A stretch of DNA of 64,000 nucleotides, taken from Kushneria sinocarnis. Lineage in GTDB: Bacteria; Pseudomonadota; Gammaproteobacteria; Pseudomonadales; Halomonadaceae. The position numbers and the translations under genes are program-made. The first letter of the stretch is position 1, and each line of letters opens with the position of its first letter. The notes beneath the pieces are model-generated. The model did no database searches, was not told the origin of the DNA, and worked only from the letters and a program-made list of their open reading frames with translations. Where the stretch lies: contig NZ_RBIN01000002.1 in NCBI RefSeq assembly GCF_003633775.1, positions 413,286-477,285 on the forward strand. The letters run 5' to 3'. Below, piece by piece: positions 1 through 64,000 of this stretch.

Positions 1-657
1 CAGCCACGCACCTTCAGCTCGCATTTCCTGCAGAATCTCAACCAGCGCAATCATCGTGCACTCAACGGCTACTGGGCCGGCCCGGTGCCCGACATGGGCA
101 CCTACCCGATCAATGCCGTGCGCCACCTGTTCGCCAGCGAACCCATCGAGGTCAGCGCCATGGCGGATAACACCCCGGGCCGCGACTACGACTGTCACGA
201 CACCTGGTCGGTGACCATGCGGTTCCCGGAAGGCCGCATGGCGCAGTTCATCGTCGGCTACGCTGCTTCCGTCTTCAATCAGTTCTCGGTGGTCGGCACA
301 AAGGGGCAGCTGCAGGCGTCGCCCTGCTACTTCTTCGGTCCGGGCGTGTCGATTACCCACTCGCTGACCCGGGACAACACCACCACCACCGTCGCCCCCG
401 GCGCCGTGGAGCAGTTCGGCGGTCAGACCGATTACTTTTCGGACTGCATCCTCAATGATCGCGCTCCGGAAGCGGACGGCATCGAAGGACTGCGTGACGT
501 GCGCATCCTGGCGGCCATCGAACGGGCCATGGAAACCGGGCAGCCGCAGTCGCTCGAACCGCTGGCCTATCGTGATCGCATTCGCAGCGATCAGGTGCGG
601 CGACTGCCGCCGGCCATTCCGCCACGGGTGGTCAGCGTGGAAACCATCAGCGGCTGA
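1..657 (+). CDS. Gfo/Idh/MocA-family oxidoreductase, C-terminal part (partial)
   Basis: The reading frame is open from the first base and ends at the stop at 655-657, so about 218 residues of the C-terminal half are present and the start is outside the window. The segment beginning DMGTYPINAVRHLF, with later FxVVGTKGQLQ-like and IEGLRDVRILAAI stretches, matches the substrate-binding domain of NAD(P)-dependent sugar oxidoreductases of the glucose-fructose oxidoreductase type. The Rossmann dinucleotide-binding domain is missing because it lies to the left. An internal GTG at 85 is in frame, but nothing suggests it is the true start. The substrate cannot be inferred. Confidence 0.85.
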   Translation, partial: QPRTFSSHFLQNLNQRNHRALNGYWAGPVPDMGTYPINAVRHLFASEPIEVSAMADNTPGRDYDCHDTWSVTMRFPEGRMAQFIVGYAASVFNQFSVVGTKGQLQASPCYFFGPGVSITHSLTRDNTTTTVAPGAVEQFGGQTDYFSDCILNDRAPEADGIEGLRDVRILAAIERAMETGQPQSLEPLAYRDRIRSDQVRRLPPAIPPRVVSVETISG

Positions 658-858
658 CCGGCGCTGGTCACATAAGCATTCATTAACCTGACAGCCGCCT
701 TATTGGCAGTATCGACTGCCAATCTATAATGGGACGGGGGACGTAACCGGACGTGCCCCGTTGCGTAATGACATTCACAGGGAGCAGGCGCTACCCGGCT
801 CGGGTCGACCCCGTGATTGCGCCGCGTTCGCCCTCCCGACAACAACCACGGAGGACAC

Positions 859-1287
859 ATGTACAAGACCCTGCTGGTGCCCCTTGATGGCTCGGGCAAT
901 GCCAACAAGGCACTGGATGTAGCGGCGCAACTGGCCCGCCCAGGCGAGGGGGAGCTCTATCTGCTGCACATTCCCGAGCCCGGCAGTGCCTCGGGCACCC
1001 CGGCGGGTACCGGCCCGACCCACGCCTCCGGATGCACCGCCGAGAAGAGTGGCCGCACCATCATCGATAATGCGCTGGATGTGGTAGATCCACGTGATGT
1101 TCGCCACCACGTGCTGGTCATTGATGGCACGCCGGGTGAGATCATCGAGCGTGAAGCCATTCGTCTGGATGCGGATGCCATTGTCATGGGCCATCGGGGA
1201 CTCACCCGAGGCACCGGCGAGAGCGGTGGCCACGTCTCCCGTGAGATCCTTGCACGTGCTGCCTGCCGCGTGATCACGGTCCGCTAG
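859..1287 (+). CDS. Universal stress protein (UspA family)
   Basis: A 142-residue single Usp domain. It opens with the usual MYKTLLVPLDGSGNANKAL strand and ends with the family nucleotide-binding segment: DADAIVMGHRGLTRG followed by G(H)VSREILARAACRVITVR. This fits the G-2x-G-9x-G(S/T) pattern of ATP-binding Usp proteins, except that the last position reads GHVS. The start at 859 is chosen because a GGAGG ribosome-binding site lies at 850-854 and the family N-terminus begins exactly here; a longer reading frame from 817 is not supported. Usp proteins are cytosolic and respond to starvation or stress; the specific role here is unknown. It appears monocistronic and is followed by two hairpins. 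Confidence 0.9.
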   Translation: MYKTLLVPLDGSGNANKALDVAAQLARPGEGELYLLHIPEPGSASGTPAGTGPTHASGCTAEKSGRTIIDNALDVVDPRDVRHHVLVIDGTPGEIIEREAIRLDADAIVMGHRGLTRGTGESGGHVSREILARAACRVITVR

Positions 1288-1293
1288 CGCCGG

Positions 1294-1337
1294 GCTGTCC
1301 GAAAAGCTGACGGGCACGAGGCACTTTTTCGGACAGC
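1294..1337 (+). terminator. Long inverted repeat after the Usp gene
   Basis: A perfect 12-bp stem (GCTGTCCGAAAA at 1294-1305 pairing with TTTTCGGACAGC at 1326-1337) surrounds a 20-nt loop, six bases after the usp stop codon. The A-run in the left arm and T-run in the right arm would let it work as a terminator in either direction, though the loop is long. Confidence 0.55.
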
Positions 1338-1360
1338 ATCCGGCCCGGCGAATGCCACCG

Positions 1361-1386
1361 GGACAGACCGCTGCTGCGGTCTGTCC
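1361..1386 (+). terminator. Second hairpin after the Usp gene
   Basis: A perfect 11-bp stem (GGACAGACCGC at 1361-1371 with GCGGTCTGTCC at 1376-1386) closes a 4-nt loop. It is not followed by a T-run. It shares the GGACAG core with the preceding repeat, and a further copy, CCGGACAGC, occurs at about 1394. The pair may act as a tandem terminator or as an mRNA-stabilising structure. Confidence 0.45.
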
Positions 1387-1535
1387 TGCCTTCCGGACAG
1401 CCCATGCCCGCTGCCCACCACAACATCCACTGGCAGCCCATGCTGGTTCAGGTGGCGCACGTTAACTACAGTCAGCTAAAGCCCCTGCCACGCAGGGCGG
1501 ATCATGACCGACAGGGATGTTGAAAGGAGATTGTC

Positions 1536-2324
1536 ATGGCACAGCGTCGCAACCCATCATGCCCCCATTGCAGTGGCGGCGGACTCGGCGCCCTCGGACT
1601 GGGAGTGGCAGCCGGAGCCGCCGCCGCGCTCGGCACCCTGCTGGGGCGCCGCGCCCTGAGCATGGCGCGCAGCAGCAGCGGTCATCCGCTCAAGCATCGC
1701 GCGCTCGACATGGCTTCCGGCACGCTGCAGCGCAAGTATCCGCTGGAGGCGATGAACACCTACCTCAACGGCTTTCACATGTATGCCGATGACATGGGCC
1801 GTCAGGTCGAGGCCAGTCATTTCTGCATCCATCTCGAACCCGATCTGCATCAGTGCGTCATCTTCGACTCCAACCGGCCCGATGCCCGGCTCATCGGCAT
1901 CGAATACATCATCAGCGCCGAGCGTTTCAGTCGGCTGCCCGAGGAAGAGAAGAAGCTCTGGCACAGCCACCATTACGAGATCAAGTCCGGCCAGCTGGTA
2001 GCCCCGGGCATCCCCGAGCTCGCCGAGCATGCCTACTTCGAGGATCTGATCACCACCTACGGCAAGACCTTTCACACCTGGCAGATCGACCGGCACGACT
2101 TCCCCTACGGCGCCCCCCAGCTGATGATGGCCTTTACCGGCGACGGCCAGGTGGATGAAGCACTGGTCGAGGCACGTGATCGCCGGCTGGGGGTTTCCAC
2201 CTCGAAGCGCCGTCAGCATCGTGCCGACATCCCCACCCCTGCCGTCATGCAGGACGCCAACTTCTGGGAGAGCGGCCGCGCCCTGCAGACCCGGCTGGAG
2301 GAACAGGCGTTCCGGCGTCGCTGA
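1536..2324 (+). CDS. DUF1264 (OBAP-like) family protein
   Basis: 262 residues. The body carries the conserved stretches of the DUF1264 family, which includes plant oil-body-associated proteins and many bacterial members: HMYADDMGRQVEASHFC, QCVIFDSN, ARLIGIEYIIS, LWHSHHYEIKSGQLVAPG, YGKTFHTWQ and PQLMMAFTGDG. The N-terminus (residues about 15-45) is rich in Gly and Ala and hydrophobic (GGGLGALGLGVAAGAAAALGTLLG), which could be a signal or membrane anchor. It contains a CPHC pair at residues 9-12. The start at 1536 has a good AAAGGAG site at 1523-1529. The biochemical function of the family in bacteria is not known to me. Confidence 0.85.
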   Translation: MAQRRNPSCPHCSGGGLGALGLGVAAGAAAALGTLLGRRALSMARSSSGHPLKHRALDMASGTLQRKYPLEAMNTYLNGFHMYADDMGRQVEASHFCIHLEPDLHQCVIFDSNRPDARLIGIEYIISAERFSRLPEEEKKLWHSHHYEIKSGQLVAPGIPELAEHAYFEDLITTYGKTFHTWQIDRHDFPYGAPQLMMAFTGDGQVDEALVEARDRRLGVSTSKRRQHRADIPTPAVMQDANFWESGRALQTRLEEQAFRRR

Positions 2325-2351
2325 GCCCTGCCCATCGACCACACGCATCAA

Positions 2352-2371
2352 ACCCCGCTGCATGGCGGGGT
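2352..2371. terminator. Short GC hairpin between convergent genes
   Basis: A 7-bp stem (ACCCCGC with GCGGGGT) around the 6-nt loop TGCATG lies between the end of the DUF1264 gene and the end of the minus-strand DUF2158 gene. The T-run is weak, but the position between converging genes fits a bidirectional terminator. Confidence 0.5.
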
Positions 2372-2401
2372 CTGCATTATCCAGCCGAGGCGTTTGGAGC
2401 G

Positions 2402-2602
2402 TCAGAGGTTGATCGGCCCCTTCTGGCTGGCACCGGAATCCTGGATCGCCAGGGTCGCCAGCCGGAACCGGGCGTGCTGCAGGTTCTGATCCTTGTCGAA
2501 CCAGACGCAGGTCACGTCACGATCCTCCACGCTCTCGACCACCATGACCGGACCGCCCGATCGCAGCTTGACCATGTAGCCTTCGGCAATCTGTTCATTC
2601 AT
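2402..2602 (-). CDS. DUF2158 (YodC-like) small protein
   Basis: 66 residues. The pattern GYMVKLRSGGPVMVVE...VTCVWFD...QHARFRLATL is that of the YodC/DUF2158 family, small proteins with an SH3-like beta fold, function unknown. The start at 2602 (MNEQIAEG) is chosen over a 135-residue extension because homologs begin here, a GGGGAG site lies just upstream, and the extension has arginine/proline-rich shadow composition. It converges with the preceding gene across a short hairpin. Confidence 0.8.
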   Translation of the reverse strand: MNEQIAEGYMVKLRSGGPVMVVESVEDRDVTCVWFDKDQNLQHARFRLATLAIQDSGASQKGPINL

Positions 2603-2830
2603 GTCCGTGACTCCCCGATTGATTGATCTGACCGGGAAGTATCGACGATGAGCAGGAAGTTCAAGGACCGGGCGTGGAAAAGCCGCTTTCCGCCGCCGGA
2701 TCTTCAGCAACCCGGCCAGGCATGACACTGCTGTTTCGGCACAGCAGCCGGGCACACGAGAGCCGTTATCATGCGCAACTGCCCGGGTATCGCTTTTGCG
2801 CCCGGCCACTCATGCACAAGGGCCTTCCCG

Positions 2831-3127
2831 ATGAAATTCAGCGATCTCGTTTCCTTTGACAGGTTTGTCTCTCCCACCCTGATCCGGATCGGCTACTGGA
2901 TCGGCATTGCCATGATCATCCTCTCCGGTCTTTCCGCTGCCATATCGGCAGTGGCCGGTTATGGCGGCAGCATCGGTACGGCCTTCATGATCGTGATGGG
3001 GACGCTGGTCACGCTGATCTTCTGGCGGGTATTCTGCGAACTCGCCTTTCTGCTGTTTGCCATTCATGATCGGCTCGGCGAACTGAAGCCGACCCGGGAG
3101 CGCGGGGACGAGGACGGACACTCCTGA
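2831..3127 (+). CDS. DUF4282 domain membrane protein
   Basis: 98 residues beginning MKFSDLVSFDRFVSPTLI. Two hydrophobic helices (about residues 14-37 and 45-68) are followed by a charged C-terminal tail. The layout, including FWRVFCELAFLLFAIHDRL after the second helix, fits the DUF4282 family of small inner-membrane proteins. Function is unknown. The start at 2831 matches the family; an in-frame upstream ATG at 2771 would add a Cys/Pro-rich stretch that does not look native. The ribosome-binding site is weak. Confidence 0.75.
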   Translation: MKFSDLVSFDRFVSPTLIRIGYWIGIAMIILSGLSAAISAVAGYGGSIGTAFMIVMGTLVTLIFWRVFCELAFLLFAIHDRLGELKPTRERGDEDGHS

Positions 3128-3812
3128 CGCTCATCCATCCGGCAACATTTTCATTGCAATGAAAAAACAGGGTGGCTCGCGCCATCCCCGGATGACCCGT
3201 GCCCCAGGGCAGCAACGCGATCAAGACCCGGCTCCGGTAACAGGCCGCCCGCTTTCGGATGCCGCGACCCATCCATCCGGTGGCGGTCTGGCTTGCCGAT
3301 GGCACCTGACCGGCGTCACAGGCATGAGCTCCGAGGCATCTTCCCCCTTTCTGCTGCAGGGGAAACCACGCAGGCGCCCCCCGGCTCAGCACAATCGCAC
3401 TCATGACGTCCGGGGCACGGTTCAAGTCCTGCCGGCGCCACCACACGAGCATGCCCTTCCCCGCTTTTTCGCCCTGCACGGTTTTCACACCTTCCCCGTC
3501 CCCTGAGCAGCGAGTCCTGCGGTTCTCCGCCGCGGGCCCGGACAGCCTCATTCCTATTTGCTCATGTTATGCTTGCTGATGTTTTCCCGGAGCGTGTATC
3601 GCTCGAGGGATGCAGAAAGCCCACCTCCGTTGCGGCGATGATGGCATGCCCGGGAGGTGGCGCGCGGAAAGGGCGTACGCTCGTGAGTACGGCATCAGAA
3701 AGCGTGAGGATCAGCCGCTGGTGAGGCTCCGGCTGCACGGCGGCTGGAAGGCCCCGACCCTGCTCGGGGCGCGGCGGCACCCACCGCCTGTCTGGAACAA
3801 GGAGATGAAATC
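3128..3812. other. 685-bp stretch without a convincing gene
   Basis: Open frames on both strands here have shadow-like composition and no recognisable family. Three things stand out: a tRNA-3'-end-like segment at 3373-3443, an 8-bp inverted repeat (CCACCTCC near 3625, GGAGGTGG near 3655), and several shorter inverted repeats up to the aldo/keto reductase start, which could form a structured leader. No known riboswitch class was recognised. Confidence 0.5.
3373..3443 (+). pseudogene. Possible degenerate tRNA (3' end like a tRNA)
   Basis: The end of this segment reads GGTTCAAGTCC followed by TGCCGGCGCCACCA, which is what a T-arm, acceptor strand and encoded CCA look like. Six of seven acceptor pairs can form with GGCGCC at 3373-3378, and an anticodon-loop-like CTCATGA lies in between. 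However, the T stem needs a bulged C, the anticodon stem does not pair, and the body is about five nucleotides too short. It is therefore at best a decayed tRNA or tRNA fragment, and chance is possible. Confidence 0.3.
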
Positions 3813-4664
<852 letters not shown>

Positions 4665-4671
4665 GCCGTGA

Positions 4672-4694
4672 TCCGGTCGCCGGCGGCGACCGGA
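4672..4694 (+). terminator. Hairpin after the aldo/keto reductase
   Basis: A perfect 10-bp GC-rich stem (TCCGGTCGCC with GGCGACCGGA) with a 3-nt loop starts eight bases after the stop codon. It is followed by CCCCCCTCCTGT rather than a T-run, so termination strength is uncertain. Confidence 0.6.
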
Positions 4695-5240
4695 CCCCCC
4701 TCCTGTACACCGGGCGATGGCCCTCCCCGTGTCCATTGCCCGGTATCGCGTGATCCGCGATGTAACAGCCATCATCCGCTACTGGAATGCATCGGATACA
4801 GCCTGCCTGATCCATCCCGGCCCCTCGCCAGGGGTGGCAAGAGGCCCACCTGAGCAGGTCTTCGGTTTTACGCCCCCCACCAGCGGCAGTCGCCTTCTGC
4901 TGTGCCCCACATCCGGCGAAGTCAGGTAAAGCCAGCGTATGAGTGCGCTTATTCAACGACGGCGCCCCGACGGTTTTTCGCCGGATCACTTTTCCTGTCA
5001 GGCCGGTTTGACTTGCTCGTCGCCGATAATCCCGTTTCAAGCGCTGCATGCCTGGCTGCCAGACGTACTTCGAGCTCTCGGCGTTTCAGCAGCAGTCGCG
5101 GATGCGGATGACCGAGCAGGGCGAAACGCACAGGGGCGGGCACTTTCCGTGCTGCCATCGGCCGGCGCCATGACCGAAACCGCAGACAGACACTGACACC
5201 GGCGCACAAACGATCGCCGATTCGCAGGTACAGGAGGAAG
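4695..5240. other. 546-bp intergenic stretch, no convincing gene
   Basis: No family-level protein match was found on either strand. A 6-bp inverted repeat with a 5-nt spacer (ATCGCG at 4745-4750, CGCGAT at 4756-4761) could be an operator. A 69-codon minus-strand frame (4949-5158, Arg-rich, beginning MAARKVPAPVRF) and an 85-codon plus-strand frame (4939-5196) overlap each other; neither has a convincing ribosome-binding site. Confidence 0.45.
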
Positions 5241-5243
5241 GAG

Positions 5244-5273
5244 AAAAAGCCGTAAACCACTGATTCGAGTGGT
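5244..5273 (-). terminator. Terminator of tRNA-Leu
   Basis: Read on the minus strand, ACCACT-cgaatc-AGTGGT (5273 to 5256) forms a 6-bp stem that starts within the encoded CCA of the tRNA and is followed by a T-run (five T at 5248-5244). The position immediately behind the tRNA supports a rho-independent terminator. Confidence 0.6.
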
Positions 5274-5357
5274 GCCGGTGGTCGGACTCGAACCGACACG
5301 GGGTATTAGCCCGGCGGATTTTGAATCCGCTGCGTCTACCAATTTCGCCACACCGGC
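5270..5357 (-). tRNA. tRNA-Leu (anticodon CAA)
   Basis: Read on the minus strand, the gene begins GCCGGTGTGGCG and ends CACCGGC-A-CCA. The 7-bp acceptor stem is perfect. The D-arm reads GGCGAAATTGGTAGACGC. The anticodon stem GCGGA/TCCGC carries the loop TTCAAAA, giving anticodon CAA, which reads UUG leucine codons. A long class-II variable arm and the T-loop GGTTCGAGTCC follow. The 88-nt length including the encoded CCA is normal for tRNA-Leu. It is divergent from queA and has its own promoter and terminator. Confidence 0.97.
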
Positions 5358-5372
5358 ATTGGGGCGGGACGT

Positions 5373-5400
5373 ATTATACGAGTACCAGCCGATGGGTCAA
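5373..5400 (-). promoter_or_regulatory. Sigma-70 promoter of tRNA-Leu
   Basis: On the minus strand TTGACC (5400-5395), a 16-nt spacer and a perfect TATAAT (5378-5373) lie about 16 bases upstream of the mature tRNA 5' end. The sequence after the -10 box is GC-rich (ACGTCCCGCC), the kind of discriminator found at stringently controlled stable-RNA promoters. Confidence 0.85.
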
Positions 5401-5506
5401 TGCATCCGCCCCGGCTGGCCGCCCCGGTCTTTCCGCGCCATCCCGGCTTCGCTATCATGCGCGCACACCGAACCGGCCTTCGAATGTCAGAGCCCGCACC
5501 CTTTAC

Positions 5507-6547
5507 ATGCAGCGTACCGATTTCCACTTCGATCTGCCCGATGAGCTGATTGCCCGCTATCCCAGCGAACAGCGCCGCGACTGTCGCCTGTTGTGCGTCG
5601 ATGGTGCTGCCGGCACGATCGAGCATCAGCAGTTTCCCGACCTGCTCGACCATCTTGATCCCGGCGATCTGGTGGTCTTCAACGACACCCGGGTCATACC
5701 GGCACGGCTGTTCGGCCACAAGGCCAGCGGCGGTCGGGTCGAGATGTTGCTGGAGCGCCCGCTGGATGCCCATCGCGGACTCGCTCACCTGCGCGCCAGC
5801 CGGGCACCGAAGCCGGGCACCGAACTGATCTTCGAGGGGGATATCCGCGCGGTCGTCGAGGAGCGTCGCGATACCCTGTTCGAGCTGCGCTTTCTCGGTG
5901 ACACCCCGCTGGTCGAGCTGCTGGATACCCACGGTCACATGCCGCTGCCGCCCTATATCGAACGCGAGGATGAACTCGCCGATCGCGAGCGCTACCAGAC
6001 CGTTTACGCCCGACGCGAGGGTGCGGTGGCCGCCCCGACCGCCGGCCTGCACTTCGATGAACCGCTGATGGCCGAAATGCGCGAGCGGGGCATCGAGCAC
6101 GCCTTTGTCACCCTGCATGTCGGCGCCGGCACCTTTCAGCCGGTCCGGGTCGACAACATCCAGGAACACCACATGCACAGCGAGTGGGTCGAGGTCACGC
6201 CCGAGGTCTGTGATCAGGTGCGTGTTGCCCGTGCTCGTGGCAATCGGGTGGTGGCCGTCGGCACCACCAGCGTGCGCTGTCTCGAGAGCGCCTGTCAGCA
6301 GTCACCGGATGGCGATATCGCCCCGCTGACCGGCGATACCGATATCTTCATCTACCCGGGCTACCGGTGGCGCTGTGTCGATGCGCTGGTGACCAACTTC
6401 CATCTGCCGGAGTCCACCCTGCTGATGCTGGTCACGGCCTTCGCCGGCCTTGAACCGGTAATGCGCGCCTATCGCGAGGCAGTCGAACAGCGCTACCGCT
6501 TTTTCAGTTACGGCGATGCCATGTTCCTGACCCGCAGACCGGCCTGA
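5507..6547 (+). CDS. queA: S-adenosylmethionine:tRNA ribosyltransferase-isomerase QueA
   Basis: 346 residues, the normal length. QueA transfers and isomerises the ribosyl part of S-adenosylmethionine onto the preQ1 base of tRNA, giving epoxyqueuosine. Family stretches include [53 protein letters not shown] and [14 protein letters not shown]. The start at 5507 ([11 protein letters not shown]) matches the family; the frame extends further upstream into the tRNA-Leu region but that part is not coding. It is followed by tgt, the enzyme acting just before it in queuosine synthesis, as in most gammaproteobacteria. Confidence 0.97.
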
Positions 6548-6652
6548 GCTCGACCCGGCCCCGTTTTTACCGGATTGCCACGGGCGACCGGGTTTTCCGG
6601 CGGTACTGGCCTCATTCGCCTTGTGCCGGCCCCTGCCCCATTATCGAGATGA

Positions 6653-7792
<1,140 letters not shown>

Positions 7793-7906
7793 AGACCACT
7801 TCGCTGCCGTGGCGAAGCCTTTCGTCACCGCGTTGACGCGTCGGCAGGGAGTGGCACGACGACCCGATCCTTCCGGTCATACAACAAGCCCTGAAGAGGA
7901 ACATCC

Positions 7907-8248
7907 ATGTTCGAATTCCTGATTCCCGCTGCGCATGCTGCAGGCGGGGGTGGTGCCGGCGGTGCCGGCGGTGGTGCAATCGCCCAGATCGTGATGCTGG
8001 TCGGCTTCGTGCTGATCTTCTACTTCCTGCTGTGGCGGCCGCAATCCAAGCGCGCCAAGGCCCACAAGAAGCTGATGGCTGAACTTTCCGAAGGTAACGA
8101 GGTCCTTCTCAACGGAGGGCTGGCAGGTCGCATTACCAAGGTCGGCGAGGAATTCCTGACCATCGAGATTGCCAGCGGTACCGAGGTCAACGTTCAGAAG
8201 AACGCCGTGGCATCCGTGCTGCCCAAGGGGACCCTGAAGTCCATCTGA
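7907..8248 (+). CDS. yajC: Preprotein translocase subunit YajC
   Basis: 113 residues. One membrane helix (about residues 25-46, IAQIVMLVGFVLIFYFLLW) follows a Gly-rich N-terminus and precedes RPQSKRAKAHKKLMAELSEGNEV, the YajC signature. YajC binds SecDF in the inner membrane and supports protein translocation. AAGAGGAAC ahead of the ATG at 7907 is a usable ribosome-binding site. A 12-bp hairpin separates it from secD. Confidence 0.95.
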   Translation: MFEFLIPAAHAAGGGGAGGAGGGAIAQIVMLVGFVLIFYFLLWRPQSKRAKAHKKLMAELSEGNEVLLNGGLAGRITKVGEEFLTIEIASGTEVNVQKNAVASVLPKGTLKSI

Positions 8249-8271
8249 TTCCCGCAGGCGGCACCTTGCTT

Positions 8272-8299
8272 CCGTTCCGCACCTCACGGTGCGGAACGG
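8272..8299 (+). terminator. Strong hairpin between yajC and secD
   Basis: A perfect 12-bp stem (CCGTTCCGCACC with GGTGCGGAACGG) closes a 4-nt loop, TCAC. There is no T-run, so rather than a full terminator it may attenuate transcription or protect the 3' end of the tgt-yajC message ahead of secDF. Confidence 0.5.
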
Positions 8300-8398
8300 C
8301 AACCATCACCCTGTCAGCAGGATGATCGGACTGGCCCGTGCCGGTAGTGTGCCGCCCCGAACTTCCCCGAAATACCAGCCAATCAGGACAGGGCCCCG

Positions 8399-10249
8399 AT
8401 GCTCAACCGCTATCCGCTCTGGAAGTATCTGCTGATACTCCTCGTGCTCGTCGTGGGCGTGCTCTACGCGTTGCCGAATCTCTACCCCGCCGATCCCGCC
8501 GTTCAGATCAGTGGTGCCAGCGGCTCCGACACCGTGACCGCCACAGACATGAAGCAGGCCCGCGCAGCACTGGATGATGCCGGTATCGGGGTTCAATCGA
8601 GCAGTCTGGACAACAACACCGGACTGATCCGGCTCAGGGACGGCGACAAGCAGCTGCAGGCGCGTGATGTCATCTCCGACGCACTGGGACAGGACTTCGT
8701 GGCCGCCCTCAACCTGGCCGACTCCACCCCGGGCTGGCTGCGCGCCATCGGCGCCCAGCCGATGAAGCTCGGCCTCGACCTGCGCGGCGGCGTGCACTTC
8801 CTGCTGCAGGTCGACATGGATGCCGCCCTTCAGCAGCGCCTCGACGTCAATGCCAGCGCCATGCGCGAAACGCTGCGCAACGAGCGCATCCGTTATCGCG
8901 ACAACCAGGTCGAGGATCGCTCGATCCGATTCACCTTCGCCAGCGAGGAGGATCTGGAACAGGCCGAGCAGCTCTTTCGTCAGCAGTACGACAACTTCAA
9001 CTTCGAGCAGTCGCAGCAGGGACGCGCGCAGACGCTGACGATGAGCCTGACCCAGCAGGCGGTCAGCGACATCCAGGATTACGCCGTCAACCAGAACCTC
9101 ACCACGCTGCGCAACCGTGTCAACGAGCTGGGGGTTTCCGAACCTCTGGTACAGCGTCAGGGGCCCAGCCGCATCGTGGTCGAGCTGCCCGGCATCCAGG
9201 ACACGGCAGAAGCCAAGCGCGTGGTCGGTGCTACCGCCAATCTCGAATTCCGTCTTGAAGCCGCCGGCGACACCCCGGCCGAGGAGCAGGAGAGCTTCAG
9301 GTTCCGCAATGACTCCTCCCGCAGCGCCGCGCTGCAGAAGGATGTCATCATCACCGGTGACCGGGTCTCCAGCGCCAGCACCTCTTTTGACCAGAACGGC
9401 CGACCGCAGGTCAACATCAACCTCGATGGCGCCGGCGGTTCCAAGATGACCCGGATCAGCCGCGACAACATCGGCCGCAACATGGCGGTGCTCTATATCC
9501 AGCACAAGAGCCGTACCCGCACGGTGATGGAGGATGGTGAGCAGGTCGAACAGCGCGATACCTATACCACGCGCCGAATCATCAGCCTGGCGACCATTCA
9601 GAGCACGCTGGGCAATCAGTTCCGCATCACCGGGCTGGACTCCCCGACCGAGGCCCGCGAGCTGTCGCTGCTGCTGCGCTCCGGCTCGCTGGCGGCACCG
9701 ATCTACTTTGCCCAAGAACGCACCATCGGCCCCAGCCTCGGCCAGCAGAACATCGATCGCGGTATCATGTCGGTGCTGGTGGGCGCTGCCCTGCTGCTGG
9801 TCTTCATGGTAATTCGCTACAAGGCCTTCGGGCTGATTGCCAATGCCGCCCTGACCATCAACCTGACCCTGCTGATCGCGGCGATGTCACTGCTCGGCGC
9901 TACCCTGACACTGCCGGGGATTGCCGGGATCGTCCTGACGCTGGGGATGGCGGTCGACGCCAACGTCCTGATCTACGAGCGCATCCGCGAGGAGCTGCGC
10001 GGCAGGGCCTCGGTACAGCAGGCGATTCACAATGGTTATGATCGCGCCTTTACCTCGATCCTGGATGCCAACATCACCACCCTGCTGGTGGCCGTCATCC
10101 TGTTCTCGATCGGCAGCGGTCCGGTCAAGGGCTTTGCGGTGACCCTGTCGCTGGGGATCATCACTTCGGTATTCACCGGCGTCTTCGTCAGCCGCGCCAT
10201 CACCAATCTGACCATCGGCGGCAAGCCGTTGAAGAAACTCTGGATATGA
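8399..10249 (+). CDS. secD: Protein translocase subunit SecD
   Basis: 616 residues, full length. An N-terminal membrane helix (residues about 8-26) is followed by a large periplasmic region and five C-terminal helices. Signature parts are PMKLGLDLRGGVHFLLQVDMD after the first periplasmic segment, and the RND-type core GIAGIVLTLGMAVDANVLIYERIREEL with the Asp and Arg residues involved in proton movement. With SecF it uses the proton-motive force to pull proteins through SecYEG. It overlaps secF by four bases (ATGA). Confidence 0.97.
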   Translation: MLNRYPLWKYLLILLVLVVGVLYALPNLYPADPAVQISGASGSDTVTATDMKQARAALDDAGIGVQSSSLDNNTGLIRLRDGDKQLQARDVISDALGQDFVAALNLADSTPGWLRAIGAQPMKLGLDLRGGVHFLLQVDMDAALQQRLDVNASAMRETLRNERIRYRDNQVEDRSIRFTFASEEDLEQAEQLFRQQYDNFNFEQSQQGRAQTLTMSLTQQAVSDIQDYAVNQNLTTLRNRVNELGVSEPLVQRQGPSRIVVELPGIQDTAEAKRVVGATANLEFRLEAAGDTPAEEQESFRFRNDSSRSAALQKDVIITGDRVSSASTSFDQNGRPQVNINLDGAGGSKMTRISRDNIGRNMAVLYIQHKSRTRTVMEDGEQVEQRDTYTTRRIISLATIQSTLGNQFRITGLDSPTEARELSLLLRSGSLAAPIYFAQERTIGPSLGQQNIDRGIMSVLVGAALLLVFMVIRYKAFGLIANAALTINLTLLIAAMSLLGATLTLPGIAGIVLTLGMAVDANVLIYERIREELRGRASVQQAIHNGYDRAFTSILDANITTLLVAVILFSIGSGPVKGFAVTLSLGIITSVFTGVFVSRAITNLTIGGKPLKKLWI

Positions 10250-11169
10250 GGACGCCCGGAATGCCGCAAATCGATTTCATGGGCAAACGCCGGATTGCCT
10301 ACGCCGTCTCTCTGCTGCTGCTGATCGTGGCCCTGGGGTCGCTGGCGATCCAGCACCTCAATCTGGGGCTGGATTTCACCGGGGGGACGCTGGTCGAGGT
10401 CCGTTACGATACGCCGCCGGAGCTCGACCAGGTGCGCAGTACCCTGTCGACCGCCGGCTACAGCAACTTCTCGGTGCAGACCTTCGGCTCGCCGAGCGAG
10501 ATCATGGTACGCCTGCAGCAGAGCTATGATCAGAGCATCGGCAACCAGGTCACGCAGACCCTGGGCGCCGATGGCGAGAGCGTCGATCTGGTACGTGCCG
10601 AATTCGTCGGCGCCCAGGTCGGCGACCAGCTGCGCGATCAGAGCGGGCTCGGCCTGCTGGTCGCGCTCGGGATAGTCTCGCTGTACGTGGCCTTCCGCTT
10701 CCAGTACAAGTTTGCCCTCGGCGTACTGCTGTCGCTGGGCCACGATGTGGTCATCCTGCTGGGCGTGTTTTCGCTGTTCCGGATCGACTTCGACCTGACG
10801 GTGCTGGCGGCGGTACTGGCGGTGATCGGATACTCGCTCAACGACACCATCATCGTCTATGACCGGATACGCGAGAACATCCGCAAATCCCGTACCACCG
10901 ACATGGCCGCGATCTACAACGACGCCATCAACCAGACGCTGGCCAGAACCCTGTCGACATCGGGCACCACGCTGCTGGTGCTGTTCGCCCTCTTCTTCCT
11001 GGGCGGCGACATGATCCACGGCTTCTCGCTGGCCCTGATCATCGGCGTGGTACTGGGCACCTTCTCGTCGGTCTATGTTGCCGCGGCGCTGCTGCTGGTC
11101 TTCGGCCTGCAGCGTGCCGACCTGATCCCGGCGAAGAAGGAGAACGCCGAGGACGACGAACTGCCCTGA
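10246..11169 (+). CDS. secF: Protein translocase subunit SecF
   Basis: 307 residues from the ATG overlapping the secD stop. An alternative in-frame ATG at 10261 has GAGG at 10248-10251 and may be the real start (302 residues). Six membrane helices are predicted. The signature LGLDFTGGTLVEV lies after helix 1, and the core reads AVIGYSLNDTIIVYDRIREN. It partners SecD. The operon ends in a classical terminator 38 bases downstream. Confidence 0.97.
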   Translation: MRTPGMPQIDFMGKRRIAYAVSLLLLIVALGSLAIQHLNLGLDFTGGTLVEVRYDTPPELDQVRSTLSTAGYSNFSVQTFGSPSEIMVRLQQSYDQSIGNQVTQTLGADGESVDLVRAEFVGAQVGDQLRDQSGLGLLVALGIVSLYVAFRFQYKFALGVLLSLGHDVVILLGVFSLFRIDFDLTVLAAVLAVIGYSLNDTIIVYDRIRENIRKSRTTDMAAIYNDAINQTLARTLSTSGTTLLVLFALFFLGGDMIHGFSLALIIGVVLGTFSSVYVAAALLLVFGLQRADLIPAKKENAEDDELP

Positions 11170-11206
11170 AACACCACCGCAGCGTCATCACCGTCGTCGC
11201 GCCATC

Positions 11207-11239
11207 AAAAAAAGCCCGCCTCTTTCGAGGCGGGCTTTT
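11207..11239. terminator. Bidirectional terminator after secF
   Basis: An A-run, then GCCCGCCTC (11214-11222), loop TTTC, GAGGCGGGC (11227-11235) and a T-run. The perfect 9-bp stem flanked by A and T tracts ends secF transcription and can also stop the convergent suhB-like gene. Confidence 0.95.
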
Positions 11240-11277
11240 GCTTTCAATCCTCCCGGCAGATGCGAGAGCAGGCCATG

Positions 11278-12072
11278 TCAGGCGGCGGTGCCTACCAGCT
11301 GTACCAGCTGCTTGTAGAGACGCGGCGCAGCCGCCATCAGCACCCCTTCCGGGGCCACCTGAGGATGCCCTTCGGGAGAGCCCATCAGCGCCCCGGCCTC
11401 CTTGAGCATCAGATTGGCGATATGCAGATCCTGCTCATCGATACCCAGCACCAGCGCCGCATCCACGCGGCCGGAGGCGAGTTCGAGCAGATCGAGCAGC
11501 GGGCAGCCGGAGGTTCGCAGCAGCCCCATGCGGGGTCCCAGCCGGGTACTCAGCGACTGCCAGCGATCAATGTGACGCGCCTGCATCCAGCTCTCGGGCA
11601 GCCCCATCGCCAGCCGCGCCCCATCAACCGCCGTCCGGCGGGTCACACGCAGCCGATGCCCGTTCATCTGCACACCGCGACCACGGCTGGCGACGAACTC
11701 CTCGTCGGTAAAGGGCGAGATGACCACGGCGCACTCGGGGCGGCCGTTGTGCAGACAAACCAGTGAAATGGCACAGCCCGGCGCCCCGATGGCCAGATTG
11801 GGATAGCCGTGAAAGAGCTCGATCTGCCACTCCCAGCCCCGGCTTTCGCCGCTGCTCTCGCGGCGGGGGATATAGCGCCCCGACAGGCCGTGCTGCGGAT
11901 AGCCGCGCGCAAAATGCGAGGCGATCAGTGACTCGGCACGACCGCCGGCGTCGGCCAGCAGTTCATCGAGGGTGTTGTCCTCGCGGGCGATTTCGAGACG
12001 TTCGCGGATACGCACGAACTGTTCCTGGGCACCGCGCAGCGCACGCAGCGCGAATTGAACCATCGGTTGCAT
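11278..12072 (-). CDS. SuhB-like protein of the inositol monophosphatase fold, catalytic residues missing
   Basis: 264 residues; its position before trmJ-cysE-iscR is that of suhB in Pseudomonas, and it aligns along its whole length with SuhB (MQPMVQFALRALR; FVASRGRGVQMNGHRLRV). The metal-binding motifs of the family are lost. GEE is GRY at residues 65-67. The hallmark I-D-P-L-D-G-T reads I-E-L-F-H-G-Y at 84-90, replacing both Asp ligands. The third motif keeps only Asp215 (EQDLHIAN instead of EWDMAAG). It therefore looks like a pseudo-phosphatase. E. coli SuhB also acts in rRNA antitermination independently of catalysis, and that role could remain. The start at 12072 is preferred (AGGGG six bases upstream, homologous N-terminus); ATG 12075 and TTG 12078 are alternatives. 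Confidence 0.85.
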   Translation of the reverse strand: MQPMVQFALRALRGAQEQFVRIRERLEIAREDNTLDELLADAGGRAESLIASHFARGYPQHGLSGRYIPRRESSGESRGWEWQIELFHGYPNLAIGAPGCAISLVCLHNGRPECAVVISPFTDEEFVASRGRGVQMNGHRLRVTRRTAVDGARLAMGLPESWMQARHIDRWQSLSTRLGPRMGLLRTSGCPLLDLLELASGRVDAALVLGIDEQDLHIANLMLKEAGALMGSPEGHPQVAPEGVLMAAAPRLYKQLVQLVGTAA

Positions 12073-12117
12073 CATCAACCCCTGGGCATCGGAAGACTTT
12101 TAAAGAGCGGACACGCT

Positions 12118-12142
12118 GGCACCGAGACAAGCGATCGGTGCC
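12118..12142. promoter_or_regulatory. Inverted repeat between suhB-like gene and trmJ
   Basis: An 8-bp perfect inverted repeat (GGCACCGA, 9-nt spacer, TCGGTGCC) lies about 46 bases upstream of the suhB-like start and 230 bases before trmJ. It could be an operator or a leader hairpin of the minus-strand transcript. The rest of this 303-bp divergent spacer shows no clear promoter. Confidence 0.35.
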
Positions 12143-12375
12143 GGTTCGATACACCGTCGCTGCGATGCAGTGATCTCATGTTCGTGGCAACGGGATCGGA
12201 AGCTGTCCGGGAGACGAGCGCCACTGAATCCGGGCTCGGGTGACAGCAGAAGTGCCGCGATGCTACCAGACCCGTTCCCCGTCGGCCAGTCACCCCGGCA
12301 GAGCCCTTGCGCCCATGATAGAATCGTCGCGCACCGTTTCGTTCGTCCCGCCCCTGAACTCCGTGAGCCCGTTTC

Positions 12376-13143
12376 ATGCTCGACCGTATCCGTATCGTCC
12401 TCATCGGCACCAGCCACCCCGGCAACATCGGTGGCGCCGCCCGCGCCATGAAAACCATGGGGCTCGGTGATCTGGCGGTGGTAGCGCCACGCTGTGATCC
12501 CCGGGATGGGGAAGCCCATGCCCGCTCCTCGGGATCAGAGGACATACTCGATCGCATGCGCCATGACGACACCCTCGAGCAGGCGGTTGCCGACTGCACG
12601 CTGGTGGTCGGCGCCAGCGCCCGCTCGCGGACCCTGCCCTGGCCGCTGTGCTCACCGCGCGAACTCTCCGCGCGACTGCCCGGCGAGCTGCGCCCGGCAG
12701 AGGCGCGGGCAGCCCTGGTGTTCGGCCGCGAGGATGTCGGACTCTCCAACGAAGAGCTGCAGCGCTGTCACAGTCACGTGCACATTCCCACCAGCGACTC
12801 CTACGGCTCGCTCAACCTGGCGGCGGCCGTCCAGGTACTGGCCTACGAGTGCCGTCAGGCCTGGCTGACCACTGCGCCCGCCTCCGCCCCGGAGCCGTTC
12901 GGCGTCGAGTGGGACAACCCGCTGGCCAGCCATGACGATACCGAGCGGCTTTTCACCCATCTCGAGCACACCCTGACCGGGATCGGCTTTCACGACCCCG
13001 CCAATCCCCGTCAGCTGATGGCGCGACTGCGGCGGCTGCTGCTGCGTTCACGTCTGGACAGCATGGAACTGAATATCCTGCGCGGCATTCTGACCCGGAT
13101 CGACCGGGCCACGCAGAAGGGCGACAGCGAGCACTCCCGCTGA
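12376..13143 (+). CDS. trmJ: tRNA (cytidine/uridine-2'-O-)-methyltransferase TrmJ
   Basis: 255 residues of the SPOUT superfamily. TrmJ methylates the ribose of nucleotide 32 in the anticodon loop of several tRNAs, using S-adenosylmethionine. Typical elements: IVLIGTSHPGNIGGAARAMKTMGL at the N-terminus, ALVFGREDVGLSNEEL, and the trefoil-knot segment IPTSDSYGSLNLAAAVQVLAYE. The C-terminal helical extension with RLRRLLLRSRLDSMELNILRGI is specific to TrmJ. It begins the run trmJ-cysE-iscR found in related bacteria. Confidence 0.95.
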   Translation: MLDRIRIVLIGTSHPGNIGGAARAMKTMGLGDLAVVAPRCDPRDGEAHARSSGSEDILDRMRHDDTLEQAVADCTLVVGASARSRTLPWPLCSPRELSARLPGELRPAEARAALVFGREDVGLSNEELQRCHSHVHIPTSDSYGSLNLAAAVQVLAYECRQAWLTTAPASAPEPFGVEWDNPLASHDDTERLFTHLEHTLTGIGFHDPANPRQLMARLRRLLLRSRLDSMELNILRGILTRIDRATQKGDSEHSR

Positions 13144-13221
13144 CCATTCCCTGCGCCACACCGCGCCGCTATGCTGAAAAAAAGCGGGACCGGTTTCCCG
13201 AGGCAACGCCAGGATCACCCC

Positions 13222-14118
13222 ATGTTTGCACGTCTGCGCGAAGACATTGATAGCGTGTTCAGCCGCGATCCGGCGGCCCGCAACTTCTTCGAAGTACTGA
13301 CCAACTATCCCGGCCTGCACGCCCTGCTCGCCCACCGCCTGGCACACTGGCTGTGGCAGCGCGGCGCGCGCTGGCTGGCGCGTACCCTCTCGACCCTGAT
13401 GCGCTGGTTGACCGGCATCGAGATCCACCCCGGCGCGGTCATCGGCCGGCGTTTCTTCATCGACCATGGCATGGGAGTAGTGATCGGCGAAACCGCCGAA
13501 ATCGGCGATGATGTCACCCTCTATCACGGCGTGACCCTGGGCGGGACCAGCTGGAGCGCCGGCAAGCGTCACCCCACGCTGGAAAAGGGAGTCATCGTCG
13601 GTGCCGGCGCCAAGATCCTCGGCCCGTTCACGGTCGGTGCCGATGCGCGGGTCGGCGCCAATGCCGTGGTCACCCGGGAAGTACCCGCCGGGGCAACGGT
13701 GGTCGGCATTCCCGGCAAGGTGGTGCGCCAGTCCGACGACCGGCAGGCCGGGGCTGACCTGCGGCATGGGGTCGACCCGGCCCGGCGTCAGGCCATGCAG
13801 GACAAGTTCGGCTTCGACGCCTACGGCATGAGCGAAGAGATGCCCGACCCGATGGCCCGCTCGGTGCAGGCCATGCTCGATCACATGCATGCCGTCGACG
13901 AGCGCATGGAGCAGATGTGCCGGGTACTGCGGCGACTCGACGGTGCCGATCGCATTCGTGAACTGCCACCGCTGGAGCGCGAGGACTTCGATGCCATGCT
14001 CGATGAGCTCGACTTCCCCTGCTCACCGCCCCGCCATGATGATCCCGCCCGACAGCGCCATACCGGAAACGACGGCGATGCCAGGCAAGCGGCCTCGAAC
14101 CCGCGGCCCGATAGTTGA
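13222..14118 (+). CDS. cysE: Serine O-acetyltransferase CysE
   Basis: 298 residues from the ATG at 13222 ([20 protein letters not shown]), which is the family start; an upstream ATG at 13171 is unlikely. It makes O-acetylserine from serine and acetyl-CoA, the first step of cysteine synthesis. Left-handed beta-helix hexapeptides run from [41 protein letters not shown] to [15 protein letters not shown]; the His of IDHG and the Asp/His of the active site are present. The C-terminal tail of about 110 residues is longer than in E. coli CysE and low in complexity at the end. The stop codon overlaps the iscR regulatory site. Confidence 0.95.
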
Positions 14119-14143
14119 CCAAAACACTCAGACTTCTCATAAT
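14111..14143 (+). promoter_or_regulatory. iscR promoter with a type 1 IscR site
   Basis: TTGACC (14115-14120), a 17-nt spacer and CATAAT (14138-14143) form a good sigma-70 promoter 36 bases before iscR. The -35 region sits inside ATAGTTGACC...ACTCAGAC, matching the left half of the type 1 IscR consensus (ATASYYGACT) almost perfectly. This predicts that [2Fe-2S]-IscR represses its own operon. The site overlaps the last codons of cysE. Confidence 0.8.
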
Positions 14144-14178
14144 TTCGTCATTCGGCCACTCCTGCTCGAGAGTATTCC

Positions 14179-14646
14179 ATGCGTCTGACGACCAAGGGGC
14201 GATATGCGGTAACGGCGATGCTGGACCTGGCCCTGCAGGGTAACGGCACGCCCGTCAGTCTTGCCGACATCTCGCGCCGCCAGCAGATCTCGCTCTCCTA
14301 CCTGGAACAGCTGTTCGCCCGACTGCGTCGCCAGTCGCTGGTCAGAAGCGTGCGTGGCCCGGGTGGCGGTTACCTGCTGGCCGATGATGCCGATGACATC
14401 TCGGTGGCCTGCATCATTGACGCCGTCAACGAGTCGATCGACGCCACCCGTTGTCAGGGCGCCGGGAACTGTCACAACGGGGAGACCTGTCTGACCCACT
14501 TCCTGTGGAGCGATCTCTCCGATGCCATCCACGATTTTCTGAGCGGTATCACGCTCGGTGAACTGCTCCGGCGTCAGGATATACGCGCCGTGGCCCTGCG
14601 CCAGCAGCGCAGCAGCACCGATGCCGATACCATCGTTGCCCAATAG
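14179..14646 (+). CDS. iscR: Fe-S cluster assembly regulator IscR
   Basis: 155 residues of the Rrf2 family. A winged helix occupies the first 65 residues ([44 protein letters not shown]). The [2Fe-2S] ligands Cys92, Cys98, Cys104 and His107 are at exactly the E. coli positions. IscR senses cluster supply and represses isc genes when loaded. The predicted binding site overlaps its own promoter. It is followed after 58 bases by iscS. Confidence 0.97.
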
Positions 14647-14704
14647 CACACATCCGGCGGCTGCTACGCTGAAAGCCACCCTGCCGGATGCCGGAAACGA
14701 AACC

Positions 14705-15862
14705 ATGAACACGTCACTCATCTATCTCGATTATGCGGCTACCACGCCGGTCGATCCCCAGGTGGCCGAGGTCATGGCCCGTCATCTGACCCGTGAGGGC
14801 ACCTTTGCCAACCCGGCGTCGCGCTCGCACATGGCCGGCTGGATGGCGGAACAGGCCGTCGAGGGCGCCCGCCGTCAGGTCAGTGACCTGATCGGGGCCG
14901 ACCCGCGTGAAATCGTCTGGACCTCGGGCGCCACCGAAGCCGACAACCTGGCGCTGACCGGCTACATGCGCGCCAATCGTGCCCGCGGCCGCCACCTGGT
15001 CACCTCCGCCATCGAGCACAAGGCGGTGCTCGACACGGCGGCCATGCTCGAACAGGAAGGCTTCGAGGTGACCCGCCTGACGCCCCGCGCCGATGGCCGG
15101 ATCGACCCGGCTGACCTGCAGGCCGCCCTGCGCCCCGATACCGTGCTGGTATCGCTGATGGCGGTGAACAACGAGCTCGGCAGCATCAATGACATCACTG
15201 CGCTGGGGCGTGTCGTCCGGGACCATGGCGCCGCCTTTCACGTCGATGCCGCCCAGGCAGCCGGCCGGCTCGAACTCGACATGGCCGAACAACCGATCGA
15301 CCTGCTGTCGCTGTCGGGCCACAAGGTCTATGGACCCAAGGGCATCGGAGCACTCCATGTCCGCCGCGGCATCCGACTCGAGGCGCTGATTCACGGCGGC
15401 GGTCACGAGCGCGGCATGCGCTCGGGCACCCTGGCGACCCATCAGATCGTCGGCATGGGGCAGGCCTTTGCCCTCGCGGCCGATGCCATCGAGCAGGATC
15501 GCCGTCATGCCGAGGCCATGAGAAAACGCCTGCTTTCGTCACTGAGCGATCAGGACGGTATCCACATCAATGGTGACGGCAATGTCAGCGTGCCCAATAT
15601 CCTCAGTCTCGGCTTCGATGGCGTTGATGGCGAGGCCCTGCTGATGGCGCTGCGCGATGTGGCAGTGTCTACCGGCTCGGCCTGCAACTCGGCCAGCGTG
15701 GATCCTTCCTACGTGCTGACCGAGATCGGCCTGCCGCGCGAACGGGCGCTGGCCTCGCTGCGCTTCAGCTTCGGCCGGTTCACCACGCCGGAGGAGATCG
15801 ACCGGGCCGGCGAGGCCCTGCAGCAGGCCCTCGCCTCGTTGCGCCAGCCGACCAGTGCCTGA
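14705..15862 (+). CDS. iscS: Cysteine desulfurase IscS
   Basis: 385 residues from ATG 14705 (MNTSLIYLDYAATTPVDPQV); the frame extends upstream but that part overlaps iscR. A PLP enzyme that takes sulfur from cysteine and gives it to Fe-S scaffold and tRNA-thiolation proteins. Lys207 (SLSGHKVYGPKG) binds PLP, His105 stacks on it, and Cys327 in the mobile loop VSTGSACNSASVDPSYVL is the sulfur carrier, which makes it group I. It is about 20 residues shorter than E. coli IscS, and the C-terminal tail that contacts IscU is not recognisable. That fits the absence of iscU downstream. Confidence 0.93.
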   Translation: MNTSLIYLDYAATTPVDPQVAEVMARHLTREGTFANPASRSHMAGWMAEQAVEGARRQVSDLIGADPREIVWTSGATEADNLALTGYMRANRARGRHLVTSAIEHKAVLDTAAMLEQEGFEVTRLTPRADGRIDPADLQAALRPDTVLVSLMAVNNELGSINDITALGRVVRDHGAAFHVDAAQAAGRLELDMAEQPIDLLSLSGHKVYGPKGIGALHVRRGIRLEALIHGGGHERGMRSGTLATHQIVGMGQAFALAADAIEQDRRHAEAMRKRLLSSLSDQDGIHINGDGNVSVPNILSLGFDGVDGEALLMALRDVAVSTGSACNSASVDPSYVLTEIGLPRERALASLRFSFGRFTTPEEIDRAGEALQQALASLRQPTSA

Positions 15863-15972
15863 GTCCGTTGCCGAAGGACGCATCGAGCGCACGCATGTCC
15901 GGCAACAGGATTGACATTACTGACTGCTACCTTCACTGATGAGCGGTAGCCAACCACCGGGAGGAGAGCCAG

Positions 15973-16299
15973 ATGGCCCGGATCAGCATTACCGAATCGG
16001 CAGCCCACCAGATCAGGCACGTGCTCGACGAGCGCGGCGAAGGCATGGGGCTGCGTGTCGCCGTCAAACCCAGCGGCTGTTCGGGTTACAGCTATGTGCT
16101 CGATTTCGCCGATGAAGTCGCCTCCGGCGATGAGGTGTTCGAGGATCATGGTGTCAGACTCATCGTCGATCCCGAAGCGCTGGAAATCCTCGACGGTACC
16201 GAAGTCGACTATGTCAACGAGGGTCTGAACCGGTTCTTCCGCTTCAACAACCCCAATGTCACGGACGAGTGCGGCTGCGGCGAGAGCTTCAGCGTCTGA
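15973..16299 (+). CDS. iscA: A-type Fe-S carrier IscA
   Basis: 108 residues with the three conserved cysteines Cys36 (SGCSGYSY), Cys100 and Cys102 (ECGCGESF) of A-type carriers, which hold and deliver clusters or iron. Length and spacing fit IscA better than ErpA or SufA. GGGAGGAG before ATG 15973 is a strong ribosome-binding site. A gap of 110 bases after iscS contains TTGACA at about 15913 but no good -10 box. The genes normally between and after (iscU, hscB, hscA, fdx, iscX) are missing. Confidence 0.9.
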   Translation: MARISITESAAHQIRHVLDERGEGMGLRVAVKPSGCSGYSYVLDFADEVASGDEVFEDHGVRLIVDPEALEILDGTEVDYVNEGLNRFFRFNNPNVTDECGCGESFSV

Positions 16300-16303
16300 T
16301 CGC

Positions 16304-16326
16304 GCATCCCCGGCCCCGGGGGATGC
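16304..16326 (+). terminator. Hairpin after iscA
   Basis: An 8-bp stem (GCATCCCC with GGGGATGC) with a GC-rich loop lies five bases after the iscA stop codon. No T-run follows. It probably marks the end of the shortened isc operon. Confidence 0.5.
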
Positions 16327-16345
16327 AAGCACCCCGCGTGGCCGG

Positions 16346-16400
16346 TATAATGCCGCGATTTTGATCGCGCCCATCGCGTTCATGCAGCGCCGATGGGCGC
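16346..16400 (+). promoter_or_regulatory. ndk promoter and hairpin leader
   Basis: A perfect TATAAT at 16346-16351 has only a poor -35 box (ATGCAA at 16323-16328). Just after the expected start of transcription, GCGCCCATCG (16367-16376) and CGATGGGCGC (16391-16400) form a perfect 10-bp stem with a 14-nt loop, followed by TTTCATCTTCTT. It could be an attenuator or a 5'-stabilising leader of the ndk mRNA. Confidence 0.5.
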
Positions 16401-16454
16401 CGTTTCATCTTCTTCACGCACTTGCGTGGCCACTTTCAATCAAGGAGAGAGTTC

Positions 16455-16883
16455 ATGGCCCAGGAACGCACCCTGTCCATCATCAAGCCCGACGCCATTG
16501 CCAAAAATGCCATCGGCGAGATCATCAGCCGCTTCGAAAAGGGTGGTCTGAGTGTGGTCGCAGCACGCATGATGCGTCTGACCCGCGAGCAGGCCGAAGG
16601 CTTTTACGCGGAACACAGGGAGCGTCCCTTCTTCAATGATCTGGTCGCCTTCATGACCTCCGGTCCGGTCATTGTTCAGGTACTCGAGGGTGACAACGCC
16701 ATCGCCCGCAACCGCGAGCTGATGGGCGCCACCAACCCGAAGGAAGCCGATGCCGGCACCATCCGCGCCGATTTCGCCTCCTCGATCGATGCCAACGCCG
16801 TTCATGGCTCCGATTCGCCGGAGTCGGCCGAGCGCGAAATTCATTATTTCTTCGGCGACGCCGAGATCTGCGCGCGCGGCTGA
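16455..16883 (+). CDS. ndk: Nucleoside diphosphate kinase
   Basis: 142 residues, typical length. It equalises nucleoside triphosphate pools by moving phosphate through His117, found in the signature [16 protein letters not shown]. The N-terminal [15 protein letters not shown] is family-typical. The start at 16455 follows AAGGAGAGA. ndk between the isc genes and rlmN is the Pseudomonas order. Confidence 0.97.
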
Positions 16884-16982
16884 AGCAGGCACGGCGATGG
16901 CCCGCCCTGCGGCCATCGCCATACCGCCGTTTCAGCCGTCGGTCACCGACGCCGTCGCCCCTGCCATGAGGTATCCGCTGCC

Positions 16983-18146
16983 ATGACTCGAGACACGCAA
17001 CCGACCCACGTTCAGGCCGATGCGGCCGAGACGTCGCGCGTCAACCTGCTCGGTCTCTCGCGCGAGCAGCTGCGAACATTCTTCGCCGAGCTCGGTGAAA
17101 AGCCGTTTCGTGCCACCCAGGTCATGAAGTGGATCCACCAGGAAGGGGTCGACAGCTTCGCCGACATGACCAACCTGTCCAAGGCACTGCGCGCCAAACT
17201 CGAGCAGCGGGCCGAAGTGCGCGCCCCCGGGGTGGTCTATGAGGGCGACTCGAAGGATGGCACCCGCAAGTGGGTGCTGGAAGTCGAGGACGGCAGCTAT
17301 GTGGAGACGGTGCTGATCCCTTCCGAGAACGGTCATCGCCGCACCCTGTGTGTCTCTTCCCAGGTCGGCTGTACCCTGGACTGCAGCTTCTGCTCGACCG
17401 GCAAGCAGGGTTATCAGCGCAACCTGACCAGCGCCGAGATCATCGGTCAGGTCTGGGTGGCGCAGCGCAGTGCCGGCGGCCGGGAAGGCTCCGGCGACGG
17501 CCGCAAGGCCGTGACCAACGTGGTGATGATGGGCATGGGCGAGCCGCTGATGAACTTCGACAATGTCGTCTCGGCGATGCAGCTGATGCTTGATGACAAT
17601 GCCTATGGCCTCTCCAAGCGCCGGGTCACGCTGTCGACCTCCGGTGTGGTGCCGCGCATTGATCAGCTCGGTGACATCATGGATGTCAGCCTGGCCATCT
17701 CGCTGCACGCGCCTACTGATGAGTTGCGCAATACCCTGGTACCGCTCAACCGCAAGTACAACATCGACACCCTGCTCGATGCCTGTCGTCGCTATCTGGC
17801 CAAGTGTGATGACACCCGCATGCTCACCGTCGAGTACACCCTGATCAAGGATGTCAACGATCAGCGCGAGCATGCCGAAGGGCTGGCCGAAATCCTTGCC
17901 GATCTGCCCTGCAAGATCAATCTGATTCCGTTCAACCCCTTCCCCGGTTCCGGGTACGAGAAGCCATCCCGCAACCAGATCATGCGCTTTCAGCAGTGGC
18001 TCTACGAGCTGGGCTATACCGCGCCCATCCGCATGACCCGCGGTGACGACATCGACGCCGCCTGCGGTCAGCTGGTGGGCCGGGTCAAGGATCGCACCAA
18101 ACGCTCGCAGCGCTATATCAGCACCGTGCAGCTGGATGCCGGGTAA
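16983..18146 (+). CDS. rlmN: Dual-specificity rRNA/tRNA adenine-C2 methyltransferase RlmN
   Basis: 387 residues, a radical-SAM enzyme that methylates A2503 of 23S rRNA and A37 of some tRNAs. The cluster motif is Cys130-Cys134-Cys137 (CTLDCSFC). Cys361 in DAACGQL is the covalent catalytic residue that receives the methylene group. [14 protein letters not shown] and [10 protein letters not shown] are family-typical. About 20 residues at the N-terminus are non-conserved, so a slightly later start is possible, though no better site is seen. Confidence 0.97.
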
Positions 18147-18304
18147 AAGCGGCTGCCGTTCGCTCGCCACGCCTTGACTTCACTGGCAGCCGGCGCTTTG
18201 ATGGTCGTCGTTCGAGGCCACCGGTGCGATCATCGCGACCCGTCAGGGGCCATGCATCGATCGCGGGGTAACCGATCCTGCCCCCGCTACCGACCGAGGA
18301 GCAC

Positions 18305-19069
18305 ATGATTCATCGTTTCTGCCGGACGCCGACCCTGGTGGCCTGCGTACTGCTTGTCAGTACCTGGGTCGTCGGCTGCGCCACCACCGGTGATGCGCAC
18401 ACCCGGGGAGATGATGACGCCGTCGGGGCCTATACCCGACTCGGCATGGCCTACCTGCAGCGCAACGAGCTTGAGCGCGCCCAGCAGGCGCTGGATCGGG
18501 CGCTCGATCTTTCCGCCGGCAATCCCGATGTCCTCCAGGGTCTGGCCCTGCTCTATCAGCGCCAGGGTGAGCATGAGGCCGCCGAGCGTTATTTCCAGCG
18601 CGCACTGGCGGCAGACGGGCAGGCTACCCGGATTCACAACAACTATGCCGCCTTTCTCTACGAACGCGGCGACATCGCCCGCGCCTGCGAGCAGCTGGAG
18701 CAGGCCACCGGTAATCTGCGCTATGACAAGCGCGCCCGGCTCTACGCCAACCTCGGCCAGTGCCGCCGTCAGCTCGGCCAGCCCCGCCGCGCCCTGGCTG
18801 CCTGGCAGCGCGCCCAGACCATCGCCCCGGAAATGACCGACAGCTATCTGGCCGTGGCCGAGCTGGCCTGGCAGCTGGGTGATCGAACGACTGCCAGTCG
18901 TCAGCTGGCAAGATATGAACAGATGGCCGGTCCGAACGAGGCAACCCGCCGGCTGGCCCGCGAGCTATCCGGTGACAGGGACGCCGCCGATCCGGGTTTT
19001 CGTCCTGTACCATCGTCATCGCAGCCTGCCGGGGCGGCGAGCGATGTCCCTGCCACCAATAACCGATAA
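18305..19069 (+). CDS. pilW: Type IV pilus biogenesis/stability lipoprotein PilW (PilF)
   Basis: 254 residues. A signal peptide ends in the lipobox VVGC (Cys25). Then come tetratricopeptide repeats, for example AYTRLGMAYLQRNELERAQQAL and DVLQGLALLYQRQGEHEAAERYF, through about residue 215, and a disordered Ser/Pro tail. The lipoprotein is the pilotin that takes PilQ to the outer membrane in Pseudomonas. Its place between rlmN and rodZ is conserved even in genomes where pilus genes are few. GAGGAG lies before the ATG. Confidence 0.88.
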   Translation: MIHRFCRTPTLVACVLLVSTWVVGCATTGDAHTRGDDDAVGAYTRLGMAYLQRNELERAQQALDRALDLSAGNPDVLQGLALLYQRQGEHEAAERYFQRALAADGQATRIHNNYAAFLYERGDIARACEQLEQATGNLRYDKRARLYANLGQCRRQLGQPRRALAAWQRAQTIAPEMTDSYLAVAELAWQLGDRTTASRQLARYEQMAGPNEATRRLARELSGDRDAADPGFRPVPSSSQPAGAASDVPATNNR

Positions 19070-19080
19070 GGACCTCCTGC

Positions 19081-20118
19081 ATGAGCGATCCTCACGTCTC
19101 GACAGTTTCGACCGATTCCGAGGACACTGCACAGAGTCCCGGTGAACTGCTGCGTGCGGAGCGTGAACAGCAGCGCCTCTCCCGGGAAGAAGTTGCCGAA
19201 CAGCTCAATCTGCGCCCCTCGCTGGTCGCCGATCTGGAGCAGGACAACTACGAGCAGGTCCCCGTTGCCACCTATCGGCGCGGCTACCTGCGCGCCTATG
19301 CGCGCCTGCTGGGAATCAACGACTCGAAGGTCGTGGCGGCGCATGACCGCACTCACGGCCGCCAGGACCTCGATGCCCGCCAGGTCAAGCCGGTCACCAC
19401 CATCAAGCCCCCCAACCGCTGGGGGCGTATCCTTTTTAGGCTGGTGACACTGATCGTGGTGATCGCGCTGATCGTGCTGACCCTGAGCTGGTGGCAGAAT
19501 CGCGACAGCTCGCCCGATTACGACAGTGCCGGCAACGGTGACGCGGCAGCACAGGAAAGCGTCGAGTCGAACAGCAGCGGCGAGGACAGCTCGCTGCCCC
19601 CGCTGCCCGAGCAGAACATCGAAACCGGCGGTCCACCGCCGGAAAGCAGCGACAGCAATGCCGCGTCGCTGTCGATGGGCAGCGAGGACATCAACCTGGC
19701 CGCTGCCCTGATTGTTGCCAATCGCCCGTTGAACAACGCGGACAGCGAGCGGAACAATCTGCAGGTTTCCACCCCCGAGGGGCGTGATGGCGCCACCGCC
19801 GGGCTCTCCGGAGCGGAAGAGACCGCCACCTCGCAAAGCAGCGAGCAGGATGATGCTCCCAACCCCCGTCAGGCCCGGCTCGTCTTCAACGGCGACTCCT
19901 GGGTGGATATCCGCGATGCCAGCGGCACGACCGTACTACGCGGTTTACAACAGGGCGGTACCTCAACCACGATCAGGGGTAATCCACCCTTTCATCTGAC
20001 CATCGGCAATGCCAGTCAGGTCGAGCTTGACTATCTGAACGAGCCGGTCGATCTGTCCTCGCATGCCGGTGGCAACAATGTTGCCCGTTTCAGCCTGGGG
20101 AGTGATTCCACATCATGA
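19081..20118 (+). CDS. rodZ: Cell-shape protein RodZ
   Basis: 345 residues in the RodZ layout. An N-terminal helix-turn-helix domain of the Xre type (residues about 19-85; [30 protein letters not shown]) is followed by a basic linker and one membrane helix (about 119-140). A Ser/Glu-rich periplasmic linker and a C-terminal beta domain DUF4115 (about 263-345; [18 protein letters not shown]) complete it. RodZ links MreB filaments to the elongasome. It overlaps ispG by four bases. Confidence 0.93.
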
Positions 20119-21230
20119 TCAGCCAGTCCCCGATCAACCGTCGCCAGTCCCGTCAGATTCATGTCGGCAATGTTCCGGTCGGCGGTAACGCGCCGATCTC
20201 GGTACAGAGCATGACCAACACCAACACCCTCGATGTCGAAGCCACGGTCGAACAGATCGAGCGCATCGCTGCCGCCGGCGGCGACATCGTCCGCGTTTCG
20301 GTGCCGGACATGGAGTGTGCCGAGGCGTTCGGCCAGATCAAGCAGCGCACCTCGGTGCCGCTGGTCACCGATATCCACTTCGACTACCGCATCGCCCTGC
20401 GGGTTGCCGAACTGGGCGCCGACTGCCTGCGCATCAACCCCGGCAACATCGGTCGCGAGGACCGGGTGCGGGCGGTGGTCCAGGCCGCCCGTGACAACGG
20501 CATCCCGATCCGCATCGGGGTCAACGCCGGTTCGCTGGAGAAGGACCTGCAGAAAAAATACGGCGAACCGACCGCCGCCGCGCTGGTCGAGTCCGCCCTG
20601 CGTCACATCGAGTACCTCGATCGCCTGGACTTCCACGACTTCAAGGTTTCGCTCAAGGCCAGTGATGTCTTCATGGCCGTCGAGGCCTATCGCCAGATTG
20701 CCGATCGCATCGAGCAGCCCCTGCATCTGGGCATCACCGAGGCCGGCGGTCTGCGCAGCGGTACCGTCAAGTCCTCGATCGGACTGGGCTCGCTGCTGAT
20801 GGACGGTATCGGCGATACCGTGCGCATCTCGCTGGCGGCCGACCCGGTCGAGGAGATCAAGGTCGGTTATGACATCCTCAAGAGCCTGCGACTGCGCAGC
20901 AAGGGCATCAACTTCATTGCCTGCCCGAGCTGCTCGCGTCAGAACTTCGATGTCATCGGCACCATGAACCAGCTCGAGGAACGGCTCGAGGACGTCATGA
21001 CGCCGCTGGACGTGGCCGTGATCGGCTGCGTGGTCAACGGCCCCGGCGAGGCGAAGGAAGCCGATCTGGGCCTGACCGGCGGCAGCCCCAACAACCTCAT
21101 CTACATCGACGGCAAGCCGGCCCGCAAGCTGCGCAACGACCACCTCGTCGATGATCTGGAAGCCATGATCCGCGAGCGCGTGGCCCAGAAAGAGGCCGAG
21201 GAACAGAACGTGATCACGCGCGAAGCCTGA
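20115..21230 (+). CDS. ispG: 4-hydroxy-3-methylbut-2-enyl diphosphate synthase IspG
   Basis: 371 residues. It performs the reductive ring opening of MEcPP in the MEP isoprenoid pathway with a [4Fe-4S] cluster. The ligands are in [14 protein letters not shown] and [12 protein letters not shown] with the conserved Glu. [15 protein letters not shown] at the N-terminus is typical. It starts on the ATG that overlaps the rodZ stop (ATGA), suggesting translational coupling. Confidence 0.97.
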
Positions 21231-21287
21231 TCCGCGTCAGCTCGTCGTGAAGCGACGACCGTCAACCTTCAGTCACCGAGCAATATC

Positions 21288-22580
21288 GTGTCCAGCAAAC
21301 TCCAGGCCATCCGTGGCATGAACGACCTGCTGCCGGAGCGCTCGCCGCTCTGGCAGTATTTCGAAGATCAGGTGCGCCGGCTCATGGCGCGCTACGGCTA
21401 TCTCGAGATCCGTACGCCCACCCTCGAGCAGACTGCCCTGTTCAAGCGCTCCATCGGCGAGGTTACCGACATCGTCGAAAAGGAAATGTATACCTTCGAG
21501 GATCGCAACGGCGACAGCCTGACCCTGCGTCCGGAAGGTACCGCCTCGGTGGTGCGCGCCGCGATTGAAAACGGTCTGCTGCACAATCAGACCCAGCGCC
21601 TCTGGTATGCCGGACCGATGTTCCGCCACGAGCGGCCGCAGAAGGGTCGCTACCGCCAGTTCCATCAGGTCGGCGTGGAGACCTTCGGTCTGGAAGGCCC
21701 GGACATCGACGCCGAGGTCATTCTGATGTCGGCACGCCTGTGGCAGCAGCTCGGGCTCTACGAGCATGTGCAGCTCGAGCTCAATTCGCTCGGTTCGGCC
21801 GAGGCCCGGGCGGCCTATCGCCAGCAGCTGGTCGAGTATTTCGAAGCACACCACGATCAGCTCGATGACGATGCCAGACGCCGCCTGCACAGCAATCCGA
21901 TGCGCATCCTCGATACCAAGAATCCCGACATGCAGACGCTGGTCGAGGGGGCGCCGCAGCTGATCGATCATCTCGATGCCGAATCGCAGGCGCACTTCGA
22001 TGCCCTGCGCACCCTGCTGGATACCATCGGCATCGAATACGTCATCAATCCGCGGCTGGTGCGCGGGCTGGACTATTACGATCGCACCGTGTTCGAGTGG
22101 ACCACGACCGCGCTGGGCAGTCAGGGCACCATCTGCGCCGGCGGTCGGTATGATGGGCTGGTGGAACAGCTCGGCGGCCGTGCTACCCCCGCGGTCGGGT
22201 TTGCGATGGGGGTCGAGCGGCTGATCCTGCTGCTGGAGACGCTGGCCCTGATCCCCGAACAGGCGCATGACACCCTGGATGTCTATGTCATGGCACTCGG
22301 CGATGATGGCACCCGTCATGCCCTCGCCCTCGGCGAGCAGTTGCGCAGCCGCTTGCCTGAGCTGCGCGTACAGGTACACTGCGGCGGCGGCAGTTTCAAA
22401 AGCCGGATCCGCAGGGCCGATCGCAGCGGTGCCCGCTACGCCCTGATTCTGGGTGAAGAGGAGCAGCGCAGCGGCATGGTCGGCGTCAAGGACCTGCGCA
22501 GCGAAGCCGAACAGCAGACACTGGACTTCGAAACGCTGGTCACCACGCTGGCCCCGTGCTCATCCGCCCCGCGGGCCTGA
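21288..22580 (+). CDS. hisS: Histidyl-tRNA synthetase
   Basis: 430 residues, class II synthetase starting with GTG at 21288 ([17 protein letters not shown]). Motif 1 region, motif 2 ([17 protein letters not shown]), the His-specific loop [15 protein letters not shown] and motif 3 (FAMGVERL) are intact, followed by the anticodon-binding domain. It charges tRNA-His. Order ispG-hisS-yfgM-bamB-der is conserved. Confidence 0.97.
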
Positions 22581-22640
22581 GCCCTCCGACGTCCGACGGA
22601 CGTGCGGTGACAGGACCGAGAGTCGAACAGGAGACCGCCC

Positions 22641-23315
22641 GTGGCGGAAATCAGGAATCATCTGGAAGACGACGAGGATCAGGAGCTCGAACGCGCCAAA
22701 CAGATGTGGCGCAACTACGGCAAACCGATCCTCGGTGGCGTGATCATCGCCGTGATCGCCGTGCTGGGCTGGCAGTGGTGGCAGAACCACCAGGCCGAGC
22801 GTCAGCAGGCCGCATCACTGCGCTACAGTCAGCTCGTGACGCTGGTCAGCGGCCAGTCGCTCGATGAGGGCGCGCGCAGCAATGCGCTCGAACTGGCCAG
22901 TCAGCTCGAGAGCGAGTTCGGCGGCAGCCTCTATGCCGATCTGGCAGGTCTGATCGAAGCCCGGGTGCTGGTCGAGGGCGACAGTCTCGACAGGGCCGCC
23001 CAGGCGCTGAACAACCTGATGGACCGCACCGAGCGTGGCTATGTACAGTCGCTGGCTCGGCTGGATCTGGCACGCATCCAGCTGGCCCGCTCCAATCCGG
23101 AGCAGGCGCTGGCGACCCTCGATCAGCATGATTTCTCCGGCGCCCTCGGCGCCCGGGCACTGGATGTCCGCGGGGATATCCTGAAGGCGCTCGACCGCCC
23201 TGCCGATGCTCGCAAGGCTTGGCAGCAGGCACTGCAGACGGCACAGGAGAACGACCAGCCGGCCTTCGGCATTCAACTCAAGCTCGACGATCTGGCACCT
23301 GCGGAGGCCTCATGA
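22641..23315 (+). CDS. YfgM-like ancillary SecYEG translocon/TPR protein
   Basis: 224 residues starting with GTG at 22641. A charged N-terminal segment (HLEDDEDQELERAKQMWRNYGK) is followed by one membrane helix (about 31-47) and a periplasmic TPR_21 domain. In E. coli YfgM associates with SecYEG and the chaperone PpiD. The stop overlaps the bamB start (ATGA). Confidence 0.92.
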   Translation: MAEIRNHLEDDEDQELERAKQMWRNYGKPILGGVIIAVIAVLGWQWWQNHQAERQQAASLRYSQLVTLVSGQSLDEGARSNALELASQLESEFGGSLYADLAGLIEARVLVEGDSLDRAAQALNNLMDRTERGYVQSLARLDLARIQLARSNPEQALATLDQHDFSGALGARALDVRGDILKALDRPADARKAWQQALQTAQENDQPAFGIQLKLDDLAPAEAS

Positions 23316-24490
23316 CTGTTTCTGCTTCGCGCCCTGCCCTGCGCATCCTGACCTGTGCAGCCGCCCTGACGCTGCTGGCCGGGTGCTCCGGCAACGTTCA
23401 GGAGAATCCGCCCAAGCCGCTGACCGACTTTACGCCGAGCGCCGAGCTCGACGGCCAGTGGTCAGCGGGTATCGGCTCACTGAGCCGGGCACGCTATCCC
23501 ATTACCCCGGCCATCTCCTCCGATACCATCTATGCCGCCAGCGCCAGCGGTCATCTCAAGGCCATCGATATCGACAGCGGCGAGGTCCGCTGGGAGCAGG
23601 ATCTCGATGCCAGGATCTCCAGCGGGCTGACCTTCGATTCCGGACGGCTCTACTTCGGTACCCGCAACGGCGAGGTAATGGCCCTCGATGGCGAGAGCGG
23701 CGATGTCGCCTGGCAGAGTACCGTCTCCAGTGAGGTACTGGCGCCACCGCAGCTCAACAGCTCGCTGGTAGTGGTACAGAGCGTGGACGGTGCGCTGACG
23801 GCGCTGGATCGTTTCTCGGGCGAGCAGCAGTGGCTCTATACCTCGAGCCAGCCGGCGCTGACCCTGCGGGGCACCGGTACTCCCCGGACCATCGAACCGG
23901 TCACCTTTGCCGGATTTGCCAACGGCCGTCTCGGTGTCTTCGACAATCGCAACGGCCAGCAGCTCTGGGACATGCGCGTGGCGGTCCCGAAGGGACGTAC
24001 GGCCGTCGAGCAGCTGGTCGATCTCGACGGCCAGCCGGTGCTGACCGAGGACGGCCGGCTGTTCGTGACCAGCTACAATGGCCGCGTGATGGCACTCAAC
24101 GCCCGCAATGGAGATACCCTCTGGAGCCGTGATGAATCCAGCTATCTGACGCCGGTGCGGGTCGGCGATCACCTGTTTACCGTCAATTCCAGAAGTGAGG
24201 TGCTGGCGCTGGATGTCGATACCGGGCGGGTGATCTGGAAGCAGGACGCGCTCAGCGGGCGCAACCTGACCGCTCCCGTCTTCATCGACGGCGAACTGGC
24301 CATGGGCGACTACCAGGGCTATGTCCATCTGCTGGACGCCGAAACGGGCGAAATTGCCGGCCGCACCCATGCCGGCGGCGACGGCATCAGCGTCCGCCCG
24401 CTGACCGACGGCAACCAGCTCTACGTCTTCACCAATGACGGCGAGCTGATCGACTACGACCTGAAACAGCTCTCCGGCAACGGCGGCTGA
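23312..24490 (+). CDS. bamB: Outer membrane assembly lipoprotein BamB
   Basis: 392 residues from ATG 23312. The signal peptide ends with the lipobox LLAGC (Cys25). The mature part is an eight-bladed beta-propeller with PQQ-type repeats, such as [35 protein letters not shown] and [16 protein letters not shown]. BamB helps BamA insert beta-barrel proteins in the outer membrane. It is translationally coupled to yfgM and followed by a hairpin. Confidence 0.95.
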
Positions 24491-24497
24491 CCCGGTT

Positions 24498-24516
24498 TGC
24501 CCGCCCCTGGCGGGCA
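24498..24516 (+). terminator. Hairpin after bamB
   Basis: An 8-bp stem TGCCCGCC/GGCGGGCA with a 3-nt loop, seven bases after the stop codon, no T-run. A TACAAT at 24551-24556 further on may be the -10 box of a separate der promoter. Confidence 0.5.
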
Positions 24517-24624
24517 GATCGACAGGGTCGGCGTTTCCCGCCGATTCGGTTACAATGGTGGCGCGTGGCCGGCAACGGTCGCGCGCCATCGCTTTTTTCC
24601 CGATCCACTGCCCGTCGGACCATC

Positions 24625-26028
24625 ATGAATCCCGTTATCGCCCTCGTCGGCCGACCCAATGTCGGCAAGTCCACGCTGTTCAACCGCCTGACGCGGTCGC
24701 GTGACGCCATCGTCGCCGACTATCCCGGCCTGACCCGCGACCGCCAGTACGGCAACGGCGTGCTGGGCGGCAAGGCCTACACGGTCATCGATACCGGTGG
24801 CATCGGCGAGGAAGAGGCCGGCATCGAGGCTGCCATGGCCGATCAGTCGCTGCTGGCGATCGACGAGGCCGACATCGTGCTGTTCATGGTCGATGCCCGG
24901 GCCGGCCTGATGCCCGATGACGAAGCGATCGCCAACCATCTGCGGGTCAACCAGAAGAAGACCTGGCTGGTGGTCAACAAGTCCGACGGCATGCAGGAAG
25001 AGGTGGCCGGCGCCGAGTTCTGGGCACTGGGGCTGGGCGACCCGCATCCCATTGCGGCCGCCCACGGTCGCAACGTGACCACCCTGATCGAGCATGTGCT
25101 CGAGCCCTTCCCCGAACCCGAGGAGGAAGCGCATCCGGAGCTGCTTGATGAAGGCATTCGCATCGGCATCGTCGGCCGTCCCAATGTCGGCAAGTCCACG
25201 CTGGTCAACCGGCTGCTCGGTGAAGAGCGGGTGGTCGTCTATGACGAGGCCGGCACGACCCGGGATGCCATCGAAATCCCCTTCGAGCGGCGCGGCCGGC
25301 CCTATGTGCTGATCGATACCGCCGGCGTGCGACGGCGCAAGAACGTCAGCCTGACCGCCGAGAAGTTCTCCATCATCAAGACCCTGGAGGCGATCAAGGA
25401 GTGCCATGTCGCCGTCATGGTCCTCGATGCCCGCACCGGGCTGGTCGAGCAGGACCTGCATCTGCTGGATTTCGTGCTCTCCAGCGGGCGGGCGCTGGTG
25501 CTGGCGGTCAATAAGTGGGACGGCCTAGAAGCCGACGTGAAGGACAAGATGCGCAGCGAGCTCAAGCGCCGGCTCGGCTTTGCCGATTACGCCGACCTGC
25601 ACTTCATCTCGGCGCTGCACGGCACCGCGGTCGGCGATCTCTATCCCTCGATCGAGCGCGCCTTTGCCTCCTCCACCACCCGCTGGTCGACCAATCGCCT
25701 GACCAATCTGCTGCATGACGCCGTCAGCGAACATCAGCCACCCATGGTCAACGGGCGTCGCATCAAGCTGCGCATGGCCCACCAGGGGGGTGCCAATCCG
25801 CCGCTGATCGTGGTGCACGGCAACCAGACCGATGCGCTGCCGGAAGCCTACAAGCGCTATCTGACCAACACCTTCCGCAAGGTACTGAAGGTGCGAGGCA
25901 CGCCAATGCGCTTCGAGTTCCGTTCGGGCCGCAACCCCTATGACAGCAACCCCGACGCCAGTGACCGCGAGCGGGCGCGCGAGCGTCAGCTGGCGCGTAC
26001 ACGCCAGTCCCGACGCGGCAAACGCTGA
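24625..26028 (+). CDS. der: Ribosome biogenesis GTPase Der (EngA)
   Basis: 467 residues with two tandem GTPase domains, each with the P-loop GRPNVGKST (residues about 8-18 and 183-193). G2/G3 motifs are DTGGIGE and DTAGVRR, and G4 motifs are NKSD and NKWD. A C-terminal KH-like domain carries [16 protein letters not shown]. It acts in 50S subunit maturation. The start at 24625 ([15 protein letters not shown]) is family-typical. Confidence 0.97.
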
Positions 26029-26085
26029 TTCGCATTGGCGGATGCACGACCCTTGCGGGTGGCCCATCGAACCACCAGACCCGTC

Positions 26086-26790
26086 ATGAGCAGAGCCAAG
26101 CTGCTGGTCATACTGGTGCTGATTACCGTGATGGTGCTGTTCTTTGCCACCGGGCTGAACGAGGCGCTGTCCCTGCACAACCTGCAAAGCGGCCAGGCGC
26201 ACTTTCGCGCGTGGTTCGATCACTCCCCCTGGCTGATCGCCGGCGCCTTCTTCGGCGGCTATCTGCTGTTTGCAGTACTGATGCTGCCCGGCGCCACGCC
26301 GCTCAACCTGCTGGCCGGGGCGCTGTTCGGGCTGGGCTGGGGCGTGCCGATCGTCTCCTTCGCCAGCGCCCTGGGCGCCATGCTGGCCTTCCTGCTCGCC
26401 CGTACCCTGCTGCGCAGCAGTGTTGAAAGGCGGCTGGCCCGGCATATCGGCATCATCAATCGCGGCATCGAACGCGAAGGCGGACACTATCTGTTCATGC
26501 TGCGCCTGCTGCCGATCTTCCCCTTTGCCGTGGTCAACCTGGCCATGGGGGTAACCCGGCTGCGCCCGGCGGTCTTCTATGCGGCCACCCAGCTCGGTCT
26601 GCTGCCCGGCATCGTGGTTTTCGTCAATGCCGGCCAGCAGATCAGCGAACTGCAGGACTTTCACGACCTGCTTTCACCCGATCTGCTGGGCGCTCTGGCG
26701 CTGCTGGCAACGCTGCAGCTGACACTCTATCTGCTGCAGCGCCGGCGCAATCGCTGGCGCCCGGCCGACCAATCACGCCACGAATCATAG
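26086..26790 (+). CDS. TVP38/TMEM64-family (DedA-like) membrane protein
   Basis: 234 residues with about six hydrophobic segments and the family core LPGATPLNLLAGALFGLGWGVPIVSFASALGAMLAFLLAR, then RLLPIFPFAVVNLAMGVT. Members are inner-membrane proteins related to DedA proteins, proposed to move lipid or lipid-carrier molecules; the specific role is unknown. The start at 26086 (MSRAKLLVILVL) gives a sensible first helix; an upstream in-frame start at 26035 would add a hydrophilic extension. Confidence 0.85.
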   Translation: MSRAKLLVILVLITVMVLFFATGLNEALSLHNLQSGQAHFRAWFDHSPWLIAGAFFGGYLLFAVLMLPGATPLNLLAGALFGLGWGVPIVSFASALGAMLAFLLARTLLRSSVERRLARHIGIINRGIEREGGHYLFMLRLLPIFPFAVVNLAMGVTRLRPAVFYAATQLGLLPGIVVFVNAGQQISELQDFHDLLSPDLLGALALLATLQLTLYLLQRRRNRWRPADQSRHES

Positions 26791-26804
26791 CGTGACCGCC
26801 AACC

Positions 26805-27659
26805 TCAACCGTGCGAGGGATCGCCTACCCAGCCGGCCGCGAACTGCCAGGCCGCCCGTCCGCTGCGCACACCGCGGGCAATGGCATGGCGGTGGGCCGC
26901 TTCCCGGGCCGCCTCGTCGAAGGTGCCGCCGAGCTGCTCGACCCACCAGCCACAGGCCTCGAGATAGGTCTCCTGGTTGAAGGGGTAGAACGACAGCCAC
27001 AGCCCGAAACGATCGGAAAGCGAGATCTTCTCCTCCACGGCATCGCCGTGATGAAGTTCGCCGTTCTCGATGTGTGTCTCCTGATTGTCGGCGCTGGACT
27101 CCGGCATCAGATGGCGCCGGTTCGAGGTGGCATAGAGCAGCACATTGTCCGGCGGACCGGTCAGTGCCCCGTCCAGTACGCTCTTGAGCGCCTTGTAGGC
27201 ATCGTCATTGCTCTCGAAGGAGAGATCGTCACAGTAGACGACAAAGCGGTACTCACTGTCCCGCAACCGATTGACCAGCGTCGGCAGGCTGCCAAGGTCA
27301 TGACGATCCACCTGGATCAGGCGCAGCCCCTCTGCAGCCAGATCATTGATCAGCGCCCGGACGACCGAGGATTTGCCGGTACCCCGGGCGCCCCACAGCA
27401 GCACGTGGTTGGCCGGTCGACCGGCCAGAAAGGCGCGGGTATTATCCACCAGCGCCCGTTTCTGGCGGTCGATGCCCACCAGCGCCGACAGCTGCAGCGT
27501 ATCGCGCGGCACCACCGGCACCAGTCGGCCCCCCAGGGCGTGACGCTCCCACAGGGCGGCCACGTCACTGTGCCAGTCGATCGGTACGCTCTCCGGTGGC
27601 AGCAGGGGTTCCAGCCGGTCCAGCAGATTGGCCAGTCGTTCGTTCAGTCTCTCATCCAT
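26805..27659 (-). CDS. DUF815 AAA-type ATPase
   Basis: 284 residues from ATG 27659 (MDERLNERLANLLDRLE). The P-loop is VLLWGARGTGKSSVVRAL, the Walker B-like strand is YRFVVYCDDLSFE, and the sensor segment is VLLYATSNRRHLMPE. The C-terminal part contains FGLWLSFYPFNQETYL, all typical of the DUF815 family of stand-alone AAA+ proteins. Function is unproven. It converges with the TVP38 gene. An upstream start at 27701 is possible but would overlap the region before the M48 gene. Confidence 0.9.
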   Translation of the reverse strand: MDERLNERLANLLDRLEPLLPPESVPIDWHSDVAALWERHALGGRLVPVVPRDTLQLSALVGIDRQKRALVDNTRAFLAGRPANHVLLWGARGTGKSSVVRALINDLAAEGLRLIQVDRHDLGSLPTLVNRLRDSEYRFVVYCDDLSFESNDDAYKALKSVLDGALTGPPDNVLLYATSNRRHLMPESSADNQETHIENGELHHGDAVEEKISLSDRFGLWLSFYPFNQETYLEACGWWVEQLGGTFDEAAREAAHRHAIARGVRSGRAAWQFAAGWVGDPSHG

Positions 27660-27760
27660 GCGTCTTTTCCATCCCCATGCCACCCTCTCGGATGGCATCA
27701 TTCAAGATGCGTGTCACGGGCTGCGCCCACCATCATGTCAAAAAGGGAGTTTCACCCATC

Positions 27761-28558
27761 ATGTGTCGTCGCCTTACCATCCTGCTGGTCATGCTGTTGC
27801 CGCTGGGGCTGGGCGCCTGCGCCACGTCCCCGCTGGGACGCTCGCAGCTGGCCCTGTTTGATGACAGCCAGCTCCAGCAGCAGGGAGCCGAAGCCTATCA
27901 GCAGTATGCCGGCAGCCATGAGCGGGCCACCGGCGCCACGGCCGATTACGCCAGCTGTGTGGCCAATGCCATCATCAGGGAGCTGCCGCAGGGAGATGGC
28001 CCGGAGCAGTGGCAGGTGGGCGTATTCAAGGATGACTCTCCCAATGCCTTCGCCCTGCCGGGCGGCTATGTCGTGATCAACAGCGGTATGCTGAAGGTCG
28101 CCGAGAACCAGGATCAGCTGGCCACCGTGGTCGGCCATGAAATGGCACACGTGCTGGCCGATCATGCCAACGAGCGGACCTCTACCCAGACACTGACCCA
28201 GTCCGGTCTCGGGGTCATCCAGGCGGTTGCCGGAAGCGGCGGCGAACAGCTTGCCACCCTGCTGGGAGCCGGCGCCCAGTACGGCATCCTGCTGCCCTAT
28301 TCACGCAAGCAGGAGAGCGAAGCCGACGTGCTGGGCCTGCGGCTGATGGCACGCGCCGGGTTCAACCCCGAAGCCAGCCTCCAGCTGTGGCAGAACATGT
28401 CGCAGGCCTCCGGAAGCAATGAACCACCGGCCTGGGCCTCGACCCACCCGAGCAACGGCCAGCGCATCAACGCCCTTGAAAGCCACATGAGCGAAGCGCA
28501 GCAGACGGCCGCCCGGGCCCGCGAGGCAAGCCTTCGTCCCGACTGTCAGCGCCCCTGA
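27761..28558 (+). CDS. M48-family metalloprotease lipoprotein
   Basis: 265 residues from ATG 27761. The signal peptide ends with the lipobox GLGAC (Cys20), so the protein is probably anchored in the outer membrane facing the periplasm. The zinc site is HEMAH at residues 126-130 with the third ligand in QESEAD near residue 190. It resembles the E. coli YcaL/LoiP group of quality-control peptidases. The C-terminal THPSNGQRINAL segment is family-typical. It starts about 100 bases from the divergent DUF815 gene. Confidence 0.92.
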   Translation: MCRRLTILLVMLLPLGLGACATSPLGRSQLALFDDSQLQQQGAEAYQQYAGSHERATGATADYASCVANAIIRELPQGDGPEQWQVGVFKDDSPNAFALPGGYVVINSGMLKVAENQDQLATVVGHEMAHVLADHANERTSTQTLTQSGLGVIQAVAGSGGEQLATLLGAGAQYGILLPYSRKQESEADVLGLRLMARAGFNPEASLQLWQNMSQASGSNEPPAWASTHPSNGQRINALESHMSEAQQTAARAREASLRPDCQRP

Positions 28559-28573
28559 AGCGGTGGCTGGCAA

Positions 28574-29407
28574 TCAGCGCCGGGAGATGAGCCTGGCACG
28601 CAGCGCCATCAGCACCGGCGCCGTCAGGGGGCGGCGCTGGCGCCACAGGAAGAAGGATTCGGCAGCCTGTTCGACCAGCATGCCGAGCCCGTCGGTGCCC
28701 CGCACGCCACGCGCCCTGGCCCACTGCATGAAAACGGTGGACTCGACACCATACATCATGTCGTAGGCCAGGGCGCCTTCGTTGAAGAGATCGTCCGGCA
28801 GCGGCGGCAGGTCACCGGCCAGACTGGCACTGGTGGCATTGATCACCAGATCGAACCCGCCGCTGATGGCCGGCAGCCCGATTCCGCTGACCGTACCGAG
28901 ATCACTGAAATCCTCGGCCAGCTCGACGGCCCTTGCCTCGGTCCGGTTGGCAATCACCAGCTGCTCGGGCCCCTCGTTGAGCAGCGGCTCAACCACCCCG
29001 CGCACGGCACCGCCGGCGCCGAGCACCAGCACCCGGGCGCCGGCAAGCGGCGCCCGGGCCCGCTGCAGATCGCGGATCAGGCCAACGCCATCGGTATTGT
29101 CACCGAAGATATCCCCGCGCCGGCCCAGCATCAGGGTATTCACGGCCCCGGCGCGACGCGCCCGCACGCCCAGGGTATCGGCCAGATCCAGCGCCTCCTG
29201 CTTGAACGGCAGGGTCACGTTGGCCCCGTAGCCGCCGTCATCGAGAAAGCTGCGCCAGGCGCCGGCAAAATCGTCCACCGGGGCCAGACGCGCCTCATAG
29301 TGCAGGGTCTCGCCCAGCTGCTCGGCAAAGATGTTGTGAATGTCCGGTGACAGCGAGTGCTTGACCGGATTGCCGAAGACGGCATAAAGATCGGTCGGGA
29401 GATTCAT
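28574..29407 (-). CDS. aroE: Shikimate dehydrogenase AroE
   Basis: 277 residues. It reduces 3-dehydroshikimate with NADPH in aromatic amino-acid synthesis. The shikimate-binding Lys is in NVTLPFKQEAL and the Asp in FGDNTDGVGL. The NADP site includes VLGAGGAVRGV and NRTEAR. The ATG overlaps the hemF stop as TGATG. It is the last gene of the minus-strand run lysM-dprA-tsaC-hemF-aroE. Confidence 0.97.
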   Translation of the reverse strand: MNLPTDLYAVFGNPVKHSLSPDIHNIFAEQLGETLHYEARLAPVDDFAGAWRSFLDDGGYGANVTLPFKQEALDLADTLGVRARRAGAVNTLMLGRRGDIFGDNTDGVGLIRDLQRARAPLAGARVLVLGAGGAVRGVVEPLLNEGPEQLVIANRTEARAVELAEDFSDLGTVSGIGLPAISGGFDLVINATSASLAGDLPPLPDDLFNEGALAYDMMYGVESTVFMQWARARGVRGTDGLGMLVEQAAESFFLWRQRRPLTAPVLMALRARLISRR

Positions 29408-30354
29408 CAGGCCCGCGGCCCTCCTTGCTCGGCTTCGGTGTGTTCCCCCAACCAGTCCCGGGGGCGGAGATAATCCCGATAGAGTTCGGCTTCCGGTGTA
29501 TCCGGCTCGGGCTGATACTGATAGATCCAGCGCGCCACCGGCGGCATCGACATCAGGATCGACTCGGTACGGCCACCGCTCTGCAGTCCGAACAGGGTGC
29601 CGCGATCATAGACCAGATTGAACTCGACGTAACGACCGCGCCGGTAGGTCTGGAAGTCGCGCTCGCGCTGCCCCCAGTCGAGCTGCCGGCGCGCCCGGGC
29701 AATCGGCTGCCAGGCCGGCAGGAAGCTCTCGGCCACTGCCTGCAAAAAGGCCAGGCAGGTCTCGAAGCCGCCCTCGTTGACATCATCGAAGAAGAGCCCG
29801 CCCACGCCCCGGGTTTCATCACGATGACGCAGGTAGAAATATTCGTCACACCAGGCCTTGTAACGCGGATAGACCTCGTCTCCGAACGGCGCACAGGCGT
29901 CGCGGATGGTGCGGTGCCAGTGCAGCACATCTTCAAGACAGGGATAGTAGGGTGTCAGGTCGATACCGCCGCCGAACCACCAGACCGGCTCCTCCCCTTC
30001 CTTCTCGGCGATGAAGAAGCGGACATTGCCATGCGTGGTCGGGATATGGGGGCTGCGCGGATGCAGTACCCAGGAGACACCCACGGCATGAAAGCTGCGC
30101 CCGGCCAGCTCCGGCCGAGAGGCCGACGCCGAGGGCGGCAGTTCATGACCGAAGACATGCGAGAAGTTGACCCCGCCCTTCTCGATCAGATCACCGTCGG
30201 TCAACACCCGGGTGCGGCCACCGCCGCCCTCCTCGCGCGTCCAGCTGTCCTCGTGAAAGCGGGTACTGCCATCCTCCTGCTCCAGCGCCGCGCAGAGGCG
30301 GTCCTGAAAATCCAGCAGAAAGCTCTTGACCGGTTCGAGATAGGCATGTGACAC
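29407..30354 (-). CDS. hemF: Oxygen-dependent coproporphyrinogen III oxidase HemF
   Basis: 315 residues. It converts coproporphyrinogen III to protoporphyrinogen IX with O2 in heme synthesis. Conserved stretches: [84 protein letters not shown] and [16 protein letters not shown]. Presence of the oxygen-dependent form implies aerobic growth. Confidence 0.97.
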
Positions 30355-30386
30355 GCGTATGGCTCCATGCAGGGAGAGGAGGGGAT

Positions 30387-30959
30387 TCAGTCACGCAGGG
30401 TGGCCCCGGTGACAAGGTCACGGATGCGGCTGGGGCGATCATGATTACCCGTGGCGCCATCGAACGCCACGAGCTGCTCGCCGAACACGGTTCGGATCTC
30501 GGCCAGGCTGCGGCAGGGGGATTCACCGGCCCGGTTGGCCGAGGTCGACACCAGCGGCCTGCCCATTGCCTGTACCAGCGCCACCACCACCGGATGCGCG
30601 CTGAGGCGCAGCGCCACGCTGTCGAAACGGCCGCGCACCAGCGGATGCGCCCGACCGTTGTCCGGCACCAGCCAGGTGGTCGGCACCTCGGTCGGGGCTG
30701 CAAAACGCGCCTTCAGGGCCGGATCGAGCCCCTCGAGCCAGGGCGCACAGCGCTCAACGCTGTCCGCCACCAGAATCAGCCCCTTGTCCGCCGGACGCGA
30801 CTTGAGTACCAGCACCTGTTCGAGCGCCCGGTCATGATCCGGATCGCACCCCAGCCCCCAGACGGTTTCAGTCGGATAGGCCACCACCTGCCCCTGGCTC
30901 AGGGCGGTGAGTGCCTGCTGCAGCATGGCCGCTTCCGGCCGGGTATCGGAAAAGGACAT
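30387..30959 (-). CDS. tsaC: Threonylcarbamoyl-AMP synthase TsaC (YrdC/Sua5 family)
   Basis: 190 residues, the short form without the Sua5 domain. It makes threonylcarbamoyl-AMP for the t6A37 modification of ANN-reading tRNAs. Family features are [15 protein letters not shown], the [11 protein letters not shown] loop and [15 protein letters not shown]. The window also carries tcdA (43557), which cyclises t6A. It lies between dprA and hemF. Confidence 0.95.
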
Positions 30960-31049
30960 CGGGACAGTTTCGCAGCCGCTAACCGGGTAGACCCAAGTGT
31001 AACGCTCGCCTGCCGGCGTCTCTACCGTCCGGTCGAGGCCCGCCCCGGT

Positions 31050-32177
31050 TCATGCGGTGGTATTTCGCCGCACCCAGCCACCCGGGGCCTGCGCCGCCCA
31101 GCCTTCCAGCTCGAGCATCAGCAGCCGCTGCTGACACTCGCCGACGGCCACCCCGCTGAGCTCGACCAGCCGATCCAGCGGACAGGGCTCGCCGGTCAGA
31201 TGACGCCAGAGCGGATCGTCCGGAGCTCCCTCGCCGGCCGCAGCCGTAGCCGGCGCCGCCGTGGCGGGCGGGCTCGCCGATACCGTTCGTCCGGCCAGCG
31301 CCGGCAGCTCGCTGAGCAGGTCATCCCGACAGGTGACCAGGCGGGCCCCCTCCTGGATCAGCCACAGACAGCCCCCGGCCTGGGGGTTGTGCAGCGAGCC
31401 GGGCAGCGCGAACACCTCCCGGTTCTGCTCCATGGCCAGCCGGGCGCTGACCAGCGAACCGCTCCTGAAGGCCGCTTCAACCACCAGCACGCCCAGCGAG
31501 AGTCCGGTAATGATGCGATTGCGGCGAGGAAAGAACGGTGCCCGCGCCGGAGTCCCCGGCAGATGCTCCGACAGCAGCAGGCCACCGCTGTCGAGCAGGC
31601 GCTGGCGCAGCCGCCGGTGACTGCGCGGATAGAGCACATCGACCCCGCAGCCCAGCACGGCCACGGTACGTCCCCCGGCATCGAGGGCCGCTTCGTGGGC
31701 ATGACCATCGATGCCCAGCGCCAGGCCGCTGACGATCGTCAGTCCGTACTCCGCCAGCGCCCGGCTGAAACCGAGCGCATTGTCGCGCCCCTCCCGGGTC
31801 GGCCGGCGGGTGCCAACCATGGCCAGCGCCGGCGGCGTCAGGGCCGCCAGCTCTCCCCAGCCCCAGAGCAGGGGCGGCGGATCGGGCAGTTCATCAAGCA
31901 GGCGTGGCCAGGCGGGGTGATCCGGCGTCAGCAGATGCCGATCGGGCCCCGCCTCGAGCCAGGCCATGGCACGTTCGATGGGGGCATTCAGGGGACTGCG
32001 TGACGGGGCCTGCAGCCAGGCCATCAGCTGATGGCGGGCCTCTCCCGGCAGCGCCGCCAGCCAGCCGTCCGGCCACCCCGGCTGCTGCAGACGCATGGCG
32101 GCCAGCCGATTGGCCCCCACCCGCGGCAAGAGCGAGAGGGCCAGCCAGTGCCGCGATGACATCCGTGCGCCGCTCAT
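31050..32177 (-). CDS. dprA: DNA processing protein DprA
   Basis: 375 residues. A SAM-like N-terminal domain (to about 90) is followed by the DprA Rossmann domain: ALAMVGTRRPTREG, IVSGLALGIDGHAHEAAL, VLGCGVDVLYPRSH, FFPRRNRIITGLSLGVLVVEA. A winged-helix tail comes after an Ala/Pro linker. DprA loads RecA on incoming single-stranded DNA in natural transformation. It overlaps the upstream LysM gene by four bases. Confidence 0.96.
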   Translation of the reverse strand: MSGARMSSRHWLALSLLPRVGANRLAAMRLQQPGWPDGWLAALPGEARHQLMAWLQAPSRSPLNAPIERAMAWLEAGPDRHLLTPDHPAWPRLLDELPDPPPLLWGWGELAALTPPALAMVGTRRPTREGRDNALGFSRALAEYGLTIVSGLALGIDGHAHEAALDAGGRTVAVLGCGVDVLYPRSHRRLRQRLLDSGGLLLSEHLPGTPARAPFFPRRNRIITGLSLGVLVVEAAFRSGSLVSARLAMEQNREVFALPGSLHNPQAGGCLWLIQEGARLVTCRDDLLSELPALAGRTVSASPPATAAPATAAAGEGAPDDPLWRHLTGEPCPLDRLVELSGVAVGECQQRLLMLELEGWAAQAPGGWVRRNTTA

Positions 32178-33166
32178 GAGCGCGGGGCCGCCAGCCGATC
32201 CCCGGGCGCGATCGGCTCATCGGCCTGCATGACCAGCGCATGACCGGCACCTTCATCGCTGCGAAAGACCAGTGCCAGGCCGATCCGGCGCGGTGGCAGC
32301 GCAAGTGGCTCGCGAGTACGCGGATCACGCACCCCGGGGTCATCCCGGTAGATCCCCAGCACCGTACCGGGCGTTATGCCGTCGCGCCGCCCCAGGTCAA
32401 TGGTGATGACGTCATGGGGCGCGATGACATCGGCAGCGTCCGGATCACGGATGACATGACCGGTAACGCCGGAAGGCGGCGCATGCGGCCACAGGCTTTC
32501 CGGGGGAATATCATCCTCGCGGGGCAGCAGCAGAGCGCCGGCCGCCACTTCCCGCTGGCTGCGAACCAGGGTCAGCATCGCAAGCGATGAGTCGACCCGT
32601 TCCAGCCGCGCTTCCCCCACCCCCTCCAGCGAATATCCGCGGACGCTGCCACTGGCATCGCGGATCGTGCCGGCCGGCGTGTAAAGACCGTAATAGCGCC
32701 CCGGCTCTCCCTGCAGCCCGCGCGCCAGAATGCGCTGCCCGGGCACGCTGAGCAGCTGCCCCTGCTCCCCGGCGACGACCCGGGGCAGCCGGTCACAGCA
32801 GGCCGTCACGATCCGATGTTCGGTCAGCCAGACCCGGATCGGTGCCATCGGCACCGGGGTAATCTCCTCGCGCGGCGGCAGCCGACGCATCTGTGGCGAG
32901 AGTCTTACCACCGCCGACTCCACCCGTTCCACGCTCAGGCCGGCCGGGGTGCGGTGCACCCGATCCCCCGGGCGCGGCGTCAGGGGTCGCGCCGGGTCAG
33001 CCGTCTCCCACGCCCAGGGCGGCGCCTGCAGCTGTTCGGCAATCTCCCAGAGGGTTTCCCCCGGCTGTACGGTATGGCTTGCGCCGGCCGCGGCCAGCCC
33101 CACCCCCGGCCACAGCCAGAGTCCCAGCACGACGGCTGTCCATCTCCTTCCCGCAACCCGCGGCAT
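32174..33166 (-). CDS. LysM-domain protein, secreted
   Basis: 330 residues from ATG 33166, with AGAGGAG upstream; a much longer frame on this strand continues into the antisense of def and is not coding. A signal peptide (to about residue 27) is followed by one LysM motif, SHTVQPGETLWEIAEQL, for peptidoglycan binding. A larger domain of unknown function follows, with IGLALVFRSDEGAGHALVMQADEPIAPGDRL at the C-terminus. Orthologs occupy the same place between def and dprA in Pseudomonas. Role unknown; divergent from def. Confidence 0.9.
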   Translation of the reverse strand: MPRVAGRRWTAVVLGLWLWPGVGLAAAGASHTVQPGETLWEIAEQLQAPPWAWETADPARPLTPRPGDRVHRTPAGLSVERVESAVVRLSPQMRRLPPREEITPVPMAPIRVWLTEHRIVTACCDRLPRVVAGEQGQLLSVPGQRILARGLQGEPGRYYGLYTPAGTIRDASGSVRGYSLEGVGEARLERVDSSLAMLTLVRSQREVAAGALLLPREDDIPPESLWPHAPPSGVTGHVIRDPDAADVIAPHDVITIDLGRRDGITPGTVLGIYRDDPGVRDPRTREPLALPPRRIGLALVFRSDEGAGHALVMQADEPIAPGDRLAAPRS

Positions 33167-33353
33167 CGAAGCTCCTCTTGCGTCGCGCCGGTTCCGTTGC
33201 CCGGTCGCGCGCACTACAATAAGGTCAGTGCGCACGACGCTGTGGCTTCCCGCAGCGCCGCATGCTTCCTGACTGATTTTACGGCAGCACCGGGGGATCA
33301 CTTGATGGCGATCGCCCCGGTCGCGCCGCAATCCCGACACCGGAACACTATTC

Positions 33354-33860
33354 ATGGCCCTACTGGACATTCTCGAATATCCCGATGAGCGCCTGCGTAC
33401 CCGGGCAGCGCCCGTCGAGCAGGTCGATGACGAGGTGCGCCGACTGGTCGACGACATGTTCGAGACCATGTACGACGCGCCGGGTATCGGCCTGGCCGCG
33501 CCCCAGGTGGATGTGCACCGTCGCATCGTCGTCATGGATATCAGCGAGCAGAAGAATCAGCCCATGGTGCTGATCAATCCCGAATGGGAGGCGCTGGACG
33601 ACGAACGTGCCCCCCTGCAGGAGGGCTGCCTGTCGATCCCCGATTACTATGCCGAGGTCCCCAGGGCGCTGCGGGTACGGCTCAGCGCGCTCGATCGCCA
33701 CGGCCAGCCCTGGCAGCTCGATGCCGATGGCCTGCTCGCCCACTGCATCCAGCATGAGTGCGATCACCTCGACGGCGTGCTGTTCGTCGATTATCTCTCG
33801 CCGCTCAAGCGCGAACGAGTCAGAAAGAAGATGCAGAAACGCCACCGCGCCACGACCTGA
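33354..33860 (+). CDS. def: Peptide deformylase
   Basis: 168 residues. It removes the formyl group from nascent proteins. All three active-site motifs are present: [13 protein letters not shown] (metal-binding Cys) and HECDHLDG (two metal-binding His and the catalytic Glu). It pairs with fmt, 83 bases downstream, which installs the formyl group. Confidence 0.97.
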
Positions 33861-33943
33861 GCACCGCACGCCGGGAGCGCCGCGCTCCATCTGCCACGAC
33901 AGGCCCGCTGCCCCGGCATCGGGCCCACCATCCGGATCCGACC

Positions 33944-34909
33944 ATGTCCCGAAGCCTTCGCGTCGCCTTTGCCGGCACGCCCGAATTTGCCGCCGGCCAT
34001 CTGCGTGCCCTGCTCGACAGTCGACACGAAATCGCGCTGGTCCTGACCCAGCCGGACCGGCCGGCCGGACGCGGGCGTCAGCTGACGCCGTCCCCGGTCA
34101 AGGCGCTGGCACTCGAGCATGCCCTGCCGGTGCATCAGCCCGAACGCCTGAAAGAGCCAGCGGACCAGGCCCCGCTTGTCGAAGCCGACATCGACGTCCT
34201 GGTGGTGGTGGCCTACGGGCTGATCCTGCCACGCGCCGTGCTCGACCTGCCCCGTCTCGGCGCGATCAACGTACACGCCTCGCTGCTGCCGCGCTGGCGG
34301 GGAGCGGCCCCCATCCAGCGCGCCATCGAGGCACGCGATGCGCGCAGCGGCATCACCCTGATGGCGATGGACGAAGGGCTGGATACCGGCGACATGCTGC
34401 TGGTGCGGGAAACGCCCATCGATGAACACACCACGGCGGCCACGCTGCATGACCGGCTGGCCGAACTCGGCAGCGAGACCCTGATCGAGGGCCTGGACCG
34501 GCTGGCCGCGGGCGAGCTCCCGGCCACCCCGCAACCCGGTGATGGCGTAACCTACGCCGCCAAGGTCAGCAAGGCGGAAGCCGAGCTGGACTTCAGCCGC
34601 GCCGCCGACGAACTGGCCGCCCGGGTGCGCGCCTTCAATCCGGTGCCGGTCGCCTGGACCCGGCTGGGCGAGGAGCGTCTGCGCATCTGGGAAGCCGTCG
34701 CCGAACCGCGGGCGGCGACCGACAGCGCTACCGCGCCGGGCACCCTGCTGCCGGGGCCGACCGATGCCCTGCGCATTGCCTGCGGCCATGGCGTGCTGCG
34801 CGTTACCACCGCCCAGCTGCCCGGCGGCCGCCCCATGCCTATACAGCAGCTGATGCACAATCGACGCCACCTGCACGGCGCTGGCATGCGCCTGGGCCGG
34901 CACTCATGA
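33944..34909 (+). CDS. fmt: Methionyl-tRNA formyltransferase
   Basis: 321 residues from ATG 33944 (MSRSLRVAFAGTPEFAA). The formyl-transfer domain carries VVVAYGLILP and INVHASLLPRWRGAAPIQRAI with the catalytic Asn, His and later Asp (DTGDML). A C-terminal OB-like domain binds tRNA. It formylates initiator Met-tRNA. Its stop overlaps rsmB (ATGA). Confidence 0.97.
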   Translation: MSRSLRVAFAGTPEFAAGHLRALLDSRHEIALVLTQPDRPAGRGRQLTPSPVKALALEHALPVHQPERLKEPADQAPLVEADIDVLVVVAYGLILPRAVLDLPRLGAINVHASLLPRWRGAAPIQRAIEARDARSGITLMAMDEGLDTGDMLLVRETPIDEHTTAATLHDRLAELGSETLIEGLDRLAAGELPATPQPGDGVTYAAKVSKAEAELDFSRAADELAARVRAFNPVPVAWTRLGEERLRIWEAVAEPRAATDSATAPGTLLPGPTDALRIACGHGVLRVTTAQLPGGRPMPIQQLMHNRRHLHGAGMRLGRHS

Positions 34910-36234
34910 CGTCCACCACCCGTTCCCGCACAGAGACGACCAATGTGCGCGCCGCTGCGGCCCGGGCACTGGTACCGGTGCTCTCCCGCCAGGGTTCGCT
35001 GGCCGGACTCGATACCTCCTCGGTCGGCGAGCGCGATCGCGGCCTGATGCGTGCGCTCTGCTTCGGCGTCTGCCGCCAGCTGCCCCGCCTGCAGGCACTC
35101 GCCGGTGAGCTGCTGCGCAGCCCGCTGCGTCAGCGCGATCTCGACATCCAGGCACTGCTGCTGATCGGGCTCTACCAGCTCTACGAGATGCGGGTACCGA
35201 CCCATGCCGCAGTGGGCGAAACCGCCGGTGCCGCCCGCAGCCTCAACAAGGCCTGGGCGACACGGGTGCTCAACGGCTGTCTGCGCCGCGCCGACCGTGA
35301 ACGCGACGCCCTGCTCGCCCGGGTCGACGAGCACCCCGAGGCGTACTGGTCCCACCCGCAGTGGCTGCTCGAGCGGTTGCGCCGTGCCTGGCCGCAGCAG
35401 TGGGAAGCCATTGCCACGGCCAACAACGTGCCCGGCCCGATGACGCTGCGCGTCAATACCCGGCGCATCAGCCGTGACAGCTGCCTTGAACGCCTCGACG
35501 CCGCGGGCATCGGCGCAACGCCCTGTCTCCACAGCAGTGAAGGCATCAGCCTGACCCAGGCCTGCGATGTGGAGCAGCTGCCCGGCTTCGCCGAGGGTGA
35601 GCTCAGTGTTCAGGATGAAGCCGCCCAGCTGGCCGCACCGCTACTGCTGCGCGATCTGCCGGCAGCGGCGCGGGTGCTCGATGCCTGCTGTGCGCCGGGG
35701 GGCAAGACCGCGCATCTGCTCGAACAGCGTCCCGATCTGGCACTGACGGGGCTGGACAGCGATGGCGAACGCCTGACCCGCGTCGAAGCGACCCTGCGTC
35801 GGCTGGGACTGACGGCCACCCTGCGTCACGCCGATGCGACCGGCACCCGGTGGTGGGATGGCACGCCCTTTGATGCCCTGCTGCTGGATGCCCCCTGTTC
35901 CGGCACCGGCGTGATCCGGCGCCATCCGGACATCAAGCAGCTGCGGCGCGACAGCGATATCGCCAGCCTGGCCGAGCTGCAGGATCGCCTGCTTGATACC
36001 CTGTGGCCGATGCTCGCCCCCGGTGGCCGGCTGGTATATGCCACCTGCTCGGTGATGCCCGAAGAGAACCAGCAGCGCATCGAGGCCTTTCTGGCGCGAA
36101 CGCCGGATGCCCGTACCCTGCCGATCGAAGCCGACTGGGGCAGTCCGGCCGGCCCGGGGCGTCAGCTGCTGCCGGCGATCAACGGACACGATGGCTTCTT
36201 CTACGCTGTCCTGACGCGCAGCGCCGACGGCTGA
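34906..36234 (+). CDS. rsmB: 16S rRNA (cytosine-967-C5)-methyltransferase RsmB
   Basis: 442 residues. An N-terminal NusB-like domain (to about 145) precedes the RsmB methyltransferase. The SAM site is VLDACCAPGGKTAHLLE; the two catalytic cysteines are in LLLDAPCSGTGVIRRHPDIK and VYATCSVMPEEN. It is translationally coupled to fmt, as in other gammaproteobacteria. Confidence 0.97.
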   Translation: MTSTTRSRTETTNVRAAAARALVPVLSRQGSLAGLDTSSVGERDRGLMRALCFGVCRQLPRLQALAGELLRSPLRQRDLDIQALLLIGLYQLYEMRVPTHAAVGETAGAARSLNKAWATRVLNGCLRRADRERDALLARVDEHPEAYWSHPQWLLERLRRAWPQQWEAIATANNVPGPMTLRVNTRRISRDSCLERLDAAGIGATPCLHSSEGISLTQACDVEQLPGFAEGELSVQDEAAQLAAPLLLRDLPAAARVLDACCAPGGKTAHLLEQRPDLALTGLDSDGERLTRVEATLRRLGLTATLRHADATGTRWWDGTPFDALLLDAPCSGTGVIRRHPDIKQLRRDSDIASLAELQDRLLDTLWPMLAPGGRLVYATCSVMPEENQQRIEAFLARTPDARTLPIEADWGSPAGPGRQLLPAINGHDGFFYAVLTRSADG

Positions 36235-36312
36235 GACGTTGCACATGCCGGCTTGTCAGCTTCGCCGCCAGCTTCGATACTGACTGCCGGGACCATCGCC
36301 GGCCGAGATACC

Positions 36313-37002
36313 ATGACCGAAACCACAAGTGGCCAATCCGCCCTGCAAGCCGAGGGCATCGACCCCGGACAGCGCGCCCTGATCGTGGTCGACGTGCAGC
36401 CCGACTTCATGCCCGGCGGCCCGCTGGCCTGTGCCGAGGGCGATGCTCTCCTGCCCGGCCTGCAGGCACTGCTGAGCGCGCACCATTTCGGTCATGTCGT
36501 GGCCACCCAGGACTGGCATCCGGCGGATCATATCTCGTTTGCCAGCCGCCACCCCGGCTGGCGGCCCTTTGAATCGACGCAGCTGTATGGCGAGTCCCAG
36601 ACCCTGTGGCCGGATCACTGCCTGCAGGGTTCGCCCGGCGCGGCGCTGCATCCGGCGATCGACTGGTCGCGGGCCGATACCATCATTCGCAAGGGTACCG
36701 ATCGCCGGATCGACAGCTACAGCGGCTTTCGTCACAACCTCGCTCCCGATGGCAGCCGCCCGCCGACCGGGCTGGCCGGCTGGCTGCGCGAGCGCGGCGT
36801 GACCCACGTCTGGCTCTGCGGACTGGCCCGCGATGTCTGCGTGCTGTGGACCGCCGAGGATGCCGTGCTGGCCGGCTTCGAAACCCGTTTTCTATGGTCG
36901 CTGACGCGTCCGGTCAGCTTCGAAAGCGATGCCGACACGCGTCAGCGACTGCAGCAGCAGGGTATCGACATCGTCGATGCCGATTTCATGGACCCTGTCT
37001 GA
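36313..37002 (+). CDS. pncA: Nicotinamidase PncA (isochorismatase family)
   Basis: 229 residues from ATG 36313. It hydrolyses nicotinamide to nicotinate in NAD salvage. The catalytic triad is visible: Asp27 (VVDVQPDF), Lys in IIRKGTD, and Cys in GLARDVCV. The metal ligands are in [25 protein letters not shown] is typical for nicotinamidases rather than other cysteine hydrolases. It and the dodecin gene lie between rsmB and trkA. Confidence 0.93.
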
Positions 37003-37048
37003 ATCCCTGCGCCGCAGGCCCTTCAGACCCCGATCAGGGAAGAGTGCA

Positions 37049-37255
37049 ATGAGCGATCACGTCTACAAGTCCGTCGAACTGACCGGCTCCTCCGAGAGCA
37101 GCATCGAGGATGCGGTACAGAACGCCCTCACCAAGGCCAGTCAGACCATCCGCAACATGGAGTGGTTCGAGGTGACCGAAACCCGTGGCCACATCGAGAA
37201 CGGCAGTGTCGGGCACTGGCAGGTCAGCCTCAAAGTCGGCTTCCGGCTGGACTGA
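37049..37255 (+). CDS. Dodecin-family flavin-binding protein
   Basis: 68 residues, the usual dodecin length. [34 protein letters not shown] followed by [29 protein letters not shown] fits the one-helix, three-strand subunit of the dodecameric flavin-storage shell, with the flavin-stacking Trp in WFEV. The start at 37049 follows AGGGAAGAG. It shares a short spacer with pncA and is followed by a strong hairpin. Confidence 0.93.
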
Positions 37256-37277
37256 TACCGCCGCCGTCACGATGGTC

Positions 37278-37306
37278 ACAGCGCCCCGGTCCGTCCGGGG
37301 CGCTGT
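37278..37306 (+). terminator. Terminator after the dodecin gene
   Basis: A perfect 12-bp stem (ACAGCGCCCCGG with CCGGGGCGCTGT) and 5-nt loop lie 22 bases after the stop codon, followed by CGTTCGC. It separates pncA-dodecin from trkA. Confidence 0.7.
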
Positions 37307-37406
37307 CGTTCGCTACCCGCCCCGACGCCAGGCTGGGCGCTGACACGGACAGTGGTTTATCCTTGCGCGGATACCGTGATCCGCTTTCCCAACTTCCCGG
37401 GCTACC

Positions 37407-38780
37407 ATGAAAATCATCATTCTGGGCGCCGGTCAGGTCGGTGGCACGCTTGCCGAGCACCTGGCGCACGAGGAGAACGACATCACCGTGGTGGACACCG
37501 ACACCACGATGCTGCGTGACCTGCACAACCGGCTCGACATCCGCACCGTCCAGGGCCCCGCCTCCTATCCCGCCATCCTGCGCCAGGCAGGCGGCGAGGA
37601 TGCCGACATGCTGATCGCCGTGACCAACTCCGATGAGGTCAACATGGTGGCCTGTCAGGTGGCGCATACCCTGTTCAGCACCCCCACCAAGATTGCCCGG
37701 GTGCGCTCCACCGCCTACCTCACCCGCAAGGGGCTGTTCTCCCAGGATGCGATTCCGGTCGATGTGCTGATCAGCCCCGAGCAGGTCGTGACCAATCACA
37801 TTCGCCGGCTGATCGAGTATCCCGGCGCCCTGCAGGTGCTCGACTTCGCCGGCGGGCTTGCCCAGCTGGTGGCGGTCAAGGCGTACTATGGCGGACCGCT
37901 GGTCGGTCAGGAGCTCGGCTTCCTGCGGCGTCACATGCCCAACGTGGATACCCGGGTGGCCGCCATCTACCGCCGCAACCGCCCCATCATTCCGCATGGT
38001 GATACCGTCATCGAGGCGGATGACGAGGTCTTCTTCATTGCCGCGCGCAAGGATATCCGGACCGTGATGGGCGAGCTGCGACGCATCGATCGCGGTTTCC
38101 GGCGCGTCATGGTGGCCGGTGGCGGTCACATCGGCGAACGGCTCGCCGAAACGCTCGAGCAGGGCCACCAGGTCAAGATTCTCGAACAGAGTCTGGAGCG
38201 CTGTACCCAGCTCTCCGAGCGGCTCGATCGCACCGTGGTGCTGCATGGCAGCGCCACCAGCAAGCGACTGCTGCTCGAGGAGAACATCGAGGAGTGCGAC
38301 ATCTTCTGCGCGCTGACCAACGATGACGAGGTCAACGTGATGTCCTCGATGCTGGCCAAGCGGCTCGGTGCCAAGAAGGTTTTGACCCTGATCAACAACC
38401 CGGCCTACGTCGACCTGGTGCAGGGCGGCGAGATCGATATCGCCATCTCGCCCCAGCAGGCCACCATCGGCAGCCTGCTGACCCATGTGCGGCGTGGCGA
38501 CATCGTCAATGTGCACTCGCTGCGGCGCGGCGCCGCCGAGGCGATCGAGGCCATCGCCCACGGCGATGCGCGCTCCTCGAAGGTGGTGGGCCGCACCATC
38601 GAGGAGATCGCCCTCCCCGATGGCGTGTCGATCGGTGCCATCGTGCGTGGCCGCGAAGTGCTGATTGCCCATCACGACCTGCGCATCGAGAGTGCCGACC
38701 ACGTCATCCTGTTCGTCGTCGACAAGCGCCGCATGCGCGAGGTCGAGCGTCTCTTCCAGGTGGGCCTGACCTTCTTCTGA
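37407..38780 (+). CDS. trkA: Trk potassium uptake protein TrkA
   Basis: 457 residues, the peripheral NAD-binding subunit of Trk potassium channels. It has two RCK halves, each with a Rossmann site: [19 protein letters not shown] at the N-terminus and [19 protein letters not shown] near residue 233. Each is followed by a TrkA-C domain. Potassium uptake via TrkAH is the first osmotic response in halophilic gammaproteobacteria. Its usual neighbour rsmB is separated here by pncA and dodecin. Confidence 0.97.
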
Positions 38781-38792
38781 GCGGGGGTGAGG

Positions 38793-39080
38793 TCAGGTCA
38801 GGATGTCGTACTCGCGGACCGACATCTGCGCGATGCGGTTTTCGAGGGTCGCGGCCATCTGTCGGTAGTGCTCGGTGGCGAGGTGCGCCTCGAGCGCCGC
38901 GCGATCGCGCCACTGCTCGACCATGACGAACACCCGCTCGTTCTCGCGATCGCGGGTCAGCGTATAGTGTTCACAGCCGTCATCCCGGCGCGAGGGAGGC
39001 ACGACCTCCTGCAGGGTCTGCCCGACGAACTCGACCTGATCGGCCTGCGCCTCGATGGTGGCGATGATGCCCAGTGCCAT
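38793..39080 (-). CDS. ABM-fold monooxygenase-like protein
   Basis: 95 residues beginning MALGIIATIEAQADQVEF. The pattern of an N-terminal strand, CEHYTLTRDRENERVFVMVEQWRDRAALEAHLATEHYRQM and a final strand is that of the antibiotic-biosynthesis-monooxygenase (YgiN-like) ferredoxin fold. Such small dimers include quinol monooxygenases, but the substrate is unknown. It converges with trkA. Confidence 0.88.
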   Translation of the reverse strand: MALGIIATIEAQADQVEFVGQTLQEVVPPSRRDDGCEHYTLTRDRENERVFVMVEQWRDRAALEAHLATEHYRQMAATLENRIAQMSVREYDILT

Positions 39081-39106
39081 GGATGGCTCCTCAGCGGGTG
39101 GAATGA

Positions 39107-39880
39107 TCACTCACCAGTATAGCCGCCCGCCTCGTCCGCGAAAGCGTGCCGCGCCCGCAGTCGTGCCATCGCCGGCGTATCCTCGTGCAGGCGGCGGTGT
39201 ACCCGGCTGGCGGCGTAGCAGTCGTTGAAGGCTTCGAAGTAATCGTCCAGCACCGCCGCGGGCCCGGGCTCGTGATTCAGGCGCAGCAGCTCGGCGGCCA
39301 CCTCGGCGGTACACAGATGGTGGGGCGAGCTCGGCTTGCGCAGATGGTAGCGGGTGACCCGGTCGGAGCGCAGGGCCACGATCGGCAGCTGCTGCAGATA
39401 CGGGCTCTGGCGAAACATCTTGCGCGCCTGACGCCAAGTCCCGTCCAGCAGCACGAATACCGGAATGCGCCCCTCGTCACGGTGATCCTCCAGCGCAGTG
39501 ACCACCCGCTCGGCATAGTCCGACTGGTCATCAGGATAGACCAGGAACGGCTGAAAGCGCGGGTCGGCCAGCCGCTCGAGCAGCCGCGGATCGGGCTCGG
39601 TGCGCGACCAGGTAAAGGTCTCGGTATGCGTCAGGCAGTCGCCGATCAGTCGCCCGGTGTTGGTCGGCTTGTAGTGCTCCAGGCGATGAGTGATCAGCCA
39701 GAACCGGGCATGGCTGACGACCGCCACCCGATAGGGGCAGAGGCAGTTGAGCGCCGGCAGCCGGCACTCGTCGCAGCGCACGACGAAACTGCCGCGCGCC
39801 GTGAAGGGCCGTCGCGGCGGCGACGTCCCCTCCTCGGCATCCGCTTCCTCGTTCAGCAGCCGGCCGGCGTCGCGACTCAT
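39107..39880 (-). CDS. DTW-domain tRNA-uridine aminocarboxypropyltransferase
   Basis: 257 residues. The DTW family transfers the aminocarboxypropyl group of S-adenosylmethionine to uridine in tRNA (acp3U; YfiP/TapT in E. coli). The signature is present as VLLDGTWRQARKM, along with the N-terminal cysteines CDECRLPALNCLC (probable zinc site) and SDRVTRYHLRKPSSPHHLCTAE. Its start overlaps the stop of the BASS transporter gene (ATGA). Confidence 0.92.
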   Translation of the reverse strand: MSRDAGRLLNEEADAEEGTSPPRRPFTARGSFVVRCDECRLPALNCLCPYRVAVVSHARFWLITHRLEHYKPTNTGRLIGDCLTHTETFTWSRTEPDPRLLERLADPRFQPFLVYPDDQSDYAERVVTALEDHRDEGRIPVFVLLDGTWRQARKMFRQSPYLQQLPIVALRSDRVTRYHLRKPSSPHHLCTAEVAAELLRLNHEPGPAAVLDDYFEAFNDCYAASRVHRRLHEDTPAMARLRARHAFADEAGGYTGE

Positions 39881-40833
39881 GAGCTCACCTCACGGGGCTG
39901 ACGGGGTTCGGCCGGAGGCAGTTCACGCCGCTTCCAGTAGCCCGCCAGCAGTGACCCGGAGATATTGTGCCAGACCGAAAACAGCGCACCGGGCAGCGCC
40001 GCCACGGGCGAGAAGAACTGGGCCGCCAGCGACGCAGCCAGCCCGGAGTTCTGCATGCCGACCTCGATCGCCACGGTGCGGCTGTCGCGCCGGTCGAGAC
40101 GCAGCGCCCGGGCCAGCCCATAGCCCATGGCCAGCCCGCTGACGTTGTGCAGCACGACCGCCAGCGCGACCATCGGCCCCAGCGACGTCAGGCGATCGGC
40201 ATTGAGCGACACCACGATGGCAATGATGAGCACGATGGCCACCATCGCTACCGTGGCCAGCGCCGGCTCGATACGGCGGATCGTGGCCGCCAGCCAGTGA
40301 TGCACGAGACAGCCGGCCACGATCGGCAGTACCACCAGCTTCGCGATGCTCCACAAAAGACCGAGCACGGGCACATCGATCGAGGCGCCCATCCACAGCC
40401 AGACCAGCAGCGGCGTCAGGAAGATCGACAGCAGCGTCGAGACCAGCGTCATGCTGACCGACAGGGCGACATTGCCGCCGGCCAGCCAGGCCATCACGTT
40501 GGAGGCCGTGCCGCCCGAGGTCGCCCCGACCAGCACCATGCCGATGGTCAGTGCCGGCGACAGACCGAGCACCGAGGCAATCACGAAAGCCGCTGCCGGC
40601 ATCAGCGCATACTGCAGCACCACGCCGATCACGATCGCCCGTGGCGAGCGCAGCACCCCGGCAAAATCGGCCCGCGACAGCGTCAGCCCCATGGTGAACA
40701 TGATCAGTGCCAGCAGCGGCTGAATGGCGACGGCCCCAGGCTGGAACAGGCCGGGCATGAAGGCGGCGATGGCCGCCGCACCAATGGCCCAGAGCGGAAA
40801 AAGACGATTGAGTGTCGTGAACATGCTAGTCAT
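39877..40833 (-). CDS. Bile acid:sodium symporter (BASS) family transporter
   Basis: 318 residues with about nine to ten hydrophobic helices. Family stretches include LIMFTMGLTLSRADFAGVLRSPRAIVIGVVLQYALMP, LVGATSGGTASNVMAWLAGGNVALSVSMTLVSTL and VAIEVGMQNSGLAASLAAQFF, with the residues of the two sodium sites. Members take up organic anions with sodium; the substrate is unknown. The start is at 40833 or 40824; the upstream extension to 40878 is unlikely. Confidence 0.9.
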   Translation of the reverse strand: MTSMFTTLNRLFPLWAIGAAAIAAFMPGLFQPGAVAIQPLLALIMFTMGLTLSRADFAGVLRSPRAIVIGVVLQYALMPAAAFVIASVLGLSPALTIGMVLVGATSGGTASNVMAWLAGGNVALSVSMTLVSTLLSIFLTPLLVWLWMGASIDVPVLGLLWSIAKLVVLPIVAGCLVHHWLAATIRRIEPALATVAMVAIVLIIAIVVSLNADRLTSLGPMVALAVVLHNVSGLAMGYGLARALRLDRRDSRTVAIEVGMQNSGLAASLAAQFFSPVAALPGALFSVWHNISGSLLAGYWKRRELPPAEPRQPREVSS

Positions 40834-40939
40834 CCGGTCAACAACAGATTGCCGCGCACGGGCAGCACGGATCGCCACGGCACCTTCGGTGGATCACACC
40901 CGGGTGGGCCGACCGGCGGGGTCGCCGGCTCAGGCCGGT

Positions 40940-41662
40940 TCAGTCGGCGAGAAAATCGGGCAGTTCGAGTCGACGGTGTTGCCGCCAGTAATCGACCAGC
41001 TGCGAGACGCCCTCGGTCGCGCTGGTGGTCATGGCAGTAATGCCTGCCGGAGTCAGTTCGGCAGCAGCCGGATCAACGAGAATGCGGGGCACGTGCCAGT
41101 CGGCCTCGTTGACCAGCCCGGAGGCCGGTGCCACCGCCAGCGAGGTGCCCACCACCAGCACCAGATCGGCCTCGGCCACCAGCTCACAGGCCGTCGGAAA
41201 CAGCGGCACCGACTCGCCGAACCAGACCACGTGCGGACGCAGCTGACTGCCACGATCGCAGTGATCGCCGATGCGGATCTCCTGGTCTTCGTCGAGCCGG
41301 TAGATCAATCGCGGATCGGCGCTGGAACGGGCCTTGAGGATTTCACCGTGCAGATGCAGCACCGAGCGCGAGCCCGCCCGTTCATGCAGATCATCGATGT
41401 TCTGGGTCACGATGCTGACCCGGAAGCCATCGCTTTCGAGCGCGGCCAGAGCCCTGTGGGCCGCGTTGGGCTGCGCTGCCCGCACCTGACGGCGGCGCTC
41501 GTTGTAAAAGGCCAGTACCGTTTCGGGATCGCGATGCCAGCCTTCCGGCGTGGCGACATCCTCGACCCGATGGTTTTCCCACAGGCCATTGCCATCGCGG
41601 AAGGTGCGGATCCCGCTTTCGGCGCTGACTCCGGCACCGGTCAGCACGACCAGATGCGACAT
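40940..41662 (-). CDS. Sirtuin-type NAD-dependent protein deacylase without zinc cysteines
   Basis: 240 residues from ATG 41662. The NAD site is LTGAGVSAESGIRTFRDGNGLW and TQNIDDLHERAG; the catalytic His105 lies in HLHGEI; GTSLAVAPAS follows. It resembles CobB, including RPHVVWFGE. The segment that normally holds four zinc-binding cysteines (here ARSSADPRLIYRLDEDQEIRIGDHC) has at most one Cys. Similar zinc-less sirtuins exist in other bacteria. It would remove acyl groups from lysines. Confidence 0.88.
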   Translation of the reverse strand: MSHLVVLTGAGVSAESGIRTFRDGNGLWENHRVEDVATPEGWHRDPETVLAFYNERRRQVRAAQPNAAHRALAALESDGFRVSIVTQNIDDLHERAGSRSVLHLHGEILKARSSADPRLIYRLDEDQEIRIGDHCDRGSQLRPHVVWFGESVPLFPTACELVAEADLVLVVGTSLAVAPASGLVNEADWHVPRILVDPAAAELTPAGITAMTTSATEGVSQLVDYWRQHRRLELPDFLAD

Positions 41663-41779
41663 GGTGCGTTCTCCCATCCCTGTTGCCGACGCATGCGACG
41701 TCATCCGTGCGCGCGGATTCTACCAGATCCACCGCAGGGCGCCCATGCACGGGAGGCCCCGCTGCCCCGTCTGGCGCCC

Positions 41780-42670
41780 TCAGCCCAGCTGGAAGATGAT
41801 GATGCCGACCGCCATGGCCGTGGCACAGGCCAGCCGCTGATAGAACAGCCGCCCCCGGCTGAGGGCATCGGTCAGGCCGATCCCCAGCCGGGTCATGACC
41901 AGCGCCACGGCAATCGACAGGATCCCCCGCGCCGACTGCAGGATATTGGCATGCACGGCGCCGAGCACGTTGAAGGTCACGAACAGCAGCACCATCGAGC
42001 CCATCCAGCTCGCGGCCAGCGGCCAGGTGGCCAGCACCCGGCGCCAGTCGGCACGGCCGAGGCTGAAACCGACCGGCAGCACCACCAGCCCGTTGAGGCA
42101 GTAGACCACGCTGACCGCCAGCATGATGCCGTGCAGGCCCTCGACCCCGATATGATGCATCAGGGCGACGACCCCCAGATCGGAGGCGGAGTAGCCCAGT
42201 ACCGCCAGCAGCAGCCAGCCCAGGGCACGGGAGCGGATCGCCCCGCCGGCCAGGCTCATGGCGATGGCCGCGAGCCCGCAGATCGCCACCCCCAGCCACT
42301 CGAGCCGCCCCAGCAGTTCACCGGCAAACAGCGTCGTGATGACGGCCAGCGATACCACCTTGAGCCCCAGCAGCGGCGAGACCCGGGAGGCCACGTCATG
42401 GCGCAGCGCGGCAAACAGCGCCGCCTGCCCCAGCAGGTAGCAGCCGGAAGCGGCCGCCAGCGGCCCCAGCAGGGTCATGAGCGGGGCCATGTCCGGGCTC
42501 CACAGCATGATCACGCCGATGGCCGAGCCAAGCCCCATCAGCAGGTGACTGAACACCAGCATGGCGCGCGAGCCCAGCCCGGTGGTCAGCCGCACCTGGG
42601 CGGCCAGAAAGTAGTACAGCGCCTGCCCCAGGGCGCCCAGTAGTCCGCAGATCACGGCAATCGCTGCCAT
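41780..42670 (-). CDS. EamA/DMT-superfamily transporter
   Basis: 296 residues from ATG 42670 with about ten hydrophobic helices in two repeats, the first from MAAIAVICGLLGALGQALYYFLA. The second repeat starts near RSRALGWLLLAVLGYSASDLG. Composition and layout fit a drug/metabolite transporter of the EamA type. No substrate can be proposed. Confidence 0.75.
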   Translation of the reverse strand: MAAIAVICGLLGALGQALYYFLAAQVRLTTGLGSRAMLVFSHLLMGLGSAIGVIMLWSPDMAPLMTLLGPLAAASGCYLLGQAALFAALRHDVASRVSPLLGLKVVSLAVITTLFAGELLGRLEWLGVAICGLAAIAMSLAGGAIRSRALGWLLLAVLGYSASDLGVVALMHHIGVEGLHGIMLAVSVVYCLNGLVVLPVGFSLGRADWRRVLATWPLAASWMGSMVLLFVTFNVLGAVHANILQSARGILSIAVALVMTRLGIGLTDALSRGRLFYQRLACATAMAVGIIIFQLG

Positions 42671-42759
42671 CGTGTACCATCCCCTGCCCGGCATCTGACA
42701 TAATTGACATGCTCGCCCCGCACGGGGACAAGCCCATTCTTGCGCTTCATTCGGAACCG

Positions 42760-43560
42760 ATGTCCGCCACCCTCGATATCATCTTTCAGGACGAACAGCT
42801 GGTCGTGGTGCACAAGCCGGCCGGCGCGCTGGTTCATCGCAGCGCGCTGGACCGGCATGCGCCGGTGGTCATGCTGCAGTGCCTGCGTGATCAGCTCGGC
42901 CGCCGCGTCTATCCGGCCCACCGTCTCGACCGGCCCACCTCGGGGCTGCTGCTGTTTGCCTTCGATAGCGCGACCGCTGCGCGGCTGGGCGAAGCCTTCC
43001 GTGAGCAGCAGGTCGCCAAGCGCTATCTGGCGGTGGTGCGCGGCATCGGTCCCGAAGAGGCGCTGTACGACTGGCCGCTGCAGGAAGAGGACGGCCGCCG
43101 GCCCAAGGCCGAGCAGCCCCCCATGGCGGCCGCGACCCGGGTGCGTCGTCTCGACAGCATCGAGCTGCCGGTACGCGTCGATCGCTATCCGCAGAGCCGC
43201 TACTCGCTGATGGAAGCGGTGCCCCTGAGCGGCCGTCGCCACCAGATTCGCCGCCATCTCAGCCGCGGCGGCTATCCCATCATCGGCGATGCCAAGCACG
43301 GCAAGGGCGTGCACAACCGCTTCTTCCGGGATCGCCTCGACAGCGATCGCCTGCTGCTGGCCGCCGTCGAGCTTGGCTTCACCCACCCCGCCGATGGCCG
43401 CTGGCTGAACCTGCAGGCGCCGGTAGCCGATGATTTTGCCGCCCTGCTGGATCGACTGGGTTGGGCCGGCCACAATCCGCCCCGGGAGGTCGCGCATTTC
43501 GATCGGCGCCCGTCGGACGAGTCGATTTCCACCTCCCCCACCGACAGCGAGTCGCCATGA
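42760..43560 (+). CDS. truC: tRNA pseudouridine-65 synthase TruC
   Basis: 266 residues from ATG 42760 (MSATLDIIFQDEQLVVVHKPAG). RluA-family fold with catalytic Asp57 in AHRLDRPTSGLLLFA, and LSGRRHQIRRHLSRGGYPIIGDAKHG. The order and length fit TruC, which modifies U65 in some tRNAs. It overlaps tcdA by four bases. Confidence 0.92.
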   Translation: MSATLDIIFQDEQLVVVHKPAGALVHRSALDRHAPVVMLQCLRDQLGRRVYPAHRLDRPTSGLLLFAFDSATAARLGEAFREQQVAKRYLAVVRGIGPEEALYDWPLQEEDGRRPKAEQPPMAAATRVRRLDSIELPVRVDRYPQSRYSLMEAVPLSGRRHQIRRHLSRGGYPIIGDAKHGKGVHNRFFRDRLDSDRLLLAAVELGFTHPADGRWLNLQAPVADDFAALLDRLGWAGHNPPREVAHFDRRPSDESISTSPTDSESP

Positions 43561-44417
43561 GCAGTGCACCCGATGACTCCCGCTACAGCGCCGCGCACGA
43601 GCAGGATTACGCCCGGCGCTTCGATGGTATCCGCCGCCTCTACGGCCAGCGCGGCGTCGAACGCCTGCGGCGCGCGCACGTGGTCATCATCGGCATCGGC
43701 GGCGTGGGCAGCTGGACGGTCGAGGCGCTCGCCCGCAGTGGCCTGGAGCGGCTGACCCTGATCGATCTCGATGACGTCTGCATCACCAATGTCAATCGTC
43801 AGATCCACGCCCTGGATGGCCAGATCGGCCGACCCAAGGTGGACGTACTGGCCGAGCGCTGCCGGCTGATCAACCCCTTCATCGATGTCCATACCGTAGC
43901 GGCCTTCGTCACCCCACACAACGTGGCCGAACGGCTGCCGGCGGATACCGCGCATGTCATCGATGCCATCGATCATGTCGGCGCCAAGACCGCCCTGATC
44001 GCCCACTGCCGCCGCCGGCGCCTCGGTCTGACGGTAACCGGGGGCGCGGGCGGGCTGACCGATCCGGGCCGGCTGCAGGTACTGGACCTGAGCCGCACCG
44101 AGCAGGATCCGCTGCTGTCGAAGGTACGCGCCCGACTGCGGCGCGAGCACGGCTTCCCGCGCAATCCGAAGCGCCGCTTTGCAGTGGCGTGCGTCTGCTC
44201 CAGCGAGCAGCGCCGCTATCCGGATGGCGCCGGTGAGATCTGCCATACGCGTCCGCGCGGTGAAGAGTCCCTGCGTCTGGGCTGCGCTGCCGGCTTCGGC
44301 GCGGCAAGCTTCGTGACCGGCGCCTTCGGCTTTGCCGCGGCCGGTCATGCCATCGAACGGCTGATCGAGCACTCCGGCGAGGCTGCCGGTCAGCCCGCTC
44401 CGGAGATTTCCCGATGA
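43557..44417 (+). CDS. tcdA: tRNA threonylcarbamoyladenosine dehydratase TcdA
   Basis: 286 residues of the E1-like ThiF family. The ATP site is VVIIGIGGVGSWTVEALARSG followed by LTLIDLDDVCITNVNRQ. It dehydrates t6A37 to the cyclic form, acting after tsaC (30387) and the other t6A enzymes. It is coupled to truC upstream and to the DUF1653 gene downstream by four-base overlaps. Confidence 0.95.
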   Translation: MSSAPDDSRYSAAHEQDYARRFDGIRRLYGQRGVERLRRAHVVIIGIGGVGSWTVEALARSGLERLTLIDLDDVCITNVNRQIHALDGQIGRPKVDVLAERCRLINPFIDVHTVAAFVTPHNVAERLPADTAHVIDAIDHVGAKTALIAHCRRRRLGLTVTGGAGGLTDPGRLQVLDLSRTEQDPLLSKVRARLRREHGFPRNPKRRFAVACVCSSEQRRYPDGAGEICHTRPRGEESLRLGCAAGFGAASFVTGAFGFAAAGHAIERLIEHSGEAAGQPAPEISR

Positions 44418-44641
44418 CACAGCAACGGCCGGTTCCCGGTATCTATCGACACTACAAGGGCGCCCTGTACGAGGTACTGGGCACGGCACACCACAGCGAA
44501 AGCGAGGAGCAGCTGGTGGTCTATCGCGCGCTTTACGGCCATTACGGCCTGTGGGTACGCCCGCTGGCCATGTTCATGGAGAGCGTGGAAATCGACGGCG
44601 AACCGGTGGCCCGCTTCGCACTGGAGCAGGCCTTCGGGTAA
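44414..44641 (+). CDS. DUF1653 family small protein
   Basis: 75 residues. PGIYRHYKGALYEVLGTAHHSESEEQLVVYRALYG.YGLWVRPLAMFME is the DUF1653 signature. The fold is a small beta barrel and the function is unknown. The ATG overlaps the tcdA stop, so it is translated with that operon. Confidence 0.92.
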   Translation: MTQQRPVPGIYRHYKGALYEVLGTAHHSESEEQLVVYRALYGHYGLWVRPLAMFMESVEIDGEPVARFALEQAFG

Positions 44642-44665
44642 CCGGTTCGCCCGGAGCGGCAGCGA

Positions 44666-45163
44666 TCAGTCGTCGTCGCCGTCTTCCTGCCCCGGCAGCT
44701 GCATCTGACGCTGCTGGTAGTTCTCGATGCCGATCCGGTCGATCAGCCCCAGTTCGGTCTCGATGGCGTCGATGTGCTCCTCCTCATCCGCCAGGATCCC
44801 CAGCGCCAGATCACGACTGACATAGTCGCGCACGGACTCGAAGTAGCTGATCGCCTCGATCAGGGCCTCGCGCCCCTCATGCTCGATCTTCAGATCGCTT
44901 TCGAGCATTTCCCGGGTGTTTTCGCCGATGTGCAGCTTGCCGAGGTCCTGTAGGTTGGGGACACCCTCGAGAAAGAGAATGCGCTGGATGTAGCGGTCGG
45001 CATGGTTCATCTCGTCGATGGACTCGTCGTACTCCCATTTGGCGAGCCCGGCCAGTCCCCAGTCCTTGTACATGCGGGCATGCAGGAAATACTGGTTGAT
45101 GGCAACGAGTTCATTGCCGAGCAGACGATTGAGATGCTCGATGACCTTCGGATCGGCTTTCAT
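44666..45163 (-). CDS. bfr: Bacterioferritin
   Basis: 165 residues from ATG 45163. The four-helix ferritin subunit stores iron in a 24-mer. Ferroxidase residues Glu18, Glu51, His54, Glu94, Glu127 and His130 appear in [24 protein letters not shown] and [13 protein letters not shown]. Met52 for the inter-subunit heme is present. It follows bfd, the ferredoxin that releases stored iron. A perfect palindrome lies 62 bases upstream. Confidence 0.95.
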
Positions 45164-45224
45164 GAGTTGTTCTCCGCTGACAGGCACATGGAGGGCGCGT
45201 GGCCCGTGAACATGTCACGAGTAT

Positions 45225-45236
45225 CTCTCATGAGAG
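45225..45236. promoter_or_regulatory. 12-bp palindrome upstream of bfr
   Basis: CTCTCATGAGAG is a perfect palindrome about 62 bases before the bfr start. Further upstream, near 45277-45296, the minus strand reads TAATGAGAATCCTT, which is loosely Fur-box-like. Both could control bfr in response to iron. Confidence 0.3.
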
Positions 45237-45320
45237 GGCAGATTTCGAGGGGAGCACGTGCCGAATCAATGACTTGCGAAGGATTCTCATTAGCCGTGGC
45301 AAACGCCCCGAGACCGCGGT

Positions 45321-45551
45321 CTAACCGGTCGCTGCCACTGCCAGATCACCGTGGTGACTGACCAGCCGATGATAGCGGCTGGCATGGGCAAGCAGCGCTT
45401 CCTCGACGATCGACTCCGCCATGCAGGCACACTTGCCGCACTGGCTCGAACAGCCGGTCATGCGACGCACTTCCTGCCACGAGCGCGCCCCTTCGCTGAC
45501 GGCGTCACGCAACTGATGATCGGTCACCTTTCTGCACAGACAGACAAACAT
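45321..45551 (-). CDS. bfd: Bacterioferritin-associated ferredoxin Bfd
   Basis: 76 residues from ATG 45551, with GAGGAG well placed; longer in-frame starts are unlikely. The [2Fe-2S] ligands Cys4, Cys6, Cys38 and Cys41 are at the family positions (MFVCLCRKVT; CSSQCGKC). Bfd donates electrons to bacterioferritin to mobilise stored iron, and is typically made under iron shortage. It lies upstream of bfr on the same strand. Confidence 0.95.
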   Translation of the reverse strand: MFVCLCRKVTDHQLRDAVSEGARSWQEVRRMTGCSSQCGKCACMAESIVEEALLAHASRYHRLVSHHGDLAVAATG

Positions 45552-45581
45552 GCCGGACTCCTCAGTGGTCATGGTCTGAAT

Positions 45582-45600
45582 GTAAATGATTCTCAGCCAT
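45582..45600 (-). promoter_or_regulatory. Candidate Fur box and promoter of bfd
   Basis: The segment carries the Fur-like core ATGATTCTCA (11 of 19 positions match the classical Fur consensus). On the minus strand it lies between TTGCGC (45608-45603) and TTACAT (about 45585-45580), a possible -35/-10 pair with a 17-nt spacer. Iron repression of bfd by Fur is known in Pseudomonas; here it is inferred from this site. Confidence 0.5.
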
Positions 45601-45669
45601 TTGCGCAAGAATCATCGAGAACAATTTGCATTCCGGCACCGGGAGCGGCCTCTTCATTACCTCATGACA

Positions 45670-45690
45670 ACGCCCCGCGGTGCGGGGCGT
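45670..45690. terminator. Hairpin between aldehyde dehydrogenase and bfd
   Basis: ACGCCCCGC and GCGGGGCGT form a perfect 9-bp stem around GGT, about 30 bases beyond the end of the minus-strand dehydrogenase gene. No T-run follows on either strand. Confidence 0.55.
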
Positions 45691-45721
45691 CGATATCACC
45701 GGGCAATTACCGTGACCAGAT

Positions 45722-47242
45722 TCAGTAGAGGCCCATCGGGTTGTCGCTGTAGGAGATCAGCTGACACTTGATCTGCTGATAGTTGTCGAGAATGGTCTTG
45801 TGGGTCTCGCGCCCAATGCCGGACTTCTTGTAGCCGCCGAAGGCGGCATGCGCCGGATACTGGTGATAACAGTTGGTCCAGACCCGACCGGCCTGGATCC
45901 CCCGGCCCATACGGAAGGCGCGATTGATATCGCGGGTCCAGACGCCGGCGCCCAGCCCGAACTCGGTATCGTTGGCAATCGCGAGCGCCTCCTCCTCGGT
46001 ACGGAAGGTGGTCACGGACAGCGTCGGCCCGAAGATCTCCTCCTGGAAGACGCGCATGTCGTTGCGGCCCCGGAAGATGGTCGGCTGGACATAGAAGCCA
46101 CCCCCCTGTTCGCCGGTCAGGGTTTGCTTTTCACCCCCCAGCAGCAGTTCGGCGCCCTCCTGACGGCCGATCTCCATATAGGACATGATCTTGTCGAACT
46201 GCTCGCGGGAGACCTGGGCACCCATCTCGGTTTCGGAATCGAGCGGGTTGCCGAACTTCAGCCGTTTGGCCCGCTCGATCACCCGCGGCATCAGGGTGTC
46301 GTAGACATCCTCGTGAATCAGTGCCCGCGAGGGGCAGGTGCAGACTTCCCCCTGGTTGAGGAAGGTCATCATCAGCCCTTCGACGCACTTGTCGATGAAG
46401 CTGTCGCCATGGCCGAGGATATCCTCGAAGAAGATGTTGGGCGACTTGCCGCCCAGTTCGAGCGTGGCCGGAACGATGCGCTCGGCGGCCTTCGCCATGA
46501 TGTGGCTGCCCACCGGGGTCGAACCGGTGAAGGCGATCTTGTGAATACCGGGGTGCACCGCCAGCGCTTCACCGGCCTCTTCGCCCAGACCGTGCACCAC
46601 GTTGAGCACACCCTTCGGCAGCAGATCGCCGATCAGGCCGAGCAGCACACAGATCGAGGCCGGGGTCTGTTCTGCCGGCTTGAGCACCGAGGCATTGCCC
46701 GCGGCCAGCGCCGGCGCCAGCTTCCAGCCGGCCATCAGCAGCGGAAAGTTCCACGGGATGATCTGCCCCACCACGCCGTAGGGTTCGTGATAGTGGTAGG
46801 CCACCGTGCTGGCATCGATTTCACTGATGCTGCCTTCCTGGCTGCGAATACAGCCGGCAAAATAGCGGAAGTGATCGACCAGCAGGGGCAGATCGGCCGC
46901 CAGACATTCACGGATCGGCTTGCCGTTGTCCCAGGTTTCGGCGACCGCCAGCATTTCGAGATTGGCCTCGATGCGATCGGCGATCTGCAGCAGCACGCCG
47001 GCACGCTCGCTCGGTGACGTGGCTGCCCAGCCCGGCGCCGCGCGGGTCGCCGCCTGTACGGCACGGTCGATATCGGCCGCCCGGGAGCGCGGGACCTGAC
47101 AGAAGACCTCGCCGGTGATCGGCGTCAGGTTATCCAGGTACTCACCTCCCTCGGGAGCGACCCATTCGCCGCCGATGAAGTTCTCGTAGCGCTTGCTGAA
47201 CGTGACCAGTGCATCTGCCTGGCCGGGACTGGCGTATTGCAT
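45722..47242 (-). CDS. NAD-dependent aldehyde dehydrogenase (AldB/ExaC type)
   Basis: 506 residues from ATG 47242 with AAGGAG upstream. The NAD-binding [33 protein letters not shown], catalytic Glu in [10 protein letters not shown] and catalytic Cys in [12 protein letters not shown] are all present. The ExaC/AldB group oxidises acetaldehyde and chloroacetaldehyde to the acids; the C-terminal [21 protein letters not shown] fits this group. An inverted repeat overlapping its promoter suggests repression by a dedicated regulator not in view. Confidence 0.93.
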
Positions 47243-47272
47243 GATGCGCTCCTTCGACTCGGAATCGCTTGC

Positions 47273-47319
47273 CGCTTGCAAGCGATCTCAGATTAGAAAG
47301 CGTTGCGACATCATCGCAA
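47273..47319 (-). promoter_or_regulatory. Promoter and operator of the aldehyde dehydrogenase
   Basis: On the minus strand TTGCGA (47319-47314), a 16-nt spacer and TCTAAT (47297-47292) form a plausible promoter. The -35 box is one arm of the inverted repeat TTGCGA-N5-TCGCAA (47303-47319), and a second perfect palindrome, CGCTTGCAAGCG, lies at 47273-47284. Overlap with the promoter is what a repressor site would look like. Confidence 0.5.
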
Positions 47320-47339
47320 TGTGGCAATGGTCCAGGTCT

Positions 47340-48110
47340 TCAGCTACGCGCGGTTCCCCGGTTGCGCTGCCAGCGCTTCTCGTTGCGCCGCGCCTTCTGC
47401 ACAAAGGGCGACAGCCGGATCAGGGTGAAGGCAAGGCGGTTGACCAGCGAGGCCGGAAAACGCATCGGCCGCTCGACATCCATGAACAGCACGACCCGCT
47501 GGCCGTCGGTGTCGTTCCACACCTCGTGATCGAAGGTGTCATCGAAGATCATGCTGCGCCCCTCTTCCCAGTGCGCGATCTGTTCATCGACCCGAATGCG
47601 GCACTGTTCACGGGGCTCGGGCACCTGCAGGCCGAGGTGATAGCGCAGCACACCCTTGTAGGGTCCCCGGTGAGCCGGAATGTGCTTGCCCGGGGCGAGA
47701 ATCGAGAACATGGCGGTTTTCATGCCGGGCACCTGCTCGATCAGGCGCGCCGTCTCCGGACAGCGCTCGCAGTTCTCCTCCATGCGGTAGCCGTAACCAT
47801 AAAGGAAAAAGGTCTTCCACTGATCATCCTTCGACAGCCGCTGCTGGTCCTCGGAAATATCCTGGAAGTTGGGCAGCTGGTCGCGCTCGCGCAATACTTC
47901 ATCAAGTTCGGCACGAATCTTCTGCCAGTCGGCTTCCAGCGGCCCTGTCCAGCTGAACTGCGAAGCGTCAAAGAAGGCCCTGTCCCCGACCAGCGAGTGA
48001 CGGGCGATGAAACGGTCAATACCGACCAGCAGGCGCCGACCGACGCGTATATACCAGGGTTTGCGGCGTTTTCCGGCGCGCTCTTGCGCGGGGGCAGTGG
48101 AATCATTCAT
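47340..48110 (-). CDS. Aspartyl/asparaginyl beta-hydroxylase family protein (LpxO-like)
   Basis: 256 residues. The Fe(II)/2-oxoglutarate dioxygenase core is visible: SILAPGKHIPAHRGPYKGVLRYHLGL with the first His ligand, then SMIFDDTFDHEVWNDTDGQRVVLFMDVERP with the second His and the 2-oxoglutarate Arg. LpxO, from this family, hydroxylates the secondary acyl chain of lipid A. It sits 58 bases downstream of the lipid-modification operon (Tam41-like, lipid kinase, phosphatidyltransferase) on the same strand. A role in hydroxylating a sphingolipid or lipid A acyl chain is inference. Confidence 0.88.
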   Translation of the reverse strand: MNDSTAPAQERAGKRRKPWYIRVGRRLLVGIDRFIARHSLVGDRAFFDASQFSWTGPLEADWQKIRAELDEVLRERDQLPNFQDISEDQQRLSKDDQWKTFFLYGYGYRMEENCERCPETARLIEQVPGMKTAMFSILAPGKHIPAHRGPYKGVLRYHLGLQVPEPREQCRIRVDEQIAHWEEGRSMIFDDTFDHEVWNDTDGQRVVLFMDVERPMRFPASLVNRLAFTLIRLSPFVQKARRNEKRWQRNRGTARS

Positions 48111-48168
48111 GACGGGCTCTCCTTGCAGGGGAACAGGATTGATGCCGGAAGACCCGTGGCGACACCGG

Positions 48169-49119
48169 CTAGCGCAGGATGCGATCGCGCAGCAGTCGCC
48201 ACAGCACCGGCCAGCCGAAGATCAGGGGGTATGAACGCAGGCGCGGCGTGACGGTGATCGTATGGCCGGTATGACGCCGCAGCTTCCAGGCGGCATAATC
48301 GACCCCGCCCTCGAAGGTCGTGATCGATTTCATCAGCCGCAGCACATGCAGCACACGGCCCTGGCGGCGACGCCAGCGCCAGCGCCGCTCGGCGCGGCGC
48401 CGATCACTGTCACGCGCATGATTGACGAACGCATCCGCCCCCTCGGCGTCGAGTGCGGGCAGCACTCCGGTCAGCGCACGCGCCAGCTGACGGTAATCCT
48501 CCAGACCGTCCCGGACCAGCAGCGCGGCACGGCCGCTGCCCTCGGGTCTCAATTCCACACCGTAGCTCAGCGCCAGTGCCTGCTGCCAGCCGGTCGCGGC
48601 ATCAAACCGCACCGGCAGGCACGGTAGCGCCTCGTGCCAGAGTCGGGTCACCGCGCCGGCCAGGGCGCCCTCCAGCCGCTCGCGCACGCCCTCGCTGCGC
48701 CAGAACACCAGCCGGCAGGGCTGGGAGAAACGCCCCCACAGATAGGACTCGAAGGCCCGCGTGCAGCCACGTTCGAAATCGGCGGTACTGACCACGGCAC
48801 ACTTGGCACGCAGGGTACGCTCGGCGGTGGCGTCGCCGGCTTCCAGATAAAAGACATTGGGGGGCAGCCAGCGGTTGACCAGCCGCCAGCTGTAGCGGGC
48901 ATAGATCCGGCGATAGTCATCGACCACGGCATAGAGATCGACCAGCCCCTCGCCGGGATCACCATCGCGCAGACAGGAGCCATAGAACAGGATCGCCTGC
49001 ACGGCGCTGCCGAAACGCTCGTGTACCCGGCGGATCAGCGGCTCGAGCGCGGCACCCACCGGACGCGCGCTCTGCTCGGCCACCACGGCCTGCAGACTGC
49101 CGGACGATTGCGGGTTCAT
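48169..49119 (-). CDS. Tam41/Mmp37-like nucleotidyltransferase (possible lipid-phosphate cytidylyltransferase)
   Basis: 316 residues. The N-terminal half looks like a nucleotidyltransferase: AILFYGSCLRDG (YGS at 46-48) followed by DLYAVVDDYRRIYARYSW (61-68 acidic). The stretches LPPNVFYLEAG, KCAVVSTADFERGC and ESYLWGRFSQPCRLVFW run in the same order as in the mitochondrial CDP-DAG synthase Tam41 (YGSG...D.V.VVDD...NYGAGVYYN...KYGVIS...L.GRLQKPV). The match is by eye and partial. Its start overlaps the stop of the lipid kinase gene, and the third gene of the operon is a CDP-alcohol phosphatidyltransferase. A CTP-dependent activation of a phosphorylated lipid is therefore plausible but unproven. 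Confidence 0.6.
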   Translation of the reverse strand: MNPQSSGSLQAVVAEQSARPVGAALEPLIRRVHERFGSAVQAILFYGSCLRDGDPGEGLVDLYAVVDDYRRIYARYSWRLVNRWLPPNVFYLEAGDATAERTLRAKCAVVSTADFERGCTRAFESYLWGRFSQPCRLVFWRSEGVRERLEGALAGAVTRLWHEALPCLPVRFDAATGWQQALALSYGVELRPEGSGRAALLVRDGLEDYRQLARALTGVLPALDAEGADAFVNHARDSDRRRAERRWRWRRRQGRVLHVLRLMKSITTFEGGVDYAAWKLRRHTGHTITVTPRLRSYPLIFGWPVLWRLLRDRILR

Positions 49120-50117
49120 TGCGTCACTCTCCCGAAAACACGAAAGTCGATCGGTCCGACGGCGCGTAGCGTCAGCCGCTGATCCGGCGTCGCCCCGGCA
49201 CAGGTGCCGTAGAGTTCACCATCCAGCATCCAGCCCTGGCCGAGTTCGAGCTCCAGCCACTCGGTGCGGGCACTCAAATAGCCGGACGCACCACGGGTCG
49301 CGGCACGCCCCCGGCCCATCAGTATCAGCGGCAGCCGCCACCAGGGCGCAGGCGCCTCCGCGCCCATCAGCGCCACGCCCAGACCGCCGCGGCCCTTTCC
49401 CCAGAAGGGGCGAGCCCCCAGCATCAGTCGGCTGAAGGTACTGACGGCTACCAGCCGACAGTCACCCTCGAACGCCTGGCCATCCTGCAGCCACAGCCGC
49501 GCAAGCGTTGCCGGCAGCAACGGGTGGCGACCGCCTCGCAGCAGTGTCAGGAAAAGTCGCAGGAAGGCCAGCCGCGGGCCCCAGCGCCCGGCCACCTGGT
49601 CACGCAGCCGCTGTTGAAAGAAGCTGACGCCACTGGTCAGCGCACCACCGCCGAAAAAGAAACCGCAGCGAGCGCGCCCGCCATCCTCGATCCGCACCAC
49701 CGGATGGACAACCCGGCGGGGCGCTTCTCCCCCGCGCTGCCAGGCAGCAGCGGCGGCCAGCGCCTCCAGCGGTCTGACCCGACTGCCCAGCGCCCGGGCG
49801 CTCATGTTGGTGGTACCGCCACCGACCACGAGCAGGGCCGGCCACTGCTCCGGGGGCAGCGCAAAACGCTCCAGCAGCAGCGTCAGCAGTGCCTGCAGGG
49901 TGCCATCGCCGCCGAGCACCATGATGCCCGCGACCCGGTCGCCCAGCCACTGCTGCAGCACCACCTCGATCGCTTCGGGATGACTCGCTTCACGATAGTC
50001 ACTGTCGGCAACTTGCGCTGCCCGCCGGCGAATGGCGGACAGCGAGCGCCGGCAGCGACCGCTGGCGGGATTGCAGAGAATGGCAAGCGTTCGAGGGCGA
50101 CTCCCACTGTCAGTCAT
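49116..50117 (-). CDS. DAG-kinase-like lipid kinase (candidate ceramide kinase)
   Basis: 333 residues of the DAGK catalytic family: LAILCNPASGRCRRSL at the N-terminus, the nucleotide loop VLGGDGTLQALL (GGDGT at 69-73), VVGGGTTNMSARALG, and the C-terminal sheet with GWMLDGELYG. Members phosphorylate diacylglycerol, sphingosine or ceramide; the Caulobacter ceramide kinase CpgB belongs to this family. The gene overlaps the phosphatidyltransferase by eight bases and the Tam41-like gene by four, so the three are made together. Next to a serine palmitoyltransferase operon, ceramide is the most attractive substrate, but that is inference. Confidence 0.85.
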   Translation of the reverse strand: MTDSGSRPRTLAILCNPASGRCRRSLSAIRRRAAQVADSDYREASHPEAIEVVLQQWLGDRVAGIMVLGGDGTLQALLTLLLERFALPPEQWPALLVVGGGTTNMSARALGSRVRPLEALAAAAAWQRGGEAPRRVVHPVVRIEDGGRARCGFFFGGGALTSGVSFFQQRLRDQVAGRWGPRLAFLRLFLTLLRGGRHPLLPATLARLWLQDGQAFEGDCRLVAVSTFSRLMLGARPFWGKGRGGLGVALMGAEAPAPWWRLPLILMGRGRAATRGASGYLSARTEWLELELGQGWMLDGELYGTCAGATPDQRLTLRAVGPIDFRVFGRVTQ

Positions 50118-51258
50118 TGGTGGTCACGAACCAGCGCACCACCAGCCGATGACGTTCGGCGCGGGGTTCCACCCGCGACAGCCAGGGAGTAACCGCCGCG
50201 CCGCGGCTGACCTGGCGCCGGGCCTGCAGGACCCGGATGATCAGCACCACGGTCGAGATGAGCGTCCAGAGCATGACCAGCAGCAACCCGGCATAGGGCG
50301 CCCCCAGCAGCCAGCACAGGGTCAGCAGCAGCAGGCAGGGGTTGCGGCGAGCGGTCACCAGGCGGTTGACCGAGTCGAACGGCTCCCAGATGAACATCGA
50401 AAACGGCCCGGCGGTCTTGAAGGCGACTTCCGACAGTCGGCCGCCGATATAGGCGATGAAGATCACCCAGTAGACGGCTACCGGCACCTGAGTCGCCAGC
50501 CCTACCCCCCAGGCGAGATACCAGAACGGCGGATGAACGATATCGAGAATGTGGTCGAACAGGTTACCGAAACGGCTGGAATTGAGCGTCACCCGCGCCA
50601 GCTTGCCATCCACGGTATCCAGGAAGGTCATCAGCCATGCGGCGAGCAGCCCGGGGCCGTAGGCGCCATACCAGAAGGCCAGACCGGCGAGCAGCGTCAG
50701 CAGATAGCTCAGCGCGGTGACGTGATTGGGACGAATGCCGCGCCGGGCACACACCCTTGTCACCGCCCGGGCCGGCAGCGGCCACACCCACTTGGTGATC
50801 AGATCGGTCACTCCCTTGTAGGCGGAGTCGTAGAGCGCATTCTCGATGCGCTCCCGGTCCCCCTGCGCCACCCGGGACACCCAGGGGGTATCGAACTTGC
50901 GCAGCTTCGACTGCAGCCCCAGGCCGATCCGATCCGGTGTCACCTCTTCCAGCCCGCCGGTATCGATGCCTGCCAGCTGCAACGCGTTCGCCGGGGCCTT
51001 CATGCGTACGGCCACCAGGGTATGATCGGCCGGGTCGCGCAGTGCGACCCGCTCGGCCTCGACCAGACCTTCGAGCACCCGCTGATCGAAGACATAGTCG
51101 CCGCGCAGCAGCAGCACTTCATCGCCTTCGGCAATGGCCGACTCATCGCTCAGGACAACACCCTTCATGCGCGAGAGCGCGCGTACCAGCCGTTCCCGGG
51201 GCGTCAGGCCCCAGATGCGGGTGGCGGTATCTTTTTCGAGCGCTGCCTTTACTGTCAT
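50110..51258 (-). CDS. CDP-alcohol phosphatidyltransferase with N-terminal nucleotidyltransferase-like domain
   Basis: 382 residues from ATG 51258 (a GTG at 51288 would add ten). Residues 1 to about 145 resemble the back half of an NTP-transferase (EVLLLRGDYVFDQRVLEGLV) but lack the G-x-G-x-R nucleotide loop. From about 150 on it is a membrane CDP-alcohol phosphatidyltransferase with the full motif DG-x2-AR-x8-G-x3-D-x3-D at 217-239 (DGKLAR...GNLFDHILD) and about six helices. It swaps CMP for an alcohol, forming a phosphodiester head group. Substrates are unknown; context suggests a sphingolipid. Confidence 0.88.
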   Translation of the reverse strand: MTVKAALEKDTATRIWGLTPRERLVRALSRMKGVVLSDESAIAEGDEVLLLRGDYVFDQRVLEGLVEAERVALRDPADHTLVAVRMKAPANALQLAGIDTGGLEEVTPDRIGLGLQSKLRKFDTPWVSRVAQGDRERIENALYDSAYKGVTDLITKWVWPLPARAVTRVCARRGIRPNHVTALSYLLTLLAGLAFWYGAYGPGLLAAWLMTFLDTVDGKLARVTLNSSRFGNLFDHILDIVHPPFWYLAWGVGLATQVPVAVYWVIFIAYIGGRLSEVAFKTAGPFSMFIWEPFDSVNRLVTARRNPCLLLLTLCWLLGAPYAGLLLVMLWTLISTVVLIIRVLQARRQVSRGAAVTPWLSRVEPRAERHRLVVRWFVTTND

Positions 51259-51360
51259 GATTGCATCCGTTGCGTTCGTTTGATTCACCTGTCCCGGGTC
51301 GCCGTATCTTATGCGATTCCTGATACGACCGCTAAACCCTTCATGCTGGCGGCATTCGAC

Positions 51361-52353
51361 ATGACCTCATCGCTGTCGCGTCCGGCCTGGCGCCTGGCGC
51401 ATCTTTCAGATCCCCATTTTACCGTGCCCGAATGGCGACACTGGCGCGAAATGCTCAACAAGCGGGTGCCCGGCTACCTTGCCTGGCACCGGCGGCGACG
51501 TCACGTGCACCATCGGGCCATCCTGGATGCGCTGATGCAGGATATCTCTCACCAGCAGCCGGATCATGTGGCCCTGACCGGCGACCTGACCCAGCTGGGC
51601 CTTGCCGCGGAGTGCCGCCAGGCCCGCCACTGGCTCGAGCAGCTGGCGCCGGAAAGTAGCGTGACCATGTCGGTCATCCCCGGCAACCATGATACCTATG
51701 CCCCGGAGCCGACTGCTGTACCGCTCTCGCTGTGGGAGCCCTGGATGAGTGACGATCCGGACAGCACCCGGAAGGCGCCTGACCACCCCCGGCTGGCCGG
51801 GAGCCGCGACAACCGGGCCGCCTTTCCCTGGCTGAGACGCCGCGGCCGCATCAGCCTGATCGGCACCTCGACGGCGCTTCCCACCCCCTGGCCGATGGCA
51901 ACAGGCAGTCTGGGCAGCGCCCAGCTCGAACGCCTTGCCGCGTGTCTGCAGCATGCCGGACGGCGCGGCGACTACCGCATCCTGCTGATCCACCATGTGC
52001 CCTGTCGCGGCATGATTCACTGGCGCAAGCGGCTCACCGACATGGCGGCGCTGCAGGACGTCATCCGCCGTTACGGAGTCGAGCTGGTACTGCACGGTCA
52101 CGCTCATCGCCCGATGCAGGGCTGGCTGGAGACTCCGACCGGTCATGCCCCGGTGATCGGGGCCCCCTCGGCGTCACTGACCCCGCCGAAACAGGCCGGC
52201 TATGGCCTGTTCGACATCGCGCCGCACCCGCGGGGCTGGTCGACAACGGTGACATACCGTACCCTGAGCGGTCATTCCGGTCACTGGCATTTCACGACCC
52301 GAGGCTCGGCCCGGCTGCCGGACGTCACCGCACCGATCACTACCGCAGCCTGA
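51361..52353 (+). CDS. Metallophosphoesterase (calcineurin-like)
   Basis: 330 residues from ATG 51361; ATG 51343 is an alternative, and the much longer frame upstream is antisense to the phosphatidyltransferase. The five metal motifs are in order: LAHLSDPHF, LTGDLTQLG, VIPGNHDTY, LIHHVPC and LHGHAHRP. Such enzymes cleave phosphomonoesters or diesters, including lipid head groups and UDP-diacylglucosamine (LpxH type). It diverges from the phosphatidyltransferase over about 100 bases and precedes a nucleotidyltransferase. A role in head-group processing is inference. Confidence 0.9.
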   Translation: MTSSLSRPAWRLAHLSDPHFTVPEWRHWREMLNKRVPGYLAWHRRRRHVHHRAILDALMQDISHQQPDHVALTGDLTQLGLAAECRQARHWLEQLAPESSVTMSVIPGNHDTYAPEPTAVPLSLWEPWMSDDPDSTRKAPDHPRLAGSRDNRAAFPWLRRRGRISLIGTSTALPTPWPMATGSLGSAQLERLAACLQHAGRRGDYRILLIHHVPCRGMIHWRKRLTDMAALQDVIRRYGVELVLHGHAHRPMQGWLETPTGHAPVIGAPSASLTPPKQAGYGLFDIAPHPRGWSTTVTYRTLSGHSGHWHFTTRGSARLPDVTAPITTAA

Positions 52354-52435
52354 ATCCGGCATCAGCCGGAAGTACAGCCGGGTTGCCACATTTCATCATG
52401 CCTGACCCTTATCCGTATCTGCAGCGAGAGATGTC

Positions 52436-53230
52436 ATGAAGGATTCAGTCGTACGAACGCGACCACGACGCGCCATTATCCTGAGCGCCGGCCAGGGCAA
52501 GCGGCTGCTTCCCTATACCGCCGATCGGCCCAAGTGCCTGATCGAGCTCTCCGGCCGCGCCGTCATCGAACATCAGATCGACACCCTGCTCGCGGCCGGT
52601 TTCGAACGCATTACCGTCGTGCTCGGCTATGCCATCGATGTGGTCGAACAACGGCTGCGCCAGCGTTATTCGGACACCCTGCTCGACATCGTGTTCAACC
52701 CCTTCTTCGAGCTGGCCGACAACCTTGCCAGCTGCTGGATGGCACGCAACGCCATGCAGGAGGATTTCCTGATTCTCAATGGCGACACCCTGTTCGAACC
52801 CGCGGTGCTCGATCAACTGCTCACCTCGCCGCAGCAGCCGATCACCCTGGCCATCGACCACAAGGCGCACTACGACGCCGATGACATGAAGGTCACCGTC
52901 GAGGGTACGCGGCTGACCCGGGTAGGCAAGGCGCTGGCGCTGGATAGCATTGATGGTGAATCGATCGGCATGATGAGCTTCCGCGACAGCGGCCGCGAGC
53001 TCTTCCTGGAAGCGCTGGAGCGCAACATGCGCTCGACCCGGGCGCTGAGCCGCTGGTATCTCAGTGTCATCGATGAGCTTGCCGATCGTGGCGCGGTCCA
53101 TACTGCCTCGATTGACGGACTGCGCTGGGCCGAGCTGGATTTCCCCCACGATCTCGAACACGCGCGGGCACTGGTGCGTGACATCACGGCCAGCGCGAAC
53201 ACCACCACTCCCTCGCCGACCGATGGCTGA
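52436..53230 (+). CDS. LicC/IPCT-like nucleotidyltransferase
   Basis: 264 residues. The nucleotide loop is RAIILSAGQGKRLLPYTADRPKCLIEL, followed by RITVVLGYAIDVVEQRL, VFNPFFELADNLASCWMARN and DFLILNGDTLFEP. The arrangement matches phosphocholine cytidylyltransferases (LicC) and inositol-1-phosphate cytidylyltransferases rather than glucose-1-phosphate enzymes. It would make a CDP- or NDP-activated small alcohol. Such a product could feed the CDP-alcohol phosphatidyltransferase at 50110, though the two genes are divergent. The ATG at 52436 follows GAGAG. Confidence 0.85.
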   Translation: MKDSVVRTRPRRAIILSAGQGKRLLPYTADRPKCLIELSGRAVIEHQIDTLLAAGFERITVVLGYAIDVVEQRLRQRYSDTLLDIVFNPFFELADNLASCWMARNAMQEDFLILNGDTLFEPAVLDQLLTSPQQPITLAIDHKAHYDADDMKVTVEGTRLTRVGKALALDSIDGESIGMMSFRDSGRELFLEALERNMRSTRALSRWYLSVIDELADRGAVHTASIDGLRWAELDFPHDLEHARALVRDITASANTTTPSPTDG

Positions 53231-53258
53231 CCCGCATCCGCCTGCAGCCGCGGAGCGT

Positions 53259-54080
53259 TCAGTGCTCGGCAGCGGCCGCCAGCAGGGCTTCCACGGCACG
53301 GCGATCCTCGGCGCTGTCGACGTCGACCGCCGCTTCCGGGCGCTCCAGCATGACGGCTCCGATACGCACTCCCAGCCGTGACGAGAGCCGGTTCAGCGCC
53401 TCCTCGAGGGTCAGCCGGCCGGCCAGATAGCGCAGCGCGCCGCGCATGCCCAGGGTGCCGGCGATCACGCGCCACGGCTTCTTGCGACTGTTTTCCACCC
53501 GCTGCCAGAATCCGGCCAGTTCACGCCCGGCCGGGGTCATGAAGGCGAACAGGTTACAGCCACAGACCGCCCCGTCGGCGAACCGGGTCGCGGTACGCCG
53601 CATCTCGGGAAAGCGCGCCATGATGGTCTCGTGGCGCACCAGTGCCACGGCAAAATCGAGCCCCCGGGCCCTCGCCGATTCAAGAAATTCATCCACCATT
53701 GCGCCATCAAGCAGCGCATGGTCGGCCGTGGTCAGCAGCACCGGCCGCTCGCGTTCGATTTCATCCAGCGCCGCTGCCGCACTGGCACTCGGTGAAGAGC
53801 GACTATCGTGCCAGTACCGTTCATCCGCTCCCAGCATCTCCGCCAGCGCCGGCTCGGCATCGACGATGGCCCGCGGCGGCCCGGCCAGATGAATGCGGCC
53901 GACATCGCGACTGGTTTCAAGAGCCCCCAGCACCCGTTCCAGCATGGCCACTCCAGCAATCGGCGCCAGTGCCTTGCAGCGGGTACCGGCATCGAGGGCC
54001 ACGGGGTCGCTGGCGCCGCGATCGGCTGCCAGTACCAGTGCATCGGCAAACGGCGCCTCGGCAGCAGCCTGCTGAGTCAT
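53259..54080 (-). CDS. MobA-like NTP transferase
   Basis: 273 residues. The N-terminal LVLAADRGASDPVAL...CKALAPIAGVAMLERVL is a modified form of the LAGGxGxRxxxKAL loop of MobA-like nucleotidyltransferases, and PVLLTTADHALLDGAMVDEFL holds the metal-binding Asp. The first Gly-rich loop is altered (AADRG for AGGRG), so the nucleotide specificity is uncertain. It converges with the LicC-like gene. It is the second nucleotidyltransferase in the lipid island; its substrate is not known. Confidence 0.8.
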   Translation of the reverse strand: MTQQAAAEAPFADALVLAADRGASDPVALDAGTRCKALAPIAGVAMLERVLGALETSRDVGRIHLAGPPRAIVDAEPALAEMLGADERYWHDSRSSPSASAAAALDEIERERPVLLTTADHALLDGAMVDEFLESARARGLDFAVALVRHETIMARFPEMRRTATRFADGAVCGCNLFAFMTPAGRELAGFWQRVENSRKKPWRVIAGTLGMRGALRYLAGRLTLEEALNRLSSRLGVRIGAVMLERPEAAVDVDSAEDRRAVEALLAAAAEH

Positions 54081-54436
54081 GCTTCGGCACTCCCGTTACG
54101 CATTGCGGCCAAGCCTCTCCGGTCACGAGTGCCGGGACCGAACAGCCGCAGGATCCGGAAATGCATCGAGGTGCACAATGACGAAGGGGCAGAACTCACG
54201 GTACAATGTCCCGTTGACTGAATGGCAGAATCAGGAGTGCCGGATCGGCAGGTGCGACAGCATAGCGCGTTCGCCCGCCCCTGTGCATCCTGCAGGCCCC
54301 GTCCCTGGCGGCAGGCCCGCGGAGGGCAGTGCAAGCCGGCCCGATTTGCCATATGCTTTCAGTAACCCATACGTCATGGACGGGCCATGATGCCGGCCCG
54401 TTCGGCAATCGAACCGATCAACGGAACTGAAAGGTA
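54081..54436. other. 356-bp divergent spacer
   Basis: The spacer lies between the divergent MobA-like and HIT genes. A TACAAT hexamer near 54202 on the plus strand has no clear -35 partner. A 7-bp inverted repeat (ACGGGCC at 54380-54386, GGCCCGT at 54395-54401) lies about 35 bases before the HIT-family start. No gene was recognised. Confidence 0.4.
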
Positions 54437-54907
54437 ATGAGCAGCGATTCCTCGGAGCTTCATCAGACGCTGCGTAAATTCGGCGCTCCTGCCAGTGTCA
54501 TCAGGGAGTATGAACACTGGAGCGTACTGTTGCGCCCGGCCCAGGCGACGCTCGGCTCGCTGGTGCTGGTCGCCCGCGGGACCCAGACCGAATTCTCTGC
54601 CCTGCCCCCGGCAGCCTTCGGCGAGCTGGCCACCGTCACCGCGGATCTGGAGCATGCGCTGCATCAAGCCTTCGACCATGACCGGCTGAACTATCTGATG
54701 CTGATGATGGTCGATCCACAGGTGCACTTTCACGTGCTGCCGCGCTACGCTCGCTCACGCGAATTTGCCGGCGTTACCTTTGCCGATCCGGGCTGGCCCG
54801 GCCCCCCTGAGCTGGGCCACACCACCGACACCGATGAAGCCACCCGGCAGACCCTGTTCGACGCCCTCGATGGCGCCTGGCCACGGAAGACATCTCCTTC
54901 GGGATAA
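54437..54907 (+). CDS. HIT-family hydrolase
   Basis: 156 residues with the histidine-triad stretch VDPQVHFHVLPRYAR (HFHVLPRY at 97-104). The motif has two of the usual three histidines in the HxHxHxx core. LLRPAQATLGSLVLVARG is typical of HIT proteins, which hydrolyse or transfer nucleotides such as Ap4A or nucleotidyl conjugates. It is the first gene in the plus-strand run towards the ceramide genes, 183 bases ahead of the acyl ligase. Confidence 0.85.
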   Translation: MSSDSSELHQTLRKFGAPASVIREYEHWSVLLRPAQATLGSLVLVARGTQTEFSALPPAAFGELATVTADLEHALHQAFDHDRLNYLMLMMVDPQVHFHVLPRYARSREFAGVTFADPGWPGPPELGHTTDTDEATRQTLFDALDGAWPRKTSPSG

Positions 54908-55090
54908 CCCGCTCGGTGTGGCTTCGCTCTTCCCGTCGCATGCGACCAGGGAAGTGGCCGATCGTTTACTCGGGAAACCGGTCATCTGCCGGTATTCAGG
55001 CCAGCAGCGGATCGGACAGGGCCGTCAGGAGCGATGCATGGCTCGGGCATGGTGTCCGACGTACGCTCCTTCAACAGGATGACATTGTTG

Positions 55091-56869
55091 ATGACCGAAT
55101 TATGTATCACCGCGACCCCGACCTTTAACAGCAGTCCTCAGCGCCTTGCCGACTTTGCCACGCTGGCAGAAGCGCTGGACTATGCCGCCGAAGGCTGCAC
55201 CGGGTTCAACTTTCATGACAACCGGGGTCGCCTGCTGGCACCGCTGGCCTATGTCGAGGTACGCCGCCGTGCACTTGATGCGGCCCGGCGCCTCAAGTCG
55301 CTGGGGCTGGAGCGTGGCGCCCGGGTCGCCGTAATCGCGGACACCGATCCGGCCTTCATGGAAATCTTCTTCGGCTGTCAGTACGCCGGACTGGTACCGG
55401 TACCGATGCCGATTCCGATGAGCATCGGCGGTCACGAGCGCTACGTGGCCCGGCTGGACCGACTGGTGGAGAGCTGCGAGGCCCGGGTCGCCATCGCTCC
55501 CACCCACATGGTCCGCTATATCGAGGAGATGCCTTCGGTCGATACGCTGGCCTTCCACGGGGATATCGAGGCCTTCCGGACACTGCCCGTGGAAGAGGGC
55601 ATGACGCTGGCGCCCTCGGGCCCCGACGAGATCGCCTACCTGCAGTACACCTCGGGCAGCACCGGCTTTCCGCGCGGCGTGGAGATCCGTCAGCACGCCA
55701 TCATGGCCAACCTGCGCGCCATTCTGGCGTCCGGCCTGGCCGTGCGCCCGCAGGACCGCTGCGTCTCCTGGCTGCCCTTCTACCATGACATGGGGCTGGT
55801 CGGCTTTGTACTGGGGCCCATGGCATCACAGCTCTCGGTTGACTATCTCGGGCCGCGGGAATTTGCCATGCGCCCCCGGCTGTGGCTGAGCCTGATGACC
55901 CGCAACCGGGGCAGCATCGCCTTTGCCCCTCCGTTCGGGTATGACCTCTGCACCCGGCGCCTGCACGGCAGCGACATCGATCGGCTCGACCTTTCCGCCT
56001 GGCGGGTCGCCGGTGTAGGCGCCGAACCGGTGCTGCCCGATGTGCTGGAGCGCTTTGCCGACCATTTTGCCGCCGCCGGGTTCGACCGCCGCGCCTTCCT
56101 GCCCAGCTACGGCATGGCGGAGAACTCGCTGGCCGTCAGCTTCGCACCGCTGGGCACCGGAATGTCGCTGGATCACGTCAATCGCGATGCACTCGAACAG
56201 CACGGGGAAGCGCGCGCACTCGACGATCCGGAAGCGGCAGAAGTCAATGCCACCAGCTTCGTCAACTGCGGTCACCCCCTGCCGGGGCACGACATCATCA
56301 TCCGTGACAGCGAAGGCCAGCCACTGCCGGAGCGTCATGTCGGCCGGGTCACCATTCGCGGTCCCAGTCTGATGAGCGGTTACTTTCGTGATCCCGAGCA
56401 GACCAGAAAGTCACTCGGCGACGATGGCTGGTTCGATACCGGTGATCTGGGCTATCTCACCAGCCAGGGGCTGCACGTCACCGGGCGCCACAAGGATCTG
56501 ATCATCGTCAACGGCCGTAACATCTGGCCGCAGGACATCGAGGCGCTGGCGTCCCGGCTGGCCGGCATCAACCGGGGAGAGCTCACGGCGCTGGCGCCAC
56601 CCGAAGAGGCGCCCGAGGTGGATGTGGTCGTGCTGGTCCAGACCACGCTCAGTGACGAGCAGGAAAGAGCCGCCCTGGTAAAGGAGATGGCGGCCGGCAT
56701 TCGCAGCGAGTTCGGCATCCGCTGTACGGTTTCGCTGCTGCCACCGCGCACCCTGCCGCGCACCTCGTCGGGCAAGATTTCCCGTAGCCAGGCGCGCCGC
56801 CAGTATGCCGCGCAGCTGCGGGAAGCAATGGGTGCCGCGCCCACCCCCAGTGCGGCCGCCTCATCTTGA
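55091..56869 (+). CDS. aasR: Fatty acyl-AMP/acyl-ACP ligase (AasR-like)
   Basis: 592 residues from ATG 55091; 55079 and 55034 are other in-frame starts, none with an ideal ribosome-binding site. ANL-superfamily adenylating enzyme. The AMP-binding loop is YTSGSTGFPRG (about 186-196), SWLPFYHDMGLVG is typical of fatty acyl-AMP ligases, and SYGMAENSLAVSF, DTGDLGY and the C-terminal SSGKISR lysine are present. In the ceramide pathway of Caulobacter an acyl-ACP synthetase (AasR) loads a dedicated ACP. Here the gene is followed by cerR-, acpR- and spt-like genes, supporting that role. Confidence 0.88.
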   Translation: MTELCITATPTFNSSPQRLADFATLAEALDYAAEGCTGFNFHDNRGRLLAPLAYVEVRRRALDAARRLKSLGLERGARVAVIADTDPAFMEIFFGCQYAGLVPVPMPIPMSIGGHERYVARLDRLVESCEARVAIAPTHMVRYIEEMPSVDTLAFHGDIEAFRTLPVEEGMTLAPSGPDEIAYLQYTSGSTGFPRGVEIRQHAIMANLRAILASGLAVRPQDRCVSWLPFYHDMGLVGFVLGPMASQLSVDYLGPREFAMRPRLWLSLMTRNRGSIAFAPPFGYDLCTRRLHGSDIDRLDLSAWRVAGVGAEPVLPDVLERFADHFAAAGFDRRAFLPSYGMAENSLAVSFAPLGTGMSLDHVNRDALEQHGEARALDDPEAAEVNATSFVNCGHPLPGHDIIIRDSEGQPLPERHVGRVTIRGPSLMSGYFRDPEQTRKSLGDDGWFDTGDLGYLTSQGLHVTGRHKDLIIVNGRNIWPQDIEALASRLAGINRGELTALAPPEEAPEVDVVVLVQTTLSDEQERAALVKEMAAGIRSEFGIRCTVSLLPPRTLPRTSSGKISRSQARRQYAAQLREAMGAAPTPSAAASS

Positions 56870-57786
56870 GATGCGTTGCGGTTACCGGGGCGACCGGCTT
56901 CATCGGCAGCGTCCTGTGTCCGGCGCTTGAACGGGCCGGTTACCGGGTACAGGCGCTGACCCGGCGCGAGCGCCGCGACAGCGAACGGATTCACTGGATC
57001 AGGGGCGGCCTTGATGACCGGCAGGCGCTGAAATCGCTGGTCACCGGCGCCGACTGCGTCATTCACTGCGCCGGCGCGGTACGGGGAGCCGATTACGAGT
57101 CCTTCCACGAGATCAATGCTGCCGGCACGCAGCGGGTCTTCGAAGCTGCCCGCAGCGAGGGCTGCGCTCACCTGCTACTGCTCTCCTCGCTGGCGGCACG
57201 CGAACCGGCACTCTCCTGGTACGCGCGTTCCAAGCAAGCGGCGGAACAGGAACTCGACGATCACGGCACACCAAGCGTGACCATCTTCCGGCCGCCGGCC
57301 GTCTATGGTCCGGGAGATCGCGAGTTGCGTCCGCTGTTCGAACTCATGCTGCGCGGCATCATGCCGATTGCCGGTGCCCCGAAGGGCCGACTGACCGTCA
57401 TCCATGTCCATGATCTGGTGCAGGCCATTCTGGCCTGGCTGCGCAGACCCGCCACCGGACGCGGGCCGTTCGAGCTTCACGATGGCGCAGCGGATGGTTA
57501 CACTTGGCCGCAGATTGCCGCCCTTGCGGCCCGGATGCGACAGGGAAGGGTGCTGTCACTGCCGCTGCCCGAAACACTGCTGCGTGCTCTGGCCCGAAGC
57601 AACCTGATGCTGGCCCGCTGCACCGGCCGAACACCAATGCTGACTCCCGGCAAGGTCAACGAGCTGCGCCACCCCGACTGGCGCTGCGACAATACGGCCA
57701 TCAGCGCAGCACTGGACTGGCAGCCGACCATCACGCTTGAACGCGCCCTGGCCGAACCGGGGCTCTGGCGTGATCCGGGACAGTAA
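56866..57786 (+). CDS. cerR: NAD(P)-dependent epimerase/reductase (CerR-like)
   Basis: 306 residues; the only sensible start is TTG 56866, overlapping the ligase stop as TTGA. Extended SDR fold: VTGATGFIGS (6-15), LLLSSLAA, and the catalytic pair Tyr119/Lys123 in SWYARSKQAAE. In Caulobacter, CerR of this family reduces the keto group of oxidised ceramide. The operon with acyl ligase, ACP and serine palmitoyltransferase makes this the best assignment, although the fold alone would also allow sugar epimerisation. Confidence 0.8.
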   Translation: MRCVAVTGATGFIGSVLCPALERAGYRVQALTRRERRDSERIHWIRGGLDDRQALKSLVTGADCVIHCAGAVRGADYESFHEINAAGTQRVFEAARSEGCAHLLLLSSLAAREPALSWYARSKQAAEQELDDHGTPSVTIFRPPAVYGPGDRELRPLFELMLRGIMPIAGAPKGRLTVIHVHDLVQAILAWLRRPATGRGPFELHDGAADGYTWPQIAALAARMRQGRVLSLPLPETLLRALARSNLMLARCTGRTPMLTPGKVNELRHPDWRCDNTAISAALDWQPTITLERALAEPGLWRDPGQ

Positions 57787-57849
57787 TCGTCAGCGTGGCA
57801 CGACCACCCCGAGTCGATCGACACCGCGCCCCACACCAACAGGCTAGCC

Positions 57850-58098
57850 ATGACGCGACACGAACAGATACTCGAGCGACTGATGCAGCATCTTGAGCGT
57901 TTCAAATCGGAAAGCGGTGAGCTGCACGCCGATGCCGATCTGATCAATGAACTCGGCCTGGACTCGGTCAACGTGATGGACATGCTGCTCGAGATCGAGG
58001 ATGAATTCGACATCTCGGTGCCGATCAACATGATCACCGATGTCCGCACACCGCGCCAGCTGGCCGATGTCATCGTGAAGATCGAGAGCGGCGAATGA
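57850..58098 (+). CDS. acpR: Acyl carrier protein dedicated to sphingolipid synthesis (AcpR-like)
   Basis: 82 residues, acidic, with the phosphopantetheine Ser39 in GLDSVNVMDMLLEIEDEFD. The sequence is not that of the fatty-acid AcpP (DSLD). Its stop overlaps the serine palmitoyltransferase start (ATGA), so acyl carrier and condensing enzyme are co-translated. It probably brings the acyl chain activated by the upstream ligase. Confidence 0.9.
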   Translation: MTRHEQILERLMQHLERFKSESGELHADADLINELGLDSVNVMDMLLEIEDEFDISVPINMITDVRTPRQLADVIVKIESGE

Positions 58099-59309
58099 GT
58101 CTTTTCGACAAGTTTGACCGGGTGCGCGATGCCAGTGGCTCGCTGGCGCTGGACAGTGAACCCAGCCCGCTGGGGACCCGCATTGATGAAGTCCACTCCC
58201 CGACGCGTGGACGCATCGGCAACAGCGAGGTCATCCTGGCCGGCACCAACAACTATCTGGGGCTGACCTTTGATCCGGATTGCATCGCTGCCGCTCACCG
58301 GGCGCTCGATGAAGCCGGTACCGGTACCACGGGTTCACGCATGGCCAATGGCAGCTATGGCAGCCATCGCCAGCTGGAGCAGGAACTTGCCGAGTTCTAC
58401 GGCATGCCGTCGGCAATGGTCTTCTCCACCGGCTACATGGCCAATCTGGGGCTGATCACGTCGCTGCTCGGCCCGGGCGACAGCGTGATCCTCGATGCCG
58501 ACTGCCATGCCAGCATCTATGATGCCTGCCGCATGGCCGGCGCCGATGTCATCCGCTTTCGCCACAATGACGCCGAAGACCTCGACAAGCGACTGCGCCG
58601 ACTCGCCGATCGCCGCGAAGACGGACTCGACAATGCCCTGATCATCGTCGAGGGCATCTACAGCATGCTCGGCGATCGTGCCCCGCTGACCGAGATCGCG
58701 GAAGTCAAGCGGCGCCGGGGTGGCTATCTGCTGGTGGATGAAGCCCACTCCATGGGCGTGATGGGCGCGACCGGCCGTGGCCTTGCGGAAGCCGTCGGGG
58801 TCGAGGCCGATGTCGACTTCATCGTGGGCACCTTCAGCAAGAGCCTGGGCGCCATCGGCGGTTTTGCCGTCAGCCGTCATCGGGATCTGGAGCTGGTGCG
58901 TTTCGACAGCCGCCCCTATATCTTCACGGCCTCCCCCTCGCCCGCCACGATTGCTTCGGTACGCGAGGCGCTCGCCATCGTGGCGCAGCGTCCGCAACTG
59001 CGCGATCAGCTCTGGCGCAATGCCGAACGTCTCTATGCCGGGCTGCAGGAGCAGGGCTTCGAACTCGGACCAACGCCGGGCCCGGTGGTCGCGGCACTGG
59101 TCGAGTCACCCCGCCAGGCAATCGCCTTCTGGCATGCCCTGATCGAGCACGGTGTCTACGTCAACATGATGCTGCCACCGGCTTCTCCCAACGGTCGTGC
59201 CCTGATGCGCATCAGCCTCAGTGCCGCGCACAGCGATGAGCAGGTCGATGCCATCCTGGACGCCTTTGCCACGCTGGGCTCGATGCTCGATCCTTCCACT
59301 CCGGCGTAA
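58095..59309 (+). CDS. spt: Serine palmitoyltransferase
   Basis: 404 residues of the alpha-oxoamine synthase family. PLP-binding Lys249 lies in GTFSKSLGAIGGF; Asp215/His218 in LLVDEAHSMGVMG; His138 in DADCHASIYD. The N-terminal NNYLGLTFDP and GTGTTGSRMANGSYGSHRQLE are closer to bacterial serine palmitoyltransferases than to KBL or BioF. It condenses serine with an acyl thioester to 3-ketosphinganine, the committed step to sphingolipids. Coupling with an ACP and CerR-like reductase supports this over the related amino-acid enzymes. Confidence 0.9.
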   Translation: MSLFDKFDRVRDASGSLALDSEPSPLGTRIDEVHSPTRGRIGNSEVILAGTNNYLGLTFDPDCIAAAHRALDEAGTGTTGSRMANGSYGSHRQLEQELAEFYGMPSAMVFSTGYMANLGLITSLLGPGDSVILDADCHASIYDACRMAGADVIRFRHNDAEDLDKRLRRLADRREDGLDNALIIVEGIYSMLGDRAPLTEIAEVKRRRGGYLLVDEAHSMGVMGATGRGLAEAVGVEADVDFIVGTFSKSLGAIGGFAVSRHRDLELVRFDSRPYIFTASPSPATIASVREALAIVAQRPQLRDQLWRNAERLYAGLQEQGFELGPTPGPVVAALVESPRQAIAFWHALIEHGVYVNMMLPPASPNGRALMRISLSAAHSDEQVDAILDAFATLGSMLDPSTPA

Positions 59310-59356
59310 CACTCGATGAGCTGGCCGATACAATCGGCCGGCTCGGGGCAATCGCA

Positions 59357-61069
59357 ATGAAACTGCTGCTCGCCTTTTTCCGACTCTACCCCCGACGCAC
59401 CGCCATCATGCTGATCTGTCTGCTGTTTGCAGGGGTCGCCGAGGGCGTCGGACTGACCACGGTACTGCCACTCCTGAGTGTCGCACTGGGTCAGGAACAC
59501 GATACCGACGGTTTCTCCGCCCGGGTGATCGAAATCATGAATTCGATCGGGCTGCCCACTACCATCGGCGTCATTCTGAGCATCATTGTCATCGGCATGA
59601 CACTCAAGAGTGCGCTGGTACTGCTGGCCAACCGTCAGGTCGGTTACGCCGTGGCCCGCGTGGCCACCGACCTGCGCCTCGAGCTGATCCAGTCGCTGCT
59701 TTCCAGCCGCTGGGAGCACTACCTGCGCCAGCCGGCCGGCAGCATCGCCAACTCAGTGGCCACCGAAGCCACGCGTGCCGCGACCGGCTATCAGTACTGC
59801 GCCACGGTGATTTCGCTCGCCATCCAGGTGGTCGTCTATGTCGTGGTCGCGATGATGATCAGCTGGCAGGCGACCCTGGCCTCGCTGGCGCTGGGACTGT
59901 TCATGTCGGTCGGGCTCTACCAGCTGGTGGCCGCTGCCCGCAGGGCCGGCAAGCAGCAGACCCGGCTGATGCGCGATATCCTCTCGCGCCTGACCGATAC
60001 CCTGGCATCGGTCAAGCCGCTCAAGGCGATGGCACGTTATGACGTGGCCGACACCCTGCTGCGCCGCCAGACCCGGCGTCTCAATCGGGCCATGGAGCGT
60101 CAGGTCATGGCGCGCGAGGCGATGAAAGCCTTCCAGGAACCGATCATGACCCTGTTCATCGCCGTCGGCCTCTACCTGGCACTGGAGGTCTGGGGGCAGT
60201 CACTGCCTTCGGTGATGGTCATGGTCTTTTTGCTGGCACGCGTGGTCATGCAGCTCAACCAGCTGCAGCGACGCTATCAGCAGATGCAGACCCAGGAGAG
60301 TGCCTACTGGGCCCTCAAGGATGTGGTGCATGCCGCCCGGGCCAATGCGGAACCCGCCGGTGGTGACCGCCTGCCCACCCTGGAACGGGAAATTGCCTTC
60401 CGGGACGTGCGCTTTCACTACGGCGAACACACCATTCTCGGCCAGACCGATCTGGTCATTCCGGCGGGCACCTTCGTGACCATTGTCGGCCCCTCCGGAG
60501 CCGGCAAGACCACCCTGCTCGATCTGCTGTGCATGCTGCTCGAGCCCACCCAGGGCAATGTTCACATCGACGGCATTCCGACCTCGGAAATCGATCGCAT
60601 TGCCTGGCGCAAGATGATCGGTTATGTGCCGCAGGAAACCCTGCTGCTGCACGACAGCGTGCTGGCCAATGTCACCCTCGGCGACCCCTCGCTCACCGAG
60701 GAGGATGCCGAGCGTGCCCTGCGTCAGGCCGAAGCCTGGGACTTCGTCAGCAACATGGCAAACGGCATGCACGACTCCGTGGGCGAACGCGGCAACCGCC
60801 TCTCGGGCGGCCAGCGCCAGCGTATCGTGATTGCCCGGGCGCTGGCCCATCAACCCCGGCTGCTGATTCTCGATGAGGCGACCAGCGCGCTCGACCCTGC
60901 TGCCGAAGCCTCCATCAGTAAAACGCTGCGGGGGCTGAGCAACCAGCTGACCATCGTCGCCGTGTCCCACCAGCCGGCGCTGGTACAGGCCGCGGATATC
61001 GTGTATCGACTGGAACAGGGTCAGCTGGCCCGGGTTGAGAAACAGGCAGCCGATAACACGCCGGTATGA
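59357..61069 (+). CDS. ABC exporter, fused membrane and ATPase domains (MsbA-like)
   Basis: 570 residues. About six membrane helices in the first 300 residues are followed by an ATPase domain. The Walker A is GPSGAGKTT (378-386), the signature NRLSGGQRQR, and the Walker B LLILDEATSALDP; the Q-loop is VPQETLLL. Half-transporters of this type flip lipids or export glycans and peptides. It lies 47 bases after spt on the same strand and may move the sphingolipid product or a glycan; the substrate is unproven. Confidence 0.9.
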   Translation: MKLLLAFFRLYPRRTAIMLICLLFAGVAEGVGLTTVLPLLSVALGQEHDTDGFSARVIEIMNSIGLPTTIGVILSIIVIGMTLKSALVLLANRQVGYAVARVATDLRLELIQSLLSSRWEHYLRQPAGSIANSVATEATRAATGYQYCATVISLAIQVVVYVVVAMMISWQATLASLALGLFMSVGLYQLVAAARRAGKQQTRLMRDILSRLTDTLASVKPLKAMARYDVADTLLRRQTRRLNRAMERQVMAREAMKAFQEPIMTLFIAVGLYLALEVWGQSLPSVMVMVFLLARVVMQLNQLQRRYQQMQTQESAYWALKDVVHAARANAEPAGGDRLPTLEREIAFRDVRFHYGEHTILGQTDLVIPAGTFVTIVGPSGAGKTTLLDLLCMLLEPTQGNVHIDGIPTSEIDRIAWRKMIGYVPQETLLLHDSVLANVTLGDPSLTEEDAERALRQAEAWDFVSNMANGMHDSVGERGNRLSGGQRQRIVIARALAHQPRLLILDEATSALDPAAEASISKTLRGLSNQLTIVAVSHQPALVQAADIVYRLEQGQLARVEKQAADNTPV

Positions 61070-61174
61070 GAGTCATGATAGCGATCCTGCTTCAGTGCTC
61101 ACGGGCCGACCGTTGATGATCATCGCTGCCCCGGAAGTTCGGCTGCGGCTTGATCCTCCCGCGGAGGGACGCTG

Positions 61175-62122
61175 ATGGCGCCGACCGTTACCGTGCTCAT
61201 GCCGGCCTACAACAGGGCCGACGTCATCCCCTGGGCCATCGACAGCGTATTGCGCCAGACGCTGGATGACTTCGAGCTGCTGATCGTGGATGACGCCTCA
61301 ACCGACAGCACCGCATCGGTCGTCGAAGGATATACGGATCCGCGCATCCGACTGATTCGGCAGACCGGCAACCAGGGGCCGGCACGGACACGCAATCACG
61401 GGCTTGAGCTCGCCCGGGGCCGGTATATTGCCATTCTGGACAGCGATGATCAGGCGGTCCCTTCCCGGCTGGCGCGTCAGGTCGCGTTTCTGGAGCAGCA
61501 TCCGGACATCGGCGAAGTCGGTGGCTGGATCCGGGCCATCGATGCCACGGGCCGGCGTGGCAGGCTCAAGCGAATGCCGACCGACTCGCGCCGGATCCGG
61601 GCGCAGATGCCCTGGCGCTGCGGCATTGCCCACACCACGGTCATGATCCGGACCGAACTGGCCAGACAACTACGCTACGATGAAGCGTTCGAGCTCTCCC
61701 AGGACATCGATCTCCATGTCCGCCTGCTGGCCAGCCACGAGATTGCCAATATCCCGGCCGTCATGACCTGCAAGCGCACCCATGCCACGCAGATTTCCCG
61801 CAATTCGGACAAGGCGGCCCGGTACAAGAAGATCATCCAGCGCCGACTGCTGGAGCAGCTGGGCCTGGAGCCTTCGGAGAAGGAACTCGACAGGCATTTT
61901 GCGCTGGGCAGGAAGCAGAAGACCGATCAGCGCACGGGTGCCGAGCATTTTCAATGGGCGCACGACTGGCTGGCGACTCTGGTGCACCAGAACATGCTGT
62001 ATCGGATATTCCCCGAACCGGAATTTTCCCGATATGCTAACCGTGTCTGGAGACAGCTTTGCCGCTCGGAATGGCGCCGACTTCCCTGGCAGGCCAGCAG
62101 AGGACTGCTCCAGCCACTGTGA
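61175..62122 (+). CDS. Glycosyltransferase family 2
   Basis: 315 residues, GT-A fold: VTVLMPAYNRADVIPWAIDSVLRQTLDDFELLIVDDASTDST at the N-terminus, GPARTRNHGLELARGRYIAILDSDD with the DxD metal site, and a C-terminal part after about residue 200 of uncertain function. It adds a sugar from a nucleotide sugar; donor and acceptor are unknown. GGAGGG lies just before the ATG. It is 105 bases after the ABC exporter. Confidence 0.9.
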   Translation: MAPTVTVLMPAYNRADVIPWAIDSVLRQTLDDFELLIVDDASTDSTASVVEGYTDPRIRLIRQTGNQGPARTRNHGLELARGRYIAILDSDDQAVPSRLARQVAFLEQHPDIGEVGGWIRAIDATGRRGRLKRMPTDSRRIRAQMPWRCGIAHTTVMIRTELARQLRYDEAFELSQDIDLHVRLLASHEIANIPAVMTCKRTHATQISRNSDKAARYKKIIQRRLLEQLGLEPSEKELDRHFALGRKQKTDQRTGAEHFQWAHDWLATLVHQNMLYRIFPEPEFSRYANRVWRQLCRSEWRRLPWQASRGLLQPL

Positions 62123-62188
62123 GCGGACTCGGCAGTTGCAGTCCGGCCATGGTGAAGCCCGGCACCATGCCCTGTACTCTCCCCCTGA

Positions 62189-63463
62189 ATGAATCACGAG
62201 GACTCGAGTTTGCCATCGTCTGATACAACATTTCATGTCGCTCTGTACATGCCGGATCTGTCAGGCGGCGGCATGGAACGCTCGATGCTGCATCTGGCAG
62301 AAGGTCTTCTGAATCGGGGCCATCAGGTCGACATGGTGGTCAATCAGCCCAGGGGGGCCTATCTCGATCAGATCCCGGAAGGCATCAGGCTGGTAACGCT
62401 TGACCGTCGCCTGCTACGCAGTCGCCTGCTTGCGCTCAGGGCAGCCCCCCGTAACTGGCGCATCCTGACTCGCTCCGTGCTGCTGACTCCCGCCTCGGGC
62501 AACAAGCTGCCTCATCTTCATGGCATGGTCCGATACCTGCAGACCCAGGTTCCCGATGCCCTGATCGCCGCATCCCCCTTCTGCAACCTGGTGGCCACCT
62601 GGGGCAGGCAGCTGGCCGGAACCACAACGCGGGTCATCGTCTCTGAACGCAATACGCTGAAGCAGAAGGTCATGAAGAAATCCGCCAATGGTGGCCGCTG
62701 GCGTCATCTGCCGGCGCTGGTCGGTTGCACCTATCCCGATGCCGATGGCATCGTCGCCGTTTCCGACGGCGTGGCAGCCGACCTTGTCGCCACTGCAGGT
62801 CTGCCGGCGGCCAGCATTACCACCATCTACAATCCGGTGGTCACCCCTGGCATGCTCAAGATGGTCGATGAACCCTCGCCGCATCCATGGCTGGAAGACG
62901 GCGGTACACCGGTGATCGTGGCGGCGGGTCGACTGGTGCCGCAGAAGGGGTTTGCCACGCTGCTGCAGGCGTTTGCCAGAGTGCTGCAGCAACAACCCGC
63001 GCGCCTGCTGATTCTGGGTGAAGGTCCGGAACGCGACGCCCTGCTGGCTCTTGGTGAGCAACTCGACATTCGGGCGCACATCGATCTACCCGGTTTTGAA
63101 ACCAATCCCTATGCCGCCTTCGCGCGCGCTGACCTGTTTGTACTTTCCTCGGAACATGAAGGCCTGCCGGGTGTGCTGATTCAGGCACTGGCCTGCGGCT
63201 GTCCGGTGGTCAGCACCGACTGCCCGAGTGGCCCGGTCGAGATTCTGGAAGACGGCCGTTACGGAAAGCTCGTTCCGGTCAATGATGCTGTACGAATGGG
63301 TGATGCCATGCTGGAAACACTTGCCAATCCGCTACCCACCGAACTGTTGAAACAGCGTGGCGGTTATTTCAGTCTGGATCGTAGTGTTGAACTCTATTTA
63401 CAACTGCTGCCAGCTGATCAACTGAACAGTACCAATACTTCCACCACAGCTTTCAAAAACTGA
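62189..63463 (+). CDS. Glycosyltransferase family 4
   Basis: 424 residues, GT-B fold. The N-terminal half carries LYMPDLSGGGMERSMLHLAEGLLNRGH. The C-terminal half has the family signature: VAAGRLVPQKGFATLLQAFARV, LLILGEGPERDAL, FVLSSEHEGLPGVLIQALACGCPVVSTDCPSGPVEIL with the Glu residues for donor binding. It resembles enzymes of lipopolysaccharide or capsule assembly. Base composition becomes visibly less GC-rich toward its end. Confidence 0.92.
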   Translation: MNHEDSSLPSSDTTFHVALYMPDLSGGGMERSMLHLAEGLLNRGHQVDMVVNQPRGAYLDQIPEGIRLVTLDRRLLRSRLLALRAAPRNWRILTRSVLLTPASGNKLPHLHGMVRYLQTQVPDALIAASPFCNLVATWGRQLAGTTTRVIVSERNTLKQKVMKKSANGGRWRHLPALVGCTYPDADGIVAVSDGVAADLVATAGLPAASITTIYNPVVTPGMLKMVDEPSPHPWLEDGGTPVIVAAGRLVPQKGFATLLQAFARVLQQQPARLLILGEGPERDALLALGEQLDIRAHIDLPGFETNPYAAFARADLFVLSSEHEGLPGVLIQALACGCPVVSTDCPSGPVEILEDGRYGKLVPVNDAVRMGDAMLETLANPLPTELLKQRGGYFSLDRSVELYLQLLPADQLNSTNTSTTAFKN

Positions 63464-63464
63464 A

Positions 63465-63920
63465 ATGGCAACAACCGACTCCAGTCCCGCTCCCATAGTT
63501 CATATCGGATACCATAAGACGGCTTCCACCTGGTTTCAGAAGCAGCTTTACCCACATGCCAGCAGTCATCGCTATGTGCCGCGAGAACATGTCAGAAGTG
63601 TCCTGACTCGACCGCATGCTTTCTCTTTTGACCCTTCAGCAGTTATCAGAACGCTCGTTTCCAGCGATTCTCGGCCATTCGTGCTTTGTGACGAGGATCT
63701 GAGCGGGCATTTCGAAAGCGGTGGTCACATGGGGGCGTTATCAAAGGAATTTGCCGAGCGAATTTATAGTGCATTCCCCCGCGCACGAATCGTTATCGTC
63801 ATACGCAATCAGCTGGATATCATCGCAGCGGCCTATGCACAGTATATCAAACAGGGCGGCACTCATAAGCCGGAACACTTCCTGTATCCATCACTGTATC
63901 GTAAGGGAAACGCTGCATAA
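63465..63920 (+). pseudogene. Sulfotransferase, truncated by a probable insertion
   Basis: 151 residues remain. The N-terminal PAPS-binding loop is HIGYHKTASTWFQKQLYP and the 3'-phosphate-binding stretch is RARIVIVIRNQLDIIAAAYAQYIKQGG, so the front of a carbohydrate-type sulfotransferase is present. Such proteins are usually 250-300 residues. The frame ends abruptly after YPSLYRK in sequence that looks like an insertion-sequence end (63905 on). The protein would lack its C-terminal substrate-binding part. Lower GC than upstream genes suggests recent acquisition of this region. Confidence 0.7.
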
Positions 63921-64000
63921 ATCCCGCCGCAGCTGCCTGATCGCCATCGGCGGGGTAGAATCTGGCTACCCTGTCACCACCTGACCGAGCTACCCGATGA
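63905..64000. mobile_element. Possible left end of an insertion sequence (partial)
   Basis: GGGAAACGCTGCATAAATC at 63905-63923 resembles the terminal inverted repeats of IS5-type elements (compare the ...TGAATAAATC end of IS903). It begins exactly where the sulfotransferase frame is broken. The remaining 77 bases are non-coding up to the window edge. The other end, any target-site duplication and the transposase are not in view. Confidence 0.45.

Follow-up and report, generated by a model that had tools for sequence, protein, structure and literature searches.

A headgroup gene cluster beside ceramide genes

The window (the whole stretch of 64,000 nucleotides that was analyzed) contains cpgC, cpgB and cpgA together, as well as homologues of cpgD, CC_1153 and CC_1158, and the ceramide genes aasR, cerR, acp and spt adjoin these headgroup genes (Table 1). 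The initial annotation had recognized three overlapping genes of one operon, coding for a lipid kinase, a Tam41-like nucleotidyltransferase and a CDP-alcohol phosphotransferase. The overlaps are real, and domain matches and fold agree with the three assignments. The acpR-type gene and spt also share 4 bases. A homologue of the ceramide synthase bCerS (45% identity) is located on another contig (G000:C5); among the genomes tested, bCerS is present in all six that carry spt and in none of eight spt-less relatives. For the ABC exporter, scores with NF045513 and TIGR02203 are under their cut-offs.

Table 1. Genes of the cluster, with predicted products and supporting matches
Product	Positions	Strand	Match or remark
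Aspartyl/asparaginyl beta-hydroxylase, possible acyl hydroxylase	47340..48110	-	PF05118 E 8.5e-61; directly downstream of cpgC
CpgC homologue, Tam41-fold nucleotidyltransferase (predicted), predicted CTP:ceramide-1-phosphate cytidylyltransferase	48169..49119	-	
CpgB homologue, DAGK_cat-family lipid kinase, predicted ceramide kinase	49116..50117	-	PF00781 E 9.6e-13
CpgA homologue, membrane CDP-alcohol phosphotransferase with N-terminal cytidylyltransferase-like domain	50110..51258	-	Domain without usual nucleotide-binding signature
Calcineurin-like phosphoesterase	51361..52353	+	PF00149 E 1e-12; CC_1158 position, transcribed divergently from cpgA
CpgD homologue, predicted phosphoglycerate cytidylyltransferase	52436..53230	+	NTP_transf_3/NTP_transferase
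NT2, CC_1153-type MobA-like nucleotidyltransferase	53259..54080	-	PF12804 E 1.3e-11
HIT-domain protein	54437..54907	+	PF01230 E 5.6e-6; 47% identity in L109
Fatty acyl-AMP ligase, aasR type, ceramide operon	55034..56869	+	NF006624 777.8 bits (cut-off 600)
NAD-dependent epimerase/reductase, cerR type, ceramide operon	56866..57786	+	PF01370 E 1.2e-28
Acyl-carrier-like protein, acpR type, 82 aa	57850..58098	+	LGLDSVN read in sequence
Serine palmitoyltransferase, spt	58095..59309	+	NF047599 618.3 bits (cut-off 500)
ABC exporter, MsbA/HepA type, possible lipid flippase	59357..61069	+	PF00005 and PF00664

Relationship to the Caulobacter cluster

Homologues of aasR, cerR, acp, spt, cpgC, cpgB, cpgA and cpgD of the Caulobacter crescentus CPG/CPG2 (ceramide (di)phosphoglycerate) cluster (cpgA-D, CC_1168-CC_1152) are all found in the window. 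So are homologues of the phosphoesterase (43% identity), the HIT protein and CC_1153. The comparison was made with a Caulobacter-type locus (L109), and for cpgD with the genome of that locus; L109 is one whose CpgC is 78% identical to that of C. vibrioides P0195 and whose gene order is that of CC_1165 to CC_1153. The HIT gene of L109 comes after the phosphoesterase, which by order is the CC_1157 position, and the cerR-type gene has the same position in L109 and L110.

The two clusters differ in several respects. In Caulobacter, spt lies beside cpgC, whereas in the window the whole cluster separates the two; the homologue of ceramide synthase is found on another contig, and a beta-hydroxylase gene follows cpgC. 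Such a hydroxylase gene is close to cpgC in 23 of the best 80 of 516 confirmed relatives, a set of loci that leans toward close relatives of the window. LptF/G genes occur in 49 of 51 well-covered cpgC loci, but our search of the window gave no LptF/G match save a 27-residue chance stretch. CpgC identity between the clusters is 33%. Sequence comparison nonetheless indicates that the cluster is homologous to the Caulobacter ceramide phosphoglycerate cluster and has the same headgroup genes, and by analogy its proteins would act as their Caulobacter counterparts.

Caulobacter requires CpgB and CpgC for CPG, and CpgA and CpgD for CPG2. Its viability without LPS rests partly on these acidic sphingolipids, as reported in PMC12275187. 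In this genus, cpgC is present in two of 10 species, this species counted. Base composition gave no clear support for import of the cluster (GC 0.609-0.672 in cluster bins versus 0.627-0.698 in the rest).

CpgC resembles Tam41

The initial annotation had likened CpgC to Tam41, and structure prediction bears this out, the Tam41 match (231 residues at about 17% identity) standing far above every other fold. A profile search of PDB with CpgC also led to Tam41; searching PDB with the single sequence gave nothing relevant. Conserved in common between the CpgC profile and SpTam41 are K106, the YLxGRFxxP stretch, Y186 and R191. PF09139 matches 44 of 52 CpgC homologues, and the CpgC of the window itself has no Pfam match. 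The Pfam Tam41 search of its genome gave no match, but is uninformative because the controls likewise gave none. On the predicted structure, we conclude that CpgC has a Tam41 fold.

Tam41 forms CDP-DAG from CTP and phosphatidate (reported in PMC7018664). By itself, the fold does not discriminate between lipid substrates. CpgC is like the Tam41/TAMM41 CDP-DAG synthases (PF09139) in predicted fold and in the conserved K, GRF and Y/R residues, but unlike them in that its gene is clustered with a ceramide kinase homologue and spt; its predicted substrate is ceramide-1-phosphate, which would be activated with CTP to CDP-ceramide. The initial annotation regarded such a pathway as novel. The cluster, however, belongs with the CPG/CPG2 cluster of Caulobacter, and the idea of a nucleotide-activated ceramide is not new: PMC11324152 (2024) suggests that CC_1161 (CpgC), which has a CDP-DAG-synthase InterPro domain, may form an NDP-activated ceramide. 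A literature search of open-licence papers found no assay of CTP with ceramide-1-phosphate and no match to CDP-ceramide by that name.

Ceramide or diacylglycerol

We searched 398 genomes of the phylum, of which 27 carry cpgC and 10 carry spt without cpgC (E thresholds: 1e-10 for cpgC, 1e-75 for spt, 1e-20 for cpgA, 1e-25 for cpgD and 1e-12 for NT2). The spt gene is present in 26 of the 27 cpgC genomes, where 2.4 would be expected; the Fisher value of 1.6e-31 is nominal, because related genomes are not independent. This association supports a sphingolipid role. Together with the content of the operon, it makes formation of ceramide-1-phosphate and then CDP-ceramide plausible.

CpgB has GGDGT at residue 69, a motif found as GGDG[TS] in 54 of 65 cpgB-labelled ORFs. 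Of the best 80 of 516 loci, 66 have a cpgB match above 60 bits, and in every one of these it immediately precedes cpgC. By analogy with Caulobacter CpgB, which PMC10331486 shows to be a ceramide kinase giving ceramide-1-phosphate, the protein is predicted to phosphorylate ceramide.

According to the same report, the Caulobacter kinase has comparable activity in vitro on diacylglycerol, and Tam41 itself takes phosphatidate. Both would suit a glycerolipid cluster with CpgB as its diacylglycerol kinase and CpgC as an additional CDP-DAG synthase. We regard this as very improbable, given the spt association and the findings that cpgB deletion in Caulobacter leaves phosphatidate unchanged (PMC10331486) and that CPG is lost in a CC_1161 mutant and in a CC_1159/CC_1160 double mutant and brought back by CC_1160 alone (PMC11324152). 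Moreover, the genome already encodes a CdsA-family protein (PF01148) and thus has no need of another CDP-DAG synthase.

CpgA and CpgD

Counts of cpgA, cpgD and NT2 cover the 37 of the 398 genomes with cpgC and/or spt. The cpgA gene is present in 10 of the 27 cpgC genomes and absent from 17; cpgD is present in all 10 cpgA genomes and in none of the other 27 (nominal value within cpgC genomes 1.2e-7, the genomes being related and not independent). Because cpgA is confined to the 10 of 37 genomes that bear cpgD, CDP-glycerate is a likelier substrate of CpgA than CDP-ceramide. Caulobacter CpgD makes CDP-glycerate. PDB entry 4jd0 (IMPCT) is the second sequence match of CpgD (E 2.3e-11), and PMC12275187 gives it as the structural top match.

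All 35 CpgA rows have the class I CDP-alcohol phosphotransferase motif DGxxARx8GxxxDxxxD, and the membrane fold is matched. CpgA is nearest to AF2299 and IPCT-DIPPS and resembles both along its whole length, including the N-terminal cytidylyltransferase-like domain. It differs from them in that this domain has the usual cytidylyltransferase signature in 0 of 35 cases, versus 24 of 27 CpgD ORFs, and for this reason we did not file CpgA as an IPCT-DIPPS bifunctional enzyme. NT2 likewise has the signature in just one of 52 cases, so its loss alone is no proof of inactivity. The cytidylyltransferase job of the domain may have shifted to the separate CpgD.

The initial annotation had CpgA complete a linear pathway by exchanging the CMP of CDP-ceramide for a soluble alcohol. 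The overlap of cpgC, cpgB and cpgA would be in keeping with this, as would two Nitrospirales loci in which two cpgA genes flank cpgB-cpgC. PMC4634129 describes AF2299 and IPCT-DIPPS as not processing lipids and six-helix members as taking soluble acceptors, with lipid-acceptor members typically having three or four additional helices; CpgA has the six-helix form, which also speaks for the linear pathway, and its whole-length alignment to six-helix enzymes argues against a lipid (CPG) as its acceptor. Against the linear pathway, CPG is still made without CpgA (CC_1159) in Caulobacter (PMC11324152), 17 of 27 cpgC genomes lack cpgA, and in the sample cpgA is always accompanied by cpgD. We therefore dropped this role for CpgA on genetics and distribution, and consider the linear pathway quite unlikely.

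NT2 and the missing transferase

All 27 cpgC genomes have NT2, and none of the 10 spt genomes without cpgC does. Its profile (A4) consists of the window row and eight rows from tested genomes (L109, L111, L113 and L119-L123), which match by construction; 18 of the 27 positives are outside it. NT2 is thus a better-coupled partner of CpgC than CpgA is, and it is the leading candidate partner for the step from CDP-ceramide to CPG. PMC12275187 (2025) and PMC13228409 (2026) give the mechanism converting ceramide-1-phosphate to ceramide phosphoglycerate as unidentified.

Among the 17 cpgA-less cpgC genomes, 11 have just two PF01066 proteins, with scores like those of PgsA and PssA (labels that we infer), and the other six have three to five; by these counts, the 11 show no sign of a dedicated CDP-alcohol phosphotransferase. 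Nor did a transferase stand out when the cpgA-less loci among a set of 21 were compared for additional genes in common. Families that recur in at least three loci would, as we read their sequences, include one resembling LptF/G, one of small exported proteins, a candidate flippase and one resembling fatty-acid hydroxylases.

In PDB, the nearest solved relative of the NT2 profile is TTHA0179 (2dpw, E 1.3e-40), from T. thermophilus HB8. In the acidic glycolipid of this bacterium, according to PMC3398001, D-glyceric acid bears phosphate at its 2-OH. The major Thermus/Deinococcus phosphoglycolipid is alike in its phosphate-to-glycerate headgroup, but its backbone is diacylglycerol, not ceramide, and any part of TTHA0179 in its synthesis would be hypothetical. 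A protein search with this profile gave no Thermus or Deinococcus name among the best 120 of 1724 matches, so the Thermus link gains no further support.

The Thermus glycolipid, the distribution of NT2 and the lack of an apparent phosphotransferase in the 11 genomes would also fit a CpgC that releases no CDP-ceramide and joins glycerate to ceramide-1-phosphate in another way, for example with nucleotide-activated glycerate made by NT2. This is unlikely in our view: Tam41 puts CMP onto a phosphate, and PMC11324152 terms direct attachment energetically not very favorable and reports that loss of CC_1153 retains and increases CPG while abolishing CPG2.

Proposed pathway and implications

Gene set, gene order, predicted folds and co-occurrence are established in this analysis. 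We think it probable, with some reserve, that the cluster is of the CPG type and that CpgB would convert ceramide to ceramide-1-phosphate, from which CpgC, with CTP, would form CDP-ceramide. Glycerate would then replace CMP to give CPG, with NT2 as candidate partner, and CpgA would act later, adding a second phosphoglycerate from CDP-glycerate, predicted to be supplied by the neighbouring CpgD, to yield CPG2. Counting against this pathway are the diacylglycerol activity of CpgB (PMC10331486), the lack of LptF/G in the window, the lack of an apparent dedicated transferase for the CDP-ceramide step, the match of CpgA to six-helix enzymes, and the CpgC of the window having no Pfam match. The CDP-lipid route to a phosphosphingolipid that the initial annotation had drawn holds in its gene content and tie to spt, but not in its novelty or third step.

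More tentatively, and with more doubt than confidence, proteobacterial phosphosphingolipids might be built on CDP-ceramide by a CpgB-CpgC-NT2 core, with NT2 in a family for D-glycerate headgroups to which Thermus and Deinococcus proteins also belong, and CpgA-CpgD as an optional head-lengthening addition.

The distribution data shift the search for the missing transferase from CpgA toward NT2, which accompanies every cpgC in the 398-genome sample. For many genomes they also direct it away from dedicated CDP-alcohol phosphotransferases altogether. CDP-ceramide, if it exists, would be an activated lipid whose backbone is neither diacylglycerol nor archaeol, and the textbook logic of CDP-activated lipids would reach sphingolipids.

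Gene content of the cluster

The pathway encoded in this window is of the known Caulobacter type, which makes ceramide (di)phosphoglycerate (CPG and CPG2). CDP-ceramide is likely to be its intermediate, a prediction already suggested in print.

As described in the initial annotation, three overlapping genes form an operon (overlaps of 4 and 8 bases). Pfam searches matched the product of the second gene, cpgB, to a DAGK catalytic domain; in the product of the third, cpgA, the C-terminal half matched a CDP-alcohol phosphotransferase domain. The first, cpgC, had no domain match in the Pfam search, and the reading of its product as Tam41-like holds at the level of predicted fold. At its N-terminus, CpgA has a domain shaped like a cytidylyltransferase; the usual nucleotide-binding signature is absent from all 35 CpgA rows, and the domain is possibly inactive.

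The operon is flanked, on either strand, by a phosphoesterase, two nucleotidyltransferases, a HIT protein and the ceramide operon. The latter comprises a fatty acyl-AMP ligase, an epimerase, an acyl-carrier-like protein (82 aa, with a 4-base overlap with spt), serine palmitoyltransferase (spt) and an ABC exporter. The ceramide synthase (bCerS) homologue lies outside the cluster on another contig, unlike that of Salinicola (L002), which is inside; none was found in the eight spt-less relatives searched. An aspartyl/asparaginyl beta-hydroxylase gene directly follows cpgC, and is near cpgC in 23 of the best 80 of 516 loci; our guess is that it hydroxylates the ceramide acyl chain.

The genome also encodes a CdsA-family protein and five CDP-alcohol phosphotransferases, including CpgA. 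The closest named relatives of its CpgC belong to Halomonas and Salinicola, and cpgC occurs in only 2 of 10 Kushneria species, counting this one.

Coordinates of features (window positions unless a locus is given)
Feature	Location	Strand
Three-gene operon	48169-51258	minus
Beta-hydroxylase	47340-48110	
cpgC	48169-49119	minus
cpgB	49116-50117	minus
cpgA	50110-51258	minus
cpgD	52436-53230	
NT2 (MobA-like nucleotidyltransferase, CC_1153 type)	53259-54080	
Ceramide synthase homologue	L130:7859-9022 (G000:C5)	
Nitrospirales cpgA pair	L074:7713-8942 and 11205-12431	
Nitrospirales cpgA pair	L078:7713-8942 and 11152-12393	

Relation to the Caulobacter cluster

In Caulobacter, the ceramide kinase activity of CpgB (CC_1160) is proven (PMC10331486), and conversion of ceramide-1-phosphate to CPG requires CpgC (CC_1161) (PMC12275187, PMC13228409). 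CpgD (CC_1152) produces CDP-glycerate and prefers D-2-phosphoglycerate (PMC12275187), while CPG2 requires CpgA (CC_1159) and CC_1153, with a contribution from CC_1158 (PMC11324152). Because the last paper also points out that CC_1161 carries a CDP-DAG-synthase InterPro domain, and proposes an NDP-activated ceramide, the central idea of the initial annotation, which was thought novel, is already in print as a suggestion.

The CpgC of Caulobacter-type locus L109 is 78% identical to P0195 (named Caulobacter vibrioides) and 81% to that of Caulobacter segnis; the window's CpgC shares 33% identity with P0195. The order in L109 (aasR, cerR, spt, cpgC, cpgB, cpgA, phosphoesterase, HIT, bCerS, NT2, with an LptF/G-labelled ORF preceding bCerS) is that of CC_1165 to CC_1153 in PMC11324152, where CC_1162 is spt; the remaining ceramide names were assigned by order. 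Relative to L109 and L110, where cpgC directly adjoins spt on the opposite strand, the window's cluster is rearranged, with spt at its far end. Azotobacter vinelandii and Pseudomonas luteola are reported to have the orthologues of the Caulobacter cluster side by side (PMC11324152); their loci (L013 and L008; CpgC 55% and 50% identical) contain cpgA-D, NT2 and, as far as the locus extends, the first genes of the ceramide set, with no phosphoesterase within the locus.

Distribution

A single sample of 398 genomes from the phylum included 27 with cpgC and 36 with spt. The initial annotation held that wide occurrence of the cluster without spt would count against a ceramide substrate; this objection fails because 26 genomes carry both genes (2.4 expected), that is, 26 of the 27 with cpgC. 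Near the cpgC of the remaining genome, G345, are a weaker spt-like gene (32%) and one resembling bCerS (33%).

NT2 occurs in 27/27 cpgC genomes and 0/10 spt genomes without cpgC, and is the only gene searched genome-wide (spt, cpgA, cpgD, NT2) that tracks cpgC without exception. Counted at loci only, cpgB adjoins cpgC in 19 of 20 fetched from the sampled genomes. Of the genomes that have cpgC or spt (37 in all), 10 carry cpgA, every one of them with cpgC, and cpgD occurs in exactly those 10. Within the 80 named loci, which are the best of 516, matches above 60 bits gave cpgA and cpgD in 27, cpgA only in 18, neither in 35 and cpgD only in 0; weaker cpgD-like matches occur in L032, L045 and L061. 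Where these loci extend at least 9.5 kb each side (51 loci), cpgB is present in 44, NT2 in 41, bCerS in 46, LptF/G in 49 and cpgA in 34.

In two Nitrospirales loci, cpgB-cpgC lies between two full-length copies of cpgA, and each of the four copies encodes the complete CDP-alcohol phosphotransferase motif. L063, L068, L070 and L080 (three Haliea or Halioglobus records and one gammaproteobacterium) contain cpgB-cpgC and an LptF/G-like gene, with no ceramide synthase match within the locus. Several of their genes are, from sequence, presumably sulfotransferase-like and glycosyltransferase-like, and these clusters possibly make another lipid.

Proposed replacement of CMP by glycerate

If CpgC forms CDP-ceramide, some enzyme must then exchange CMP for glycerate. 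Just two CDP-alcohol phosphotransferases are encoded in 11 of the 17 cpgC genomes without cpgA; by their scores we infer these to resemble PgsA and PssA, and no dedicated enzyme of this family for the exchange was seen in those 11.

The nearest solved relative of NT2 in a profile search is TTHA0179 (2dpw; E 1.3e-40 over 248 profile positions), which, from its locus prefix, we take to be from Thermus thermophilus HB8. In the acidic glycolipid of that bacterium, the 2-OH of D-glyceric acid bears phosphate (PMC3398001); this lipid is the major phospholipid in strains of Thermus and Meiothermus, with a related lipid in Deinococcus (PMC3035268). Given this lipid and the preference of CpgD for D-2-phosphoglycerate, a putative common role of NT2 and TTHA0179 in glycerate heads is a fair lead, but Caulobacter without CC_1153 still forms CPG (PMC11324152).

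Beyond a remark on Zymomonas, two points not met in the portions of the CPG papers covered here appear to be new: the division, backed by counts, between a core module and an extension, and the link of NT2 to cpgC.
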